Shown one piece after another: positions 1 through 56,108 of a stretch of 56,108 bases of DNA. The DNA lies in contig NZ_WIPH01000017.1 in NCBI RefSeq assembly GCF_009547075.1, positions 1 to 56,108 on the forward strand. The letters run 5' to 3'. Origin of the DNA: Gluconobacter aidae. GTDB lineage: Bacteria > Pseudomonadota > Alphaproteobacteria > Acetobacterales > Acetobacteraceae. How positions within the stretch are numbered: the stretch's first letter is position 1; every line of letters begins with the position of its first letter. Position numbers and translations under genes: made by a program. A model generated the notes under the pieces. That model did no database searches and had not been told where the DNA came from. It was given only the letters and a program-made list of their open reading frames with translations.

Positions 1-285
1 AACCAGGCAAGATGGGTAATCCTCGTTGTAAGCTGGGGCAGGTTTCGACCGACGCCCGTCTATAGAGAGAGGAAGGCCCACGACGGAAATGGGAAATGCG
101 GTAGCCAACCCGCGGATGAGAGCATGATCAATCGTCGTCGATCGGCTCGCGGCACACCCGTCAGGTCCACTATCAGTTTTTGGTCACACCAGACACCAGT
201 CATGGTGTAGGCTTCTTGCAACTGCACTCCCCTAATGACGGTCATGAGAGCTTAGACACCTGTCCAAAAAATGGGGTCCACCTCT
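1..285. other. Left edge, no supported gene
   Basis: No convincing gene is seen here. The only open frames are short and lack a recognisable domain or ribosome binding site. The last 25 bases (about 261-285) run directly into the broken 3' end of the neighbouring IS5 transposase and look like the tip of another insertion sequence, so position 285/286 is probably a recombination or insertion breakpoint. Confidence 0.4.
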
Positions 286-995
286 GACTGTCGGAGACCT
301 GTCATAGCGTGTTGCGATCCGCCGCCAGTCCTTGAGCCTTCCGAACATGATCTCGATGCGGTTGCGTCTTTTGTATTTTCGCTTGTCGTATTTGACTGGT
401 TTTCCGCGAGATTTCTGTCCTGGAATGCAGGGCTTTATCCCTTTCTCTTCCAGGGCGTCTCTGAACCAGTCAGCATCATAACCTCGATCTCCCAGCATCC
501 ATTGTGCTGCAGGCAGACTGTCCAGCAGGGCAGCGGCACCGGTATAATCGCTGATCTGCCCTGCCGTCATGAAAAAGCTCAGCGGTCGTCCGTTCTGATC
601 GATGACCGCATGGAGCTTGGTATTCATACCGCCTTTGGTGCGATCGATCAGGCGGCCTGGATCCCCTTTTTTAGCCGCAGGCTCGAAGCCGTGCGGTGCG
701 CCTTGAGATAGGTCGCATCAATCATAATCGTCTGGGGCTCTGCCCTTCCGGCAGCCAGACCGTCCATCATCCGGGAAAAGATCCCCATGTCGCTCCAACG
801 CTTCCAACGGTTGTAGAGCGTCTTGTGGGGGCCGTATTCCCGGGGCGCATCACGCCAGCGCATCCCATTGCGGTTCACAAAAATGATCCCGCTCAACACT
901 CGGCGGTCATCAACGCGAGGTTTGCCGTGGCTCTTGGGAAAGAACGGCCGAAGACGCCCCATTTGTTCGTCCGTCAGCCAAAACAGGTCGCTCAT
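286..995 (-). pseudogene. IS427-type IS5 transposase, two frames, C-terminus truncated
   Basis: The first frame (648-995, start Met at 995) has the N-terminal domain that begins MSDLFWLTDEQ and contains the D of the DDE triad in the stretch IMIDATYLKAHRT. The second frame carries the rest of the catalytic domain, including LGDRGYDADWFRDAL and the conserved R-I-E-x-M-F-G-R-L-K-D-W segment. The frames join by a -1 shift at a run of six A followed by G on the minus strand (plus positions 666-672), a typical A-AAA-AAG slippery site in this IS group. The last 20 or so family residues are replaced by unrelated sequence, so the protein is probably inactive. The second frame shares its framework with the intact IS427-type copy at 46.4-47.3 kb. 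Confidence 0.85.
666..672 (-). promoter_or_regulatory. Slippery site for -1 frameshifting in IS5/IS427 transposase
   Basis: On the minus strand the sequence is AAAAAAG, placed so that the upstream frame reads A-AAA-AAG. The second transposase frame is the -1 frame from here. The same heptamer in the same phase occurs in the other IS427-type element at 46821-46827, which supports programmed frameshifting rather than random decay. Confidence 0.7.
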
Positions 996-1059
996 CTTCA
1001 GTCTCCTCACAGAGCCTGAATCAAAATTCCCCACAAAAATCAATGGGTCCTGAGCCTAA

Positions 1060-2464
1060 CACTACAGTTGCGCTTTTCTGAGAGTTCTGAATCTATGGGT
1101 AACCATGATTCTGAACGAGATGAATGGCACGGCCTCTGTTGAGGATGTTCTGACCCTGACGTTGGACGCGCTGAGGGACGTCAAGGCGCGGCTGCGTCCG
1201 GTGTTTGGCCAGGAGCGGATTGCGGCGTCCGCGGGACGTTTTCTGGAGACGCTGCTAGGCAACGAGCCGCGCAAGACCGGCTGGATGCGAGCGGAAGCGG
1301 CGGGTGATCCGGGGCCATGGCGCCAGCAGGCACTCCTGGGGCGGGCTCAATGGGATGCTGATGCGTTACGCGATGTCGTAAGAGCGCATGTGGTAGATCA
1401 CTTCGGTGATGCCGATGCCGTGCTGGTGGTCGACGAGACCGGATTTCTCAAGAAAGGAGCGGCTTCCTGCGGCGTGAGCCGGCAATACACCGGCTCGGCT
1501 GGCAAGATCACCAACTGCCAGATCGGCGTGTTTGCGACCTATGTCTCTGACAAGGGTCATGCCTTTCTCGATCGCGCGCTCTATCTGCCGAAAAGCTGGA
1601 CCGACAAGCCGGAACGGCTGGCGGCGGTCCATGTGCCAGAGGACGTTCGATTTGCGAGCAAGCCGTCATTGGCGACGACGATGATCGGACGAGCACTGGC
1701 CGCCGAGGTGCCGTTTTCCTGGGTCGCTGGCGACAGTGTCTATGGTGTTGGTGACCTGGAAATGGCGTTACGGGCCGCCGGCAAAGGCTATGTGCTGGGT
1801 ATCCATCAGAACCACTGGTTTCATTCGTGGCGACCAGATTTGCTTATCTCAGGGGAAGCGCGCGACATCGTAAAAGCTTTGCCTGAAGAGCTCTGGATCC
1901 AATGTTCTGCCGGTCACGGCACCAAAGGCGAACGCCTGTATGACTGGCTGTATTGCCCGATGGCCGACCTGGAAGGCCAGATCGCAGACAGCGACACGCC
2001 CGGCCTCTGGACGCGCGGATTGCTGGTAAGGCGCAATCCGGCCGATGGGGATCTCGCTTATTTCACGACTTGGTGCCCGCAGGGTACGTCGCTTGAGACA
2101 CTGGCGCGTGTGGAAGGCACACGCTGGCGGATTGAAGAATGTTTCGAGACCGCCAAGAACGAATTCGGCCTCGACCACAACGAGACCCGCTCCTGGCATG
2201 GCTGGCACCGCCATGTCTCGCTGGTCATGCTCGCCTACGCCATGATGGCCGCCGTACGCTCCAAGGCCAACACGCTCAAAAAAAGTCCGCTGACAACACG
2301 CAAAAACTTATCCGATGGTCGATCCAGGAAATCCGCCGTCTCGCCGTGAAGATCACTCAAGCCCAGATCCCGATCGCACACATCCGGCGATGGTCCCTCT
2401 TTCGACGAACCCATCAGGCAGGCGCATATCTCGCACGCATTAAAATGAAAGCGCAACTGTAGTG
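1060..2464 (+). mobile_element. Complete IS701-family insertion sequence, 1405 bp
   Basis: Both ends begin with cactacagttgcgctttt/c in inverted orientation (left 1060-1078, right about 2447-2464). The element is flanked by CTAA at 1056-1059 and again at 2465-2468. A 4-bp CTAA duplication fits the YTAR target preference known for IS701-type elements. The insertion landed right at the outer end of the IS5 element at 286-1055. Confidence 0.9.
1105..2349 (+). CDS. IS701-family DDE transposase, C-terminus out of frame
   Basis: The protein has the DDE_5 transposase layout: VLVVDETGFLKKG near residues 108-120, a second acidic motif in WVAGDSVYG near 205-213, and the glutamate region RVEGTRWRIEECFETAKNEFGL near 335-357. 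The open frame ends at 2349, but the expected C-terminal tail (LIRWSIQEIRRLAVK through the final ARIKMKAQL) continues in the -1 frame to 2462. The two join at seven consecutive A at 2278-2284. This may be a one-base loss in a homopolymer or a natural -1 frameshift; the tail stays well conserved, so any mutation is recent. Confidence 0.9.
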   Translation: MILNEMNGTASVEDVLTLTLDALRDVKARLRPVFGQERIAASAGRFLETLLGNEPRKTGWMRAEAAGDPGPWRQQALLGRAQWDADALRDVVRAHVVDHFGDADAVLVVDETGFLKKGAASCGVSRQYTGSAGKITNCQIGVFATYVSDKGHAFLDRALYLPKSWTDKPERLAAVHVPEDVRFASKPSLATTMIGRALAAEVPFSWVAGDSVYGVGDLEMALRAAGKGYVLGIHQNHWFHSWRPDLLISGEARDIVKALPEELWIQCSAGHGTKGERLYDWLYCPMADLEGQIADSDTPGLWTRGLLVRRNPADGDLAYFTTWCPQGTSLETLARVEGTRWRIEECFETAKNEFGLDHNETRSWHGWHRHVSLVMLAYAMMAAVRSKANTLKKSPLTTRKNLSDGRSRKSAVSP

Positions 2465-2547
2465 CTAACTTAAAGTGCGGTCTCCGGCTTGAAACGGAGC
2501 AGACTTCAGTATGCGGACGGCGTTTGTGAGTGCGAGCAAGAGAGCCC

Positions 2548-3456
2548 TCAGTAGAGGCTTTTCATGCGATCCCGTGATCGCATCAGCAGGGCTTTGAGGA
2601 CGATAGAGCGATCCTCATGAGGGACTGCCTCCACCATCGGGATGCACGCCTTCGCCCACTCGCGCTCACTTTCAAAAAACGAGCGTCGTGGCAGTCCCGG
2701 CAGCGCTTCATAGTCGATGCGACCATCAGGCTGACGTCCTGTCGCATCGAGGGGCATGAGAGCGTCGAGCGGCAGATACTCTGGCATTCCATCAGGTCGA
2801 GGACCAACATAAGGCGGCGGAAGCGGCTTGTCCTTGTCCGCACCATAGCGGGGGGCTTGTGTGAGCATCGTCACATGGTTAGCGATCTGGCCGATTTTAA
2901 CACGCGGCTGGGTGGTGGTCTCTAAGGAGGCAGGCTGGGACTGCGCGGTCTCGACGACCTCGGCAGGTGCCGTCGGCTGAATGCTGGCCTGATCTGGGGC
3001 CACCTTGGGTCTGCGCTGTGCCTCATACCCTGCGATCCGCTCACGGCGCTCCCTGTTAAGGCGCTCTTCGTTATCGGCCTCGGTCATGAGAGCAAGGATC
3101 TCTTCATCCGAGGGGCCGGTCGGTGCCCGTTCAGTCAAAACGACTGCGGGGGATGCGGATCCATCGCGTAACCGTCGATCGGCCTCTGCCTTCGCCGCAG
3201 TGATGCGCTCTTTGACGCGATACCATTCGACTCTCAAACCATTAGGTGTAGGAGCACGGCCTTGCTGGGTTCGCAGACCGTCGCGAGCGAGGTGCTCTGC
3301 AAGGGTTGACCACTTCAAGGCTCGCCGTCCGGTGGCTTTGAGCAACGTCTCGAAATTCTCTGTCAGCCACATCACCACATCAGAGCGTGTCTGGCGTCTG
3401 GCGCAGGTCTCCAGATAGCTGCCCGCGGTCTGACCTGAAAACACTGCTGCGCTCAT
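2548..3456 (-). CDS. Unrecognised plasmid-backbone protein, 302 aa
   Basis: The start at 3456 is chosen because AGGAG sits about 8 bases upstream on the minus strand; a GTG at 3465 is the alternative. The N-terminal 90 residues look globular and basic, with a possible winged-helix-like DNA-binding region (WLTENFETLLKATG through KWSTLAEHLARDGLRT). The middle is charged and low in complexity, rich in Ala, Pro, Glu and Arg, and the last 80 residues are again more ordered. I do not recognise a family. The gene follows four 11-bp direct repeats located about 95 bases upstream of its start and precedes the toxin-antitoxin and relaxase genes on the opposite strand, so a replication, partition or transfer-control role is possible but not shown. 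Confidence 0.7.
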   Translation of the reverse strand: MSAAVFSGQTAGSYLETCARRQTRSDVVMWLTENFETLLKATGRRALKWSTLAEHLARDGLRTQQGRAPTPNGLRVEWYRVKERITAAKAEADRRLRDGSASPAVVLTERAPTGPSDEEILALMTEADNEERLNRERRERIAGYEAQRRPKVAPDQASIQPTAPAEVVETAQSQPASLETTTQPRVKIGQIANHVTMLTQAPRYGADKDKPLPPPYVGPRPDGMPEYLPLDALMPLDATGRQPDGRIDYEALPGLPRRSFFESEREWAKACIPMVEAVPHEDRSIVLKALLMRSRDRMKSLY

Positions 3457-3550
3457 GGACCTCACTCCTGCCCCGTTCTCGCCTCTCTAACACCCTCGGT
3501 TGTGCGTAGCAAGGCCGATGCCTAACCGAAGCGTAACCGCAGCACTGACG

Positions 3551-3594
3551 TAGCATTAGTGTAGCATTAGTGTAGCATTAGTGTAGCATTAAAG
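3551..3594. repeat. Four tandem 11-bp repeats (iteron-like)
   Basis: The unit tagcattagtg occurs at 3551-3561, 3562-3572 and 3573-3583, with a diverged fourth copy, tagcattaaag, at 3584-3594. The 11-bp period is close to one helical turn, so bound proteins would line up on one face. The array lies in the intergenic region between the 302-aa gene (minus) and the Phd-like antitoxin (plus), as expected for an operator, partition site or iteron. Confidence 0.8.
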
Positions 3595-3624
3595 AAGAGG
3601 GTTTTTCTTTTTCCATATACAAAT

Positions 3625-3655
3625 GCACCCTTTCGGGTGCGGTCCCTGCGGGACC
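3625..3655. promoter_or_regulatory. Two back-to-back hairpins
   Basis: Positions 3625-3640 form gcaccc-tttc-gggtgc and 3641-3655 form ggtccc-tgc-gggacc, with no gap between them. They could terminate transcription or act in a leader RNA. The strand of action cannot be decided from sequence alone. Confidence 0.5.
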
Positions 3656-3717
3656 ATCAGGCAACCGGATCTGGGGACGCCGTTCGACGCTCTTGAGAGG
3701 GTGCTTTTCGTCGTGCT

Positions 3718-3735
3718 GTAATTGCTGTATATTAC
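3718..3735. promoter_or_regulatory. Possible antitoxin operator (GTAAT-N8-ATTAC)
   Basis: An inverted repeat of GTAAT and ATTAC separated by eight bases lies about 50 bases upstream of the Phd-like antitoxin start. Phd/YefM antitoxins repress their own promoters by binding such palindromes. The repeat is short, so the call is tentative. Confidence 0.3.
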
Positions 3736-3782
3736 GACAACAACAGCGTTGATGTATGTCCAAAGGAGCGGAGAGCCCGACA

Positions 3783-4034
3783 ATGCGTACCTTTTCAACC
3801 AGTGATCTGTCCCGGAAATCGGGAGACATTATTGCCAGCGCGCTCCAGGGACCGATCGCCATCAGCCAGCGCGGAAAGCCTCGTCTGGTGGTGTTGAGTG
3901 TCGAGCAGTACGAGGCGCTCAGACAGTCGCAGCCCGACCGCCGCGTGTCTGGAGCTACGGCCGATATGCCCGCCGATCTGGCAGAGGATGTCGCGCAGGC
4001 GATTGATGCGTTCCTGTCTCCGGACAAGCGCTAA
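3783..4034 (+). CDS. Phd/YefM-type antitoxin
   Basis: This 83-aa protein has the Phd/YefM N-terminal DNA-binding fold: FSTSDLSRKSGDIIASAL, then PIAISQRGKPRLVVLSVEQY, which is the typical 'interfering-with-hydrolysis-like' strand pattern. The start at 3783 is preferred over the upstream ATG at 3756 because GGAG/GGAGAG lies just before it. The next gene begins two bases after the stop. Known family role: the antitoxin neutralises its partner by direct binding and represses the operon. Here it would stabilise the plasmid. Confidence 0.85.
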   Translation: MRTFSTSDLSRKSGDIIASALQGPIAISQRGKPRLVVLSVEQYEALRQSQPDRRVSGATADMPADLAEDVAQAIDAFLSPDKR

Positions 4035-4036
4035 CC

Positions 4037-4450
4037 GTGAGCGCCATGTTCGAGCCCGGTACGGTTCTGCACTACCCCTATCTGTGGCACTGGCAGGATG
4101 CACAGGGCGAGACAGAGGGGCGCAAGGACCGGCCAGTCGCCGTAGCCGTGCTGTTCGTCGGCCGCGATGGTCAGGACTATGTTCTGCTGCTGCCTCTCAC
4201 CACGCAGAAGCCAGCGGAGGGACGACAGGCCATCGAGATCCCGGCAACGGAGAAGCCGCGTGCGGCGCTCGATCAGAACCGCAGTCAGTGGCTCATGCTG
4301 GATGAGTACAATCTCGATCCGGTCAAGGGCTCGTATTACCTTCGGCAGTCCGCCGTGACAGGGCAGTTCAGCAAGGCGTTCATGCGGACGGTTCTGGAGC
4401 AGTTTCGCAGCCTGTTCCCGCAGGCAAGGCGTGTGGCCCGTCATCCCTGA
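4037..4450 (+). CDS. PemK/MazF-like plasmid maintenance toxin (putative)
   Basis: This 137-aa protein starts with GTG at 4037, two bases after the Phd-like antitoxin stop; ATG at 4046 is an alternative. It has the feel of a PemK/MazF-like beta barrel: an early F-x-P-G-T-V-L-H-Y-P-Y segment, a K-D-R-P-V-A-V strand at about 30-36, and LLPLTTQKP in the middle. The pairing with a Phd-type antitoxin is the main support. Family members cleave mRNA, but I cannot confirm catalytic residues here. A Doc-type toxin is excluded because no Fic motif is present. Confidence 0.6.
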   Translation: MSAMFEPGTVLHYPYLWHWQDAQGETEGRKDRPVAVAVLFVGRDGQDYVLLLPLTTQKPAEGRQAIEIPATEKPRAALDQNRSQWLMLDEYNLDPVKGSYYLRQSAVTGQFSKAFMRTVLEQFRSLFPQARRVARHP

Positions 4451-4532
4451 CGCGTCCTGCTGACCCCCGCCGATCGCACTCACAACCCAGGATGGGAGAA
4501 TGCCTCTTTCAGTAAGAAGGAGCTGACCATCC

Positions 4533-4811
4533 GTGTCTGACGTCGAAGACTTTACGCTGCCTCACCCTCTCAAGGGGCAGAGCCAGTTTGAACTGCTTGT
4601 CATGACCCGTCTTAACCAGTTCGGGGAAATGCTTGCCCAGATCCATCAGCTGGTCAGCCCGCCTGATACGCCACAGGAGGGAGAGGGCCTGCACGAGGTC
4701 ATGGTTCGCATGGCGAACGCATTGGACCGCCAGGGCAGTGTCCTGGAGCAGCTCTGCGAACAGGTTGCGAGGCTTGAGCGCGGGAGCGGCGAGGCGGCCG
4801 AGCAGGCATGA
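4533..4811 (+). CDS. Small acidic protein upstream of the relaxase
   Basis: This 92-aa protein begins with GTG at 4533, preceded by AAGGAG about 14 bases upstream, and its stop overlaps the relaxase start by four bases (ATGA), so the two are translationally coupled. It is acidic and predicted mostly helical with a possible C-terminal coiled coil (about 55-85). I do not recognise a family. The coupling suggests a relaxosome accessory or a regulator of the relaxase. Confidence 0.7.
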   Translation: MSDVEDFTLPHPLKGQSQFELLVMTRLNQFGEMLAQIHQLVSPPDTPQEGEGLHEVMVRMANALDRQGSVLEQLCEQVARLERGSGEAAEQA

Positions 4812-7800
4812 TCACTTACCGCAAGCTTTCTGCGGCCGGGGCCGGGAAGCTCATCGTCGCCTATCTGCGCGAGCATCAGCTGGAGCCGGAAAAGGATGCC
4901 CGGTTCGAGCGGAACGGCGAGAAGAGCCAGTTTGAATCCGGTGATCGCCTGAACTCCTATTACACCGGACGCGATGCCCGCGGAAGTTGGGCCCCTGATA
5001 TGAGCGAACGGATTGCCAGTCAGCTCGGCATTGATGTGACGACGCGCCCGACCGATGAAGCCCTCGCACGTCTGTTTGAGGGCAAGCGCGCTGACACGGG
5101 GGAGAAATGGGCAGGGGCTCATGCGAACCGGGAGATTTCCGGGATTGATTTCACGGCCGCCCCGGACAAGAGCGTCACCCTTGCGGCAGAGTTTGCTTCC
5201 ACGAAAGCCGAGCAGGCCCTTATCTGGTCCGCCATCCATCAGGCGAATGACCGTGCCATGGCGTTCATCGCCAAGGAGATCGGGATTGCACGACGTGGAA
5301 AGGGGGGCGTCTCGTACAACGAAGGCGGGGATGTTGGCTGGGTCTCGTTCCGTCATTACACGGCACGACCGGTCATGAAGATCCAGGATGGCGCACAAGG
5401 CCCCACGGCGGCGGTGGAAGTTCTGGTGCCGGGGGATCCACAGGCGCATATCCATAATATCATGTTCAACGCGGTCGCCACGGAGAGCGGGCACCTCGGG
5501 TCTCTGGACAGCAAGCGCGTGACCGGGATGACGTCGCATATGTTTGGCGGATACTTCCAGGCCGAGCTTGCCTCCGAGCTTCGCAAGCTGGGTATCCGGG
5601 TGGACGTGGATGCTCGCGGTAAGGCCGTCGTTCTGAACGGCATTCCCGAAGAAGCCCGCGAGCTGTTTTCAAAGCGGAGCAAGCAGGCCGAGCGCATGGC
5701 CAAAGCCTTCGTCAAGCGGCAGGGCGGTGACTGGAAGGCCATGAGTGCCGAGCAGAAGTTCAAGATCCTGCATCAGGCCAATCTGACCTACCGGTCGAAC
5801 AAATATACCGGACGCAATGAGCGGGACATCTGGCGGGAAGAAGCCGATGAGATCGGCTGGCACCATGACACGGTCCTGACCGATGAGAAGACAGTTCTGC
5901 TGTCCCAGGCCGAGCGTTTCGAGAAGGCTTACGGGATTGCGGCCAAAATGCTGGCTGACGAATTTCGCACGGCCGCTGTCATCGACCGGGATGCCTTCCG
6001 GACGCATGCCGCGCACGGTCTCATTGCGGCTGGCATTGAAGGGATGGAGGACGTGGAGCGGGTTGCCGATATGATCCAGGAGCGTGGCATTGAGATCGAC
6101 GGTCAACTGGTCCGCTTTCTGGAGCGCGAGCAGGACGGCCGCCTCCGGGTCGCGACAAGCGCCCAGATCGCCCTCGAAAAGGACATGGCCCGTCTTGCCG
6201 GCCTGTCTGCGCGGACGCGGGACGGTGCGCTCAGTGACGAGCAGATCGCTGCAGCCGTCGCCCGGTCGGGTCTCGACTTTACGCGCGAGCCGGCCCACGG
6301 CGCCGCGCAGCTTGCGGCCATCAATGCGCTTGGTCAGGCGGGCGGTCTGGGCTTCCTGATCGGTGTCGCCGGCTCCGGTAAAACGACGCTTCTGAAGCCT
6401 CTGGTCGACGCCTGGCAGGAGGATGGTCGCACCGTCATTGGCGCGGCCATTGCCTGGCGCCAGGCCGATGCTCTGAAGGATGCGGGCATTTCCCAGACCT
6501 ACGCGATGACTCCCCTTCTGGACGGCCTGGCGCAGGGAAAGATTGTCCTCGATCGGCAGTCGGTTCTGGTCCTTGATGAAGTCAGTCAGGTCTCCCCCCG
6601 TCAGCTGCTTGAGATCCTCCAGCTTCAGCAGGAAAAGGGCTTTGCCCTTCGGGTGGTGGGCGACCGGGAACAGGCCCAGGCGATCGAGGCCGGCGACGCT
6701 GTAGAACTGCTTTTGCGGGTTATGCCCAAAGAGGCGCGTCCGGAGCTGTTGAGCACGATCCGCCAGAAGTCCGCGCGTGGTCGGCAGATCGCCAGCATGT
6801 TCCGCAGTCCTGGCCGTGATCTGAGCCAAACCGAGGACGAGCAGAAGAAAGCCGATATCGCCCGGGCGCGTGAAGCCATCGACATGAAGCGCAAGGACGG
6901 CACGATCCGACTTGTGGGCGGCGACCATGAGCAGGTCGTCGAGCAGATCGCTGACCTGTATCTTCGACGCCGCGACATGCTGACGCAGGCCGGATCGGAG
7001 CGGGGGATCACCATGTCGGCGCCGACCAACGAAGACGTCATGGATCTCAGCCGTGCCGTCCGCGACCGGCTGCGCAAGCGTGGCGAGATCGGGCAGGCGG
7101 AGATCGTCAAGGCCGCCATCGATCAGCGTGGCGTCACCTATGAGCTGCCTCTCGCTGTTGGCGACCGGGTTCGGTTGTTTGCGAAAACCAGCGTCCGGAT
7201 GGACACAGCGCATGGGCGCCGCTGGCGTGATCTGGGTTCGAACGGCGACTTCACGACCGTCAAGGGCTGGTCTGACGAGGGACTGGTTTTGCAGAATGCG
7301 AAGGGACGGGAAGGGCTCGTGCCCTGGACCCGGCTGGCCGACCCGAAGACCGGACGCGTCCGTCTGGGCTTTGGTCACGCCATGACGGTCGATGCGGCGC
7401 AGGGTGTGACGTCCGATGAGCATATCAACGCCATGCCGCGTGGATCCTCGGCCATGACAGGTTTTACCTCTTATGTTGCCGAAAGCCGGCATGTTCATCG
7501 TTGCTGGACGGCCGTGTCGGAAGGGTCTCTCCGGGAGGCCGAGACATTTTCGCGGGCTTTGGGTGATATCCGGCCGGTGACGGTCAACGATCTGTATGAC
7601 CGTCTGGCATCGGACATGGGGCGACATCCCTACAAGTCCCTGGCCGTCGATCTGGCAAAGGCCCGTCTTGCGCACGAAGAAGCCAATACGCGCTGGATCC
7701 GGCAGAACCACGTCAATGAGCGGACCCGGCAGAAGGGGCAGTCACCGGGCGGTCAGGTGCGTCGTCAGGTTGAGGAATCCCCGATCCGAGACGTGCCGCG

Positions 7801-8011
7801 CGCGCAGTGGGACGATGTCAGTCGCAAGCTGCGCAAGGCCGGCTATGCCGCTCAGGACGCCCTGAATGCAGCGCGGCGGGTTGAAGATCTGCAGGAACGT
7901 CGGAGGACGCAACAGGCTGAAGACCGGCTGCAGCGGGCTCGCGCCGCCGCACAGGCAGAAGAGCGGGAGCGCGATCGCACGCGGGTTCGTGACACAGGAC
8001 GAGGAATGTAG
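4808..8011 (+). CDS. traA: MobF-family conjugative relaxase/helicase (TraA-like)
   Basis: This 1067-aa protein would nick oriT, stay bound to the 5' end and unwind the transferred strand. The N-terminal TrwC-type relaxase domain spans about 1-300: candidate nucleophile tyrosines are Y19 and the Y51-Y52 pair, and the metal-binding histidines are H183 and the H-I-H pair at 214/216. The RecD/TraI-type helicase follows, with Walker A GVAGSGKT at 519-526 and Walker B VLVLDEVSQ near 587-595; conserved helicase motifs continue to about 900 (FGHAMTVDAAQG near 855-866). The last 100 residues are basic and helical. No type IV secretion genes lie in this window, so the plasmid may be mobilizable rather than self-transmissible. 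Confidence 0.95.
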   Translation: MITYRKLSAAGAGKLIVAYLREHQLEPEKDARFERNGEKSQFESGDRLNSYYTGRDARGSWAPDMSERIASQLGIDVTTRPTDEALARLFEGKRADTGEKWAGAHANREISGIDFTAAPDKSVTLAAEFASTKAEQALIWSAIHQANDRAMAFIAKEIGIARRGKGGVSYNEGGDVGWVSFRHYTARPVMKIQDGAQGPTAAVEVLVPGDPQAHIHNIMFNAVATESGHLGSLDSKRVTGMTSHMFGGYFQAELASELRKLGIRVDVDARGKAVVLNGIPEEARELFSKRSKQAERMAKAFVKRQGGDWKAMSAEQKFKILHQANLTYRSNKYTGRNERDIWREEADEIGWHHDTVLTDEKTVLLSQAERFEKAYGIAAKMLADEFRTAAVIDRDAFRTHAAHGLIAAGIEGMEDVERVADMIQERGIEIDGQLVRFLEREQDGRLRVATSAQIALEKDMARLAGLSARTRDGALSDEQIAAAVARSGLDFTREPAHGAAQLAAINALGQAGGLGFLIGVAGSGKTTLLKPLVDAWQEDGRTVIGAAIAWRQADALKDAGISQTYAMTPLLDGLAQGKIVLDRQSVLVLDEVSQVSPRQLLEILQLQQEKGFALRVVGDREQAQAIEAGDAVELLLRVMPKEARPELLSTIRQKSARGRQIASMFRSPGRDLSQTEDEQKKADIARAREAIDMKRKDGTIRLVGGDHEQVVEQIADLYLRRRDMLTQAGSERGITMSAPTNEDVMDLSRAVRDRLRKRGEIGQAEIVKAAIDQRGVTYELPLAVGDRVRLFAKTSVRMDTAHGRRWRDLGSNGDFTTVKGWSDEGLVLQNAKGREGLVPWTRLADPKTGRVRLGFGHAMTVDAAQGVTSDEHINAMPRGSSAMTGFTSYVAESRHVHRCWTAVSEGSLREAETFSRALGDIRPVTVNDLYDRLASDMGRHPYKSLAVDLAKARLAHEEANTRWIRQNHVNERTRQKGQSPGGQVRRQVEESPIRDVPRAQWDDVSRKLRKAGYAAQDALNAARRVEDLQERRRTQQAEDRLQRARAAAQAEERERDRTRVRDTGRGM

Positions 8012-8016
8012 GTGAA

Positions 8017-8121
8017 GAGTTCGAATAATCCTCTGGTTTTTGACCTCTCTCTATGATTCCATTTCTCCCGCGTTGATTGGGGGGGAAGATGAACCAGTCC
8101 GGTTTCTTTGATATTGGAGGC
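8017..8121 (+). mobile_element. Tip of the recurrent IS5-family element
   Basis: The sequence matches the left end of the IS5-family copies elsewhere in the window: gttcgaataatcctctgg, then the leader and the first transposase codons (M-N-Q-S-G-F-F-D-I). The match breaks off after about 100 bases, so only the tip survives, just downstream of traA. Confidence 0.75.
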
Positions 8122-8188
8122 CGGTGAGAGGATGGTCGAAAACGTATGTTAAAGGCACCTTCTTGGAGTGACTGATACCAAAAGCGTT

Positions 8189-8205
8189 GTTTCGCACTAC
8201 GAAAC
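8189..8205. promoter_or_regulatory. Palindrome GTTTCG-N5-CGAAAC, likely antitoxin operator
   Basis: A perfect 6-5-6 palindrome lies 40 bases upstream of the ribbon-helix-helix gene at 8246. Ribbon-helix-helix antitoxins bind such sites in their own promoters, so autoregulation is the simplest reading. Direct evidence is limited to symmetry and position. Confidence 0.5.
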
Positions 8206-8245
8206 GGCGCTACGATAACGACGTGCTGAATGTATGGAGTGCATT

Positions 8246-8473
8246 ATGGCATCCCCCCTTTCGATCCGTCTGGACGAGCGGTTGCGCACCGACCTGGAGC
8301 AGGAAGCAAAGGCGCGCGGTATCCCTCTGAGCCAGCTCATTCGTGATCTGCTGGAGACAGGGGCAAAGAGTGCGCGCCGAGACCGTATCCGCAGAGATAG
8401 TGCACGTGTTGCCGACTACGTCGCTGCAACGCCCTCCGCTCTAGCGCTTTTTGACGAAGCTGGCGGAACCTAA
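8246..8473 (+). CDS. Ribbon-helix-helix antitoxin
   Basis: This 75-aa protein begins at ATG 8246 (an in-frame ATG four codons upstream is possible). The first 45 residues fit a ribbon-helix-helix fold: the beta strand PLSIRLDERLR, then helix A in LEQEAKARG and helix B after the turn I-P-L-S. The rest is charged. The last 23 bases overlap the next gene, which is common for toxin-antitoxin pairs. Expected role: neutralise the partner toxin and repress the operon through the palindrome at 8189-8205. Confidence 0.8.
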   Translation: MASPLSIRLDERLRTDLEQEAKARGIPLSQLIRDLLETGAKSARRDRIRRDSARVADYVAATPSALALFDEAGGT

Positions 8474-8855
8474 GGCTCTTGATCGGCCGGTCGCCCTTGC
8501 AGCTATCTTCTCGCTTGGAGAAAGTGTTCTGGAGAACTGGCGCGGAGATGCACTGCCGAAGGAGCCCAACCATCGTTGCCCCGCTATTGCTGTCGAAGAC
8601 GACCTCTTTCCGCCTGAGTGGCCGAATGTGATGCTTGGGCCACTGACCGAAGATGAGAACCTCGTCATTCCGGATCGTGCGGTACGGATCGACCTAACGG
8701 CTGATAACGGCTGCACCAAACCCTGCTGGGCGGTCAGTGCTCTGCTTACCACCACATCTAAGCAACGTGTTACCGTAACAGGCAGCAAGGTGAGATCCGA
8801 TCAGCTTGCTGCCATCAGACGTCAGATTGCGCTCCTGGTGGGATGCGACGGCTAG
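8451..8855 (+). CDS. PemK/MazF-like growth inhibitor (putative toxin)
   Basis: The frame starts with TTG at 8451 and overlaps the antitoxin by 23 bases; no ATG sits near. The C-terminal half resembles PemK-like toxins seen in related plasmids: VMLGPLTEDENLVIPDRAVR, then NGCTKPCWAVS, then TTTSKQRVTVTG and a final I-R-R-Q-I-A-L. The N-terminal 40 residues do not show the usual start of the fold, so the toxin may be diverged or N-terminally altered. Family members are mRNA interferases. Confidence 0.6.
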   Translation: MTKLAEPKALDRPVALAAIFSLGESVLENWRGDALPKEPNHRCPAIAVEDDLFPPEWPNVMLGPLTEDENLVIPDRAVRIDLTADNGCTKPCWAVSALLTTTSKQRVTVTGSKVRSDQLAAIRRQIALLVGCDG

Positions 8856-9005
8856 GCAGATAGTCTCCGAGACGATGTGGGCTCGGAGCGACAGTTTCTG
8901 TCGGCGAGCACTCACAACCACCTCGAGCAAAATGTCTCCTTTGCCTACGGAGACGATGCATGCCAGACGAAAACGTATTTGACCTCCCGCAACCGGCGGA
9001 TCGCG

Positions 9006-9107
9006 AAGCGCGCCGATAATGGAGAGAAATGGGCCAACACAGGTCGGAAGCGTGAGCACTCAGTTATCGACTTTACAGCGTCCCCCGATAAATCAGTGAT
9101 GCTTCGG
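9006..9107 (+). pseudogene. Decayed fragment of a second MobF relaxase
   Basis: About 34 codons reading KRADNGEKWAN, then a divergent stretch, then VIDFTASPDKSVML closely match residues 93-126 of the relaxase encoded at 4808-8011. There is no start codon context, and the flanking codons do not match. This is a remnant of a duplicated or formerly resident relaxase gene. Confidence 0.7.
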
Positions 9108-9138
9108 TCGCTGCGGCACGTCTGGCTGCTGTTCTGGA

Positions 9139-9417
9139 TTATCGCCTCAGTATGGCTCTGTCGGCTACACCGACCTCAAGACCGTGCTCGGATTTCAGCC
9201 GATAGAGTTGCGCGCCCTGGCTCGCAAGGCAGGTCAAAGCGGGTGAGGCTGCAATGTCGGCGGCGGGCAGCGCTGGCCCCATCTCCGGCATAACAGGTAG
9301 CGGCCGTGAAGGGGGCGGGCCACCAGCAGCACGGATTGGCTCCGCGGCAGGGCAGGTCGAGGCTCCCAGGGCAACAGCCGGGAGCCCGAGCATCAGCATC
9401 GGGATGAAAGAGCGCAT
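9139..9417 (-). CDS. Small exported protein, unknown
   Basis: The start at 9417 has AGGAGG seven bases upstream on the minus strand. The 92-aa product begins MRSFIPMLMLGLPAVALG, a good signal peptide, followed by a Cys and a Pro/Ala-rich mature part. The lipobox is not canonical, so export is clearer than lipidation. It diverges from the next exported gene at 9553. A role at the cell envelope in transfer is possible; no family is recognised. Confidence 0.5.
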   Translation of the reverse strand: MRSFIPMLMLGLPAVALGASTCPAAEPIRAAGGPPPSRPLPVMPEMGPALPAADIAASPALTCLASQGAQLYRLKSEHGLEVGVADRAILRR

Positions 9418-9552
9418 GGGTTTGATCCTCCTGCGGACATCATGACGGGCGCACATGTGAGTGCGATCCGGGCGCGTCAATCAGGGTCGTGTTCGCACTC
9501 ACATTCGGATCGGGCAGACTATGGGGAGGTACTTTCTAAAGGATTCTGCACC

Positions 9553-10026
9553 ATGCGCTTTCGCTTCTGGCTCGCCGTCTGTGTCTCGCTGGCGGCCCCT
9601 CTGGTGTCCCAGGCCTCAGCGCAGCATCTGACGCCGGAGCAGCTGGACAGGCTGTCGCAGGAGCGTCAGTCGGAACTCGGTTCTCGCAACTGGGGTCCGC
9701 CCCCGACAGTCACGCAGGCCCCGCAGACGCTGCACGCCACGCCGGTTCCCGTGACCTGCCGCAGTCCCGCTCATGACTTCGAGCCGCTTTTTGCCGAGCC
9801 GCGTCGTGGTGCTGCCCGTGTCGGAACTGCCGCTCCGCAGATTGCGGTGACGGACACGGTCTTTCAGGGCTGGCGGCAGGTTCTGCGCTCGGGAACGACC
9901 TTTGCCTGGATTCCGGAGGCCGATGTCGTGGCCTATCGTCCGCTCGTGGACGGCGCGTCCCGAAACTGCGTTGTCACGGGTGAGAACGCGGCCGGCATGG
10001 TCCTGTTCGATTATCCGGCCAAGTAA
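9553..10026 (+). CDS. Exported protein, unknown (157 aa)
   Basis: The ATG at 9553 starts a 24-residue signal peptide ending in A-S-A-Q. The mature part is Pro/Gln-rich up to about residue 60 and then has beta-strand-rich sequence with two Cys, possibly an SH3-like fold. Its stop is immediately followed by the GTG of the lytic transglycosylase gene, so the two form an operon. I do not recognise a family; the context suggests an envelope component of the transfer machinery. Confidence 0.75.
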   Translation: MRFRFWLAVCVSLAAPLVSQASAQHLTPEQLDRLSQERQSELGSRNWGPPPTVTQAPQTLHATPVPVTCRSPAHDFEPLFAEPRRGAARVGTAAPQIAVTDTVFQGWRQVLRSGTTFAWIPEADVVAYRPLVDGASRNCVVTGENAAGMVLFDYPAK

Positions 10027-10743
10027 GTGAACGCCGCACGCCCCTTACTTCTCCTGGCAGTCGCAACCGCGGGCACCGTCAGTCTGGCTCGCGGGGCGGT
10101 TCCTGAGCAGATCGTCCCAGTCAATCCGGAACCTGGATCGCCCGTCTTCACACGGCCATCGTCCTCTACGACGACTGGCGGACCCACCGCCACATCCTCG
10201 TATCAGGGCGCATGGGGTACGGCGGACGCCTCTGCAACACTGATGGCCCAGACCTATGGGGCGGACGCGGTGGCTGCGGCACAGGCGGCCGGGATCAATC
10301 CGGACACGCTGGCGGCGTTCGGTCAGATCGAGAGCCATTTCCAGAATGTCGGGAATGCGTCCTCGAGTGCACAGGGGGTGTGGCAGGTCACGGACGGCAC
10401 CTGGAATCAGTATGCCTCAGAACTCGGTCTGAGCGCGGCCGACCGGTCCGATCCCGTGGCCCAGGCCAAGGTGGCGAGCGCCATCATCAGCGATTACGCG
10501 TCCGCCGTGAGTCGCTCGACAGGCGCACCGGCCACCGGAACGCAGGTCTATGGCGCCTACATGTTCGGCACCAAGGCCGGCGCGGCCATTGCAACCGAAT
10601 CAAATGCGAGTACGCCGCTCAGCCAGTATCTCTCCGCCAAGATGCTCGCGGCCAACAACATGAGTGGCTGGACGGTAGGCCGGTACCAGCAGACGGTGGC
10701 CAGCCGCATGGGCAGCGGGGCTTCGGAGGCCGTCACAAGTTGA
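10027..10743 (+). CDS. Exported lytic-transglycosylase-like protein
   Basis: The gene starts with GTG directly after the preceding stop. The 238-aa product has an N-terminal signal sequence and a Ser/Thr/Pro-rich linker to about residue 65. An SLT-type domain follows: FGQIESHFQNVGNASSSAQG near 98-117 has the catalytic-type Glu in IESHF and the S-S-A-Q-G-V-W-Q pattern of lytic transglycosylases. Such enzymes open peptidoglycan for conjugation pores or secretion machines. No other pilus or channel gene is present in the window. Confidence 0.75.
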   Translation: MNAARPLLLLAVATAGTVSLARGAVPEQIVPVNPEPGSPVFTRPSSSTTTGGPTATSSYQGAWGTADASATLMAQTYGADAVAAAQAAGINPDTLAAFGQIESHFQNVGNASSSAQGVWQVTDGTWNQYASELGLSAADRSDPVAQAKVASAIISDYASAVSRSTGAPATGTQVYGAYMFGTKAGAAIATESNASTPLSQYLSAKMLAANNMSGWTVGRYQQTVASRMGSGASEAVTS

Positions 10744-11120
10744 AAAAAGCGCGCCAAAATGGACACACTAAACGCCCGTTTTTACTCAATTTTTTCGCTG
10801 TCAACGCGCTTTCGAGGTTGTTACAGCGCCCGAACAGAGGCACGATGCCCGGATGTCTGGAGACGTCCCTGTGGGCGGCGCCAGCGAGTCGATCCAGAGG
10901 ACCCCCAATGACGTAGCGCCCACAAACCAAAAACCCCGCCTCCTCCGATCGCCAAATCGGAAGAGCCAGGGCTCCGGCAAAACAGTTGCTAGGTGAAGAA
11001 ATAGGTAAATTCATCTAGCGTCAGCTCTTTTCGAAACGCAAGCACTAAATTGCGAACGGGAGCGTTTTGTCTGGTGTCCGGCCGTGAGGTGGTTCCTTCA
11101 CCCCCAGACCGGACCGATCA
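10744..11120. other. Leader region upstream of repC
   Basis: No gene is supported. Around 10935-10975 there are imperfect inverted repeats (a ctccgat/atcgga type stem and a gccagggctccggc stem). In RepC-type replicons the region before repC often encodes a small antisense RNA that limits RepC synthesis. These hairpins are compatible with that but do not prove it. Confidence 0.35.
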
Positions 11121-12485
11121 ATGGAGCATTCTGCACAGACGCAGAGGGCGCAGGCCCCGTGCACACGGCGTGGCCGACGCCGAATCAGTGAGGCCATGCT
11201 GGCCGCACGCGACGAACTGACCACCCCCGTCCCGGCCGAGCCCGGCAAGCGGGATATGCTGAACATGCTGAAATCCCTCCGCGGTGTCCTGCCCGTCAGC
11301 CGGGGAGCAGCCTCAACGCTGATCATCATGGTGGAGAAAACCTCTCCAGACGCCTGGACGTCGCTTGAGACGCCCTTCATCTATGCGCACAACACCACGC
11401 TCATGTCCTGGACAGGACTGTCGCGCAGCACGCTGCAGCGGCACATCCGGGAACTAGCGGACGCGCGGCTTCTGGTGCCGCAGGACGGACGCAACGGACA
11501 GCGCGGCCGACGATGGCAGGCGGAGGAGGGCCAGACGCAGGTTGGCTTCAATCTGGCGTCCCTGCGATACCGCTGGCCGGATCTGCTGGCCCTGAGTGCG
11601 GAACAGCGGCGATTGCGCCAGCGCGTGTCCTTTCTCCGCGACAGCATTGCCAGCCTGAACGACACGGTCCGCGCCCAGGCCGAAGACCTCGGGCTTCAGA
11701 ATATCATGGAGCAAGCGACGGGAATCATGCGCAGCCGCCTGAGGACGGTGCAGCTCGGCACCCTGGAGGGGCTGTACCGGGAGATGCTGGCCCTTTCTGC
11801 GGCTCTGGCCGGGCACTGCGCCGAGCCTGAATCCGGCCTGGATCACGCGCCTGTGGAAAACGCTGTTTTTTCAACGTCGTATCCAGCAGAAATGAGGCCC
11901 ATGGGTCCTCAAAACGGGGCCCACTATACAGATACTAAAAACATTCAAACTTCTAAAAAAGTAGATCACGTAGCCGCCGATGGCGGCAATCGCATTGAAC
12001 ACATGCGGTGTGAAGGGCCGAGTTCCGGAACCGACCGTTCGAGCGTGTATGACCGGACAGCGTTGCGCGGGTTCAAGGGGACAGCGACGTTCTATCTCGA
12101 AATCTGCAGCAGTCTGCGGGATTTCTGTTCCACCGGTCGGCCGAGTGCCGAGCAGCTGATCGAGGCCGCTGAGTATCTGTCAGGGCAGGTGGGTGTAACC
12201 TGTCATGCCTGGTCGCAGGCCTGTGTCGTGCTCGGCCGATTGCAGGCGGCCGTCGCCGTGATCGTCATGGCGTCCAGGCTGGAGCGTGGTGCCGTCATCC
12301 GGTTCCGGGATGCCTATTTCCGCTCCCTGATCGAACGCGGGGCACGAAACACCCTGTTCCTTGATCGCAGCCTGTATGCGCTGCGGGATCATCGCACCCG
12401 GGAAGTGGGGATGTTGGCCGAGGCCGGCGTGTCACTGGCCGCCGTGGGCGTCGAGAGCCCAAAAACCCGGGCGGCGTGGATCTGA
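11121..12485 (+). CDS. repC: RepC-type plasmid replication initiator
   Basis: This 454-aa protein matches the RP-C replication initiator pattern of alphaproteobacterial plasmids. A central winged-helix-like region near 85-130 carries FIYAHNTTLMSWTGLSRSTL and a helix with RHIRELADARLLVPQDG. A long helical region follows at about 165-235. Family members bind the origin and recruit the replication machinery; the origin often lies within the repC gene itself. Here an AT-rich tract occurs inside the coding sequence at about 11922-11967. repA and repB partition genes are not in the window. Confidence 0.8.
   Translation: MEHSAQTQRAQAPCTRRGRRRISEAMLAARDELTTPVPAEPGKRDMLNMLKSLRGVLPVSRGAASTLIIMVEKTSPDAWTSLETPFIYAHNTTLMSWTGLSRSTLQRHIRELADARLLVPQDGRNGQRGRRWQAEEGQTQVGFNLASLRYRWPDLLALSAEQRRLRQRVSFLRDSIASLNDTVRAQAEDLGLQNIMEQATGIMRSRLRTVQLGTLEGLYREMLALSAALAGHCAEPESGLDHAPVENAVFSTSYPAEMRPMGPQNGAHYTDTKNIQTSKKVDHVAADGGNRIEHMRCEGPSSGTDRSSVYDRTALRGFKGTATFYLEICSSLRDFCSTGRPSAEQLIEAAEYLSGQVGVTCHAWSQACVVLGRLQAAVAVIVMASRLERGAVIRFRDAYFRSLIERGARNTLFLDRSLYALRDHRTREVGMLAEAGVSLAAVGVESPKTRAAWI
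11922..11967. other. AT-rich tract inside repC, candidate origin
   Basis: The stretch from actatacagatactaaaa through attcaaacttctaaaaaag is strongly AT-rich inside an otherwise GC-rich gene. In RepC replicons the origin maps to such a tract within repC. A DnaA-like word (tgtggaaaa) occurs about 70 bases upstream. Confidence 0.5.
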
Positions 12486-12486
12486 C

Positions 12487-12929
12487 ATGGGGCATGTTGA
12501 AAAGCCCACTCTTCTGCGCGTTCTGGATTGTCTCGGGGCACTGGCCGCTCTGGTTCTGCCGTTGTTTCTGGTGCATTGGCGCGGTATCGCCGAGGGCTGT
12601 CTGGATGGGCTCGCCGTCGGATTTCTGTTCCGGAGCACCCTGACCCGCGAGTGGTCCTGGTGTCGTCAGGGTTTCGTCTGGCCGGCCCTTGTCTGGTGGG
12701 CATGGCTGGTCCTGTGTTCCCTCCCACGTCAGGCGCCTGTTCCGGCCGACGCAACCGCCAGCCTCACCCAGGCGCTACTGGCCATCAGCTTTCCGGTCGC
12801 GGCGTTCGCTCTGGCGTTCTGGACGTTGCAGGATCTGCGGACCCGGACATGGTGTCGCCGTCTGGTGCTCGCCTGCGTGCTGTATCTGGGTGGGCAGATG
12901 CTGCTTCAGGCGGTCACGGGCCATAACCT
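12487..12929 (+). pseudogene. O-antigen-ligase-like membrane protein, truncated by IS
   Basis: An ATG at 12487, just after repC, starts a protein with at least four hydrophobic segments (near residues 12-30, 36-50, 60-80 and 90-110) and a weak resemblance to the N-terminus of O-antigen ligase family proteins. The frame runs into the IS5-family element at 12930 after about 148 residues, and no second half is found on the other side. The product is therefore incomplete; family assignment is tentative. Confidence 0.5.
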
Positions 12930-14213
12930 GGAGGGATCGAAAAACCGTTTGTTGATGTGCTTGGCTGATAATTTCAGGCTTTTGTCGATTTGATTGACGG
13001 TTTTTGCGATGGTCTCCGCTCCGCGTTTTGAGCAGATTGAGGGCTGTCCTCCGCGGGATGACTACGCGTTCAATCTTTCGAGGAAGAGGAAGCGGCGCAT
13101 ATTGTAGACGATATTGGCGAGCCCGATCCTCATGCTGGCCCGGGTGATACCGACAGTTCGGATGAATAGACCCATTTGCGATTTCTGATCGGCAAAGACG
13201 TGCTCGACGCGGGATCGGATCATCGACTTCCCTGCATTAGATCGCTGGATATGCCGGGGCATCCGTTTGAGATGCGGTTTTTTGCGATGAACCTTGGAGA
13301 CAAAGCCCTGCTTTTCCATGAAGTCTTCGTTGGCTTTTGAGCGATAGGCCGTGTCAGCCCAAACGCTTGTGGCCGTATTGGTTTTATCCAGCAGCCCCTC
13401 TCTCAACCGCGCGCCATCATTGGCGGCTGCATGCGTTGTTTTCCATTTCCGGATGAACCGGTATTTCCGATCGATAGAGACGTGCGATTTATAGCCAAAG
13501 AACGGAATGGCGAGATCCGTTGTGGGGATTGTTCCGTCATCCTGCCGTTTTGCTTTCGTGAACTTCAGCGTCCAGCGCGCATGGCGATCCTTGTGCGACA
13601 GCTTTGACGGCTTATCCTGCCAGTCTTCGGGAATACGTCCTGCCCGGAGGTCCGCTTTCTCAGCATTCGTATTGCGCTGCTTTGGAGCGGCTACCAATGT
13701 TGCATCCAGAATCTGGCCCGACATCGGCAGATAGCCCGCGTTACGCAGGGTTGTATCAAAGCGATTGAACAGACCCTCGATCGCTCCCACCTGCGTCAGG
13801 CGCTCACGGAACAGCCAGAGTGTTTTGGCATCAGGAACACGATCTGAAAGCCCCAGCCCAAGGAAGCGCATGAACGACAGGCGATCGTTGATCAGATATT
13901 CCGTCCGTTCATCGGACAAATTGTTGAGCGTCTGGATCACCAGGATCTTGAACATCAGCAGCGGATCAAATGGCGGTCGCCCGCCTTTGCTTCCGTCGGA
14001 ATACGCCAGTGCCTTCTCCAGATCAGGGCGAAACACTTCAAAATCCACAGTCCGGGAAAACGCTTCGAGCTGATCGCCAAGCCCGCTCAACCGGGCCAGC
14101 CGCTCTTCAACATCAAAAAATCCCGCCTGCTTCATCTTCCATTCCCTCAATCAATGCAGGAAAAATGGAATCACACAGGAACCTTCAAAACCAGAGGGTT
14201 TTTCGAACCCTCC
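12930..14213 (-). mobile_element. IS5-family element, copy A (complete)
   Basis: Ends are ggagggatcgaaaaacc at 12930 and, inverted, ggagggttcgaaaaaccctc ending at 14213. These ends recur in copies at 38453-39741 and 50455-51746. The transposase inside is intact. The right end abuts a partial copy of the same element. I could not identify a clean target duplication. Confidence 0.9.
13062..14135 (-). CDS. IS5-family transposase, copy A
   Basis: This 357-aa protein starts at MKQAGFFDVEERLAR. It has the N-terminal helix-rich domain with GGRPPFDPLLMFKILV (about 52-67), then the DDE domain: the first Asp in GQILDATLVAAPKQ, the second in VWADTAYRSKANEDF, and the Glu in RSRVEHVFADQK. The layout corresponds to the IS5 subgroup proper (related to E. 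coli IS5), distinct from the IS427-type elements in this window. All catalytic residues are present, so copy A is a plausible source of the other copies. Confidence 0.95.
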   Translation of the reverse strand: MKQAGFFDVEERLARLSGLGDQLEAFSRTVDFEVFRPDLEKALAYSDGSKGGRPPFDPLLMFKILVIQTLNNLSDERTEYLINDRLSFMRFLGLGLSDRVPDAKTLWLFRERLTQVGAIEGLFNRFDTTLRNAGYLPMSGQILDATLVAAPKQRNTNAEKADLRAGRIPEDWQDKPSKLSHKDRHARWTLKFTKAKRQDDGTIPTTDLAIPFFGYKSHVSIDRKYRFIRKWKTTHAAANDGARLREGLLDKTNTATSVWADTAYRSKANEDFMEKQGFVSKVHRKKPHLKRMPRHIQRSNAGKSMIRSRVEHVFADQKSQMGLFIRTVGITRASMRIGLANIVYNMRRFLFLERLNA

Positions 14214-14752
14214 CGGTTGAGAGAAGGGCTGCTGGATAAAACCAATACGGCCTCAAGCGTTTGGGCGAAGCCATTCAGGCTCCCGTCGATGCGTAGCATT
14301 GATGGGATAATGGCGGAGGGTGACACAGCCTACCGCTCCAAAGCCAATGAGGACTTCATGGAAAAGCAGGGCTTTGTCTCGAAGGTTCACAGAAAAAAGC
14401 CGCATCTCAAACCTATGCCCCGGCATGTCCAGAAATCGAATGCTGGAAAGTCGGTCATCTGCTCGCGTGTCGAGCATGTCTTTGCCGATCAGAAGTCACA
14501 GACGGGGCTGTTCGTCCGAACCGCCGGCATAACGCGAGCCACCATGAGGATCGGGCTGGCCAATATCGTCTACAACATGCGCCGCTTCCTCTTCCTGGAA
14601 AGATTGAGTGCGAGCGCGTAGCTATCAGCGGGTAACAGCCCCCGATCTGCTCAAAACGCAGATCAAAAGCGACCTAAAGAACCGTCTATCAGAACGCTAA
14701 ATGCCAGACATTACAGGCCAAGTGTATCAACCAAGGGTTCTTCGATCCCTCC
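14214..14752 (+). pseudogene. IS5-family element, copy B, 3' portion only
   Basis: This piece starts mid-transposase at R-L-R-E-G-L-L-D-K-T-N-T and runs to the element's right end (ttcttcgatccctcc at 14752). About 60 extra bases interrupt it near 14270-14328, between S-S-V-W-A and D-T-A-Y-R-S-K, without breaking the frame. The DDE glutamate region V-E-H-V-F-A-D-Q-K is present, but the N-terminal half and first catalytic Asp are absent, so it is inactive. It abuts copy A head to tail. Confidence 0.9.
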
Positions 14753-14756
14753 AGGT

Positions 14757-15005
14757 GGCTCGCATTCGCTTCATGCCTGGCTGCCCATGCCGGCGCTTGA
14801 TGCCGAACGCGTAACGGCGCGGCTGCTTCGCGCCGGTGTGGAAATCACGCCCCCCGATGCGTCTGCCGTCTCCTCGCAGGCTGACACCGGCCTGCGCTTT
14901 TGTCTCGGTGCCCCGGAAAGCAGGGAGGAACTGGAGCGCGCGCTCACAATCATCAGGGAGGTTATTACCGGGCACGGAAGTGCAGACCGGGACGGAATCA
15001 TCTGA
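14757..15005 (+). pseudogene. C-terminal fragment of a MocR-type PLP-binding regulator
   Basis: The frame reads LHAWLPMPALDAERVTARLL, then GLRFCLGAPESREELERALT and ends with a stop at 15003-15005. This is the typical end of the aminotransferase-like domain of GntR/MocR regulators. Everything upstream has been removed at the IS5 copy B boundary. MocR proteins control amino-acid or vitamin B6 related genes, so the lost gene could have belonged with the metabolic locus to its right; this is inference. Confidence 0.65.
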
Positions 15006-15447
15006 CCCGGCGTGCCCGTTGATGGCGTAAAACAGGCAGCTTGGGAAGAAAGCGGCATGTCCAGTTTCGGAGGTGCGTAAAAGAAACCGGACGTTAAAGA
15101 CGTATGTTTTGATGCCGATATGATCCTGTATCTTTGTTTTGAAATCGGAAGTATCGTGACGTTCATGAAGCTGACTTAGGTTCTTCACTTACAACATAGT
15201 TGCTACATATATCGGCAGTTTTATCCCGCTTTTCTAACCACACCAAGGATGGAACCATAGCCAGAAGCTCAAAACCGATGAGCTTTCCGAAGCTTCCATT
15301 TTACTTGCCGCTGATAGTTCTCAATCGCGCAGGTCCTCGACCTGCATATGTTTTACAAATTTCTGGTGATGGGTACCGAAGTGGCTTATCGATAAACAAT
15401 TCTGCCCTGATGGGGCAGCCGTAACTTGGCATAAGCGACGCAGTTCC
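15006..15447. other. Intergenic, no supported gene
   Basis: Only short open frames without domains or good ribosome binding sites are present. The segment probably contains the promoter of the LysR-type gene at 15448, but no motif stands out. Confidence 0.4.
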
Positions 15448-16344
15448 ATGTTTCCCGGCGCATTAAAAGTTTTTTTTGAAGTTGTTCAGGCTGGCTCGAT
15501 CCGAAAGGCTAGCGACGCGATGGGAGTTTCACCCTCTTCCGTTTCCCGACAGGTCGCCGTCTTCGAACGCCAGATGGGGACAAAGCTGATTAAACGTGGC
15601 CCTGGTGGTATTAGTCTCACCCATGCCGGCCAGCTTGCAGCGGCTTATGCGCGCAGTGTCGTGCTCGAGTTCGATGCCCTCAAGGCCGATCTTGACGATA
15701 TGCGTGGGAGCCGGCGGCGGCTGATCAGGATCGCAACGGTCGAGAGCGTCGTGGCTTCTGGTCCGTGTCAGGCCATAGCCGACTTCCGCAGACAGTTTGA
15801 CGATGTGACGTTCCGCCTGACGATGATGCCCGCGCCTCAGGTCGTGGAGGCAGTGAAAAAGGATCTGTGCGAGATCGGTCTTGCCATGAACCCTCGCCCG
15901 GACCCCACAGTCAGGACACTAGGTATCATTCCCGAACCCATCGTCCTCGCTGTGCCGGAGGGGCATCGCTTCCGGGACAGGTCATCGATCAGCCTTGCCG
16001 AAGCAATCTCCGGAGAAGTGGTGACGCCAGACGACAGTTTCGGGATCTGGAGGATCCTCGACCGGGCTTTGCGAGAAGCCGGTTTGTCCATAAGGCCGGC
16101 CATGATCGCAAACAGCTTCGAAGCACTTCGGGATTATGCACGGATGAGCGGATGCGGGGCCATCCTGCCGTCACGCGCTGCCAGCAGGGCGGGTGAACCC
16201 ACAACGCTCGTTCCCATTCCGATCGAGAGCGAGCCACTCATGTCGGGCGCGGTGCATGTCATCGCTAATGGCGAACGGCGGATGCCCCGCATTCTGACCC
16301 TGTTTGCGGACGTGCTTGTGAAAAGCATGCCGCTCTCGACATGA
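15448..16344 (+). CDS. LysR-family transcriptional regulator
   Basis: This 298-aa protein has the LysR N-terminal helix-turn-helix at about 3-62 (FFEVVQAGSIRKASDAMGVS, then SVSRQVAVFERQMG) and a periplasmic-binding-like effector domain from about 90. The gene ends six bases before the end of the oppositely oriented aspartate-dehydrogenase-like gene, so they are tail to tail. LysR proteins often control neighbouring catabolic genes. A natural inference is control of the locus at 16.3-26.3 kb, with an amino acid or peptide-derived ligand. Confidence 0.95.
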   Translation: MFPGALKVFFEVVQAGSIRKASDAMGVSPSSVSRQVAVFERQMGTKLIKRGPGGISLTHAGQLAAAYARSVVLEFDALKADLDDMRGSRRRLIRIATVESVVASGPCQAIADFRRQFDDVTFRLTMMPAPQVVEAVKKDLCEIGLAMNPRPDPTVRTLGIIPEPIVLAVPEGHRFRDRSSISLAEAISGEVVTPDDSFGIWRILDRALREAGLSIRPAMIANSFEALRDYARMSGCGAILPSRAASRAGEPTTLVPIPIESEPLMSGAVHVIANGERRMPRILTLFADVLVKSMPLST

Positions 16345-16350
16345 CGGCGC

Positions 16351-17223
16351 TCAGATGAACCGTATCTCCGCCGTCTGATTGGCGAGGGCTGAGAGAACAC
16401 TGGCCCCCACAATGGCCGATGTCTTTGGATTGTCCTGGGCCGCGCGTCCCTGAACCGTCACGTTGAGCGTCCCGAGCGGGCCGCTGGCATCAATCGTGCC
16501 GATATTCTCGGTGATATGCGGATCCGCAATCAGGATAATCCGCGTTGCGTCAAGACCGACACCCGCAAATGCGACGGCCGCCGCCAGATTCGCGTTTTGT
16601 GGAAACTGGCGCGCTGCTTCCCGGGCACTTCCTTCAAAGATCGTCAGTGGCTCCGTGACGGTGCTCAGGTCATGACGGGTGGCTGCAACCGTACCGGCCC
16701 AGGCGTGAACCGGCTTGCGCGAGGTATAGGTCACCTGTGCATTCTGGTGACGTGTCAGCGCCAGCAATCCGTCGAACCCTGCCAGCGCCCCGCAGGGCAG
16801 CAAAATCCGGCCACCACCTTGCAGCGCAGCGCGACATAGCCTGTCCGACAGAGCATCATCGGCCAGCGCCCCGACGGACAGGAGATACAGGGAACGGCCC
16901 TGCTCCAGCAGGTCGGGTCCAAGAGAGGCGACGGCGGCGTGCCCGGCTGCTTCCACGACGATATCCGTCGGCATGGCGAGAAAGTCTTCAGGCTTGGAGA
17001 ATATCCGGGTTGCGGGACCGCATCCTGCCGGACGATCGGACAACGCCCGTCGCGCGAGGAGTGAGCGAAGCTCATACTCCTGACCGATCGTCTGCCAGTG
17101 TTCGACGACGTGCCGTGCAATGGCGCCGATTCCAATCATGCCAACCGTCTTCAAGACTTCCGCCCTTTTTTCCTGATGAGGCGCTTTCCTGAAACGCGTC
17201 CTATTTTCTGTAAGCAGCATCAT
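16351..17223 (-). CDS. L-aspartate-dehydrogenase-like NAD(P)-dependent enzyme
   Basis: The product carries an N-terminal dinucleotide-binding motif MIGIGAIARHV (about 29-39) and the family signature NPKTSAIVGASVLSALAN near the C-terminus. Other conserved blocks are LLPCGALAGFDGL and the N-L-A-A-A-V-A-F-A-G stretch. Characterised relatives deaminate L-aspartate reversibly to oxaloacetate or make iminoaspartate for NAD synthesis; relatives with shifted specificity exist. The ATG at 17223 directly follows the permease stop, so the two are co-transcribed. At 290 aa it is about 25 residues longer than usual, so a start further in is possible. No NAD biosynthesis genes are near, which favours a catabolic deamination role here. 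Confidence 0.85.
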   Translation of the reverse strand: MMLLTENRTRFRKAPHQEKRAEVLKTVGMIGIGAIARHVVEHWQTIGQEYELRSLLARRALSDRPAGCGPATRIFSKPEDFLAMPTDIVVEAAGHAAVASLGPDLLEQGRSLYLLSVGALADDALSDRLCRAALQGGGRILLPCGALAGFDGLLALTRHQNAQVTYTSRKPVHAWAGTVAATRHDLSTVTEPLTIFEGSAREAARQFPQNANLAAAVAFAGVGLDATRIILIADPHITENIGTIDASGPLGTLNVTVQGRAAQDNPKTSAIVGASVLSALANQTAEIRFI

Positions 17224-18528
17224 TCACACCTGTGGAATACGTCGCCGAAAGCGCCAGACGATCATGCCGACCAGCCCCCATACGGCGAGGACCGCATAAG
17301 GACGCCAGTCGCTGACCGTACCGAGAATGGCGATCAGAAGTGCCGAGACGATTGCAAGTGTCCCGACAACGGATACGGTTTGCGGACGCGGCCGGAAGCC
17401 GGACTGAACATTGGACATCATTCCGCTTCTTGCCGCCCTGATGGCGCAGACACTGTTCGTGGCGTATTTCAGCATCGTTGGGATGTTGACGGCCAGGAAC
17501 AGAAACAACAAGTCGTTCGGCAGGAAAGCACCAATGATGCTGAGAACGAACACCACCGTCATGGCGACGTGCGGCGTCTGCCAGCGAGGATGAATGGTCC
17601 CCAGACTGGCTGGCAACACTCCCGAACGCCCCATCGCGAAGAGGAACCTGCTGAAGATCAGGAAAACCCCGTTCAGCGAGGTGACGATGGAGATCGTCGC
17701 CGCCAACCCGATGAAGAAACCGGCCTTGTCTCCAAGGAAGACCCGCGCCGCATCCAGCAGGGGAGCCCGGCTCGTTGCAAGAGCAGCCCCTTCAACGCCG
17801 ATTGTCGTCAACGCCACTACCACATAGACGCCCAGTACGATCGCAATCGCGATCGCCAGGCCCGGCGCGATGACCCGGCCCACGTTACGGATTTCCTCCC
17901 CCATCTCGGCTGCGAACTCGATCCCGGTAAACAGGCCAACCAGCACAGGGACAGCGAGCAGGACGCCGTGAAATCCCTGCGGCGCGAAAGGCTGAAAATG
18001 TCCGACCGTCATATGACGACAGGCCAGAAGTGCGAAAAGCGACAGCAGGACAACGAGCCCCGTCGTCAGCCACGCCTGGACCCGGGCGGCATTGCCCGCA
18101 CCGCGGATATTGGCGAGATAGAGCACCGAAAAAAGGCCGATCATCAGGGACCGGTCCGAGAGATGGACGGGCAGGACCGGGACGACATATCGCGCCAGAA
18201 CGGCACCATGCTGAACAATCGCGGCAACACTGCCGACGATCCGCAGCCAGGCGATCGCGAACCCCATGCGTGCGCCCAGAAAACGGGTCGGCCAGACAAA
18301 GGAAGCACCGCTCGCAGGCGAGACGGACGACAGATAGGCATAGAGAAAGGCGAAGAGCCCCATTGGAACCGCTGCGATGACAAGCGACACCAGAAGCGCT
18401 GGTCCCGCGATGGATGCCGCAGGACCGAGAACGCCGAAAATGGAGACACCGAGGGACGACCCCACGCCAATTGCGACGATATGCCGCATCCGGATGGATT
18501 GTCTGAGATGAGAGCCGCTCATGACCAC
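17224..18528 (-). CDS. APC-superfamily amino acid permease
   Basis: The 434-aa protein has about twelve hydrophobic segments and the APC N-terminal pattern GVGSSLGVSIFGVLGPAAS (about 21-39), followed by an ASGASFVWPTRFLG segment near 72-85. It is a cytoplasmic-membrane transporter for amino acids or amines. Its gene lies 36 bases downstream of the TonB-dependent receptor gene and is contiguous with the aspartate-dehydrogenase-like gene. The likely flow is outer membrane receptor, then permease, then deamination. The exact substrate is not predictable. Confidence 0.9.
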   Translation of the reverse strand: MVMSGSHLRQSIRMRHIVAIGVGSSLGVSIFGVLGPAASIAGPALLVSLVIAAVPMGLFAFLYAYLSSVSPASGASFVWPTRFLGARMGFAIAWLRIVGSVAAIVQHGAVLARYVVPVLPVHLSDRSLMIGLFSVLYLANIRGAGNAARVQAWLTTGLVVLLSLFALLACRHMTVGHFQPFAPQGFHGVLLAVPVLVGLFTGIEFAAEMGEEIRNVGRVIAPGLAIAIAIVLGVYVVVALTTIGVEGAALATSRAPLLDAARVFLGDKAGFFIGLAATISIVTSLNGVFLIFSRFLFAMGRSGVLPASLGTIHPRWQTPHVAMTVVFVLSIIGAFLPNDLLFLFLAVNIPTMLKYATNSVCAIRAARSGMMSNVQSGFRPRPQTVSVVGTLAIVSALLIAILGTVSDWRPYAVLAVWGLVGMIVWRFRRRIPQV

Positions 18529-18564
18529 CCCATCCCGTAACGCGGCGCCATAAGGAAACAGACC

Positions 18565-21447
18565 CTAGAAATTGCGCTGAACCTGCAGGAAGAAATAGCG
18601 CCCGTAAATAAGCGATCCATAGACACCGGTTGCCGTATTGTAGGCCCCATCGGGGACGAAAGGCGGGTTCTTCGCAAAGACGTTGTTGATCCCTGTCGTG
18701 AAGTTCCAGGGACCGGCCGTGTACTGCGCGGTAATGTCATGGGAGAAGATCCCCGGCACCTTGCAATACGCGTAGACACTGCAACTGACGTTATTGGTCC
18801 CGTCAGAGTAATGCATTCCGCCGATGAAATTCATCATATACGTCAGAGAGAAGTTCCTGTGGCGCCATCCAACAGTGGCATAGTCGCGCGCGCGGGGCTG
18901 CCCGGTATCATTCTGGTAGAGGAGCTTGCCGGCGTAATCATATTGCGGACCGCCGGGATAATTCTGCTGCTTGTAGGAGACGAGCCACTGAAAATTATTG
19001 GATAGCGTCAACAGGTCATCATGCGTGATGTGGATGCGATAGTTGAGATCAAAGTCAACGCCGCTCGTCTGCATGGCACCGAGGTTTTCATAGAGATCGT
19101 AAACCGTCGAAAGCTGACCGGCAGCGGTGCGCGGACTCACATACTGGCACTGTCCGGGCGCGGCCCCCGTGTAGCAGCCGTCCATGACATATTGCAGCGG
19201 CGTCTGGCTGATGGCGTTACTGACATGATAGTGCCAGAACTCACCGGAGACCGTCAGATTGGGGATGACGCGCGGCGTGATGATGGTTCCGAACGTGTAG
19301 GTCCGCGCTTCCTCCGGCTGGAGGCTGCGATTGCCCCCATAAACAGTCTCCACCGTGTTGGCGTTGGTCATCGAGAAGTTGTTGACGTTGATGCCCTGAG
19401 CCGCACAGCGGGCCGTGACGGCGCTGGCATACGCGCCATAGGAGGACGCCTGCGCGCAGGGATCTTCGCCCTGGGTTTGCGCCACGTTCTGGCCGCCATA
19501 GAGTTCGTTGACGTTCGGCTGTCTGAAGGAGGTTCCCAGCGTGCCCCGGAAGGCGATGTCCCGTGTCGGCGCCCAGTAGAGGCCGACCTTCCAGTTTTCC
19601 GTGTTGCCGAAGGTGTTGTAGTGTGACCAGCGCCCCTGCGCATCCAGACTGAGCTGCTTCGCATACGGCGCATCTTCCAGAAGGGAAAGCTTGCCTTCCA
19701 GATAAGCGGACGTGGAGTTGAAACCGCCGCCCGTATACTGGGCGCTGCTTCCGGCGAGAACACCGGCGGCCTGCAGGGAGTCCGGCTTGTAGGATGCCTG
19801 TTCGCTCAGATGTTCCACACCGAACGCAATGCCCAGCTTTCCCCCGTGGCGGTAGGGCATCGTGACAACATTGGATTTCGAGACACGCGCGTTGAAATCA
19901 CGCATCTGGTAATTGTAGTAACTATGGGAGGTGTGAAAGATATAGCTCTGCGCCGACTGCCCCAGTGGCATGAACGGGTTGATCAGCGAACATCCACCGG
20001 CCGCCGAGCAGACACCCGGATCGTAGACAGCGCCACTGTTACTATCCATCGGGTTGAGCTGACGGACTCCAAGACTGTTGAGTACGTTCTGATAGTTGAC
20101 GAGGTTCGTGGTGGAGGTCTCCTGGGTGCTGTTTCCATAGCCCATGGAGATGTCGTACTTCCATCCCCCCAGAATATCTCCCTTGATGCCCGCGTTGACC
20201 TGCCAGGTATCATTGTTGGCAATGTATTCGCGGCCGCCGCCCTCGTTGAAACGCCTGAGAAGCGTCGCGTCCTCGCCCCATACATTATAGGGACTGCCAG
20301 AGGGCAATATCAGGCTTGAGAGCAGATTCGACGGATAGACACTGCCGGTGACGGCCTGCCCGGCCATATTCTGCGTGGCGGATCGATGGCTGTAATTCGC
20401 GTTGACATAGGCCGTCAGGTGATCGGTCACATCGTAATGCGCATCACCCCTGAGATTGGCGGTCTGCAGGTAGTAGCTGAGCGACTGTAGATTGGAAAAA
20501 CGATCGTTCTCCGCCCGTGTATAGTCGGAGAACGTTCCGTTTCCATTGGAAATGACATCCGCCGAGTCCGTGATGGCGCGACCATAGGGCGTGACCGAAC
20601 TCCCGAAGGAAGGGGCATGCCCGAGCAGCGGATCGCTGTTCCACGAGTTTGTGGCCCAGGAGCGGGACCTCTGCGAAACTCCACCCTGGGTCATATACTG
20701 ACCGAACACGCTGACATTGCCGCGCCCCTGGTCGAAATTGAAACCCTTGAATCCCGAAATCTTGCCGGTCCGCGCATCTCCCTGTCCGGCAATGGCGCCG
20801 CGGATATCAATGCCCCCAGTGTCCACGTTGTGCTTGAGCTTGATGTTGATGACGCCCGATACGGCATCCGCACCATACAGTTCTGAGCCACCATCTTTCA
20901 GGATTTCGACGGACTCGATCGTATCAATCGCGATCGTATTGAGATCGACACAGCCAGGCGTCGTTGCGACCTGACGCTTGCCATCGATCAGCACCAGGGC
21001 ACGATTGGACCCGAGGTTTCTGATATCGGGACAGGACTCCCCCGAACCGCCGTTCGGTGTGGTGTTGTACGTCCCCTGCGACCCCATGGACGGAAGGCGC
21101 TGGAGGTAATCGCCAAGTGTGACGGCAGATGTCCGCTGAATGTCCCGGCTGCTGATGATCTGAACCGGATTGGAACTCTCCGCCCTGCCCGACGCCAGGG
21201 CGCTGCCCACCACAACGATGTCCTCGCTCTTCGGCGACAACGGAACCCGCTGCAACTCAGCGCTTTTCGAAGGTCGGGACGGCCCGCTAGGCGCAGCAGT
21301 GCCGTGCTGTTGCACGAACCGCACCGGCTTTGCGGCCGCGTTCGCTGAATGGCGGGTATGGGTCTCTTCAGCATGAGCCCACGTAGTAAGACACAGCCCG
21401 CAGGCCGTGGCGGACAGGAGCGACCGCCGTAGAATAAATCTCGCCAT
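18565..21447 (-). CDS. TonB-dependent outer membrane receptor
   Basis: The 960-aa protein has a signal peptide (about 1-26), a TonB-box-like DIVVVGS near 75-81, and a plug domain with LVLIDGKRQVATTPGCVDLN and IESVEILKDGGSELYGADAV. A 22-strand barrel would follow, ending in the aromatic Phe typical of outer membrane proteins (F-L-Q-V-Q-R-N-F). Cysteine pairs occur in the plug and the extracellular loops (for example around residues 475-485). The plug type resembles receptors for peptides and other organic substrates rather than classic siderophore receptors. It heads the leftward operon with the APC permease and deaminase. Confidence 0.95.
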   Translation of the reverse strand: MARFILRRSLLSATACGLCLTTWAHAEETHTRHSANAAAKPVRFVQQHGTAAPSGPSRPSKSAELQRVPLSPKSEDIVVVGSALASGRAESSNPVQIISSRDIQRTSAVTLGDYLQRLPSMGSQGTYNTTPNGGSGESCPDIRNLGSNRALVLIDGKRQVATTPGCVDLNTIAIDTIESVEILKDGGSELYGADAVSGVINIKLKHNVDTGGIDIRGAIAGQGDARTGKISGFKGFNFDQGRGNVSVFGQYMTQGGVSQRSRSWATNSWNSDPLLGHAPSFGSSVTPYGRAITDSADVISNGNGTFSDYTRAENDRFSNLQSLSYYLQTANLRGDAHYDVTDHLTAYVNANYSHRSATQNMAGQAVTGSVYPSNLLSSLILPSGSPYNVWGEDATLLRRFNEGGGREYIANNDTWQVNAGIKGDILGGWKYDISMGYGNSTQETSTTNLVNYQNVLNSLGVRQLNPMDSNSGAVYDPGVCSAAGGCSLINPFMPLGQSAQSYIFHTSHSYYNYQMRDFNARVSKSNVVTMPYRHGGKLGIAFGVEHLSEQASYKPDSLQAAGVLAGSSAQYTGGGFNSTSAYLEGKLSLLEDAPYAKQLSLDAQGRWSHYNTFGNTENWKVGLYWAPTRDIAFRGTLGTSFRQPNVNELYGGQNVAQTQGEDPCAQASSYGAYASAVTARCAAQGINVNNFSMTNANTVETVYGGNRSLQPEEARTYTFGTIITPRVIPNLTVSGEFWHYHVSNAISQTPLQYVMDGCYTGAAPGQCQYVSPRTAAGQLSTVYDLYENLGAMQTSGVDFDLNYRIHITHDDLLTLSNNFQWLVSYKQQNYPGGPQYDYAGKLLYQNDTGQPRARDYATVGWRHRNFSLTYMMNFIGGMHYSDGTNNVSCSVYAYCKVPGIFSHDITAQYTAGPWNFTTGINNVFAKNPPFVPDGAYNTATGVYGSLIYGRYFFLQVQRNF

Positions 21448-21605
21448 GACTTTTCTATGCCACCTTCACGGGTCGGGGGTATCGCAAATGACAGTCTGAA
21501 CCTTCCTGAGAGATTAGAACGAAGCCGTGTCGTTGCATGTTCGTATTATAAATCCCCGGTGTTGCGTTTTTTGCAATACCTTTGATCCGAGGAGCCAGCA
21601 ATCCT

Positions 21606-22727
21606 TCAACAGGTTCGCGACCTGATTATCGACAACAGGTCATGGAGCCTTTCAGTATCGCCGTCATCGTTCCACAGATGCCCTGAAAACCGCAGAATCC
21701 TGCCACGGATGCTCGCAGCAACGCCTGTTCTGGTCATGGCGTCCCGAATAAAGGGAAGATCGTCCACACCAACAGACAGGATATGAGACGGCTCGGCCCG
21801 GTTCCCGAATGGGATATCCGGATGCGCCGCGATCAGCGCCCGGTTCCGGCGCCCGAGTTCGTTCTCAATGACATCGACGCCGATTCCAGCAACAGTCCGC
21901 ACGCCCTCGCAGGCGATCGAGAGCTGGATGGGATTGAGGACCCCGCCTGCATCGAAACGCTGCCCGGCTCCTTTCCATCCCGTGGGATACCGTACATTAT
22001 CCGGGGCATCGAGCCAGCCTGGCTGTGTCTCCATCGAGGACAGGCGATCTTCGAGCGGGAGCGCATCCCGAAGCGCAGGCGCCACATAAAGGTAACTGAC
22101 CCCCATGGGGCCAAGAAGCCATTTATAGCCGGACAGGGCGACGATATCAGGCCGTATCGCTGCCAGATCAAGCCGACGCGCCCCTGCCGACTGCGTTGCG
22201 TCGATAACCAGTCTGGCTCCGACAGAGCGCGCGGCCCCGGCGATGCGTTCGAGATCAAGCGCCGCGCCATCGAGCCAATGGCACTGCGGCAGACAGAGAA
22301 CGGAAACGTCGTCATCAAGGCAATCGAGAACCGCCTGCGTCCAGTTTCCTTCACGAGGCGCGGGGATCTGCTCCAGTCTGACACCAGCCTCCGCGTTCAG
22401 GCGCTTCCAGGGCAGGATCTGGCTCGGATGTTCGCCTGCGAGTGCCAGTATCCGTCCCTCTTTCGGTGACAGCACCCGAGCGGCAAACGCCATGGCGTAG
22501 CTGGTTGACGGAACAATCGAAATTCCAGCCGCGTCCGCCCCAAGCATCTGCGCCACCTGTTTGCGCAGGGTGTCGGCAAGAGCATCCGCGCCACTGTTCA
22601 GCCAGGGGCGGCCACGGACGGCCATACCCGCCGCCGCCGCATCGAAGGCCGTTTTCGGCACGAGCCCCATATGGGCACAATCATAGTAGGCAAGAGACTC
22701 AGGAACGGAGATCAGATCGCGCATCAT
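21606..22727 (-). CDS. Class-V aminotransferase-fold PLP enzyme (isopenicillin-N-epimerase/NifS-like)
   Basis: This 373-aa protein has the class-V fold. ARLVIDATQSAGARRLDL (about 171-188) contains D176, which should pair with the pyridine nitrogen, and SGYKWLLGPMGVSYLYV (199-215) contains the PLP lysine K202. Relatives include isopenicillin N epimerase, selenocysteine lyase, cysteine desulfurase and kynureninase-like enzymes. No cysteine-desulfurase active-site Cys loop is evident. It is separated from the receptor gene by 158 bases and faces away from the ester hydrolase gene. It may racemise or cleave amino acids released by the two exported hydrolases. Confidence 0.85.
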   Translation of the reverse strand: MMRDLISVPESLAYYDCAHMGLVPKTAFDAAAAGMAVRGRPWLNSGADALADTLRKQVAQMLGADAAGISIVPSTSYAMAFAARVLSPKEGRILALAGEHPSQILPWKRLNAEAGVRLEQIPAPREGNWTQAVLDCLDDDVSVLCLPQCHWLDGAALDLERIAGAARSVGARLVIDATQSAGARRLDLAAIRPDIVALSGYKWLLGPMGVSYLYVAPALRDALPLEDRLSSMETQPGWLDAPDNVRYPTGWKGAGQRFDAGGVLNPIQLSIACEGVRTVAGIGVDVIENELGRRNRALIAAHPDIPFGNRAEPSHILSVGVDDLPFIRDAMTRTGVAASIRGRILRFSGHLWNDDGDTERLHDLLSIIRSRTC

Positions 22728-22885
22728 CGTATTGTCGCTGCCTGACGACAGAAGTCCACGTTCGAAAGTCGATGAGGGTGTTGCACAAAACGCATCATTG
22801 CGAACTCAAATTGATACTTGCTGGCCTGGACGGCGCGCTACGATAGTGACGTCCCTGTGATATCACCAAGATCGGATCTTCAGAT
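22728..22885. promoter_or_regulatory. Divergent promoter region of the hydrolase locus
   Basis: This 158-base gap separates the divergent PLP enzyme and ester hydrolase genes. A ttgctgg hexamer-like element followed after about 15 bases by tacgat (near 22819-22846) could serve the rightward gene. The LysR regulator at 15.4 kb would be a candidate to bind here. No clear palindrome is seen. Confidence 0.3.
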
Positions 22886-24772
22886 ATGCGAATGCACCAG
22901 CAGGCGCTCCTAGCCGCCGTGATAGCCACGGCCGCGGCCTCCATTCCCGCCATGGCCGCATCGCCGGATGCTGGAGACATCCCCGCGCATTTCGTACGTC
23001 CGATCGAACAGAACGATTATATCCGCCGCGAAGTCATGGTCCCCATGCGTGACGGCGTGAAACTCTACACTGTCATCGTCATTCCGAAGGCGGCCCATCG
23101 CGCCCCGATGGTTTTGACACGCACCCCCTATGACGCACATGACGAAGCGGCATCAAGCAACTCCCCCCTCATGTCCGAAGCCCTGTGGCCGGCCGATCGT
23201 GAGATGGTGGACGCAGGGTTCATACGCGTTTATCAGGACGTCAGAGGGAAGTTCCGCTCCGAGGGCACCTATGAGATGACCCGCCCTCCCATCGGTCCGC
23301 TCAACACGTCGAAAACGGATGACACGACCGATGCGTGGGATACGACGGACTGGCTTGTAAAGAACGTCCCACAAAGCAACGGCCGCGTTGGCATGATCGG
23401 GTCATCCTATGAAGGATGGACCGTCGTCATGGCGCTTCTGCACCCTCATCCCGCACTCAGGGCGGCAGTCCCGGAAAGCCCGATGGTCGATACCTGGATG
23501 GGCGATGACTCGTTCCATTACGGCGCCTTCAGGATCAAAAATCTGGATTTCCTCGCTTACGAGACGGAAGCCAAAACCAATGGTTCCGGCGTGCCTCGTC
23601 GGCAGTATGACGATTATTCGACATTCCTCGCGGCCGGTCCGGTTGCCGAATATGCCAGACGCGCCGGTTTCGGGCAGCTGCCCTGGTGGAACAAGATGCT
23701 GGCCCATCCGGCCTATGACGCCTTCTGGCAGGCTCAGGCCCTCGATCGGCTCATTGCCGAACGTCCTTCCGATGTTCCGACCTTGTGGGAGCAGGGCATG
23801 TGGGACCAGGAAGACATGTGGGGCGCCAATCACAGTTTCGCCGCGCTGAAAGCCGCAGGCCATGAAAGCAACAACTGGCTGGTGATCGGCCCATGGGCTC
23901 ATTCGCAGGTTAACAGAACGGGCTATAGCCTCGGACCATTTCAGTGGAGGGGCGACACATCGGAACAGTTCCGGGCCGAAATGGTCCTCCCCTTCTTCAA
24001 ACACTATCTGGAAGACGGCCCGGATCACGCTCTGTCACGCGTCACGTTCTACGACCCCTCCCTGAACCGCTGGGATCATCTTGCGGATTGGCCGCTGGCA
24101 CAGTCGACAACACCGCTATACCTCACGGCCGATAACGGGCTGTCGTTCGACCCTCCGTCCCAGTCCGGCTCGGACAGATATGTGTCAGACCCGTCAAAAC
24201 CTGTTCCGTTCGAACCGCGTCCGGTCAATCTCAGAGACAGGGATACCTGGAGGACGTGGCTGGTCAACGATCAGCGTTTTGTCGATGGTCGTCCCGACGT
24301 ACTGACCTATCAGACGCCCGTGCTGACCACGCCGGTCAAGCTGGCGGGTGCCCCTGTTGCGGATATCGTAGAGAGCATTTCAGGATCCGACGCCGATGTC
24401 GTCGTTAAGTTGATCGACGTGCTGCCGGGCGAAAATCCGGTTCAGCCGAAGCTTGGAGGATACCAGCTTTCGATCGCAACCGATATCCTGCGCGGACGGT
24501 ACCGAAAGAGCTTTTCCCATCCCGAGCCCATTCCCGCAGGCGTATCGCAGCATTACCGCTTTACCCTGCCCAACGTCGATTACACTTTCAAACCGGGGCA
24601 TCGGATCATGGTACAGATCCAGTCAACGCTGTTCCCGCTCTATGACCGCAATCCCCAGACCTTTGTGGCCAATCCTTACGACATCAAAAATAGCGATTAT
24701 CGCACAGCAACCATCACCGTGATGCATACGCCTCAGGAAGCAAGCGCTGTTTGGCTTCCTGTTGTCAAGTGA
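22886..24772 (+). CDS. Alpha-amino-acid ester hydrolase (CocE/NonD, S15-type)
   Basis: The 628-aa exported enzyme has a signal peptide (about 1-25), an alpha/beta hydrolase domain with GRVGMIGSSYEGWTVVMAL (167-185), a cap, and a C-terminal jelly roll from about 410. The triad is S174, D307, H339. The spacings between these residues (133 and 32) equal those of the Acetobacter turbidans enzyme (S205, D338, H370). The acidic cluster that binds the substrate alpha-amino group is also present as D208, E309 and D310. This argues for true alpha-amino-acid ester hydrolase or beta-lactam aminoacyl transferase activity rather than a general esterase. The S10 carboxypeptidase follows 17 bases downstream. 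Confidence 0.93.
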   Translation: MRMHQQALLAAVIATAAASIPAMAASPDAGDIPAHFVRPIEQNDYIRREVMVPMRDGVKLYTVIVIPKAAHRAPMVLTRTPYDAHDEAASSNSPLMSEALWPADREMVDAGFIRVYQDVRGKFRSEGTYEMTRPPIGPLNTSKTDDTTDAWDTTDWLVKNVPQSNGRVGMIGSSYEGWTVVMALLHPHPALRAAVPESPMVDTWMGDDSFHYGAFRIKNLDFLAYETEAKTNGSGVPRRQYDDYSTFLAAGPVAEYARRAGFGQLPWWNKMLAHPAYDAFWQAQALDRLIAERPSDVPTLWEQGMWDQEDMWGANHSFAALKAAGHESNNWLVIGPWAHSQVNRTGYSLGPFQWRGDTSEQFRAEMVLPFFKHYLEDGPDHALSRVTFYDPSLNRWDHLADWPLAQSTTPLYLTADNGLSFDPPSQSGSDRYVSDPSKPVPFEPRPVNLRDRDTWRTWLVNDQRFVDGRPDVLTYQTPVLTTPVKLAGAPVADIVESISGSDADVVVKLIDVLPGENPVQPKLGGYQLSIATDILRGRYRKSFSHPEPIPAGVSQHYRFTLPNVDYTFKPGHRIMVQIQSTLFPLYDRNPQTFVANPYDIKNSDYRTATITVMHTPQEASAVWLPVVK

Positions 24773-24789
24773 AGGTCAGGATCCGAAAT

Positions 24790-26337
24790 ATGAAATCCGC
24801 ATATAACGGCCACATCGTCAGGCGCGCATCATGGGCGATAGCCGCCGCATTGGGTGGAGCACTGGCATCGCACGCCGTGGCTGCCCCTGCCAGAGACGAA
24901 AAACAGCCCGTCGTCAATGTCGAGCAGGCCCCTTTCAGTTCCACAACGGATCATCACGGGGTCTTTCACGGAAGATCCCTGAATTATCGGGCAACCGCAT
25001 CCCAACTGGATATCAAGGATGCCAAAGGCAATCCTGAAGCCCGGATATTTTCCGTGGCCTATACGGAAACAGCGGCCTCAAACTCGGAATCCCATACGCG
25101 GCCGGTCACTTTTCTTTATAATGGTGGGCCGGGAAGTGCCTCATTCTGGATTCATATGGGGGCATTCGGACCAAAAATCCTGCCCTACAACGCCATGTCG
25201 CCCAACGCCCCCGTCGCGCCGGGTCATGAATCGGTCGACAACCCGGACGCGCTTCTTGATGTCACCGATATCGTCTTCATTGACCCCGTAGGGACCGGCT
25301 ACAGTCACGCCCTGGGAACGTATCACGACGCGGATTTCTATACGATCACGAAGGACGCGGCCTCTGTCTCAGACTTTATCCGGACATGGCTGACCATCAA
25401 CAAACGATGGGACTCTCCGCGTTTCATTGGCGGCGAATCTTACGGCACACTGCGTTCGGCGATGATCCTCGCCGCCCAGAAATGGATGGCGTATAACGGT
25501 GTCATCCTGATCTCCCAGGGACTGGACTGGGGGACCGTGATCATGCCCCCGGGCTATGACCTCGGATACACGCTTTTTCTGCCAACATACGCCGCGACCG
25601 CCTGGTATCATCATAAGTTAGCCACGAATGGTGATGACCTCCAGACAACCGTCAGCAAGGCAGAAGCGTTCGCCTCCACCGACTATGCGGCGGCTCTGGC
25701 AAAGGGCGCCTTCATTGATGCGAACCAAACACGACAGGTCGCAGAAAAACTCGCCGCGATTACGGGGATTCCGGCGGATGTCTGGGTCGCGCAGCATCTT
25801 CGGATTGATCCTGACTTCTTTCGCAGACACCTGCTCGACCGAGAAAACCTCCGGATAGGGCGGTTCGATACCCGTTTCACAATTCCGGTTTCCAGCGCAT
25901 ACGACCCAAGCGACGAAGCCGATCCGTCACTGGATGGCGAAGCCGCGGCTTATAGCAACGCCATGCGACAATATCTCGTGCAGGATCTCGCCGTACCAGG
26001 AACAGAGACGTATGAACCTTTGAGCAGCATGACCTCGGAATCTCCGTGGACCTACGATCTTACCAACGGGGCCTATGTAAACCCCTCGGTCCTGATCGGT
26101 GAGGCGATGCGTGAAAACCGGCAAATGACGCTTTTCGTTGCATCCGGCTTTTATGACTCCTCTTCACCGGTTTATTCGGCAAAATACAATATCGGTCACT
26201 CCGGCGTTGATCTAAAAAGAACAACATTCACTTTTTACCCCACAGGGCACATGATGTACGTTGACCCGGCCTCCAGACAGCATCTTCTGGACGATATCCG
26301 TCTATACATTCGCTCCACACTTTCAGGACAACGTTGA
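24790..26337 (+). CDS. Exported S10-family serine carboxypeptidase
   Basis: The ATG at 24790 is chosen because it starts a typical signal peptide (about 1-32, ending A-V-A-A). The 515-aa product carries the oxyanion-hole block LYNGGPGSASFW (109-120), the nucleophile in GGESYGTLRS (S217), and later D456 in GFYDSSSP and H487 in YPTGHMMY, a complete S10 triad. S10 enzymes remove C-terminal residues at acidic pH, which fits an acetic acid bacterium. It is co-oriented with and only 17 bases from the ester hydrolase gene. Together they would break down an extracytoplasmic peptide or amino-acid conjugate. Confidence 0.93.
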   Translation: MKSAYNGHIVRRASWAIAAALGGALASHAVAAPARDEKQPVVNVEQAPFSSTTDHHGVFHGRSLNYRATASQLDIKDAKGNPEARIFSVAYTETAASNSESHTRPVTFLYNGGPGSASFWIHMGAFGPKILPYNAMSPNAPVAPGHESVDNPDALLDVTDIVFIDPVGTGYSHALGTYHDADFYTITKDAASVSDFIRTWLTINKRWDSPRFIGGESYGTLRSAMILAAQKWMAYNGVILISQGLDWGTVIMPPGYDLGYTLFLPTYAATAWYHHKLATNGDDLQTTVSKAEAFASTDYAAALAKGAFIDANQTRQVAEKLAAITGIPADVWVAQHLRIDPDFFRRHLLDRENLRIGRFDTRFTIPVSSAYDPSDEADPSLDGEAAAYSNAMRQYLVQDLAVPGTETYEPLSSMTSESPWTYDLTNGAYVNPSVLIGEAMRENRQMTLFVASGFYDSSSPVYSAKYNIGHSGVDLKRTTFTFYPTGHMMYVDPASRQHLLDDIRLYIRSTLSGQR

Positions 26338-26436
26338 AGAAGTGCGCTTGTGAATGTTTGCGCTAAATGACCACAAAGCTGCCGTTTGACCTATCGCCCC
26401 AAAATGGCAGGATTTTCCCACACTCAGTCTCTTGAC

Positions 26437-26717
26437 ATGAGCATTGCAATGTCAGCTTTGGGAAATCAAGACGTCCGACATGAGGCGGTAAGGATTGCCT
26501 TGAGCAGCGGTTTGTCACGGACCCGCGTGGCGGCGGATCTGGGGATTGGCAAATCGACATTTGGGCACTGGATTTCGCAGTATCGGACCCAGTGCCTGAA
26601 CTGCAGACGGATCTGGCTCGGGAGAACGAGCGCCTTCGCCTGGAAAACCGCGTTCTTAGGGAGGAGAGGGAAATCCTAAAAAACGATCCCGGACGTTTGT
26701 CCGCCTGTGCGGCATAG
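26437..26717 (+). pseudogene. IS3-family OrfA remnant, frameshifted
   Basis: The first frame contains a helix-turn-helix: EAVRIALSSGLSRTRVAADL, then IGKSTFGHWISQYR. After a frameshift near 26585 the sequence continues with PELQTDLARENERLRLENRV, the leucine-zipper region of IS3 OrfA. The reading ends early at 26717 and no OrfB follows. An IS110-type remnant begins just downstream. Confidence 0.8.
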
Positions 26718-26749
26718 AAACGGGCCATGCTATTGTGCCGGACAGGAGG

Positions 26750-26913
26750 GGAGCGGCCGTTCGCTTATTGGCGGGTTCATCCCTGTTAAAAAACGTGGTC
26801 CATGGAACTGTGCGAACTTGAGAATGGTGACACCGCTTTGTGGTTATCCCGGTTAGGAAGATGATTGGTAGGCATGTTCCACACCCTCCATTAACACACC
26901 GTGTGGAGATGTT
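26750..26913 (+). other. Non-coding end upstream of an IS110-family transposase
   Basis: This region precedes the broken IS110 transposase frame at 26914. It contains an inverted repeat ccacac/gtgtgg at about 26878-26907. In IS110-group elements the non-coding end upstream of the transposase encodes the bridge RNA that picks donor and target. A structured RNA could therefore start here, but the element boundaries are not certain. Confidence 0.35.
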
Positions 26914-28266
26914 ACGATGCCTCAAAAATCTGTATAATCGCCCCCTGAGCTCGCCCGTCATATTCAGGGAGCCGCTACGATCGATATTGGATCACGGATG
27001 CATATGGCAGCGGTCTCCCCTGAGGCTGCGCAGGATACAATCTGGTCCTTTGGCACATTTACATCCGACCTGCATGCATTGGCTGAGTGGTTCAAAGACC
27101 GCAAAGTCACTAGTGTCGCCATGGCATCTACAGGCATCTACTGGATCCCGGTTTACGAAATTCTTGAGCAACATGGTTTCGACGTTATTCTGGTCAATGC
27201 GCGCTACGCCAAGAACGTGCCCGGTCGCAAGACGGACGTGAGCGATGCGGCATGGCTCCAGCAACTTCATTCCTATGGTTTGCTGCGCGGGAGCTGCCGG
27301 CCTCAGGGCGATATTGCTGCATTGCGGGCTTACCTGCGTCAACGTGAACGTCTTGTTCAGTATGCTGCGGGACATATCCACACATGTAAAAAGCTCTGAT
27401 GGAAATGAACCTGCAGCTCCATCACGTTGTCTCCGGCATCACTGGTGTCACAGGCATGCAGATTATCCGGGCAATTGTCGGCGGTGAACGTAATCCAGAT
27501 ATCCTGGCCGCCAATCGCGATCTCAGATGCCGCTCATCGGCAGAGATCATATCAGCTGCTTTGAGAGGGAATTATAGAGATGAGCATGTTTTTGCCCTGA
27601 CGCAGGCCCTGGAGCTCTATGATATTTATCAGCAACGGATTGTGGCCTGTGATCGCCACATGGAAGGCCTTTTGCTGCTTCTGAGCCACAGGAGTGCGAA
27701 GCCTGCGGCAGATCTTCCCAAGCCTCGGACCAAGACAAAGCAGGTGAGCGTTCCGTCCCTCGACGTGCGAGGCATTCTATATCGCTTGCTGGGCGTGGAT
27801 CTCACGCAGATCCATGGCATCGGCTCTCAAGCTTGTGGCTGAATGCGGCACAGGTCTCCGCGCCTGGCCAAGTGCAAAACATTTTACGTCCTGGCTCTGC
27901 CTCGCTCCGGGGAACAAGATTTCCGGTGGCAAGCTTCTGTCATCCCGCACCCGCCGATCCTCAAGCCGGGCCGCAGCCCTTCTGCGTCTGGCGGCCACGA
28001 CGCTCGGGCGAAGCGATACGGCGTTGGGGACTTTTTACAGACGCTTGTCAGCGCGGATCGGGAAAGCCAAGGCTGTGACCGCCACCGCCCGGAAGATAGC
28101 GGTTCTGTTTTACAATACCCTCAGATACGGCATGGTTTATGCCGATCCCGGAGCAGGACATTACGATGAAATCCATCGCAAACGTGTTGTCTCCAATCTC
28201 CACCGACGCGCCCAGTTACTGGGGTTTGTACTGCATCCCATACCAGAAGAACCTAGTGTTTCTTAG
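26914..28266 (+). pseudogene. IS110-family transposase, inactivated by a stop and two frameshifts
   Basis: The start M-P-Q-K-S-V is followed by an in-frame TAA at about 26932. The RuvC-like DEDD N-terminus continues as ATIDIGSRMHMAAVSPEAAQ, and VPGRKTDVSDAAWLQQLHS is the second acidic block. A frameshift near 27390 moves the frame at 27399 (MEMNLQLHHVVSGITGVTGM). A second near 27825 moves it to 27814-28266, with the C-terminal transposase_20 domain (SWLCLAPGNKISGGKLLSSR). The remnant is nearly full length but cannot produce a functional protein. Confidence 0.9.
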
Positions 28267-28293
28267 GAACTCGGAAATCAGCCCCATCAACTG

Positions 28294-28721
28294 AAGGGTT
28301 CGAAAAACCCTCTGGTTTTAAGCCGCTCTCTGTGATTCCATTTCTCCTGCATTGATTGAGGGAATGGAAGATGAAGCAGCTGGGTTTCTTTGATGTTGAA
28401 GAACGGCTTGCCCGGTTGAGCGGGCTTGGTGATCAGCTCGAAACATTTTCCCGGACTGTGGATTTTGAAATGTTTCGTCCTGATCTGGAGAAGACTCTGG
28501 CCTATTCAGATGGAAGCAAGGGCGGGCGACCGCCGTTTGATCCCGTGTTGATGTTCAAGATCCTGGTGATCCAGACCTTGAACAATTTGTCTGATGAACG
28601 GACGGAATATCTGATCAATGATCGCCTCTCCTTTATACGTTTCCTTGGTCTGGGGCTTTCAGATCGGGTGCCTAATGCCAAAACACTCTGGCTGTTTCGC
28701 GAGCGTCTGACCCAGGCTGGT
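28294..28721 (+). mobile_element. IS5-family element, 5' portion only (copy E)
   Basis: The left end (gggttcgaaaaaccctctgg), leader and transposase codons from MKQLGFFDVEERL to L-F-R-E-R-L-T-Q-A-G match the intact copies. The match breaks at about 28721. The rest of the transposase, including all three catalytic positions, is absent. The piece is in the same orientation as copies B and C. Confidence 0.9.
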
Positions 28722-28931
28722 GATCGGGCTGACTTCATAAACGTGATGCTCGTCCCAGGAGACGAACACATGCGTCCGCCCATTTTCGAAGACGGTATGC
28801 AGCGTTCCCGGGACAATCCCTCGGGTTTTCTGCATCAAACGCGCTGACATGAACTGACCAACAGCCTCTTTCTGCTGCTCAGTCAGGCTCTCATACGTGC
28901 AGGGGGCGGGATGGATCGGTTCACCAGTCAC
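28721..28931 (-). pseudogene. Truncated unknown gene interrupted by IS5-family copy E
   Basis: On the minus strand a GTG at 28931 starts MTGEPIHPAPCTYESLTEQQ and continues with MSARLMQKTRGIVPGTLHTV and F-E-N-G-R-T-H-V-F-V-S-W-D-E-H to the IS5 junction. The start overlaps the stop of an upstream minus-strand frame in a GTGA arrangement, as in an operon. I do not recognise the family. The gene lost its 3' end to the IS junction. Confidence 0.45.
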
Positions 28932-29094
28932 GCGGCCAGTCCTTCCTTGCGGAGATGGATAAGGAAAGCTCCAAAGGCGCTTCCCTTATCGCGACAGGTC
29001 AGTGTTATTCCGACGCCTGGCGTTGCTCGTCAATAAAGTCCGTGACGTCTTTCAGGACGCCATCCGGAATTTCCTCACCGTCATCAAGATCAAC
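28932..29094 (-). pseudogene. Remnants of two upstream minus-strand coding frames
   Basis: One frame ends ...DKGSAFGAFLIHLRKEGLAA, with its stop overlapping the start of the gene at 28931. A second frame ends ...DLDDGEEIPDGVLKDVTDFI and DEQRQASE, with a stop at about 29015. Codon usage is gene-like but both lack a visible start; the right boundary is an IS3 remnant near 29095. They look like the tail of a decapitated operon. Confidence 0.35.
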
Positions 29095-29273
29095 TTCGAG
29101 ACCTTCTTCAAGAGCCTGAAGGCCGAATTACTCTGGCGACAGACATGGCCTACTCGGCAGTAGGCAACCGCTGGCCATCTTCCAGTTACGTCAACGGCTT
29201 CTACAACCCGCGACGGCGCCATTCATATCTGGGCAACATTAGCCCTCTCGCTTTCGAGGCTAAAGCCGCCTAA
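29095..29273 (+). pseudogene. C-terminal remnant of an IS3-family OrfB
   Basis: The first frame reads ETFFKSLKAELLWRQTW and hits a stop. In another frame the conserved tail continues as YVNGFYNPRRRHSYLGNISP and ends with a stop at 29271-29273. Only the last 60 or so codons of the IS3 integrase domain survive, with a frameshift. Confidence 0.8.
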
Positions 29274-29354
29274 CAAGATCGCATACCGCCACAAAACCGC
29301 AGCAAGTCCGCAGCGCCGCATCCCGAAGGAATTCCGCTATCTCCGCGCCTTCCA

Positions 29355-29435
29355 GTACGATTATACGCTTATCAGATTGAACAGCTCGACTATAATGGTG
29401 GATACTACTATTTACAGGTCAACCTAAACTTCTAG
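29355..29435 (+). pseudogene. Last codons of a TonB-dependent receptor or similar barrel
   Basis: The frame ends YQIEQLDYNGGYYYLQVNLNF and a stop at 29433-29435. The alternating aromatic/polar final strand and the terminal Phe are the hallmark of outer membrane barrels; the intact receptor at 18.6 kb ends in the similar F-L-Q-V-Q-R-N-F. Upstream the frame is lost. It lies 87 bases before the nickel permease gene, so a receptor for nickel or a complex may once have headed this module. Confidence 0.5.
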
Positions 29436-29521
29436 GAGACGCGTTTCGTGAAGGTGCCAGATACGGGAGAAAATCCCTGAAAGAGCGTAGTCCCCTTTAT
29501 GGGGGCCGGATTTTGTACCTG

Positions 29522-30448
29522 ATGGGGCCTCTTGTGGCGGCCAATGCTCTGGCATGGCTTCTAACGTTTACTCTGTTCCACGCAAACACCCTCCTGCTGG
29601 GCGCCGCAGTCCTCTCATACGGGCTGGGCCTGCGTCACGCGCTGGATGCAGACCATATCGCCGTCATCGATAACGTCACGCGCGCCGCCCTGCGCGAAAA
29701 CCGCGAGGCACGCGCGGCCGGACTGTTCTTCTCCCTTGGCCACTCCACGATCGTCTGTCTGGCAACGCTCGTGATCGTCCTCGCGGGCCAGTATTACCGC
29801 ACGCAGATCGATGCTTTTGCGGCGCAGGGCGGCCTGTTTGGAACATGGATCTCCGTCCTGTTCCTGAGCGTCATCGCCACCCTCAACGCTACAACCCTTC
29901 ATGACCTGTGGCGCAGACGGCGCGACGCAGAAACTACCCACTCCGAAATGCCACCCCGAGGCCTCTCCCGACTGCTCGCCCCGGTCCTACGTCAAGTCTC
30001 CGTCAGTTGGCACCTTTATCCGGTCGGGTTTCTCTTCGGCCTGGGCTTCGATACTGCCTCGGAAATCAGCCTTCTGGGCATATCCATCGTCCAGACCCAG
30101 CACGGCCTGCCTATCTGGCAAATCATGATCTTTCCGCTGCTCTTCACCGCCGGAATGGCCCTGCTGGACACCGCCGACAGCGTCCTGATGCACGGCCTGT
30201 ACCGAAGGGCAGGGCGGAGGATGAACTGGAATCTAGGCCTGACCGCCGTCTCCGTTCTGCTGGCGCTCGCGATTGCCGCAATTGAACTGGTGACCCTCCT
30301 TGCGGACCATCTGCCGGGGCTGGAAACGCTCACCTCTCTGGCCAGCCTGCTTTCCAATCATTTTGAAATGATCGGCGCTGCTGTCTTCTGCGCTTCCGTC
30401 TTCGGATGGCTCCTGCTCCGTTCCGGCCGCGAAGAGCTTGCATCATGA
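29522..30448 (+). CDS. NiCoT-family nickel/cobalt permease
   Basis: The ATG at 29522 gives 308 aa; an in-frame TTG nine bases upstream is possible. The family signature HALDADHIAVIDN (HX4DH type, about residues 40-52) lies in the second membrane segment. Further signatures are FSLGHSTIV and FGLGFDTASEI. Eight hydrophobic segments are expected. It imports Ni2+ across the cytoplasmic membrane. The stop overlaps the ureD start (ATGA), so nickel uptake is tied to urease maturation. Confidence 0.93.
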   Translation: MGPLVAANALAWLLTFTLFHANTLLLGAAVLSYGLGLRHALDADHIAVIDNVTRAALRENREARAAGLFFSLGHSTIVCLATLVIVLAGQYYRTQIDAFAAQGGLFGTWISVLFLSVIATLNATTLHDLWRRRRDAETTHSEMPPRGLSRLLAPVLRQVSVSWHLYPVGFLFGLGFDTASEISLLGISIVQTQHGLPIWQIMIFPLLFTAGMALLDTADSVLMHGLYRRAGRRMNWNLGLTAVSVLLALAIAAIELVTLLADHLPGLETLTSLASLLSNHFEMIGAAVFCASVFGWLLLRSGREELAS

Positions 30449-31272
30449 CTACGACAGCCCTTCAGCGTGCCCGGGGCTGGTTCGGTCTGACGGCAAAACT
30501 CCGCGACGGACAGAGCGTGCGCGACGAACTCGAGCAGGGCGGATGTTGCCGCCTCCTGTTCCCGCGCGTGGACGACGCGTCTCTGGAAGCCGTTACCGTC
30601 AATATCTCCGGCGGTATCGCTGGCGGAGACCGGATTGAAGGCCGCATCGCTTGTGCACCGGACACGGAGCTGCTGGTCACATCGCAGGCCGCGGAACGTA
30701 TCTACCGTGCCCGCGCCAGCGATACATCGGCCGAAATCCTCACCTCCTGCCACATCGCGGTCAGGGCCAGACTGGACTGGCTGCCCCACGGCACGATCTT
30801 CTTCGATGGCAGCCAGCTCCGCCGACACATGACCGTGGACATGGATGCTTCGTCCAGATTTCTCTTCCTTGAAAGCCGGATGTTCGGCCGCACCGGATCC
30901 GGCGAAATCCTGCAGACACTGGCTCTGCGGGACCGGCTGACAATCCGGCGGGATGGTCGCCTGGTTCTGGAAGATCTCCTACGGCTGGAAAGCGACGACA
31001 TGTCCACACTGATGGCCCGGAAAGCCGTGAGCGCGGACCAGCTTGCGGTCGCCACGCTGGTTCTGGTCTCACCGCTCGCGGAAACGTACCTCGACACCGT
31101 GCGGGACGTGCTGGACACGATCGCGCCGCACGAGTTTGCAGCATCGGCGTGGAATGGCATGCTGGTTATTCGCGGGGTGGCGTCAGGTGGCTGGTTGCTG
31201 GAAAAGACGATCAGACAGATCCTGCCGGTCCTGCGGGACGGGCGCCCCATGCCGGCCACATGGCGGTCATGA
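30445..31272 (+). CDS. ureD: Urease accessory protein UreD
   Basis: The 275-aa protein has the UreD/UreH scaffold pattern: [20 protein letters not shown] near the N-terminus, then [14 protein letters not shown] (about 52-65), then [12 protein letters not shown], and [16 protein letters not shown] in the middle. UreD binds the apo-urease and, with UreF and UreG, guides nickel to the active site. The start at 30445 overlaps the nickel permease stop by four bases. The ureA gene follows 25 bases after the stop. Length matches the family. Confidence 0.95.
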
Positions 31273-31297
31273 CACAGAGTTCGTAACGGAGCAGGAC

Positions 31298-31600
31298 ATG
31301 AAACTTACCCCCCGGGAAAAGGACAAGCTGCTGGTGGCGATGGCGGCAAACGTCGCGCGTCGGCGGCTGGAACGCGGTGTCGTGCTTAATTATCCGGAAG
31401 CGATTGCCCTCATTACCGATCACGTTGTTGAGGGTGCTCGGGATGGCCGGAGTGTTGCTGAACTCATGGCCAGTGGGGGCCGTGTTCTGACACGCGAGCA
31501 GGTCATGCAGGGCGTGGCTGAAATGATTCACGATGTGCAGGTGGAAGCGACTTTCCCCGATGGCACGAAGCTGGTGACCGTTCATGACCCGATACGTTGA
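31298..31600 (+). CDS. ureA: Urease gamma subunit UreA
   Basis: This 100-aa protein starts [20 protein letters not shown], the characteristic gamma subunit N-terminus, followed by [20 protein letters not shown] and the conserved end [18 protein letters not shown] lies about 9 bases upstream of the ATG. It is a structural subunit of the three-subunit bacterial urease. Its end overlaps the ureB start by 17 bases, which couples translation. Confidence 0.97.
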
Positions 31601-31928
31601 ATCCCTCGCAGCCGGTGCCATACCGGGAGAAGTCCTGCCAGCCGAAGGCGAGATTGTTCTTAATGAAGGACAGCCCCGCCAGACGCTTCTGGTGACGAAC
31701 ACGGGCGACCGACCGGTGCAGGTTGGAAGTCACTATCATTTTGCCGAGGTCAATCCGGCGCTGAAATTCGATCGAACGCAGGCACGGGGCTGGCGCCTCG
31801 ATGTGCCATCTGGTGGGGCGATCCGTTTTGAACCGGGGCAGGATCGGGAAGTCACACTTGTTCCTTTACGAGGACTGCGGCGCGTTGTCGGATTCCGTGG
31901 GGATGTCATGGGAAGTGTGGATCAATGA
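31584..31928 (+). CDS. ureB: Urease beta subunit UreB
   Basis: The 114-aa protein has the beta subunit pattern: [20 protein letters not shown], then [20 protein letters not shown], then the G-W-R-L-D-V-P-S-G strand and a conserved A-I-R-F-E-P-G-Q. The final residues are shorter than in some homologues but complete. It overlaps ureA by 17 bases and ureC by four bases. It forms the trimeric urease core together with UreA and UreC. Confidence 0.97.
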
Positions 31929-33631
31929 TGCGTCTTTCCAGACACGACTATGCCGGACAGTTCGGCCCCACGGTCGGGGACAGGCTGCGTCTCGCCGATA
32001 CCGCACTGCTCGTGGAAATCGAGCTCGACTACACGATCTATGGCGAGGAAGTCCGTTTCGGCGGGGGCAAGACCATTCGTGACGGAATGGCCCAGTCGCA
32101 GGTCACACGGGCCGAGGGCGCTGGGGATACGGTCATTACAAATGTGGTGATTATCGACCACTGGGGTATCGTCAAGGCGGACGTTTCCATCCGGGACGGG
32201 CGGATCGCGGCTATCGGTAAGGCTGGCAATCCCGACATCCAGCCGGGTGTGGATATTATCATTGGTCCGGGCACCGAAATCATCGCGGGCGAGGGCAAGA
32301 TCCTGACCGCCGGCGGGATCGACAGCCATATCCACTTCATCTGCCCGCAGCAGATCGAGGAAGCGCTCGCATCGGGTATCACGACCATGCTCGGGGGTGG
32401 AACCGGCCCCGCCACCGGCACCGCCGCCACGACTTGCACACCCGGCCCCTGGCATCTGGCGCGGATGCTTCAGGCGGCGGAAGCCTTCCCGGTCAATCTG
32501 GCGTTCGCGGGCAAAGGCAACGCCTCCCGCCCGGACGGGCTGGAAGAAATGGTGCGGGCCGGGGCCTGCTGCCTGAAACTGCATGAGGACTGGGGCTCCA
32601 CTCCTGCTGCCATCGACTGCTGCCTGAGCGTTGCGGACCGCATGGACGTGCAGGTTATGATCCATACCGATACGCTGAACGAAAGCGGCTTCGTCGAAGA
32701 TACGATTGCCGCCTTTCAGGGCCGTACGATTCATGCGTTCCATACGGAAGGCGCGGGCGGAGGCCATGCGCCGGACATCATCCGCGTGGCAGGCCTGCCC
32801 AACGTCCTGCCGTCCTCGACCAACCCCACGCGCCCCTTCACCGTCAACACGCTGGACGAACATCTGGACATGCTGATGGTCTGCCATCACCTGGACCAGC
32901 GGGTGCCGGAAGACATTGCCTTTGCCGAAAGCCGCATCCGTCGCGAGACGATTGCTGCGGAGGACATCTTTCATGACATGGGTGTGCTGTCGATGATGTC
33001 ATCAGACAGTCAGGCCATGGGACGTGTGGGTGAGGTTCCGCTGCGGACCTGGCAGACGGCGCATAAGATGAAGGTCCAGCGCGGCGCACTTCTGGGGGAT
33101 GGCGCGGCGGACAATGCCCGCGTGAAGCGTTATATCGCCAAATACACCATCAATCCCGCGATCTCCCATGGACTGTCCCACGAGGTCGGGTCCGTTGAAG
33201 TTGGTAAGCTGGCGGATCTGGTCCTGTGGGAGGCCGCCTTCTTCGGTGTCAAACCCGATCTGGTCATCAAGGGCGGGGCCATCGTGTATGCGATGATGGG
33301 CGATCCCAACGCCTCGATCCCAACGCCGCAGCCCGTGCATGGCCGGATGATGTTCGGCGGCTATGGCGGCGCGCTGACCCATACCAGCCTGACTTTCGTG
33401 TCACAGGCCGCGCTGGAAGACGATATCGGCAAAAAGCTGGGTCTGCGCCGGCCGCTCTCGGCTGTCTCGAACGTGCGCGGCGGGATCGGCAAGCGCAGCA
33501 TGATCCATAACGACGCCATGCCCCATATCGAAGTCGATCCCGAAACCTATGAAGTGCGGGCCGATGGCGTGCTCCTGACCTGCGAGCCCGCCGAAGTCCT
33601 GCCCATGGCCCAGAGGTATTTCCTGTTCTGA
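31925..33631 (+). CDS. ureC: Urease alpha subunit UreC (catalytic)
   Basis: The 568-aa catalytic subunit carries the nickel ligands in [14 protein letters not shown] (H135, H137), the carbamylated lysine in [10 protein letters not shown] (K218) with H220 next to it, the ligand-bearing segment [15 protein letters not shown], and the mobile flap cysteine in MLMVCHHL. Urease hydrolyses urea to two ammonia and CO2. All catalytic residues are present, so the enzyme should be active once nickel is loaded. The stop overlaps the ureE ATG by one base. The tight chain of overlaps makes this one operon from the nickel permease to ureG. Confidence 0.98.
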
Positions 33632-34125
33632 TGACCCAAATCCTGGATATCCTTCCCGCCGGAAGCTGGCCCGAAACCGAGGCCAGCGGCACCTTCGCCG
33701 CCGATTATGAAGGTCGGCACCGTCGCCGGATGATGCTGACCCTGCAAAACGGCGAGAAAATCCGGCTGGAGCTGGAACATGCCCGCCTGCTTCAGGCCGG
33801 GGAGGGGCTGCGTCTGGAGGATGGCCGAATCATCCGCGTGGAAGCCCTGCCCGAAGAGCTGATGGAAGTCACGGCCCACAGCCCCCTACAACTGCTTCAG
33901 CTCGCATGGCATCTGGGCAACCGTCACCTGCCCGCCGCGATTGCCAAACATCGCATCCTCGTACGCTACGATCACGTCATCGCCGACATGATCCACGGTC
34001 TGGGCGGCCATGTGCGCCGAGTGGAAGCCCCGTTCGACCCGGAAAGCGGGGCCTATGCCTCCCGCGCGGGCGGCCACGAACCGCACCCCCACGGGGACGG
34101 GCACCATCACCACACGCATGACTGA
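33631..34125 (+). CDS. ureE: Urease nickel chaperone UreE
   Basis: The 164-aa protein has the UreE N-terminal domain (DYEGRHRRRMMLTLQNGEKI) and the metal-binding domain with HLGNRHLPAAI and L-V-R-Y-D-H-V-I-A-D-M. The tail is histidine-rich ([16 protein letters not shown]), a nickel-storing extension present in many UreE proteins. It delivers Ni2+ to the UreDFG-urease complex. It overlaps ureF by eight bases. Confidence 0.96.
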   Translation: MTQILDILPAGSWPETEASGTFAADYEGRHRRRMMLTLQNGEKIRLELEHARLLQAGEGLRLEDGRIIRVEALPEELMEVTAHSPLQLLQLAWHLGNRHLPAAIAKHRILVRYDHVIADMIHGLGGHVRRVEAPFDPESGAYASRAGGHEPHPHGDGHHHHTHD

Positions 34126-34804
34126 CACCCCGCTCCCGCAGACAGGCGCCGCCTTCCTGCGCCTCCTGTCATGGGTGTCGCCAGCCTTTCCAACGGGCGG
34201 ATACGCCTACAGTCATGGTCTGGAATGGGCGGTGGAAAGCGGAGACGTCACGGATGTCGCCACACTCTGCGACTGGATCGGCTGCCTGCTAGAGCATGGC
34301 GCACCGGGCAGCGACCTGATCATCCTTCAGGAAGCCTGGAGCGCCGCGCACGATATGCCCCGCCTGCGCGTTCTGGCGGAATTTGCCTGCGCCTGCGCCT
34401 CCTCGCGGGAGCGATACGACGAAACAGTCTATCAGGGGGAAGCCTTCCTCAAGGCCGCGTCCGTCTGGCCGGTCACGCCCGATCCGTCCGAACTGCGTGG
34501 CACGCGCTGGCCGCTTCCGGTCGCGCAGGGGCTGGTCTTCCGGCGCGGCGGCATCACGCGGGAGCAGGCGCTGCTGTCGGGTGGATACGCCACCATCGCC
34601 GCTCTTGTCTCCGCGGCAGTGCGTCTGGTGCCGCTCGGGCAGACAGACGGCCTGCACGCTCTGGCCCGGCTGGAACCGCGTCTCTCACGCGCCGTGAGTG
34701 TTACGGAATACCGGACCCTGGACGATGTCGGAGGCGCGTGCTTCCGCTCCGACCTCGCGGCCATGCATCACGAAACCCAGACAACGAGGTTGTTCAGAAC
34801 ATGA
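34118..34804 (+). CDS. ureF: Urease accessory protein UreF
   Basis: The 228-aa helical protein has the UreF hallmarks [20 protein letters not shown] near the N-terminus and [10 protein letters not shown] next, and a conserved C-terminal part with [11 protein letters not shown]. UreF acts with UreD and regulates the UreG GTPase during nickel insertion. The ATG at 34118 lies within the last codons of ureE, and the stop overlaps the ureG start (ATGA). Confidence 0.95.
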
Positions 34805-35415
34805 CAAAAGCAAAACACGGCCCGCTCCGGGTTGGCATCGGCGGACCGGTGGGGACGGGCAAGACTGCTCTAATGGATGCGCTGTGCCGGACGTTTCGCG
34901 ACGAGTACAATATCGCCGCCATAACGAACGACATCTACACGCGCGAAGACGCCGAGTTCCTGACTCGCGCGGGCTCCCTCCCGCCGGAACGGATCAAAGG
35001 GATCGAAACGGGCGGCTGCCCCCATACGGCCATCCGCGAAGACGCCAGCATCAATCTGTCGGGCATCGCCGAACTGACGGAACGCTTCGAGGGGCTGGAT
35101 CTGGTGCTGGTGGAAAGCGGCGGCGACAATCTGGCCGCGACCTTCAGCCCCGACCTGGCGGATCTGACGATCTATGTGATCGACGTCTCGGCCGGCGACA
35201 AAATCCCCCGCAAGGGCGGCCCCGGCATTACCCGGAGCGACCTTCTGGTCATCAACAAGATCGATCTCGCACCCTATGTCGGTGCCGATCTGGGCGTGAT
35301 GGACCGCGACAGCAAAAAGATGCGCGGTGCGCGGCCGTTCGTTTTCGCCAATATCCGCGCTGGCGAAGGCGTGCCCGAAATCGCCCGTTTCATCGTCGAG
35401 CAGGGCGGTCTGTAA
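34801..35415 (+). CDS. ureG: Urease GTPase UreG
   Basis: The 204-aa SIMIBI-type GTPase carries Walker [19 protein letters not shown], the nickel-binding C-P-H in [17 protein letters not shown], and the NKID nucleotide motif ([15 protein letters not shown]). It powers delivery of nickel to urease. It overlaps ureF by four bases and ends just before the bidirectional terminator at 35423-35457, which closes the operon. Confidence 0.97.
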
Positions 35416-35422
35416 GGAGGTT

Positions 35423-35457
35423 TGTACTGGCTGCCTCGCAAAAGGGCAGCCAGTACA
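35423..35457. terminator. Bidirectional terminator between ureG and ornithine cyclodeaminase
   Basis: TGTACTGGCTGCC at 35423-35435 pairs perfectly with GGCAGCCAGTACA at 35445-35457 around a 9-base loop. It sits between the converging ureG stop and the cyclodeaminase stop. A T-rich run is weak, but the 13-bp stem and its position support a shared terminator. Confidence 0.8.
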
Positions 35458-35462
35458 GTGTT

Positions 35463-36533
35463 TCAGGGCGTGTCCGTGCCCTTGGAGCGCTGAAGCATCC
35501 CGAACAGATCGCGCGGATCATCAGGATCGGCCACCATATCGAGCTTTTCGTACAGACCGGTTGCTTCCAGCTTGTCGCGAACATAGCGCAGGGCGGAGAA
35601 GTCCTCGATTGCGAAACCTACGGAATCAAACAGCGTGATCTGGCTGTCACTGGCGCGGCCTTTGGCCTCACCGTTAATGACCTGCCACAGTTCCGTGACA
35701 GGATGGTCTTCCGGAAGCTGCTGGATTTCACCTTCAATTCGCGTTTGAGGCGGATATTCCGCAAAAATCGTGGAACGCAGCAGAATATCGCGCTGAAGTT
35801 CTGTCTTGCCCGGGCAGTCGCCACCAACGGCGTTAATATGAATGCCAGCACCGACCATATTGTCGGACAGGATCGTCGCGCACTGCTTGTCCGCTGTCAC
35901 GGTCGTGATGATGTCCGCGCCTTCAACCGCCTCCTCACTCGTCTTGCAGATTGTAATGTCAAAGCCCTGTCCGCTCAGGTTACGGGCACATTTTTCCGAA
36001 GCTGCCCGGTCCAAATCATACAGACGCAGCGCCTGAATGCCGACTATTTCGCGAAAGGCCATGGCCTGGAATTCAGACTGTGCGCCGTTTCCGATGATGG
36101 CCATTGTCTTGGCGTTGGCCGGAGCCAGATATTTTGCTGCCATGGCGGACGTTGCGGCCGTGCGAAGCGCGGTCAGCAGCGTCATTTCAGACAGCAGCAC
36201 CGGGTAGCCAGATGCGACATCTGCCAGCATGCCAAAGGCGGTTACGGTCTGAAGCCCCTCTTTCATGTTCTTCGGATGGCCGTTGACGTATTTGAAGCCG
36301 TACAGGCTGCTGTCGCTCGTGGGCATCAGTTCGATGACGCCTTCGGCGGAGTGAGCGGCTACACGCGGGGTTTTGTCGAATTCAGACCAGCGTTTGAAGT
36401 CAGCTTCCAGATATTCTCCAAGTTCGCGCAGAAAGGTATCAATCCCGATCGTATGGACGAGCGCCATCATGTTCTGGACCGAGACGAACGGCACAAAGGC
36501 GAGATGTGAGGGGGCGGGAGCAGAAAAAGGCAT
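35463..36533 (-). CDS. Ornithine cyclodeaminase
   Basis: The 356-aa protein is of the ornithine cyclodeaminase/mu-crystallin family. The Rossmann motif AIIGNGAQSEFQAMAF and the preceding ALRTAATSAMAAKYLAP are typical, as are GFKYVNGHPKN and HINAVGGDCPGKTEL, the substrate region of true ornithine enzymes. It converts L-ornithine to L-proline and ammonia with catalytic NAD. The ATG at 36533 follows the arginase stop after one base, so both are one transcription unit. Confidence 0.92.
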   Translation of the reverse strand: MPFSAPAPSHLAFVPFVSVQNMMALVHTIGIDTFLRELGEYLEADFKRWSEFDKTPRVAAHSAEGVIELMPTSDSSLYGFKYVNGHPKNMKEGLQTVTAFGMLADVASGYPVLLSEMTLLTALRTAATSAMAAKYLAPANAKTMAIIGNGAQSEFQAMAFREIVGIQALRLYDLDRAASEKCARNLSGQGFDITICKTSEEAVEGADIITTVTADKQCATILSDNMVGAGIHINAVGGDCPGKTELQRDILLRSTIFAEYPPQTRIEGEIQQLPEDHPVTELWQVINGEAKGRASDSQITLFDSVGFAIEDFSALRYVRDKLEATGLYEKLDMVADPDDPRDLFGMLQRSKGTDTP

Positions 36534-36534
36534 C

Positions 36535-37458
36535 TCAATAGGTCCTTGTTTTACGTTCGAGAACACGGCGGCCGAAGAGGCTGGCGGCCAGATCGGTCAT
36601 GAGCAGGGCGGTCTTTGCGCGGACATCAAGGAAAGGGTTGAGTTCCGCCAGATCCAGCGACGTCACGAGGCCACTGTCATGAAGAATTTCCATGATGAGG
36701 TGTGCTTCGCGGAACGTTGCCCCGCCGCACACCGTCGTGCCAACGGCAGGAGCAATGTCCGGATCAAGGAAATCGACATCAAGGCTCACATGCAGGCGCC
36801 CGTTGGCAGCCCGGACGCGGTCCAGAAAGCTGTTAAGCGGAGCGACAATTCCCTGCTCGTCGATCGCGCGCATGTCGAAAACCGTAATCCCGATTTCCGC
36901 GACATGGCGTTTTTCAGCCTGATCGACCGAACGAATGCCCATCATGCACATGTTGCGGGGATCAACGGGGGCGGCAGGAGCTGGGAAGCCTTCGAAACCC
37001 GACTGACCTGTGAAGTAAGCGACAGGTGTGCCGTGCAGATTACCGCTGGTCGTCGTGTGAAGGGTGTGCAGATCTGTATGTGCGTCTAGCCACAGGACGA
37101 ACTGCGGCTGATCCAGATCCTGTGAGTGACGGGCGACACCGGAGACTGTTCCGGCTGACATGGAGTGATCGCCACCCAGGAAGATAGGAAAATCGCAGGC
37201 TTTGGCCATTTCATAGGCCCGCTCGCTCACACTCTTGGTCCAGGCGATGATCGCATCCAGATTGCGCACAGCGGGGTTGGAATGGCTTACGTCTGGCATT
37301 TCTGTAGGCACGGCATCTCCCACATCCGTCACCGTCCATCCAAGGTCCTGCAGGATCTCCGGAAGACCGGCTATGCGGAAGGCTGTCGGGCCCATGATGC
37401 ATCCTCTTTCGGATGTCCCACTTTGTGTGGGAACACCCAGGATCTGACATTTTTTCAA
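36535..37458 (-). CDS. rocF: Arginase
   Basis: The manganese-binding motifs are all present: GGDHSMSAG, DAHTDLHT and SLDVDFLDPDIAP. The product splits L-arginine into L-ornithine and urea. I prefer the TTG start at 37458 because CCGGAG lies about 9 bases upstream and the family N-terminus (KKCQILGVPTQSGTSERGC) begins right there; this gives 307 aa, the usual length. An upstream ATG at 37542 would add 28 residues without family similarity. Coupled to ornithine cyclodeaminase and adjacent to the urease operon, it supplies both substrates for ammonia release. Confidence 0.95.
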   Translation of the reverse strand: MKKCQILGVPTQSGTSERGCIMGPTAFRIAGLPEILQDLGWTVTDVGDAVPTEMPDVSHSNPAVRNLDAIIAWTKSVSERAYEMAKACDFPIFLGGDHSMSAGTVSGVARHSQDLDQPQFVLWLDAHTDLHTLHTTTSGNLHGTPVAYFTGQSGFEGFPAPAAPVDPRNMCMMGIRSVDQAEKRHVAEIGITVFDMRAIDEQGIVAPLNSFLDRVRAANGRLHVSLDVDFLDPDIAPAVGTTVCGGATFREAHLIMEILHDSGLVTSLDLAELNPFLDVRAKTALLMTDLAASLFGRRVLERKTRTY

Positions 37459-37538
37459 ATCGATATACTCCGGAAAGGCAATAAAAATAAAATGGCCATG
37501 GCTTCGCGGTCCGTGTGAATTGGAATACTTATTTACCA

Positions 37539-37805
37539 TCACGATCCGTTTTGTAATGCCATAACCGCGTATGTAGCGAGCTGTTTGGTTCTGGGGTTTG
37601 GTGGGTAGGATTGATAATGGTTCTTTCTGGCTCTGAGGTCGTTGAGGTATGTTTTCAACTGCTCGTGCCTGCCGTAACGAAAGCGTTTGAAGGTTACTTC
37701 CTTAATTGTCCGGTTCATCCGTTCAACCTGTCCGTTCGTCCAAGGATGATTAGGTTTCGTCAGGCGATGTTCGAGGAATTCCCAGCTTCCATTCCACTTT
37801 CGTGA
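37539..37805 (-). pseudogene. IS481/IS3-like integrase-core remnant
   Basis: The sequence EHRLTKPNHPWTNGQVERMN, then RTIKEVTFKRFRYGRHEQLK, is the C-terminal part of the rve integrase domain (the E of the DDE triad is in Q-V-E-R-M-N). The upstream catalytic part is missing, and the C-terminal end shifts out of the family pattern after about 25 more residues. It lies directly upstream of the arginase gene. Confidence 0.75.
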
Positions 37806-37829
37806 AAATATCAAACCATCAAAACCAAG

Positions 37830-38018
37830 GATTAAAAAACCTTATGTGTTGCCAGCCTGTTATGCTGACCACATTTTCTAGTAGGCTGGTCTCGCCTCTC
37901 TTCACTGCCTCGAACAGTTGACGGCGGCCCGCTTTCGGGACCGCGAACATAAGAAAGAGAGCGTGATATGTCTGCGCAAACCGTTATTGGAATAGATGTG
38001 TCCCGTGACGTGCCCCCC
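37830..38018 (+). pseudogene. Left end and first codons of an IS110-family element
   Basis: ATG at 37968 starts MSAQTVIGIDVSRD, the typical first strand of the DEDD RuvC-like domain of IS110 transposases, and is cut after about 17 codons at an IS3 junction near 38019. The 138 bases before it are non-coding and rich in inverted segments, as expected for an IS110 left end, where a bridge RNA gene is found in this family. Confidence 0.55.
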
Positions 38019-38053
38019 CTTTTGTATCCACTCAAAAGGAGAGTTCCGGTTTT

Positions 38054-38452
38054 TTATGGCTTTGGGTTGATGGGATGACAAGGGTCTCGGGGGGCATACC
38101 CCCGAGACCCTTGTCTGGCGATCTGATCCGGTGTCCTGCCATCCAGTTGGGAATGGGAACGCACCGTATTGTAGTCTTCCCGCCAGTCAGCCAAAACCTG
38201 TCGGGCATGGCTGAGAGACGTGTACAGCGTCTCGTTGAGGCATTCATCCCTCAACCGACCGTTGAAACTTTCGACAAACCCGTTTTGCTGCGGTTTCCCC
38301 GGTGCGATATAATGCCATTCAACCTTCATCTCATCCGCCCATTTCAGGATGGCGTGAGATGTGAACTCCGTACCGTTGTAGCTGACAATCATGAGGGGTT
38401 TGCCATATTGTTCCACCAGAGCCGTCAGTTCCCGCGCCACACGTCCACCTGG
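38054..38452 (-). pseudogene. IS3-family OrfB, C-terminal fragment
   Basis: The frame carries [20 protein letters not shown] with the second D region, then [20 protein letters not shown] with the catalytic E, and a final [10 protein letters not shown]. This is the IS3 (IS407-like) integrase C-terminus. The N-terminal part is cut at the IS5-family copy C at 38453, and the missing part is not on the other side of that copy. Confidence 0.85.
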
Positions 38453-39741
38453 AGGGTTCGAAAAACCCTCTGGTTTTAAGGGTTGCTCTGTGATTCCATT
38501 CGTCTGGTTCTGACTGAGGGAATGGCGTTATGAAGCAGCTGGGTTTCTTTGACGTTGAAGAGCGGCTCGCTCGGCTGAGCGGGCTTGGTGATCAGCTCGA
38601 AGCGTTTTCCCGGACTGTGGATTTTGAAGTGTTCCGCCCTGATCTGGAGCAGGCTCTGGCCTACTCAGACGGCAGTAAAGGCGGGCGACCGCCATTTGAT
38701 CCCGTGTTGATGTTCAAGATCCTGGTGATCCAGACGCTCAACAATTTGTCCGATGAACGGACGGAGTATCTCATCAACGACCGCCTGTCGTTCATGCGCT
38801 TCCTTGGTCTGGGACTTTCAGATCGAGTTCCTGATGCCAAAACACTCTGGCTGTTCCGTGAACGCCTGACACAGGCAGGGGCCATTGAAAGACTGTTTGA
38901 CCGCTTTGATGCGACCCTGCGGAACGCGGGCTATCTGCCGATGTCGGGCCAGATCCTGGATGCCACATTGGTGGCTGCTCCAAAGCAGCGCAATACGAAC
39001 GCCGAGAAAGCCGCCCTACGGGAAGGACGTATTCCTGAAGGCTGGCAGGACAAGCCGTCAAAGCTGTCGCACAAGGATCGTCATGCGCGCTGGACACTGA
39101 AGTTCACGAAGGCGAAGCGGCAGGATGACGGGAGTATGCCCGTAACAGATCTGGCCATTCCGTTCTTTGGCTACAAATCCCACGTCTCCATCGACCGGAA
39201 GTTCCGGTTCATCCGGAAATGGAAGACGACGGATGCTGCTGCCAGGGATGGTGCGCGATTGCGAGAGGGGCTGCTGAATAAAACCAATACGGCCTCAAGT
39301 GTCTGGGCTGACACGGCCTATCGCTCAAAAGCCAATGAAGACTTCATGGAAAAGCAGGGCTTTGTCTCGAAGGTTCACAGGAAAAAGCCGCATCTCAAAC
39401 CCATGCCACTCCATATCCAGCGGTCCAATGCAGGAAAGTCCGTGATCCGATCCCGCGTCGAGCATGTCTTTGCTGACCAGAAATCGCAAATGGGTCTGTT
39501 CGTTCGAACTGTCAGTATCACCCGGGCCACCATGCGGATCGGCCTGGCCAATATTGTCTACAACATGCGTCGCTTCCTCTTCCTGGAGAGATTGAACGCG
39601 AGAGCGTAGCCATCCAGCGCGGGGAAACTCCCGATCTGCTCAAAACGCAGACCAGATGCCATCGCAAAAACCGTCAATCAAATCGCCAAAACCCAGAAAT
39701 CACGGGCCACGCACATCAATTGACGGTTCTTCGATCCCTCC
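38453..39741 (+). mobile_element. IS5-family element, copy C (complete)
   Basis: Left end ggagggttcgaaaaaccctc at 38453 and right end ggttcttcgatccctcc at 39741 match copy A. The transposase is intact. The left flank is inside an IS3 fragment; the right flank is unrelated, so the surroundings were rearranged after or during insertion. Orientation is the same as copies B and E and opposite to copies A and D. Confidence 0.92.
38530..39609 (+). CDS. IS5-family transposase, copy C
   Basis: The 359-aa protein is nearly identical to copy A. It carries GGRPPFDPVLMFKILV, the first Asp in GQILDATLVAAPKQ, the second in VWADTAYRSKANEDF and the Glu in RSRVEHVFADQK. The start MKQLGFFDVEERLAR follows a leader of about 75 bases from the element end. 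It is one of two intact copies in the window. Confidence 0.95.
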   Translation: MKQLGFFDVEERLARLSGLGDQLEAFSRTVDFEVFRPDLEQALAYSDGSKGGRPPFDPVLMFKILVIQTLNNLSDERTEYLINDRLSFMRFLGLGLSDRVPDAKTLWLFRERLTQAGAIERLFDRFDATLRNAGYLPMSGQILDATLVAAPKQRNTNAEKAALREGRIPEGWQDKPSKLSHKDRHARWTLKFTKAKRQDDGSMPVTDLAIPFFGYKSHVSIDRKFRFIRKWKTTDAAARDGARLREGLLNKTNTASSVWADTAYRSKANEDFMEKQGFVSKVHRKKPHLKPMPLHIQRSNAGKSVIRSRVEHVFADQKSQMGLFVRTVSITRATMRIGLANIVYNMRRFLFLERLNARA

Positions 39742-40102
39742 AGGTTATTCTCGGTTTTTTTGAAAAAACTGCCCCCTCTCCACCCCCTATGTCCGTTAAT
39801 TTACTTTATCGGACATAGGTTGGGGCACAAAAAAAGACCCAAAAAAGTCTTTTCGAGGCGTGTTCCACAGACGCTCATGCAAGGATAACGTCTGCTGCCG
39901 GAAAGACAGTCCGATCGTCTCTGGCCCTCTTTGCGAGAGACATTTCAAATCACGCAGGTCTGTAACTATTCTGAGGCTCGCGGCCGACATTGGGGGATTG
40001 CTGACGGTCTGGTTTCGGGCGGGCAAATGGCTATAGCTGCCATGGCAAGCGACGCACGCTTTTCCGAAAAAATTGCGAAGCGGGAAAGCTTCTGCAGACC
40101 TA
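39742..40102. other. Intergenic region with a 10-bp perfect hairpin
   Basis: No gene is supported. CCTATGTCCG at 39786-39795 and CGGACATAGG at 39810-39819 form a perfect inverted repeat with a 14-base spacer, followed by A-rich and T-rich runs (aaaaaaagacccaaaaaagtctttt). It could be a recombination site, the end of a lost element, or a terminator. Confidence 0.5.
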
Positions 40103-40654
40103 TTAACGGGCTGTCGGCTGCATAAGCTCTATTGTGATATGATCGGGGCCTGAAACGTAGGCCACCAAAGTTCCCTTCCGTGGACCACCAGGGATCGACA
40201 GCGCACTACCCTTGGCCTTCCATCCTGCTGCCTCGACGCGGGCAATTGCTGCATGAATATCCTTCACAGTCAGAGCCAAGTGGGCTGCTCCGATCGATCC
40301 CGCGCTGTTGGGCACCGCCCCGTTCTGGCGCCCGTTTGAATATTGCAACAGTTCGACCACGTAGCCGTCTGGTGCCTTGACGATCGCCGTTCTCACACTC
40401 GGGTCATCGACGCCCGTCACCTGATGCAGGAAGTCACCTCCCATTTCCGATTGCCGCTCAAGTGTGAAACCGAGCGCTCCCGTCCAGAACCGAATGGCTT
40501 CGTCCAAAGACGATACAGCGAAACCTGTGTGGTCCACGGCAACTACGTTTACGGCGTCCGTCATTACTGTACTCTCACTGGGCCGAGGTTGCGGTGTTAG
40601 GGCCTGCGCGCCCGCTGCAACTGAACCTAGCAGCATGGCGAACATGATCGTCAT
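40103..40654 (-). CDS. VOC-family (glyoxalase/bleomycin-resistance fold) protein
   Basis: Two betaalphabetabetabeta VOC modules are visible: VDHTGFAVSSLDEAIRFWTG (about 42-61) and AAHLALTVKDIHAAIARVEA (about 122-141), with a metal-type His at each start and Glu in VVELLQYSNG and ITIELMQP. The frame from 40654 has a possible signal peptide; an internal ATG at 40564 would give a cytoplasmic protein of typical VOC length. Substrate is unknown. It may be an isomerase, a dioxygenase-like enzyme or a sequestering protein. Confidence 0.85.
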   Translation of the reverse strand: MTIMFAMLLGSVAAGAQALTPQPRPSESTVMTDAVNVVAVDHTGFAVSSLDEAIRFWTGALGFTLERQSEMGGDFLHQVTGVDDPSVRTAIVKAPDGYVVELLQYSNGRQNGAVPNSAGSIGAAHLALTVKDIHAAIARVEAAGWKAKGSALSIPGGPRKGTLVAYVSGPDHITIELMQPTAR

Positions 40655-41119
40655 CGTGGTGCTTTAACCCTAAGGCCTCTTCCTGAAAAGGAACGTCTAA
40701 CGGAAGGCGGGCCGGCTCGCCGTCGTGTCGATGCTTCAAACGGCTCGTGTTTCCCGAAACCTGCCCCGATTGCGTTTCCCGAAATGCGCTGCTCGACATG
40801 GAATAATGGGACAGAAGCGGCCGGCTCAAAGGCTGGCTTCGGGACGACACGCGTTCGGCCTTAATGGCCAAGATGAGGGCGACTGTCGCCGGTCTGCTTC
40901 AGATTCATTAAGCAGACCGCCGGTTAGGGGGGGGGAAGCGGAAGGTCTGCTTTCGGACACGATTGATAGAAAGCGGTCATTAGTGCATTAAAGGTCACGA
41001 CAGTTATACGCCTGTTGTTGTCTTTCAGACGTTACGGCGAAAGGCCTAGCCTACCATAGATAATAAGTCTTAACCCCGCTGACCGTCGACACGGCCGAAT
41101 ATTGGAGTGCTCCCCCCAA
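40655..41119. other. Intergenic region with a GTCTGCTT hairpin
   Basis: No gene is supported. GGTCTGCTT at 40891-40899 pairs with AAGCAGACC at 40910-40918. Similar stems occur at 42573-42598 and 50305-50343. The run of eight or nine G at about 40927-40935 and the words ggtctgctttcgg and aaagcggtcatt suggest decayed repetitive DNA. Confidence 0.5.
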
Positions 41120-42442
41120 ATGCTTGAAGAAATTGCTCAGGACAACCTTGCGCATATAACCGCATCTAATCAGGCAATGTTTTCCATGGATCCCGATTAC
41201 AATGCCCTCCTTCAAAAAAAGGAAAGTATCCTAGGCGAATGGAAAGCTTTGGATAAAGACAAGCAAAAAGAATACGGCGGTTTGCACAAATTCGAAGTTG
41301 TAAACGCTCTGCCTGATCTCAAAGATCCTGCTCTCTTGCCCTCCAAGAATACCTATCTCCTGCATAATGAAATTAAAAAGCGTCTCTCTCGCGAAGATCC
41401 ATTAAGTTTACTACCAATTGAACCACTTGATTTTGACGATGCGACTCTTGAGTTGGCCGAGAGTTTGGAGAATATTGCTGAAATCAGAGAGCTATATAGA
41501 ATCAGAAAAGCATCAGTTGGCAGCAGTTCAAACGCGGGGATATCGGCGGAAGAAGCCGGGAAGATAAAAAATTGTTTTAACCAAGGGCGAGAACTTTTCC
41601 TTTCGGGGAGAAGTGGATCTTTGATGGTTAAACCGCTTAATTTTTTCTATTCATTGACGGCTTACACATATGGCGTAATTATTTTAAATAGTCCTTTTCG
41701 TTATAGAAAAGATATGTTGCCCGGATCTCATGGAATGTCATATCTTCCAGCCACTATACAGGCGCAATTTGGCGGCGACAGTGCTCGTGGCACTTTTAGT
41801 GACTTAGTTAGTTCATTTCCAACTCATTTAGTTAAAACTCCTGGGATTTCTTTTAATATAGATTGCTCCAATTCTCTGATGAGCTTCTACGAAAATAGGT
41901 TCAATGTAAGTTTAGGCACTTTACTTAGCATGATACCTGAGATGTCTGAGTACTATCAGCTAACTACTGGCAATCCAAGCCGTTGCTTTCCGTTAGAAAT
42001 TTCAAGCACAAACAATATTCGTAGTGTTACTTGGGAATTCCAGATCGGAAATGGCGAAACGCGCCCATCAAGTGCGTCAATCGAGCAATCCTTCAAGGGA
42101 TTTCAAGTAACTGAGCGGTTTGGAAAAACAATTGTGACGGTTCCAGCTGCCAGTTCATCTAAGCTAAACGCGATTATTTATACCGATCTCAGAGGAAAGT
42201 TATGGTTTGTTGAAAATCCATTTTTCCCAATCATTCTACCTGAAATTTCCGTTCATTTTTTAATTACGAGTATATTTTCAAACATTATGAGATATCGTCC
42301 GGACGAATGGGGAAGTGTATTGCTAAATGAGGTTTCATCCAATATTTCTCTCCTCACAAGGCACTATTTTTCTTCTTTTCAAAGAAAATTTATGCTTTTG
42401 GTTCTGAGATCCTCTTCGAGGTTCATTCCTTATACAACATGA
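41120..42442 (+). CDS. YaaC-like protein, AT-rich orphan gene
   Basis: The 440-aa protein matches the YaaC pattern: FNQGRELFLSGRSGSLMVKP, NFFYSLTAYTYGVIILNSPF, LPGSHGMSYLPATIQ, and an end with FLITSIFSNIMRYRPDEWGS. The function of YaaC is not established; relatives occur as orphans and in variable regions. The gene is clearly more AT-rich than its neighbours, with many A/T-ending codons, so it was probably acquired from another donor. ATG at 41120 is the start; an in-frame TTG at 41102 is an alternative. No partner gene is adjacent. Confidence 0.8.
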   Translation: MLEEIAQDNLAHITASNQAMFSMDPDYNALLQKKESILGEWKALDKDKQKEYGGLHKFEVVNALPDLKDPALLPSKNTYLLHNEIKKRLSREDPLSLLPIEPLDFDDATLELAESLENIAEIRELYRIRKASVGSSSNAGISAEEAGKIKNCFNQGRELFLSGRSGSLMVKPLNFFYSLTAYTYGVIILNSPFRYRKDMLPGSHGMSYLPATIQAQFGGDSARGTFSDLVSSFPTHLVKTPGISFNIDCSNSLMSFYENRFNVSLGTLLSMIPEMSEYYQLTTGNPSRCFPLEISSTNNIRSVTWEFQIGNGETRPSSASIEQSFKGFQVTERFGKTIVTVPAASSSKLNAIIYTDLRGKLWFVENPFFPIILPEISVHFLITSIFSNIMRYRPDEWGSVLLNEVSSNISLLTRHYFSSFQRKFMLLVLRSSSRFIPYTT

Positions 42443-42767
42443 GATAACTAAATCGTTTACAAATTTGACGACTCTATGCTCCCTTTCCGGCTGCCTTTCG
42501 CAATGAAGCGCGTCCGCTTTGCGAGGGGGCATATCGACCTTCTTTATGTCCGACATGAGGCGAAACCGGCAAGTCTGCTTAGGGCGTGACAAGCAGACAG
42601 ACTGTTTTCGCCTACATCCCGGACATACAAGCCCCCATTCGCCAAGCTCCTAAGCGGACAGTCCGCAATCACCATGAGCTGATGGAGTTTCCTCCCACCC
42701 GAGTGCATTCTCCGCTCGGCTGCATAAAAGCAGCCCCTTCTGAGAACGTATCATAGAACAAGACATG
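42443..42767. other. Intergenic region with a second GTCTGCTT hairpin
   Basis: GTCTGCTT at 42573-42580 and AAGCAGAC at 42591-42598 form a perfect stem with a 10-base loop, followed by agactgttttcgcc. Words such as ttatgtccgacatgagg and cccggacatac flank it as partial inverted repeats. No gene is supported. Confidence 0.5.
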
Positions 42768-43001
42768 TCAGATGGGGTGGAAGGCCTCCTTGCGGCATTG
42801 ATGTGCCATACCGGCGGTTGATAAACCTTCTGAAGGAGACCGTCCACCCCAACTGACAGCTAGCGGCGCGACCAGGACTGGTGGTGGAACGACAATTGGT
42901 GGTCCAGCATAAATCCACGGCCAGGCCTCCGCCGGAGCGGCACTCAGCATGGTTGCGGCGAATGCCGCGGCCAGCAACTTCCATCCGATGCTATCAGGCA
43001 T
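42768..43001 (-). CDS. Small exported proline-rich protein (possibly truncated)
   Basis: ATG at 43001 starts MPDSIGWKLLAAAFAATMLS with a clear signal peptide ending A-P-A-E-A. The mature part has WPWIYAGPPIVVPPPVLVAP, a pattern seen in small proteobacterial envelope proteins with Pro/Tyr-rich tails. The last 25 residues lose this pattern, so a frameshift or truncation near 42850 is likely. Confidence 0.35.
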   Translation of the reverse strand: MPDSIGWKLLAAAFAATMLSAAPAEAWPWIYAGPPIVVPPPVLVAPLAVSWGGRSPSEGLSTAGMAHQCRKEAFHPI

Positions 43002-43185
43002 TGTTCTGGTCCACTCTGAACACGCGAACGATTGAGGACGCCCAAACCTGCCTTTCTGCATTTTTGATACCTCTTGACACCATGCACGGAGTGCCCAGAT
43101 TGAGTCTGCCGGCCGCCGAAGGGGGCGGCAGACAGAACTATCAGTTTTGATCTTGTGTCCATGTTGCTCAAAGGAGGATATGGCT

Positions 43186-43668
43186 ATGAGAGCCACCGTT
43201 GATTTTGCTCCCCTGTTCCGTTCGAGCGTGGGTTTTGACAGAATGCTCAACGCCCTTGATCTCGCCAGCCGGATTCCGGCGGTCGATAACTGGCCGCCTT
43301 ACGATATCGTCAAGACCGGTGAGGATGATTACCGGATCGACATGGCGGTTGCCGGACTTGCCGAGGCCGACCTTACGATCACACAGGAGCGCAATACTCT
43401 TGTCGTGACAGGACGAAAGGCGCCGGAGCCGCAAAGCGCCGCCGAATATCTCCATCGGGGTATTGCGGGCAGAGAATTCGAACGCCGCTTCGATCTGGCC
43501 GAGCATATGAAAGTCACCGATGCGCACTTCGAGAACGGACTTCTGTCCATTACTCTGAAACGTGAGATACCCGAAGCGATGAAGCCGCGTCGTATCGCGA
43601 TTACGTCCTCTACAGCACGTGCGGAGGAAGCCGTGCCCCAGATTGAGGCGCGGAAAGAGGCAGCCTGA
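43186..43668 (+). CDS. Small heat-shock protein, Hsp20 family
   Basis: The second ATG (43186) is preferred because AAAGGAGG lies eight bases upstream, whereas the ATG at 43180 would leave only two. The 160-aa product has the IbpA-like pattern: NWPPYDIVKTGEDDYRIDMA, VAGLAEADLTITQERNTLVV, and the alpha-crystallin core ending F-E-N-G-L-L-S-I-T-L-K-R-E. It is an ATP-independent chaperone holding unfolded proteins. It heads a small stress-type gene set. Confidence 0.95.
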   Translation: MRATVDFAPLFRSSVGFDRMLNALDLASRIPAVDNWPPYDIVKTGEDDYRIDMAVAGLAEADLTITQERNTLVVTGRKAPEPQSAAEYLHRGIAGREFERRFDLAEHMKVTDAHFENGLLSITLKREIPEAMKPRRIAITSSTARAEEAVPQIEARKEAA

Positions 43669-43683
43669 TGGCGTGACGAAAAC

Positions 43684-43715
43684 TCTCCCCCGGCCATTCA
43701 TCCGGCCGAGGGAGA
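43684..43715. terminator. Hairpin downstream of hsp20
   Basis: TCTCCCcCGGCC and the matching CGGCCGaGGGAGA form a long stem with a short attcat loop. There is no strong T run, so it may attenuate rather than end transcription into the next gene. Confidence 0.5.
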
Positions 43716-43734
43716 ATCTCGAAAGGTCATGAGC

Positions 43735-44085
43735 ATGAAGAGGATGAAAATATTTCTGTCGTGCGCTGCTCTGAGCTTGTCTCTACTGAGCCAGCCGGGC
43801 GCACATGCTGGTGATGTTGTCCGGACGACTGCAACATCGTTCGATGCAAGGGCGACTGAGGGAACGTCCACAATCCCCAAAACCGGGGCTCCCACTCATT
43901 ACGAAGACGGCACAGGTGATATGCTGGTCGACAGCTTGAACGCAAGCCAGTTGGATCAGAACTACAAGGGGCCGGTCTACTCTCCCGGACAACCCATTCC
44001 GCCGTTCCGGCCCATCGACACAGATCATCTGGCACCGTCAGGGCCAGAGACGGCGAATAAGACGTCCTCATCGCACGAGACATAG
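43735..44085 (+). CDS. Small exported protein, unknown
   Basis: The ATG at 43735 has AAAGG at a suitable distance; one six bases upstream is also possible. The 116-aa product has a signal peptide (about 1-24, ending in A-H-A) and a mature part rich in Thr, Ser, Pro and Asp with no Cys. No family is recognised. It lies 60 bases after hsp20, with the hairpin between them, and may be expressed with it. Confidence 0.65.
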   Translation: MKRMKIFLSCAALSLSLLSQPGAHAGDVVRTTATSFDARATEGTSTIPKTGAPTHYEDGTGDMLVDSLNASQLDQNYKGPVYSPGQPIPPFRPIDTDHLAPSGPETANKTSSSHET

Positions 44086-44095
44086 TGGGGATTGA

Positions 44096-44124
44096 GTAAA
44101 GGCGGCGTTATAGACCGCCTTTAC
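44096..44124. terminator. Bidirectional terminator
   Basis: GTAAAGGCGG at 44096-44105 pairs with CCGCCTTTAC at 44115-44124 around a 9-base loop. It lies between the converging exported-protein gene and the PsiE-like gene, with T-rich or A-rich edges on both sides. Confidence 0.75.
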
Positions 44125-44133
44125 TTCGATTCT

Positions 44134-44691
44134 TCAGGATGAAGACCGTTCAGGCTCACAGCGGGCCGCAGGATTATCTTCGAGATGCGCCTGTTCCCTG
44201 GCATCGCGCGCGACACGCGCATCCTGCTCGCGGACCAGCCAGTAGACGGTACCCAGCGCCAGAACAGCCGCCGAGAGAGCGAACAGTTCCATGGCAGTCA
44301 CATCATGCAGATCCAGCAGGATGAATTTGCGGGCAATCGCCAGGAGGGCGATCAGAACGATGGTCCGTACCCGGATGACGTTCTCATGCTGGGCAAGAAC
44401 GACCAGCAGGGAGTGTTTGAATTCAAGGGCGATGATAACAGTAAAGATCGCGCCAAAAATCGCCTGGAAGATCGTCTGGTTGATCGGATCGATTCCGACA
44501 TCGACGACCAGATGCCATACCGCGCCGATCAGATGAATCGTCGCGATGGCGGTGACCAGCATGATGAGCGCAATCAGGGTCAGAATGATCGCCTGTTCAA
44601 AACGCTCGTAGAATGTCAGGCCCCTGAACAGCTTGATGAAGTGGGAGCAGTCCCTGCTCTGCCAGGAACGTTTCATGGAGAGGTCTTCCAT
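44134..44691 (-). CDS. PsiE-like membrane protein
   Basis: From ATG at 44691 the 185-aa product has four hydrophobic segments (about 30-55, 60-85, 95-115 and 125-150) and the PsiE family pattern ERFEQAIILTLIALIMLV, then TIFQAIFGAIFTVIIALEFK and ARKFILLDLHDVTAMELF. PsiE of E. coli is induced by phosphate starvation; its biochemical role is unknown. The C-terminus is charged and cytoplasmic. Confidence 0.85.
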   Translation of the reverse strand: MEDLSMKRSWQSRDCSHFIKLFRGLTFYERFEQAIILTLIALIMLVTAIATIHLIGAVWHLVVDVGIDPINQTIFQAIFGAIFTVIIALEFKHSLLVVLAQHENVIRVRTIVLIALLAIARKFILLDLHDVTAMELFALSAAVLALGTVYWLVREQDARVARDAREQAHLEDNPAARCEPERSSS

Positions 44692-44863
44692 AGCCGTTTT
44701 CCCATCTATGAATTGAGTTATAGTTCCTACGTCGTGGCCCTTCCGGCGTACATCCGGTTCAAAGCCGCTGCCAGCGTGGCAGGCGACAGGACAATGTTCG
44801 GGCAAGGTCTCGCACGCCTTTTGGCAAGGCCAATGTCAGTTGATTTTCGAGGTCTCCCAACGA

Positions 44864-45136
44864 CTAGCCCAAGGCCTTGGCCATGTGCGTGCGGTCAGCG
44901 ACAGGCAGGAGTTTTTGGACCACGGCGACGGTCGTCGCTTCCGGGTCTGGCGCGGTTCTCCAGCGAGATACCAGGTGGTAAATCAGATGGTCAGCCGCCC
45001 GACGCATGAGGCCGCCGTATCCGCGGTCTTTTTCCTCGTAGCTGAGATAGTAGGCAAGCAGGATCGCCAGTTCTGTGCTGATCTGAACGGTCGGAAGCGA
45101 CATAATTTTGTTCGGCCTGTCCGTGTGAAGAGTCAT
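44864..45136 (-). CDS. Unknown 90-aa protein
   Basis: GGAG lies about 9 bases before the ATG at 45136, whose A-T-G overlaps the TGA stop of the STN-domain gene (ATGA), so the two are coupled. The sequence is helical (ISTELAILLAYYLSYEEKDR) with no signal peptide. I do not recognise a family. Confidence 0.7.
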   Translation of the reverse strand: MTLHTDRPNKIMSLPTVQISTELAILLAYYLSYEEKDRGYGGLMRRAADHLIYHLVSRWRTAPDPEATTVAVVQKLLPVADRTHMAKALG

Positions 45137-45687
45137 GGTGCACTCCTCAGGCCGGACCGCGTGTTACCCGATGTCAGAGCCGTCGCATCCAGAGGACTGA
45201 CGCTCAAGCCAGAAACAGTGGCGGTGACGTCGATATGCACGGAACCGAACAGATGCAGGAGGGCGACCTGAGGCGTATAGGCGCCCTTGACGGCTGCCGA
45301 GGTCCTGCCGTCCATAAGGATCGGGTCGATAAGGACCGGGCACCCGGTCTGCCGGCTCAATATCTCGATGGCGCGGGCCAGTGGCATGGATGGAATGTTT
45401 ACCGGCTGCTTTTCTGTCTCGCACGACAGCATACCCTGCGGCGCATGAGCTGATGTCGGCGAGACCATTCCGACCAGCAGCATGAGGATGAGACCGACAG
45501 CGACATGTGGCCTCTCCCTCTGCCGAAGGTGCCGAGGTTGCTTGGCCGTCTGTTCCGCTCGCTCCGTCTTTCCCGCGGAGTGCGACCAAACTGGCCGCAT
45601 TGCCCCCCGTGAACGGGGCACGGGGGGATGGTTATTCCAATAGTCCTGAAGCGCCTTCAGGTTGAGAAAATGGATAAAACTCGACAT
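45133..45687 (-). CDS. Exported STN-domain protein
   Basis: The product has a hydrophobic segment near residues 62-82 (VAVGLILMLLVGMVSPTSAH), possibly a signal peptide if translation begins at the internal ATG at 45600. The rest fits a secretin/TonB short N-terminal (STN) domain: PVNIPSMPLARAIEILSRQT, then GCPVLIDPILMDGRTSAAVK and ALLHLFGSVHIDVTATVSGL. STN domains normally precede TonB-dependent receptors or secretins and signal to FecR-like proteins. Here the domain stands alone, without a receptor barrel. Confidence 0.8.
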   Translation of the reverse strand: MSSFIHFLNLKALQDYWNNHPPVPRSRGAMRPVWSHSAGKTERAEQTAKQPRHLRQRERPHVAVGLILMLLVGMVSPTSAHAPQGMLSCETEKQPVNIPSMPLARAIEILSRQTGCPVLIDPILMDGRTSAAVKGAYTPQVALLHLFGSVHIDVTATVSGLSVSPLDATALTSGNTRSGLRSAP

Positions 45688-45841
45688 CTCCCTGTTCTCG
45701 CTGCTTTTGACGTCATCTTCAGAAACGCGGGACCTCCGCTGGAAGGCCCCGCTCTACCCTCTCATTCCTGCGGTCGTTCTAGGGAAGATGGCATTTCCGC
45801 TCGGAGAAGGCGTTTCTGATCTACCCGGCGCGGTCGGTGCC

Positions 45842-46111
45842 TTACGCCGCGACCGGAATTGGCGGTGCGGCTCTTGTCCGCAGGAGGAGACGGAACGCGA
45901 GATCAGACGCCAGGGGATCACACCCGGCAGGGGCGACCGCGCCCGCCTGGACCAGACGTTCCAGCGTGGCGCGAAGTCTGATCCCCGGTATACCGGTATG
46001 GGCCACCAGAGACGTCAGCGTCACGCCACGTCCGTCATGACCGAGGCGGCGGAGCACGGAGAGGACACGCGGAGCTAGCGGATCGTCTCCAAAAAGGGGG
46101 CGCGTTACCAT
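45842..46111 (-). CDS. Small winged-helix-like DNA-binding protein
   Basis: ATG at 46111 is preceded by GGAGGGAGG, a strong ribosome binding site. The 89-aa product has a compact helix-turn-helix pattern (LSVLRRLGHDGRGVTLTSLV, then GIPGIRLRATLERLVQAGAV), as in MarR- or GntR-like wings, with no effector domain. It is the first gene of the leftward set with the STN-domain and 90-aa proteins and may regulate them. Confidence 0.65.
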   Translation of the reverse strand: MVTRPLFGDDPLAPRVLSVLRRLGHDGRGVTLTSLVAHTGIPGIRLRATLERLVQAGAVAPAGCDPLASDLAFRLLLRTRAAPPIPVAA

Positions 46112-46425
46112 GATACGCCTCCCTCCAGTCGGTTGCGCCATCTCCGGGCGGCTGTGCGCAAGGAGCGGCGATAGCGGGAATAAAGTCCTTTCAGTGTCGA
46201 CATCCACATCCTCCGATTAAAGCAACATGGACTCCAGTTGTCTGGCTCACAGAGCCTATGCCGGACCCGATGGCGTCCGGCGAAAGCAAGATTGGAAGAG
46301 ATGCCTGCCTCGTCAAGAGGGCACGAAATGTAGATTCTTTTTCATGAATAAGTTTATTATTTTTATTTGTATTTATTTTCTGTGGCGGTGTTGCGGGTGG
46401 AAATTACATGGAGGTGTTTATATTA
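46112..46425. other. AT-rich intergenic region
   Basis: No gene is supported. The part around 46330-46385 is unusually AT-rich (runs of t and a) and is followed by an IS427-type element inserted at a TA dinucleotide. It probably carries the promoter of the leftward gene at 46111. Confidence 0.5.
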
Positions 46426-47273
46426 GGTTTCGTGGACAAAGATTGACAGTGGACCCATGTCTTGATTCAAGGCTGTCTTTTGGAGGCCGCGTTGGGCGAG
46501 CGGATTGGACTGGCGGACGACGAGTGGGCGATCATCGGTGCACTTCTGCCGTATGAACATGGTCGAGCTTGCCGGCCGGCGCAGGATAACCGCCTCTCTT
46601 TCGAAGGCATGATGTGGATTGCGCGGACAGGCTCGCAGTGGCGACACCTGCCAGACGAATACGGCAAGTGGAACAGCGTGTTCCGCTGTTATCGGCGCTG
46701 GGTTACAACTGGCGTGTTCGACGCGATGCTGGAAACGCTGGCTGAAATGGTGGAGCGCGACGCCACCGCCGACATGATCGACAGCACCGTGGTCCGGGCA
46801 CATCATTGTGCCGTCGGCATAAAAAAGGGGATCAGGAGACCGAGGCGCTTGGCCGATCGCGCGGTGGCTTCAGCACCAAACTCCACGCCCGATGCGATGC
46901 CAAAGGCTGCCCGCTCGGATTTGTTCTGACACCAGGGCAGACCCACGACATCCAGGGCTTCGGTCCGTTGTTCCGCATGATCGCAGACAAGATTGAGGCG
47001 CTGCTGGCCGACAAGGGCTATGACGCCGACGCCATCCGTGAGGAACTGACGAAAGCCGACGTCGAAGCGGTCATCCCCGCCAAGAGCAACCGGCGCAAGC
47101 CCATCGCGCACGACCGCGAAAAATACCGCTGGCGCAACCTCGTCGAGCGTCTGTTCAACAAGCTCAAGAACTGGCGGCGCATCGCAACCCGATACGACAA
47201 AACCAAGGAATCTTACCTCGGCTTTGTCAATCTCGTGTCAGTCCTCCAGTGGATACCCTTTGTCCACGAAACC
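46426..47273 (+). mobile_element. Complete IS427-type IS5-family element, 848 bp
   Basis: Perfect terminal inverted repeats ggtttcgtggacaaag at 46426-46441 and ctttgtccacgaaacc at 47258-47273. A TA dinucleotide flanks each side, consistent with the short TA-type target duplications of this group. The two transposase frames overlap and join at a slippery site. Confidence 0.92.
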
Positions 47274-47276
47274 TAG
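46462..47276 (+). CDS. IS427-type IS5 transposase in two frames (-1 frameshift)
   Basis: Frame one (46462-46929) contains LADDEWAIIGALLPYEHGRA and the first Asp in MIDSTVVRAHHCAVGIKKG. Frame two (to 47276) contains KGDQETEALGRSRGGFSTKL, the second Asp in LADKGYDADAIREEL and the Glu in RWRNLVERLFNKLKNW. The heptamer A-AAA-AAG at 46821-46827 is in phase for a -1 shift and gives a fused protein of about 265 aa. The stop codon is completed by bases just outside the element. No inactivating mutation is seen, so this element may be active. Confidence 0.9.
46821..46827 (+). promoter_or_regulatory. Slippery heptamer A-AAA-AAG for -1 frameshift
   Basis: The heptamer is positioned with codon boundaries A/AAA/AAG in the upstream frame, the classic -1 slip site, and the downstream catalytic frame is the -1 frame. 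The same heptamer in the same phase occurs in the other IS427-type copy. Confidence 0.8.
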
Positions 47277-47360
47277 TCAAATATCATAGCGATGATCGCA
47301 GAAAATCAATATATTTTCCTTCTATAATGGTGGCCCAGGGTTTTCCGGCCACCACCTGTC

Positions 47361-47933
47361 TTACAGAGCGCTTCCAGCGTGTCCGTTCGTCGGGACTTCC
47401 GTCAGCGTCTCGACGGCGGGCGTCAGAGCCGTCGAACCAGCCTTTTGATCTCCGAGCTTGTCAACTGTCATCTGCGCAGCGAGCGCCGCACAGGCGTTGC
47501 TTCCGGTGCGTGACACATGAACGATTGGCGCCGCCTGACCGTCTGATGTGATCGTGATCGTCTGCGTACAGGCGATGGGGCCACCGGTGCTGACCGCCTC
47601 GAAACGCTGCCAGGACATGCTCTGTTTCGGGAGATCATGACCAACAGCCGGAACGGCGCGCAGGGCACCGCCCAGCCGCGAGCCCAATGTCCGATCGACC
47701 GCCTCCATGAGAGCCATATTGCGTGCCATCATGCGATTAACGGCGTCGAACATGTCGATATCAGACATGGCCGCTGTCGTCGCGATGCCCTGGACTGGGA
47801 CCAGGATACCGACCTGGTGTCCCCGTGCATCAACGACGCGCAACGTATCCTGAGCCTGCGCAGGCAGGGCAGCCGCGCCGCAGGCCAGTGTAGCAACAAA
47901 GACGCCAGCCTGAAACATACGAGAAAAATGCAT
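47361..47933 (-). CDS. Exported protein, unknown (190 aa)
   Basis: ATG at 47933 has CGGAGG about seven bases upstream. The product has a signal peptide (MHFSRMFQAGVFVATLACGA through A-Q-A) and a mature part with DMFDAVNRMMARNMALMEAV, a helix likely to form a coiled coil, and several beta-strand-like stretches. Cys residues occur in I-A-C-T-Q-T and S-N-A-C-A-A-L. I do not recognise a family. Confidence 0.7.
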   Translation of the reverse strand: MHFSRMFQAGVFVATLACGAAALPAQAQDTLRVVDARGHQVGILVPVQGIATTAAMSDIDMFDAVNRMMARNMALMEAVDRTLGSRLGGALRAVPAVGHDLPKQSMSWQRFEAVSTGGPIACTQTITITSDGQAAPIVHVSRTGSNACAALAAQMTVDKLGDQKAGSTALTPAVETLTEVPTNGHAGSAL

Positions 47934-48025
47934 TTTGGAATCCTCCGTGTCTGTTAAGCAGTGTCGGACGACGGCAGGAATATGGGCTGGGTAAATAGCG
48001 CCAGCAAGAGGTGGAGGAAGACTAC

Positions 48026-48420
48026 ATTGATCGTCTGATCCGGATATGAGCGTGTATAGGCGTCCACACCAGAGGGATCCGGATCGGTCCACACCGTCTC
48101 GTCGCATTCGCAGTCCGGGCTACCGACCCTTCGGCTTGCGGCCGCCACAGACGACGTCATCACCACGCGCTCCACACCACTCCGGATCGCCGCACGCAGC
48201 ACCCGTCGCCCTCTTCTCGATGGCCAGCCTATAAAGACGGGCAACGTCGAGCAGATGCGCTGCAGGCCAGAAATTGCTCCCATCTCCCACAGAGGCGCAG
48301 GTCCCATTTGCACGAAAAATCTCGATCAGCGGTGTGATGAGCCCCTGCTTTGCCCTCTCGTGAACCTGGGGAAGCCGCACCACCGAAGCGCGGATAGAGA
48401 CGATATGCGCGATCGTGCAG
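48026..48420 (-). pseudogene. Scrambled SDR/epimerase-type dehydrogenase remnant
   Basis: Reading the minus strand, first comes IRASVVRLPQVHERAKQGLI and NFWPAAHLLDVARLYRLAIE, which is the C-terminal half of an atypical NAD-dependent epimerase/SDR. Then, after a junction near 48200 and in another frame, comes AAIRSGVERVVMTSSVAAAS, which belongs in the middle of the same family. The two pieces are thus in reversed order relative to the normal protein, and the N-terminal NAD-binding motif is missing. Confidence 0.7.
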
Positions 48421-48449
48421 TGGCAATGTCAGTAACGTTTTGGTCTGCC

Positions 48450-48760
48450 ACGTCCTTGGCTGATTGAGTTTTCGCATGTGCAACATGGACGTATCTCAGG
48501 TATTACGGCGACCAATTCTCCAATGTGGATGGTCGTTGTCAGGGAGTCCAGCCAGATCAGGATCGATCATCTCACGATCCGCAACCCGGCCTCGTGCAGC
48601 AGACTGTCTCGATGACCGATCCCGTTGCTCCAGTAACATCAACGACCCCGCATATTCATGATGTGACCATAACAGATCTGACTGCGATAAATGCCAAGAC
48701 AGCCGGCGTTGGGTTAGGTTTGCCCGAGGCAGCGGTTGAGGGGCTGACTCTCCCGCCTCC
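48450..48760. other. Intergenic, no supported gene
   Basis: Only short frames are present, without start signals or domain matches. The region may be debris between the dehydrogenase remnant and the IS3 element. Confidence 0.4.
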
Positions 48761-48811
48761 CGGTTTTTGAGACAGCCGATAAGCACGTGAGACACGTGCG
48801 GAGGTGTCACG

Positions 48812-49156
48812 ATGACGAACGACCTGAAGAACGACGCGAAACGACCGGGGCATGGCGGACGGATGTCACGCCGCCGCAAGAAGGAGGCCGTGCTTCGTCT
48901 GCTGCGCGGTGAGGACCTGGAGATGGTCTCGCGCGACCTGGGCGTAACGGCTGCAACCCTGAGCGAATGGCAGAACGCCTTCCTTTCCGGGGGCGAGGCC
49001 AGTCTTGCGACACGTCAGACCGACGGCGAGACGCTGGAGAGCGATCGCCTCAAGGCAAAGCTTGGTGAGGTCATGATCGAGCGTGAACTGCTGCGTGAAA
49101 AGATCGCGGCCCTGGAGACTGGCCGCCCTTTGGCCCGTCGGAGGCTGCGGCCATGA
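48812..49156 (+). CDS. IS3-family OrfA
   Basis: The 114-aa protein has an N-terminal basic region and helix-turn-helix (KKEAVLRLLRGEDLEMVSRD, then LGVTAATLSEWQNAFLSGG), followed by a leucine-rich coiled coil near 80-105. It binds the element ends and, in an intact element, is fused to OrfB by frameshifting. The stop overlaps the OrfB start. Confidence 0.9.
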   Translation: MTNDLKNDAKRPGHGGRMSRRRKKEAVLRLLRGEDLEMVSRDLGVTAATLSEWQNAFLSGGEASLATRQTDGETLESDRLKAKLGEVMIERELLREKIAALETGRPLARRRLRP

Positions 49157-50042
49157 GTGCGGCGGTCTCCCCCTCTTCCGGTCGCCCCTATGGACTGGCG
49201 GCGGTCTGCCGGGTCTGGAACATCAGTCGGGCGACACTCTATCGCCGCGGGACGCCCATGGAGGTGAAACCAGCTTTGCGGCGGCGCGACCCGACAGGCC
49301 CCATGCCGGACGCCGAATTGGTCGGGCGCATCCGTGCGATCATCACGGCCAGCCCGTTTCATGGTGAGGGACACCGCAAGGTCTGGGTAAGACTGCGCGT
49401 CGCGGGCGTGCGCACGTCCCGCCGCCGGACACTGCGCCTGATGCGTGAAAACGATCTCCTCGCCCCCTCGCGGACGGGCACACCGAAGGGACCGCGCAAC
49501 CATGATGGCACGATCATCCCGGACGCGATCGACGTCATGTGGGGCACCGACATGACCACGACATGGACGCAGGAAGGACAGGCCGCCGTCTTCATTGCCA
49601 TCGACCATCACAGCGGCGAATGCACGAGCATCCATGCCGCCCGACGCGGCACCCGCTTCGAGGCGCTGGAGTACGACAGGGCGTGCGCCGCTGCTTCGGC
49701 GCCTTCGCCAAGAAGGTCGCGACCGGCCTGTTCCTGCGCCACGATCACGGCAGCCAGTATATGTCCGATGATTTCCAGGCTGAGATCCGCTTCCTGGGCA
49801 TCGAAAGCACGCCGGCGTTCGTCCGCGCTCCCGAGGGCAATGGATGCGCCGAACGCTTCATCCGGACACTCAAGGAGAACCTGCTTTGGGTCCAGAACTT
49901 CGAAAACGTCGAAAAACTCCGACAAGCCCTGCTGGAATTCCGCGATCTTTACAACGAAACCAGGCTCATTGAACGGCACGGTTTCATCTCCCCGAACGCC
50001 GTGCGCGCCAGGGCTCTTTCCACCGCGGCTCTCGCCGCTTAG
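49153..50042 (+). pseudogene. IS3-family OrfB integrase, frameshifted
   Basis: The first frame has the HTH_21 region (GLAAVCRVWNISRATLYRRG), HGEGHRKVWVRLRVAGVRTS and the first Asp in VMWGTDMTTTWTQEGQAAVF. Near 49670, at RFEALE, the sequence shifts to another frame that carries LFLRHDHGSQYMSDDFQAEI with the second Asp and GNGCAERFIRTLKENLLWVQ with the Glu. The catalytic residues are therefore split across two frames. Confidence 0.9.
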
Positions 50043-50068
50043 GCTCCAACCAGATGTCTCAAAAACCG

Positions 50069-50454
50069 AGGCCGGCACATGACCTTGAGACATGTTCGGT
50101 TATCGGCCCAGAAAGGCCTTCAGCTTAGTCATGTTAGCGGACGTTCCTTTGGAGGCACGCTCACAGTCCAGACGCCTCCAGTTCTTCAGTGTGGATCTGC
50201 TGTGCACATGGAGGGATCAGGCCTGTGCTGTCCGGATGAGAGACGCGTTCATGAATGAGTTTTTACTCGACATAATTGACCGTCTGTCGACTCAAAAAAA
50301 CAAGGCAGACAGGCGGCAGTCGCCCGCTAAACAGTCTGTCTGCGCAACTAATGGCAGCGGACAGGCTGTAGTCGCCTACTTCTCAGACATCCGTATCGCA
50401 CTTCTACGTTCATAAAACGGACACTGGTTAAATTAGACCGACATTCTAAAACGT
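50069..50454. other. Intergenic region with a third GCAGAC-type hairpin
   Basis: GCAGACAG at 50305-50312 and CTGTCTGC at 50336-50343 form a stem around 23 bases, followed by more of the same words (ggacaggctgtagtcgcc, tcagacatccg). It resembles the segments near 40.9 and 42.6 kb. No gene is supported. Confidence 0.5.
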
Positions 50455-51746
50455 GGAGGGATCGAAGAACCCTTGATTGATGTGCCTGGTTCGTGATTTC
50501 AGGGTTGTGGCGTGCCGATTGACGGTTTCCGGGGTTCGTTTTCGCTCTGCGTTTTGAGCGGATCGCGGGCTATCGCCAGTGGGATGGCTACGCGCTCGCG
50601 TTCAACCTCTCGAGGAAGAGGAAGCGGCGCATGTTGTAGACAATATTGGCCGGCCCGATCCTCATGTTGGCCCGGGTAATACCCACGGTTCGGACGAACA
50701 GACCCATCTGCGATTTCTAATCGGCAAAGACATGCTCGACGCGCTAGCGGATCACTGATTTCCCTGCATTGGACCGCTGGATATAGAGTGACATGGGTTT
50801 GAGATGCGGCTTCTTCCTGTGAATTTTCGAGACGAAACCCTCTTTGTCCATGAAGTCCTCATTGGCTTTCGAGCGATACGCTGTATCAGCCCAGACGCTT
50901 GAGGCCGTATTGGTTTTATCCAGAAGGCCCTCGCGCAGTCTGGCACCATCACTGGCAGCAGCATCCGTTGTCTTCCATTTCCGGATGAACCGGAACTTCC
51001 GGTCGATGGAAACATGGGACTTGTAGCCAAAGAACGGAATGGCGAGGTCCGTGGCTGGGATCGTCCCGTCATCCTGCCGCTTCGCTTTGGTAAACTTCAG
51101 TGTCCAGCGCGCATGACGGTCCTTATGCGACAGCTTTGCGGGTTTGTCCTGCCAATCTTCAGGAATACGCCCTGCCCGGAGGTCAGCTTTCTCAGCGTTC
51201 GTATTGCGCTGCTTTGGGGCGGCTACCAATGTCGCATCCAGGATCTGGCCGGACATTGGCAGATAACCGGCGGTCCGCAGAGTGGCATCAAACCGGTCAA
51301 ACAGTCTTTCAATAGCTCCCGCCTGGGCCAGACGCTCACGGAACAGCCAGACCGTTTTGGCATCAGGTACCCGGTCCGACAGTCCCAAACCGAGGAAACG
51401 CATGAAGGACAGGCGGTCGTTGATCAAATATTCCGTTCGCTCGTCGGACAGATTGTTCAGCGTCTGGATCACCAGAATCTTGAACATCAACACGGGATCA
51501 AACGGCGGTCGTCCACCTTTGCTCCCATCTGAATAGGCCAGAGCCTTCTCCAGATCAGGGCGGAACACCTCAAAATCCACAGTCCGGGAAAATGCCTCAA
51601 GCTGATCGCCAAGCCCGCTTAACCGGGCCAGCCGCTCTTCAACATCAAAGAAACCAGGCTGCTTCATCTGCCATCATCCCCAATCAACGCAGGAGAGATG
51701 GAATCACAGAGGAACCCTCAAATCCAGAAGGTTTTTCGAACCCTCC
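50455..51746 (-). mobile_element. IS5-family element, copy D (full length, inactivated)
   Basis: Ends ggagggatcgaagaaccc at 50455 and the inverted ggagggttcgaaaaacc at 51746 match copies A and C. The length fits the intact copies, but the transposase has nonsense mutations. No clean target duplication is seen. Confidence 0.92.
50588..51667 (-). pseudogene. IS5-family transposase, copy D, two nonsense codons
   Basis: The frame starts MKQPGFFDVEERLAR and is intact through D1 and D2, but TAG replaces a Ser codon after S-N-A-G-K-S-V-I-R (stop at about 50744) and a second TAG replaces a Gln codon in V-E-H-V-F-A-D-x-K. The catalytic Glu lies after the first stop. The remaining frame to 50588 keeps family similarity, so the mutations are recent. 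Confidence 0.92.
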
Positions 51747-51774
51747 ATCTGTGCCTTTTTTTATGTATCACCCC

Positions 51775-52725
51775 CTATTTAGAAACAATATTCGTAATGT
51801 ATATTTCTCCCCCTTCCGCCGGAATCCAAACCTCCATATATTTCAGAAAATCCGCGCCGATAACATTTTCATGGTCGTAACTATTATCTAAATATATAGT
51901 TTCCCCCAGCATCTCTAGGGGGCCAATCGATAGATCGGCAATAAATTTATTTCGTCCACTAGTTACTATCCCATTTTTATAATATTTATAAGATCTAAAT
52001 ACATTATATTGGTTCGGCTTATATTTATCTGAAACCGATGTGTTCGCTGAGGATGTATCAAGAACTCCGGTTGATTTTATTCCTCCTATTTTCATTTCTA
52101 TTTTTATTTTGTTTCCATTGTATCCGCTTTGGATAATATTATCTTCAACACTGGAAACAAGTCTACCACTCAATGGAGGCGTCCGATAGGAGGTAGGTAC
52201 TGCCCATATTTTTCCTTTCCACATAGGAGGGGCCGAACCGCAGCCTTCCGTCTGATAAAACGAAATTATCTTCTTGGGTATATTTATATCTAAGTCATAC
52301 AAGCTTAGAATATCATTTCCAATCTCTCCTACAATAGGAACAGGACCAATCGACTCATCTTTTTCATCAGCCTCTTCAAATTGGGCTTTTTCTACCTCTG
52401 CAGTTCCTATCCTTAGTTTCCAAGCCCATATTTTTTTTTCGTTACTAAACCCGCCCAACCCAAAGATACTGTCTGTTGCATGCTCGACGTGAACGTCTCT
52501 ATCATTTTCATAATTTCTATATATTACACTCTTTGGAAGAGTGGTATTTATAATAAATCCAACTTCTTTATTGTTAAGTTTGGCTTCTATAATTATGGGA
52601 ACGCCAGATCCTAACATATTTACTGGGCCCAACGTATGAATTATGCAATTATCTGCATATGCATCTGTATAAGTTGTCATACACACACTCATTATGAGTA
52701 GATAGCCTAATATTTTATATTTCAT
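51775..52725 (-). CDS. Exported retropepsin-like protein, AT-rich
   Basis: ATG at 52725 has GGAG eight bases upstream and starts a signal peptide (MKYKILGYLLIMSVCMTTYT through A-Y-A-D). The 316-aa product seems to hold two retropepsin-like repeats. The first has VPIIIEAKLNNKEVGFIINT, with N-T-T where a D-T/S-G catalytic triplet is expected, and VGEIGNDILSLYDLDINI. The second has IEMKIGGIKSTGVLDTSSAN, with D-T-S-S at the active site, and ENVIGADFLKYMEVWIPAEG. One or both sites may be inactive. The gene is much more AT-rich than its neighbours and lies divergent from a C39-type exporter operon, perhaps as a processing, immunity or binding partner. Confidence 0.75.
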   Translation of the reverse strand: MKYKILGYLLIMSVCMTTYTDAYADNCIIHTLGPVNMLGSGVPIIIEAKLNNKEVGFIINTTLPKSVIYRNYENDRDVHVEHATDSIFGLGGFSNEKKIWAWKLRIGTAEVEKAQFEEADEKDESIGPVPIVGEIGNDILSLYDLDINIPKKIISFYQTEGCGSAPPMWKGKIWAVPTSYRTPPLSGRLVSSVEDNIIQSGYNGNKIKIEMKIGGIKSTGVLDTSSANTSVSDKYKPNQYNVFRSYKYYKNGIVTSGRNKFIADLSIGPLEMLGETIYLDNSYDHENVIGADFLKYMEVWIPAEGGEIYITNIVSK

Positions 52726-53112
52726 AGGTGTACTCCAATTCGACAGGCGTACTCGCAACATAACGTTACTTATTAGATAGTTCCACGGAAAATTAAACAA
52801 CAAGAAAATAAGGGGTTATGTTTTCGGTGGTGGTTAAATTAGTTTCTGGTTTATGTTTGGTGTTGACTGTTATTTTTATGTAACTACTTAATTGATTGTG
52901 GGTTATTTAGGATACGTGTACTGCCCAGACCCTAGAATCGTCTACTTATGTCTTAAATTGCATAAAACTAATCCATTAATAGACTGCCTTTTCATGAGCC
53001 CCTTTCAACGGGGTGTTGTAACAAATATAATAACATGTCAATATGAAATGCCTGTTTGTTATTTTTGTATTGTATTTCTGACTATTTAATCCGCTGGATG
53101 GGACGCTGATCC
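52726..53112. other. AT-rich divergent region, possible peptide gene
   Basis: This region separates the retropepsin-like gene and the exporter operon and is strongly AT-rich, so it probably holds both promoters. A 22-codon frame at 52818-52886 encodes a hydrophobic peptide (MFSVVVKLVSGLCLVLTVIF, then M) with AAGGGG just upstream, but spacing is tight and it lacks a double-glycine leader. No bacteriocin precursor with a G-G, G-A or G-S cleavage site is recognised. Confidence 0.4.
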
Positions 53113-54411
53113 TTGGTAAATATTCTATTCCGTCGAGAGGTCTTTGTTGCTCGTGGAGACGCGTGGCTAGGACATGTTCAATTAAGCCAACCCTTACCAG
53201 TTCGGATTGTGGCTTGGGGATGTGGAATACTTTCCATAGGAGTAGCGATCCTACTAACACTTGGTGTTTATACTCGACGCGTGCATGCAACTGGACAGGT
53301 CGTGCCAAAGAGCGGAATCCTAACGCTAGGTTCTATTTATTCAGGTACGATTTCCGAACTCCGCGCAACAGAAGGGCAGCATGTCCGAAAAGGTGACGTG
53401 ATTTTTGTGGAAGACCTAGAGACAACATCTCTAGCGGGACCAACACAGAAGCAGGTTATCGCAGACCTTCTGTGCCAGAAGACGCTTCTGGAAAACCAGC
53501 GGGCTTTACGCGAAAAATCCGCACCCATCGAGCATCAAGCCATCCTGAATCAGACCCAGTTCCTGGCCCGCCAGCGTGTGCAGATCTCGGCCCAGCTTGC
53601 AAATGATGAGCGCGTCTTACCTTTGGTCCACAAAGCGCTGGCAAGGATGGGAAGCGCGCAGAACAATCATTTAATCACGGAAACGCAATTCCAGAGTCAG
53701 CTTTATACCTTTGCCCAGCTTTTGAACTCACACTCACAAGCTCTGCAAAGCCGTACCTCAACAGAAAGCAGGATCTCTGAGCTGACTTCCAAGCTCGCGC
53801 GGTTTGATAGCGAACTTGCCCACGATCTGAACGAACTGGACAAGCAGATTGCCGCCATTGACCAGCAGACTGCCGAAAACGAAGGCCGTCGCAGCACCAT
53901 TGTTCTTGCGCCGGAAGATGGGATCCTGACCGGCGTCCGAGGATATCTCGGAGAACAGGTCGCAGCGGGCACACCCCTAGTGACTCTTCTGCCAACAGAC
54001 GGGGCTCTGCAGATCGAACTCTACGTCAGCAGCGCCTCGATCGGATTTCTTAAAGAAAACGAACCTGTTCTCCTACGTTACGATGCGTTTCCGTATCAGA
54101 AATTCGGCCTGCATCATGGTCATATTGTAGAGATCACGCATGCTCCTGTCGTAAGCAACAATCAGCAGGACAACCGGATTGCCCAGATGTCCGGAGACCA
54201 GAGCAAGCCCCCGTCTCACGATATTTACCGCATTCGGGTCGCACCCGATCAGACCTATGTCGAGACCTATGGAAGACAGCGCCCGCTGGAAGCGGGCATG
54301 ACAGTGTCTGCCGATATTGCAACAGATTGCCGGCGTCTCTGGGAATGGCTCTTGGATCCCGTCATCAGCGTCCGCAATAACCTGACCACCACGACCCTTG
54401 GTCCGAGATAA
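53113..54411 (+). CDS. HlyD-family periplasmic adaptor of a C39-type exporter
   Basis: The 432-aa protein starts with TTG at 53113 and has one membrane segment near residues 32-52 (IVAWGCGILSIGVAILLTLG). A lipoyl/hairpin region follows with a long coiled coil (about 110-265), and a beta-barrel with GILTGVRGYLGEQVAAGTPL near 275-294. This layout matches HlyD/CvaA adaptors that link an inner-membrane ABC exporter to an outer membrane channel. The next gene is the C39-peptidase ABC transporter, 11 bases downstream. No TolC-like gene is in the window. Confidence 0.9.
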   Translation: MVNILFRREVFVARGDAWLGHVQLSQPLPVRIVAWGCGILSIGVAILLTLGVYTRRVHATGQVVPKSGILTLGSIYSGTISELRATEGQHVRKGDVIFVEDLETTSLAGPTQKQVIADLLCQKTLLENQRALREKSAPIEHQAILNQTQFLARQRVQISAQLANDERVLPLVHKALARMGSAQNNHLITETQFQSQLYTFAQLLNSHSQALQSRTSTESRISELTSKLARFDSELAHDLNELDKQIAAIDQQTAENEGRRSTIVLAPEDGILTGVRGYLGEQVAAGTPLVTLLPTDGALQIELYVSSASIGFLKENEPVLLRYDAFPYQKFGLHHGHIVEITHAPVVSNNQQDNRIAQMSGDQSKPPSHDIYRIRVAPDQTYVETYGRQRPLEAGMTVSADIATDCRRLWEWLLDPVISVRNNLTTTTLGPR

Positions 54412-54422
54412 GGAATCATTGG

Positions 54423-56108
54423 ATGCTCCGTGATCTCCAGTTCGGTTTCGGCCGCCGTGTGCCGGTTGTTCTTCAGTCCGAAGCGGCCGAGTGCGGCCTG
54501 GCCTGTCTCGCCATGATCATGGGATACCACGGTCACCCGATTGATATTGCCACGTTTCGGAGGCAGCAGGGCTCGTCTTCCCAAGGTGCTACTCTTCGGG
54601 ATCTTGTCGGGATCGCAAACCGTGTCGGTCTCGGCAGCCGCGCCGTCAGGGTGGACCTCGAAGAGCTCGACAAACTGACAATGCCCTGTGTGTTGCACTG
54701 GAGCCTGAACCATTTCGTGGTGCTGGTGGAGCGAAAGTCAAAGGCGGTTGTCATTCACGATCCCGCCCGGGGGCGTCGGCTCATCCAGGAAGAAGAGTTA
54801 TCTCGGGAATTTACCGGAGTGGCCCTTGAAGCTACACCCACCGAAAGGTTCGAACAGAAGGACGAACGAAAAACCCTTCGGCTCAGGGACATGTTCCGCC
54901 ATGTTTCGGGCCTCAAACCCGCACTAGCTTATCTGTTTGCGCTGTCCCTGGGGCTGGAAGTCATTGCACTGTTCTCACCGATGGTCAGCCAGATCATCAT
55001 TGATGAAGTGCTTGTCACAGGAGACCGCGATCTTCTCACGACTGTCGCCTGCGCCATGGTCGTGCTCCTGTTGCTCCAGATGCTGGTGGCCACTGTCCGG
55101 AGTTGGGCCGTGGTTATGTTTGGAAGCAGGGTCTCTTTAAAATGGAACGGCTCGCTTTTTGAGCATTTGACACGTCTGCCACTGGACTATTTCACGCGCC
55201 GCCATATCGGAGACGTCATTTCCCGCTTCGGTGCGCTCTCCGCCATTCAGCACACCCTGACCACCGGTCTCGTGCAGTCCATCTTGGACGGTATCATGGC
55301 TGTCGGGATGGGCGTGATGCTATTCCTTTATGGTGGCTGGCTGGGAGCCATTGCCTGCATCGCCATGGGACTCGATATCCTTCTACGCCTGACGACTTAC
55401 GGAACCTATCGCCGCGCATCGGAAGAAGTCGTCGTACAGGAAGCAAAAAGCCAGACGTATTTCATCGAAACGCTACGCAACATCGCCACCGTAAAGCTTC
55501 TGAACCTCCGGGAGCGCCGCAAGACAGCCTGGCTGAACAGCGTCATTGATTCGATGAACATTCATCTGCGGCTCCAGCGCTTCGATCTGATCTTTGGTCG
55601 CCTTGCCGATATGATCTTCGGAGCAGACCGTCTGATCATGCTGGTCCTAGGGGCCAATATGGTCATGCGCGGACATATGTCCGTCGGCATGCTTGTCGCG
55701 TTCCTATCCTACAAGGACCAGTTTGCCGGCCGGGTTAGCAGCCTCATCAATACTGGCTTCAAGCTCAGGATGCTGAGTATCCAGACGGATCGCCTCTCGG
55801 ATATCGTCATGAGTGACCCCGAGCCCCAGGGGCTCCTGCTGCCTCCGCCATCCTCTGACGAAACAGGCCGCGGTACTCTGGCAGTCCGCAATCTCTCCGT
55901 ACGCTACAGCCCTGACGGGCCTTGGATTTTCCGGAACCTGTCCTTCGACATTCCTGCCGGACAGAGCGTAGCCATTGTTGGTCCTTCCGGCTGTGGCAAG
56001 ACGACGCTGCTGAAAACCCTCATGGGCCTACAGGAGCCCAGTGAGGGAGAAATCTTCATGGACGGCTCGGAGATCCGTAGTCTCACACTGGATGGCTACC
56101 GTTCCCAG
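54423..56108 (+). CDS. C39-peptidase ABC exporter (bacteriocin-type), 3' end outside window
   Basis: The frame runs without a stop from ATG 54423 (AAGGA upstream) to the window end, 562 codons. The N-terminal C39 peptidase carries LQSEAAECGLACLAMIMGYH with C24 as the likely nucleophile, the His in LNHFVVLV and the Asp in VIHDPARG. Six membrane segments follow (about 160-420). The ATPase begins near 480, with Walker A GPSGCGKTT at about 520. The signature motif and Walker B lie outside. Such exporters cut double-glycine leaders and secrete bacteriocins. The precursor gene is not recognised nearby. Confidence 0.93.
   Translation, partial: MLRDLQFGFGRRVPVVLQSEAAECGLACLAMIMGYHGHPIDIATFRRQQGSSSQGATLRDLVGIANRVGLGSRAVRVDLEELDKLTMPCVLHWSLNHFVVLVERKSKAVVIHDPARGRRLIQEEELSREFTGVALEATPTERFEQKDERKTLRLRDMFRHVSGLKPALAYLFALSLGLEVIALFSPMVSQIIIDEVLVTGDRDLLTTVACAMVVLLLLQMLVATVRSWAVVMFGSRVSLKWNGSLFEHLTRLPLDYFTRRHIGDVISRFGALSAIQHTLTTGLVQSILDGIMAVGMGVMLFLYGGWLGAIACIAMGLDILLRLTTYGTYRRASEEVVVQEAKSQTYFIETLRNIATVKLLNLRERRKTAWLNSVIDSMNIHLRLQRFDLIFGRLADMIFGADRLIMLVLGANMVMRGHMSVGMLVAFLSYKDQFAGRVSSLINTGFKLRMLSIQTDRLSDIVMSDPEPQGLLLPPPSSDETGRGTLAVRNLSVRYSPDGPWIFRNLSFDIPAGQSVAIVGPSGCGKTTLLKTLMGLQEPSEGEIFMDGSEIRSLTLDGYRSQ

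Follow-up and report, generated by a model that had tools for sequence, protein, structure and literature searches.

We lean toward reading a seven-gene locus of Gluconobacter aidae as a plasmid-borne mosaic peptide-scavenging system that recruited an alpha-amino-acid ester hydrolase (AEH). The locus lies on contig NZ_WIPH01000017.1, whose 56,108 nucleotides were analyzed as a whole and are referred to here as the window. In the scheme that we infer, oligopeptides or N-aminoacyl compounds would most likely enter the periplasm through a TonB-dependent receptor (TBDT). There, an S10 carboxypeptidase, predicted to be exported, would trim them from the C terminus, and the AEH, also predicted to be exported, would split N-terminal aminoacyl bonds, peptide or ester, of compounds with a free alpha-amino group. 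An APC-family permease would import the freed amino acid or derivative; a class-V PLP enzyme, presumably cytosolic, might perform alpha or beta carbon chemistry as a lyase, racemase, or transaminase; and an aspartate dehydrogenase (AspDH)-like enzyme could take the imine or a related product. A LysR-type protein may regulate the locus.

Organization of the locus and its contig

Seven ORFs, all without internal stops in the ORF list and translations, occupy positions 15448 to 26337 (Table 1). An initial annotation had named the seven genes, and the ORFs and profile matches bear this out: all are present, intact, and tightly packed, mostly with the functions it named. The ORF coordinates also agree with its arrangement, in which a unit of class-V, TBDT, APC, and AspDH-like genes diverges from a unit of AEH and adjoining S10 genes, with a LysR gene at the end; the LysR gene is convergent. 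The gaps are 0 nt (AspDH/APC), 36 nt (APC/TBDT), 158 nt (TBDT/class V), 158 nt (class V/AEH, divergent), 17 nt (AEH/S10), and 6 nt (LysR/AspDH, convergent), and the spacing of the seven genes is operon-like. The AEH/S10 gap is counted from the ATG at 24790, which, judging from the sequence, is probably the S10 start rather than the TTG at 24751; this Met lies two residues past 24784. A promoter scan found no sigma-70-like consensus in the divergent region.

Table 1. Features of the locus and of the surrounding contig
Feature	Coordinates	Strand	Evidence or remarks
MobF relaxase/helicase	4808..8011	+	NF041492 above cut-off
RepC-type plasmid replication protein	11121..12485	+	PF03428, PF11800; NCBIfam RepC 129 bits, below cut-off of 150
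DDE transposase (DUF772 type), left flank	13062..14150	-	362 aa
LysR-type regulator	15448..16344	+	PF00126, PF03466; convergent with AspDH-like gene
AspDH-like enzyme	16351..17223	-	PF03447, PF01958; NF009828 240.4 bits, cut-off 177
APC-family amino acid permease, rare subfamily	17224..18528	-	PF13520, 99.6 bits
TonB-dependent receptor	18565..21447	-	Plug PF07715 and barrel PF00593 above cut-off; signal peptide by eye
Class-V fold PLP enzyme	21606..22727	-	PF00266; signal peptide not seen by eye
Divergent intergenic region, class-V gene/AEH gene	22728..22885	.	158 nt
AEH	22886..24772	+	PF02129; residues; signal peptide by eye
S10 serine carboxypeptidase-like	24790..26337	+	PF00450; signal peptide by eye
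Transposase of the left flank's type, shorter copy, right flank	28295..28847	+	ORF 28356-28847, 163 aa
NicO nickel transporter and urease genes UreD, gamma, beta, alpha, UreE, UreG; UreF not identified	29513..35415	+	
Arginase (RocF)	36535..37542	-	TIGR01229 311.8 bits, cut-off 227.6

The contig is plasmid-like and IS-rich and carries plasmid genes; no DNA match to the whole locus was present in the plasmid collection. Transposase genes of one type stand on both flanks, which would fit an accidental mosaic, in which insertion sequences placed an AEH-S10 unit next to a TBDT-APC-AspDH-class V unit on a plasmid although the two share no pathway. We hold this unlikely, though worth weighing: the spacing is tight and even, the units share a single divergent region, and, because the largest gap is 158 nt, there is no room for an insertion sequence between the genes. 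A composite transposon was rejected, since the ends are not two intact, near-identical IS copies; part of the left transposase is an inverted match at 89% to 28295 to 28716 (422 nt), and the two ORFs differ in length (163 versus 362 amino acids). Further downstream, the arginase, urease, and nickel transporter genes would fit nitrogen scavenging, and the urease/NicO cluster is a possible functional neighbor. NicO and UreD were named by Pfam; NicO falls below its NCBIfam cut-off, and UreD has no NCBIfam match at 1e-10. Papers looked for on plasmid-borne urease in acetic acid bacteria appeared to be off-topic.

The gene set recurs around the closest relatives of the permease

At E 1e-40, the APC permease was found in 1 of 150 genomes of the family (the host itself) and in 2 others among 240 genomes of the class; at E 1e-30, it was found in 2 of 72,556 plasmid records. 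Its closest relatives, at 38 to 44% identity, lie in four loci, three from Alphaproteobacteria and one from Streptomyces. A class-V PLP gene is present in all four and an S10 gene in three, the fourth (L237) having S9 and M61 genes; a TonB receptor is present in three and an oligopeptide ABC importer in the Streptomyces locus, while two carry an OCD/mu-crystallin gene (the OCD profile, like the POT profile used below, was built from one seed). The gene rows read S10, class V, S10, TBDT, aminotransferase I/II, S10, APC, and OCD in L212 (Novosphingobium sp. PP1Y plasmid Mpl); S9, OCD, S10, APC, class V, two more S10, and TBDT in L238 (genome G312); M61, class V, TBDT, APC, and S9 in L237 (G444); and oligopeptide-type ABC importer, APC, class V, RidA, amidohydrolase, S10, and M20 in L244 (Streptomyces sp. 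NBC_01445). Some of the four loci thus carry extra M61, OCD, RidA, M20, or ABC genes. The set of APC, class V, peptidase, and importer, which was defined from the window itself and whose recurrence was what we tested, recurs within about 10 kb in L212, L238, and L244 with S10 and in L237 with S9. Class-V genes occur in 4/4 of these loci versus 5/92 loci around AEH, TBDT, and AspDH genes (Fisher P = 3.8e-5), and S10 genes in 3/4 versus 3/123 background loci (P = 2.4e-4), the background in both comparisons being a nonrandom sample. It included 21 TBDT loci (20 of 49 places and 1 of 35 plasmid records) and 15 AspDH loci (12 of more than 150 places and 3 of 96 plasmid records), several loci being clipped by contig ends. 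Around G444 and G312, a search of 2 genomes of the genus, 5 of the family, and 5 of the order matched only the two known loci.

Because of this recurrence, the receptor, periplasmic peptidases, permease, and PLP enzyme of the pathway drawn in the initial annotation gain support, and the pathway as a whole stays a proposal; the amino-acid ester that it named as a substrate, the epimerase label, and the aspartate dehydrogenase label gain nothing from the recurrence. The S10 gene belongs to the recurring APC/class-V set, which links the AEH-S10 unit to the other unit and argues against an accidental mosaic. Several differences from the window nevertheless count against peptide scavenging. AEH and AspDH genes are absent from all four loci. 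Their class-V genes belong to another branch (only 21 to 27% identity to that of the window for three loci and, for L238, 25% over part), and two of the proteins look Tat-exported by eye, whereas that of the window looks cytosolic. A more distant APC gene (27%; L074, itself an AEH locus) has no class-V, S10, or TBDT gene near it. More such loci could be sought through the permease-centered set, whose cases here come from Alphaproteobacteria and one Streptomyces.

The family labels given earlier to the S10, receptor, permease, and LysR genes all agree with their Pfam profiles. The S10 protein scored 34.5 bits against a PF00450 cut-off of 21.9, with no NCBIfam match and nothing among PDB sequences at 1e-3; its triad (Ser219, Asp458, and His489 in the numbering of A1) is invariant in 10/10 aligned rows. 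A structure model built from 4 rows (pLDDT 41) was too poor for reading the fold. For the LysR protein, none of the 25 NCBIfam models listed reached its cut-off. Relatives of the TBDT at 44 to 55% identity occur in all 26 genomes of the genus, including that of the host.

The AEH keeps every defining residue

Judged by its sequence, the product of 22886 to 24772 is an AEH by every defining residue, as the initial annotation had it. Besides the S15/CocE hydrolase profile PF02129, it matches TIGR00976 (244.5 bits; cut-off, 66.3) and, at full length, the solved AEHs of Acetobacter turbidans (2b4k/2b9v) and Xanthomonas (1mpx), with E about 1e-223; 4pf1 (1e-168) and cocaine esterase (1e-46) follow. 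PMC3890990 gives the characteristic features of AEHs as a Ser-Asp-His triad, two oxyanion Tyr residues, and an Asp-Glu-Asp carboxylate cluster. All are shared with the solved enzymes: the triad is Ser174, Asp307, and His339, the oxyanion pair is Tyr82 and Tyr175, and the cluster for the alpha-amino group is Asp208, Glu309, and Asp310. The same paper calls the Tyr that stacks with the substrate phenyl group functionally important, outside its list of characteristic features. At this position, unlike the solved enzymes, the window AEH has Phe222 (Tyr in 47/54 aligned rows, Phe in 2). It also differs from them in adjoining S10, TBDT, and APC genes on a plasmid-like contig and in branching with a Lichenicoccus AEH, apart from the host's own chromosomal copy. 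The Lichenicoccus AEH locus has none of the other genes of the window set, which again favors an accidental mosaic.

Work on AEHs has aimed at the synthesis of alpha-amino beta-lactams and has included docking of ampicillin and cephalexin (PMC3890990), which is consistent with the use or detoxification of beta-lactams or D-amino-acid peptides: the substrates split by the AEH would be alpha-amino beta-lactams or compounds like them, and a released part would go to the PLP enzyme. We regard this as very improbable, as the phenyl-stacking Tyr is Phe here and, by Pfam, no beta-lactamase-type gene is among the seven.

The two predicted cytosolic enzymes

The class-V assignment of the PLP enzyme held (PF00266), whereas the isopenicillin-N-epimerase type proposed for it drew no curated profile match: no NCBIfam model was above cut-off and none of the 16 listed was an epimerase model, which also weakens the beta-lactam reading. 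SufS was the best of those 16 (72.8 bits; cut-off, 475). An AlphaFold model (pLDDT 86.5) matched SufS/kynureninase, with SufS ranked first, which represents the general class-V fold. Cysteine desulfurases have their active-site Cys in a C-terminal loop; the class-V enzyme does not show this feature, as its Cys occurs only at residues 17, 136, 145, 149, 273, and 373, with none between 274 and 372. The context of class-V relatives was sampled in 31 loci (20 of 60 places, 8 of 72 places, and 3 of 10 plasmid records), of which L113 and L181 are probably one plasmid (both of length 220,129) and L141 spans only 3 kb. SerA-family genes occur in 10/31 and SerC-family genes in 8/31, profile-named in L169 only, and offer no functional clue fitting the window locus.

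For the AspDH-like protein, the subfamily model NF009828 is above cut-off, whereas each of the other seven models listed fell short of its own. With L-aspartate dehydrogenase NadX (2dc1, 1j5p) it shares the order of domains and an overall match. The earlier aspartate-dehydrogenase-like label thus stands as a profile match and not as an assigned aspartate dehydrogenase reaction: NadX keeps His189 (2dc1), which we take to be catalytic, whereas the window protein has Gly242 there. Among the 34 aligned rows, leaving out the window protein and its duplicate (L083), His is present in 31/32. No literature on AspDH His189 was found. An enzyme minus a catalytic residue sits awkwardly with peptide scavenging. 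The lost His and Phe222 of the AEH suggest an unusual substrate and, with the retained carboxylate cluster and a dedicated APC permease, would suit a system that imports and breaks down a single non-peptide conjugate of an amino acid (an amino-acid ester or N-aminoacyl metabolite); the class-V enzyme and the altered dehydrogenase would then be dedicated to the amino acid in question. This appears improbable to us, since the S10 enzyme here and the S10, S9, M61, and M20 peptidases of the recurring set point to peptides.

AEH neighborhoods and a possible natural role

We compared 56 AEH loci (all 11 of one search, 40 of 80 places of another, and 5 of 15 plasmid records), including the host's chromosomal copy. 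The three tblastn searches of neighborhoods had score floors of 60, 50, and 45 bits. The orthologous set of APC, TBDT, class V, and S10 lies beside the AEH in 0/56, and AspDH likewise in 0/56. The suggestion that the set travels together therefore fails for orthologues and a conserved syntenic AEH cluster is rejected, while as a functional set it largely holds around the four closest permease relatives. Absence of the orthologous set from the neighborhoods examined is a further point for an accidental mosaic. The class V/AEH divergent pair was also rejected as a conserved unit; its single look-alike (L067) has a distant class-V gene. In L003, the class-V gene near the AEH is probably of the SufS type, because it sits behind a NifU_N scaffold gene.

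A TBDT lies within 10 kb of the AEH in 10/56 loci, about the chance level; because TonB receptors are so common (6 to 34 first-look candidates per genome of 2.2 to 3.6 Mb), only direct adjacency counts. In some other Acetobacteraceae, AEH genes do stand side by side with TonB receptors or peptide symporters. Between longest ORFs, the AEH-TBDT distance is 7 nt in L072, 79 nt in L243, 736 nt in L045, and 869 to 872 nt in L058, L081, and L241, and a POT-family symporter directly follows the AEH in L058, L060, L061, L081, and L241. The Komagataeibacter saccharivorans plasmid unit of TBDT, AEH, and oligopeptide symporter (L241; also L058 and L081) resembles the window in that a TonB receptor and an importer are neighbors of its AEH, but has POT in place of APC and, by profile, no S10, class-V, or AspDH gene. 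L081 and L241 are near-identical.

With the window, four AEH branches are thus directly beside TonB receptors (window; L058/L081/L241; L072/L243; L045). We tentatively suggest, as a possible rather than a probable explanation, that the natural role of AEHs is that of a periplasmic aminoacyl-hydrolase of TonB-dependent peptide-uptake loci, and that the window AEH joined a wider peptide-use set (APC, S10, class-V PLP enzyme, and altered dehydrogenase) on a nitrogen-scavenging plasmid with arginase, urease, and nickel uptake. Literature searches on AEH with TonB, with receptor/epimerase/permease/peptidase sets, and with receptor/peptide uptake/carboxypeptidase found no paper, nor any description of this wider set with an AEH. 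According to one review (PMC6920838), acyltransferases related to AEHs at 35 to 36% identity are believed to act as dipeptidyl peptidases, which favors the peptide reading; in the passages covered, the phrase "physiological role" occurs only inside a reference title on another matter. AEHs are used industrially and serve studies of cephalosporin and penicillin synthesis, and their natural job seems unsettled; this locus points to peptide breakdown, and because it links an AEH with a receptor, a carboxypeptidase, and a permease, simple growth and enzyme assays could address the question.

Two Beta-lactamase-family (PF00144) genes lie near the Kozakia AEH (L243) and could point to another use. 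This family holds class-C beta-lactamases and also esterases and D-peptidases. Because of these genes and the distant APC of L074, we weighted the beta-lactam reading slightly up and peptide scavenging slightly down.

Organization of the locus and its contig

All seven genes reported in the initial annotation are intact, and their identities were backed by profile search. A leftward unit (class-V fold PLP enzyme, TonB-dependent receptor [TBDT], APC amino acid permease, and aspartate dehydrogenase [AspDH]-like enzyme) and a rightward unit (alpha-amino-acid ester hydrolase [AEH] and S10 carboxypeptidase-like protein) share a 158-nt divergent region, and a convergent LysR gene lies at the locus end. 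AEH, S10, and TBDT carry putative signal peptides, as read by eye from the translations. The window spans the whole of contig C37 (56,108 bases), which is plasmid-like: it encodes a RepC-like protein, whose NCBIfam score falls short of the cut-off, together with a MobF relaxase and a number of transposases. Inverted copies of one transposase type stand on either side of the locus, and IS elements may thus have moved the region; nonetheless, an intact composite transposon was rejected as the carrier, as the two flanking copies are 89% alike over 422 nt and the right one is shorter.

Adjoining the locus are genes for a NicO nickel transporter, urease components (UreD, gamma, beta, alpha, UreE, and UreG), and the arginase RocF, which scored above its cut-off; UreF was not identified among the urease genes of the window. 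Judging by gene content, a plasmid that combines peptide uptake with arginase and urease would form a coherent system for scavenging nitrogen, in which peptides would supply arginine, arginase would release urea, and urease would yield ammonia. With the locus and these genes on the same contig, the element resembles a nitrogen-scavenging plasmid.

Coordinates of features in the window and in related loci
Feature	Record	Position	Remark
Seven-gene locus	Window	15448-26337
DUF772/DDE transposase	Window	13062-14150	Four copies, full or broken, apparently of one type; two assigned by profile, rest by eye; two flank the locus
DUF772/DDE transposase	Window	14154-14621
DUF772/DDE transposase	Window	28356-28847
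DUF772/DDE transposase	Window	38530-39609
Nickel transporter, urease, arginase	Window	29513-37542
YaaC-like protein (PF14175)	Window	41102-42442	Contig part of lower GC
Chromosomal AEH	Source genome, contig C1 (L043)	247091-248971
TBDT and AEH, same strand	L072	9150-13715
TBDT and AEH, same strand	L243	5262-9833
Sigma factor, FecR-domain gene, TBDT, and two S10, all consecutive (as annotated)	L246, Sphingobium yanoikuyae plasmid	3319-10942	Likely another receptor/S10 uptake locus

A gene set recurring around the permease

The APC gene is rare: the source genome alone carried it among 150 genomes of the family and among 150 of the phylum, two others did among 240 of the class, and relatives were present in two plasmid records. 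Each of its four close relatives (38 to 44% identity) lies in a locus of like content.

Gene content of loci around the four close permease relatives
Locus	Source	Genes
L212	Novosphingobium PP1Y plasmid Mpl	S10, class V, S10, TBDT, aminotransferase I/II, S10, APC, OCD/mu-crystallin, M61-like
L238	Genome G312	S9, OCD, S10, APC, protein with sub-threshold PDZ match, class V, two S10, TBDT
L237	Genome G444	M61, class V, TBDT, APC, S9
L244	Streptomyces plasmid	S10 (cut by stretch end), two ABC permeases, ATPase with oligopeptide-transporter C-terminal domains, SBP_bac_5, APC, class V, RidA, amidohydrolase, S10, M20

Against a background of loci collected for other genes rather than at random, class V was found in 4/4 of these loci versus 5/92 others (P = 3.8e-5) and S10 in 3/4 versus 3/123 (P = 2.4e-4). 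The class-V genes of three of them are 21 to 27% identical to that of the window, so the recurrence is one of function rather than of orthologues. No class V, S10, or TBDT accompanies a fifth, distant APC (27%), which lies in the AEH locus L074. The locus is best read as a variant of the type recurring around this permease.

The initial annotation had proposed an uptake-and-degradation pathway centered on AEH and had named joint travel of the gene set as its support. When the seven proteins were compared with 51 AEH neighborhoods by tblastn (matches above 60 bits), S10 was found in L044, L045, and L046, all from a single genus, and a TBDT stretch in L045, with isolated matches to class V (L003), LysR (L053), and APC (L074). 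Near relatives of class V, AspDH, and TBDT, tblastn found no other partners (above 50 or 45 bits) except in L212. Iterated profiles over 56 AEH loci gave TBDT in 10, symporters of the POT family in 5, S10 in 3, class V in 2, APC in 1, and AspDH in none. Thus, the set does not travel as orthologues in the AEH, class-V, AspDH, and TBDT neighborhoods examined but largely recurs as like functions around the close permease relatives, and the proposed pathway is partly supported to that extent.

Identity and neighborhoods of the AEH

In phmmer searches, the best matches of the window AEH were AEHs of known structure from Acetobacter turbidans and Xanthomonas (E ~1e-223), ahead of 4pf1 (1e-168) and cocaine esterase (1e-46). 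Aligned against the residues listed in PMC3890990, it retains the triad, oxyanion, and carboxylate-cluster residues (Ser174, Asp307, His339, Tyr82, Tyr175, Asp208, Glu309, and Asp310). Phe222 occupies the position of the Tyr on which, according to the same paper, the substrate phenyl group stacks; Tyr stands there in 47 of 54 rows and Phe in 2. In the 54-row tree, its closest partner is a Lichenicoccus AEH (support 100/100, 69 to 71% identity), while the chromosomal AEH of the source genome (57% identity) falls in a separate clade; this placement indicates that the plasmid AEH did not arise by recent duplication of the chromosomal gene. Loci of the chromosomal type share ilvD (14/56 AEH loci) and msrA (13/56) families, to which profiles gave the names in L050 and L077; the 14 ilvD-type loci lack locus partners, except for a LysR-like gene in L053 and L059.

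TBDT genes are very numerous here, so one within 10 kb of an AEH proves little, and our reading depends instead on TBDTs immediately beside AEH and on the symporter. The window TBDT is a member of a large paralogous family: all 26 genus genomes, the source included, hold the gene itself or a relative at 44 to 55% identity, and the source genome has two more relatives (contigs C66 and C84). In L241 (Komagataeibacter saccharivorans), L058, and L081, AEH and a TBDT are transcribed divergently, with 869 to 872 nt between the longest ORFs, and a symporter of the POT family comes after AEH; profiles confirmed it in L241 and L058. The symporter is also present in L060 and L061, where the TBDT is 7 kb distant. 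A TBDT 7 or 79 nt upstream of AEH likely forms an operon with it in L072 and L243, from other Acetobacteraceae. L045 has a TBDT 736 nt and an S10 gene ~4 kb from AEH, and L070 an OCD gene directly before it. The AEHs of these loci spread over several tree branches. According to a review (PMC6920838), dipeptidyl peptidase activity is presumed for acyltransferases that share 35 to 36% identity with an Acetobacter AEH. Two PF00144 (Beta-lactamase family) genes near the AEH of L243 are compatible with substrates other than peptides as well. We lean slightly toward a mosaic peptide-scavenging locus that would have recruited AEH to its set of periplasmic hydrolases; what is chiefly in doubt is joint action of the AEH-S10 and leftward units.

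AspDH-like and class-V enzymes

The AspDH-like protein exceeds the cut-off of one curated AspDH model (NF009828), yet it has Gly242 at the position of His189 of 2dc1, which we take to be the catalytic His of aspartate dehydrogenase; His stands there in 31 of 32 other aligned relatives and Phe in one. A literature search found no paper on the role of His189. Hence, the label holds at the level of the profile and should not be taken as the function.

The class-V enzyme (AlphaFold model, pLDDT 86.5) matched the general SufS/kynureninase fold and passed no curated profile cut-off, so its earlier assignment to the isopenicillin-N-epimerase type was not upheld. It lacks Cys from residue 274 to residue 372, a region in which cysteine desulfurases presumably need one, and is a candidate lyase, racemase, or transaminase. 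The presence of RidA (L244) and of OCD genes (L212 and L238) may point to an imine or enamine as the product, which the altered dehydrogenase might handle here. In 8 of 31 class-V loci (L162, L163, L164, L167, L169, L170, L171, and L175), relatives of the enzyme lie near members of the serA and serC families, which were assigned by profile in L169.
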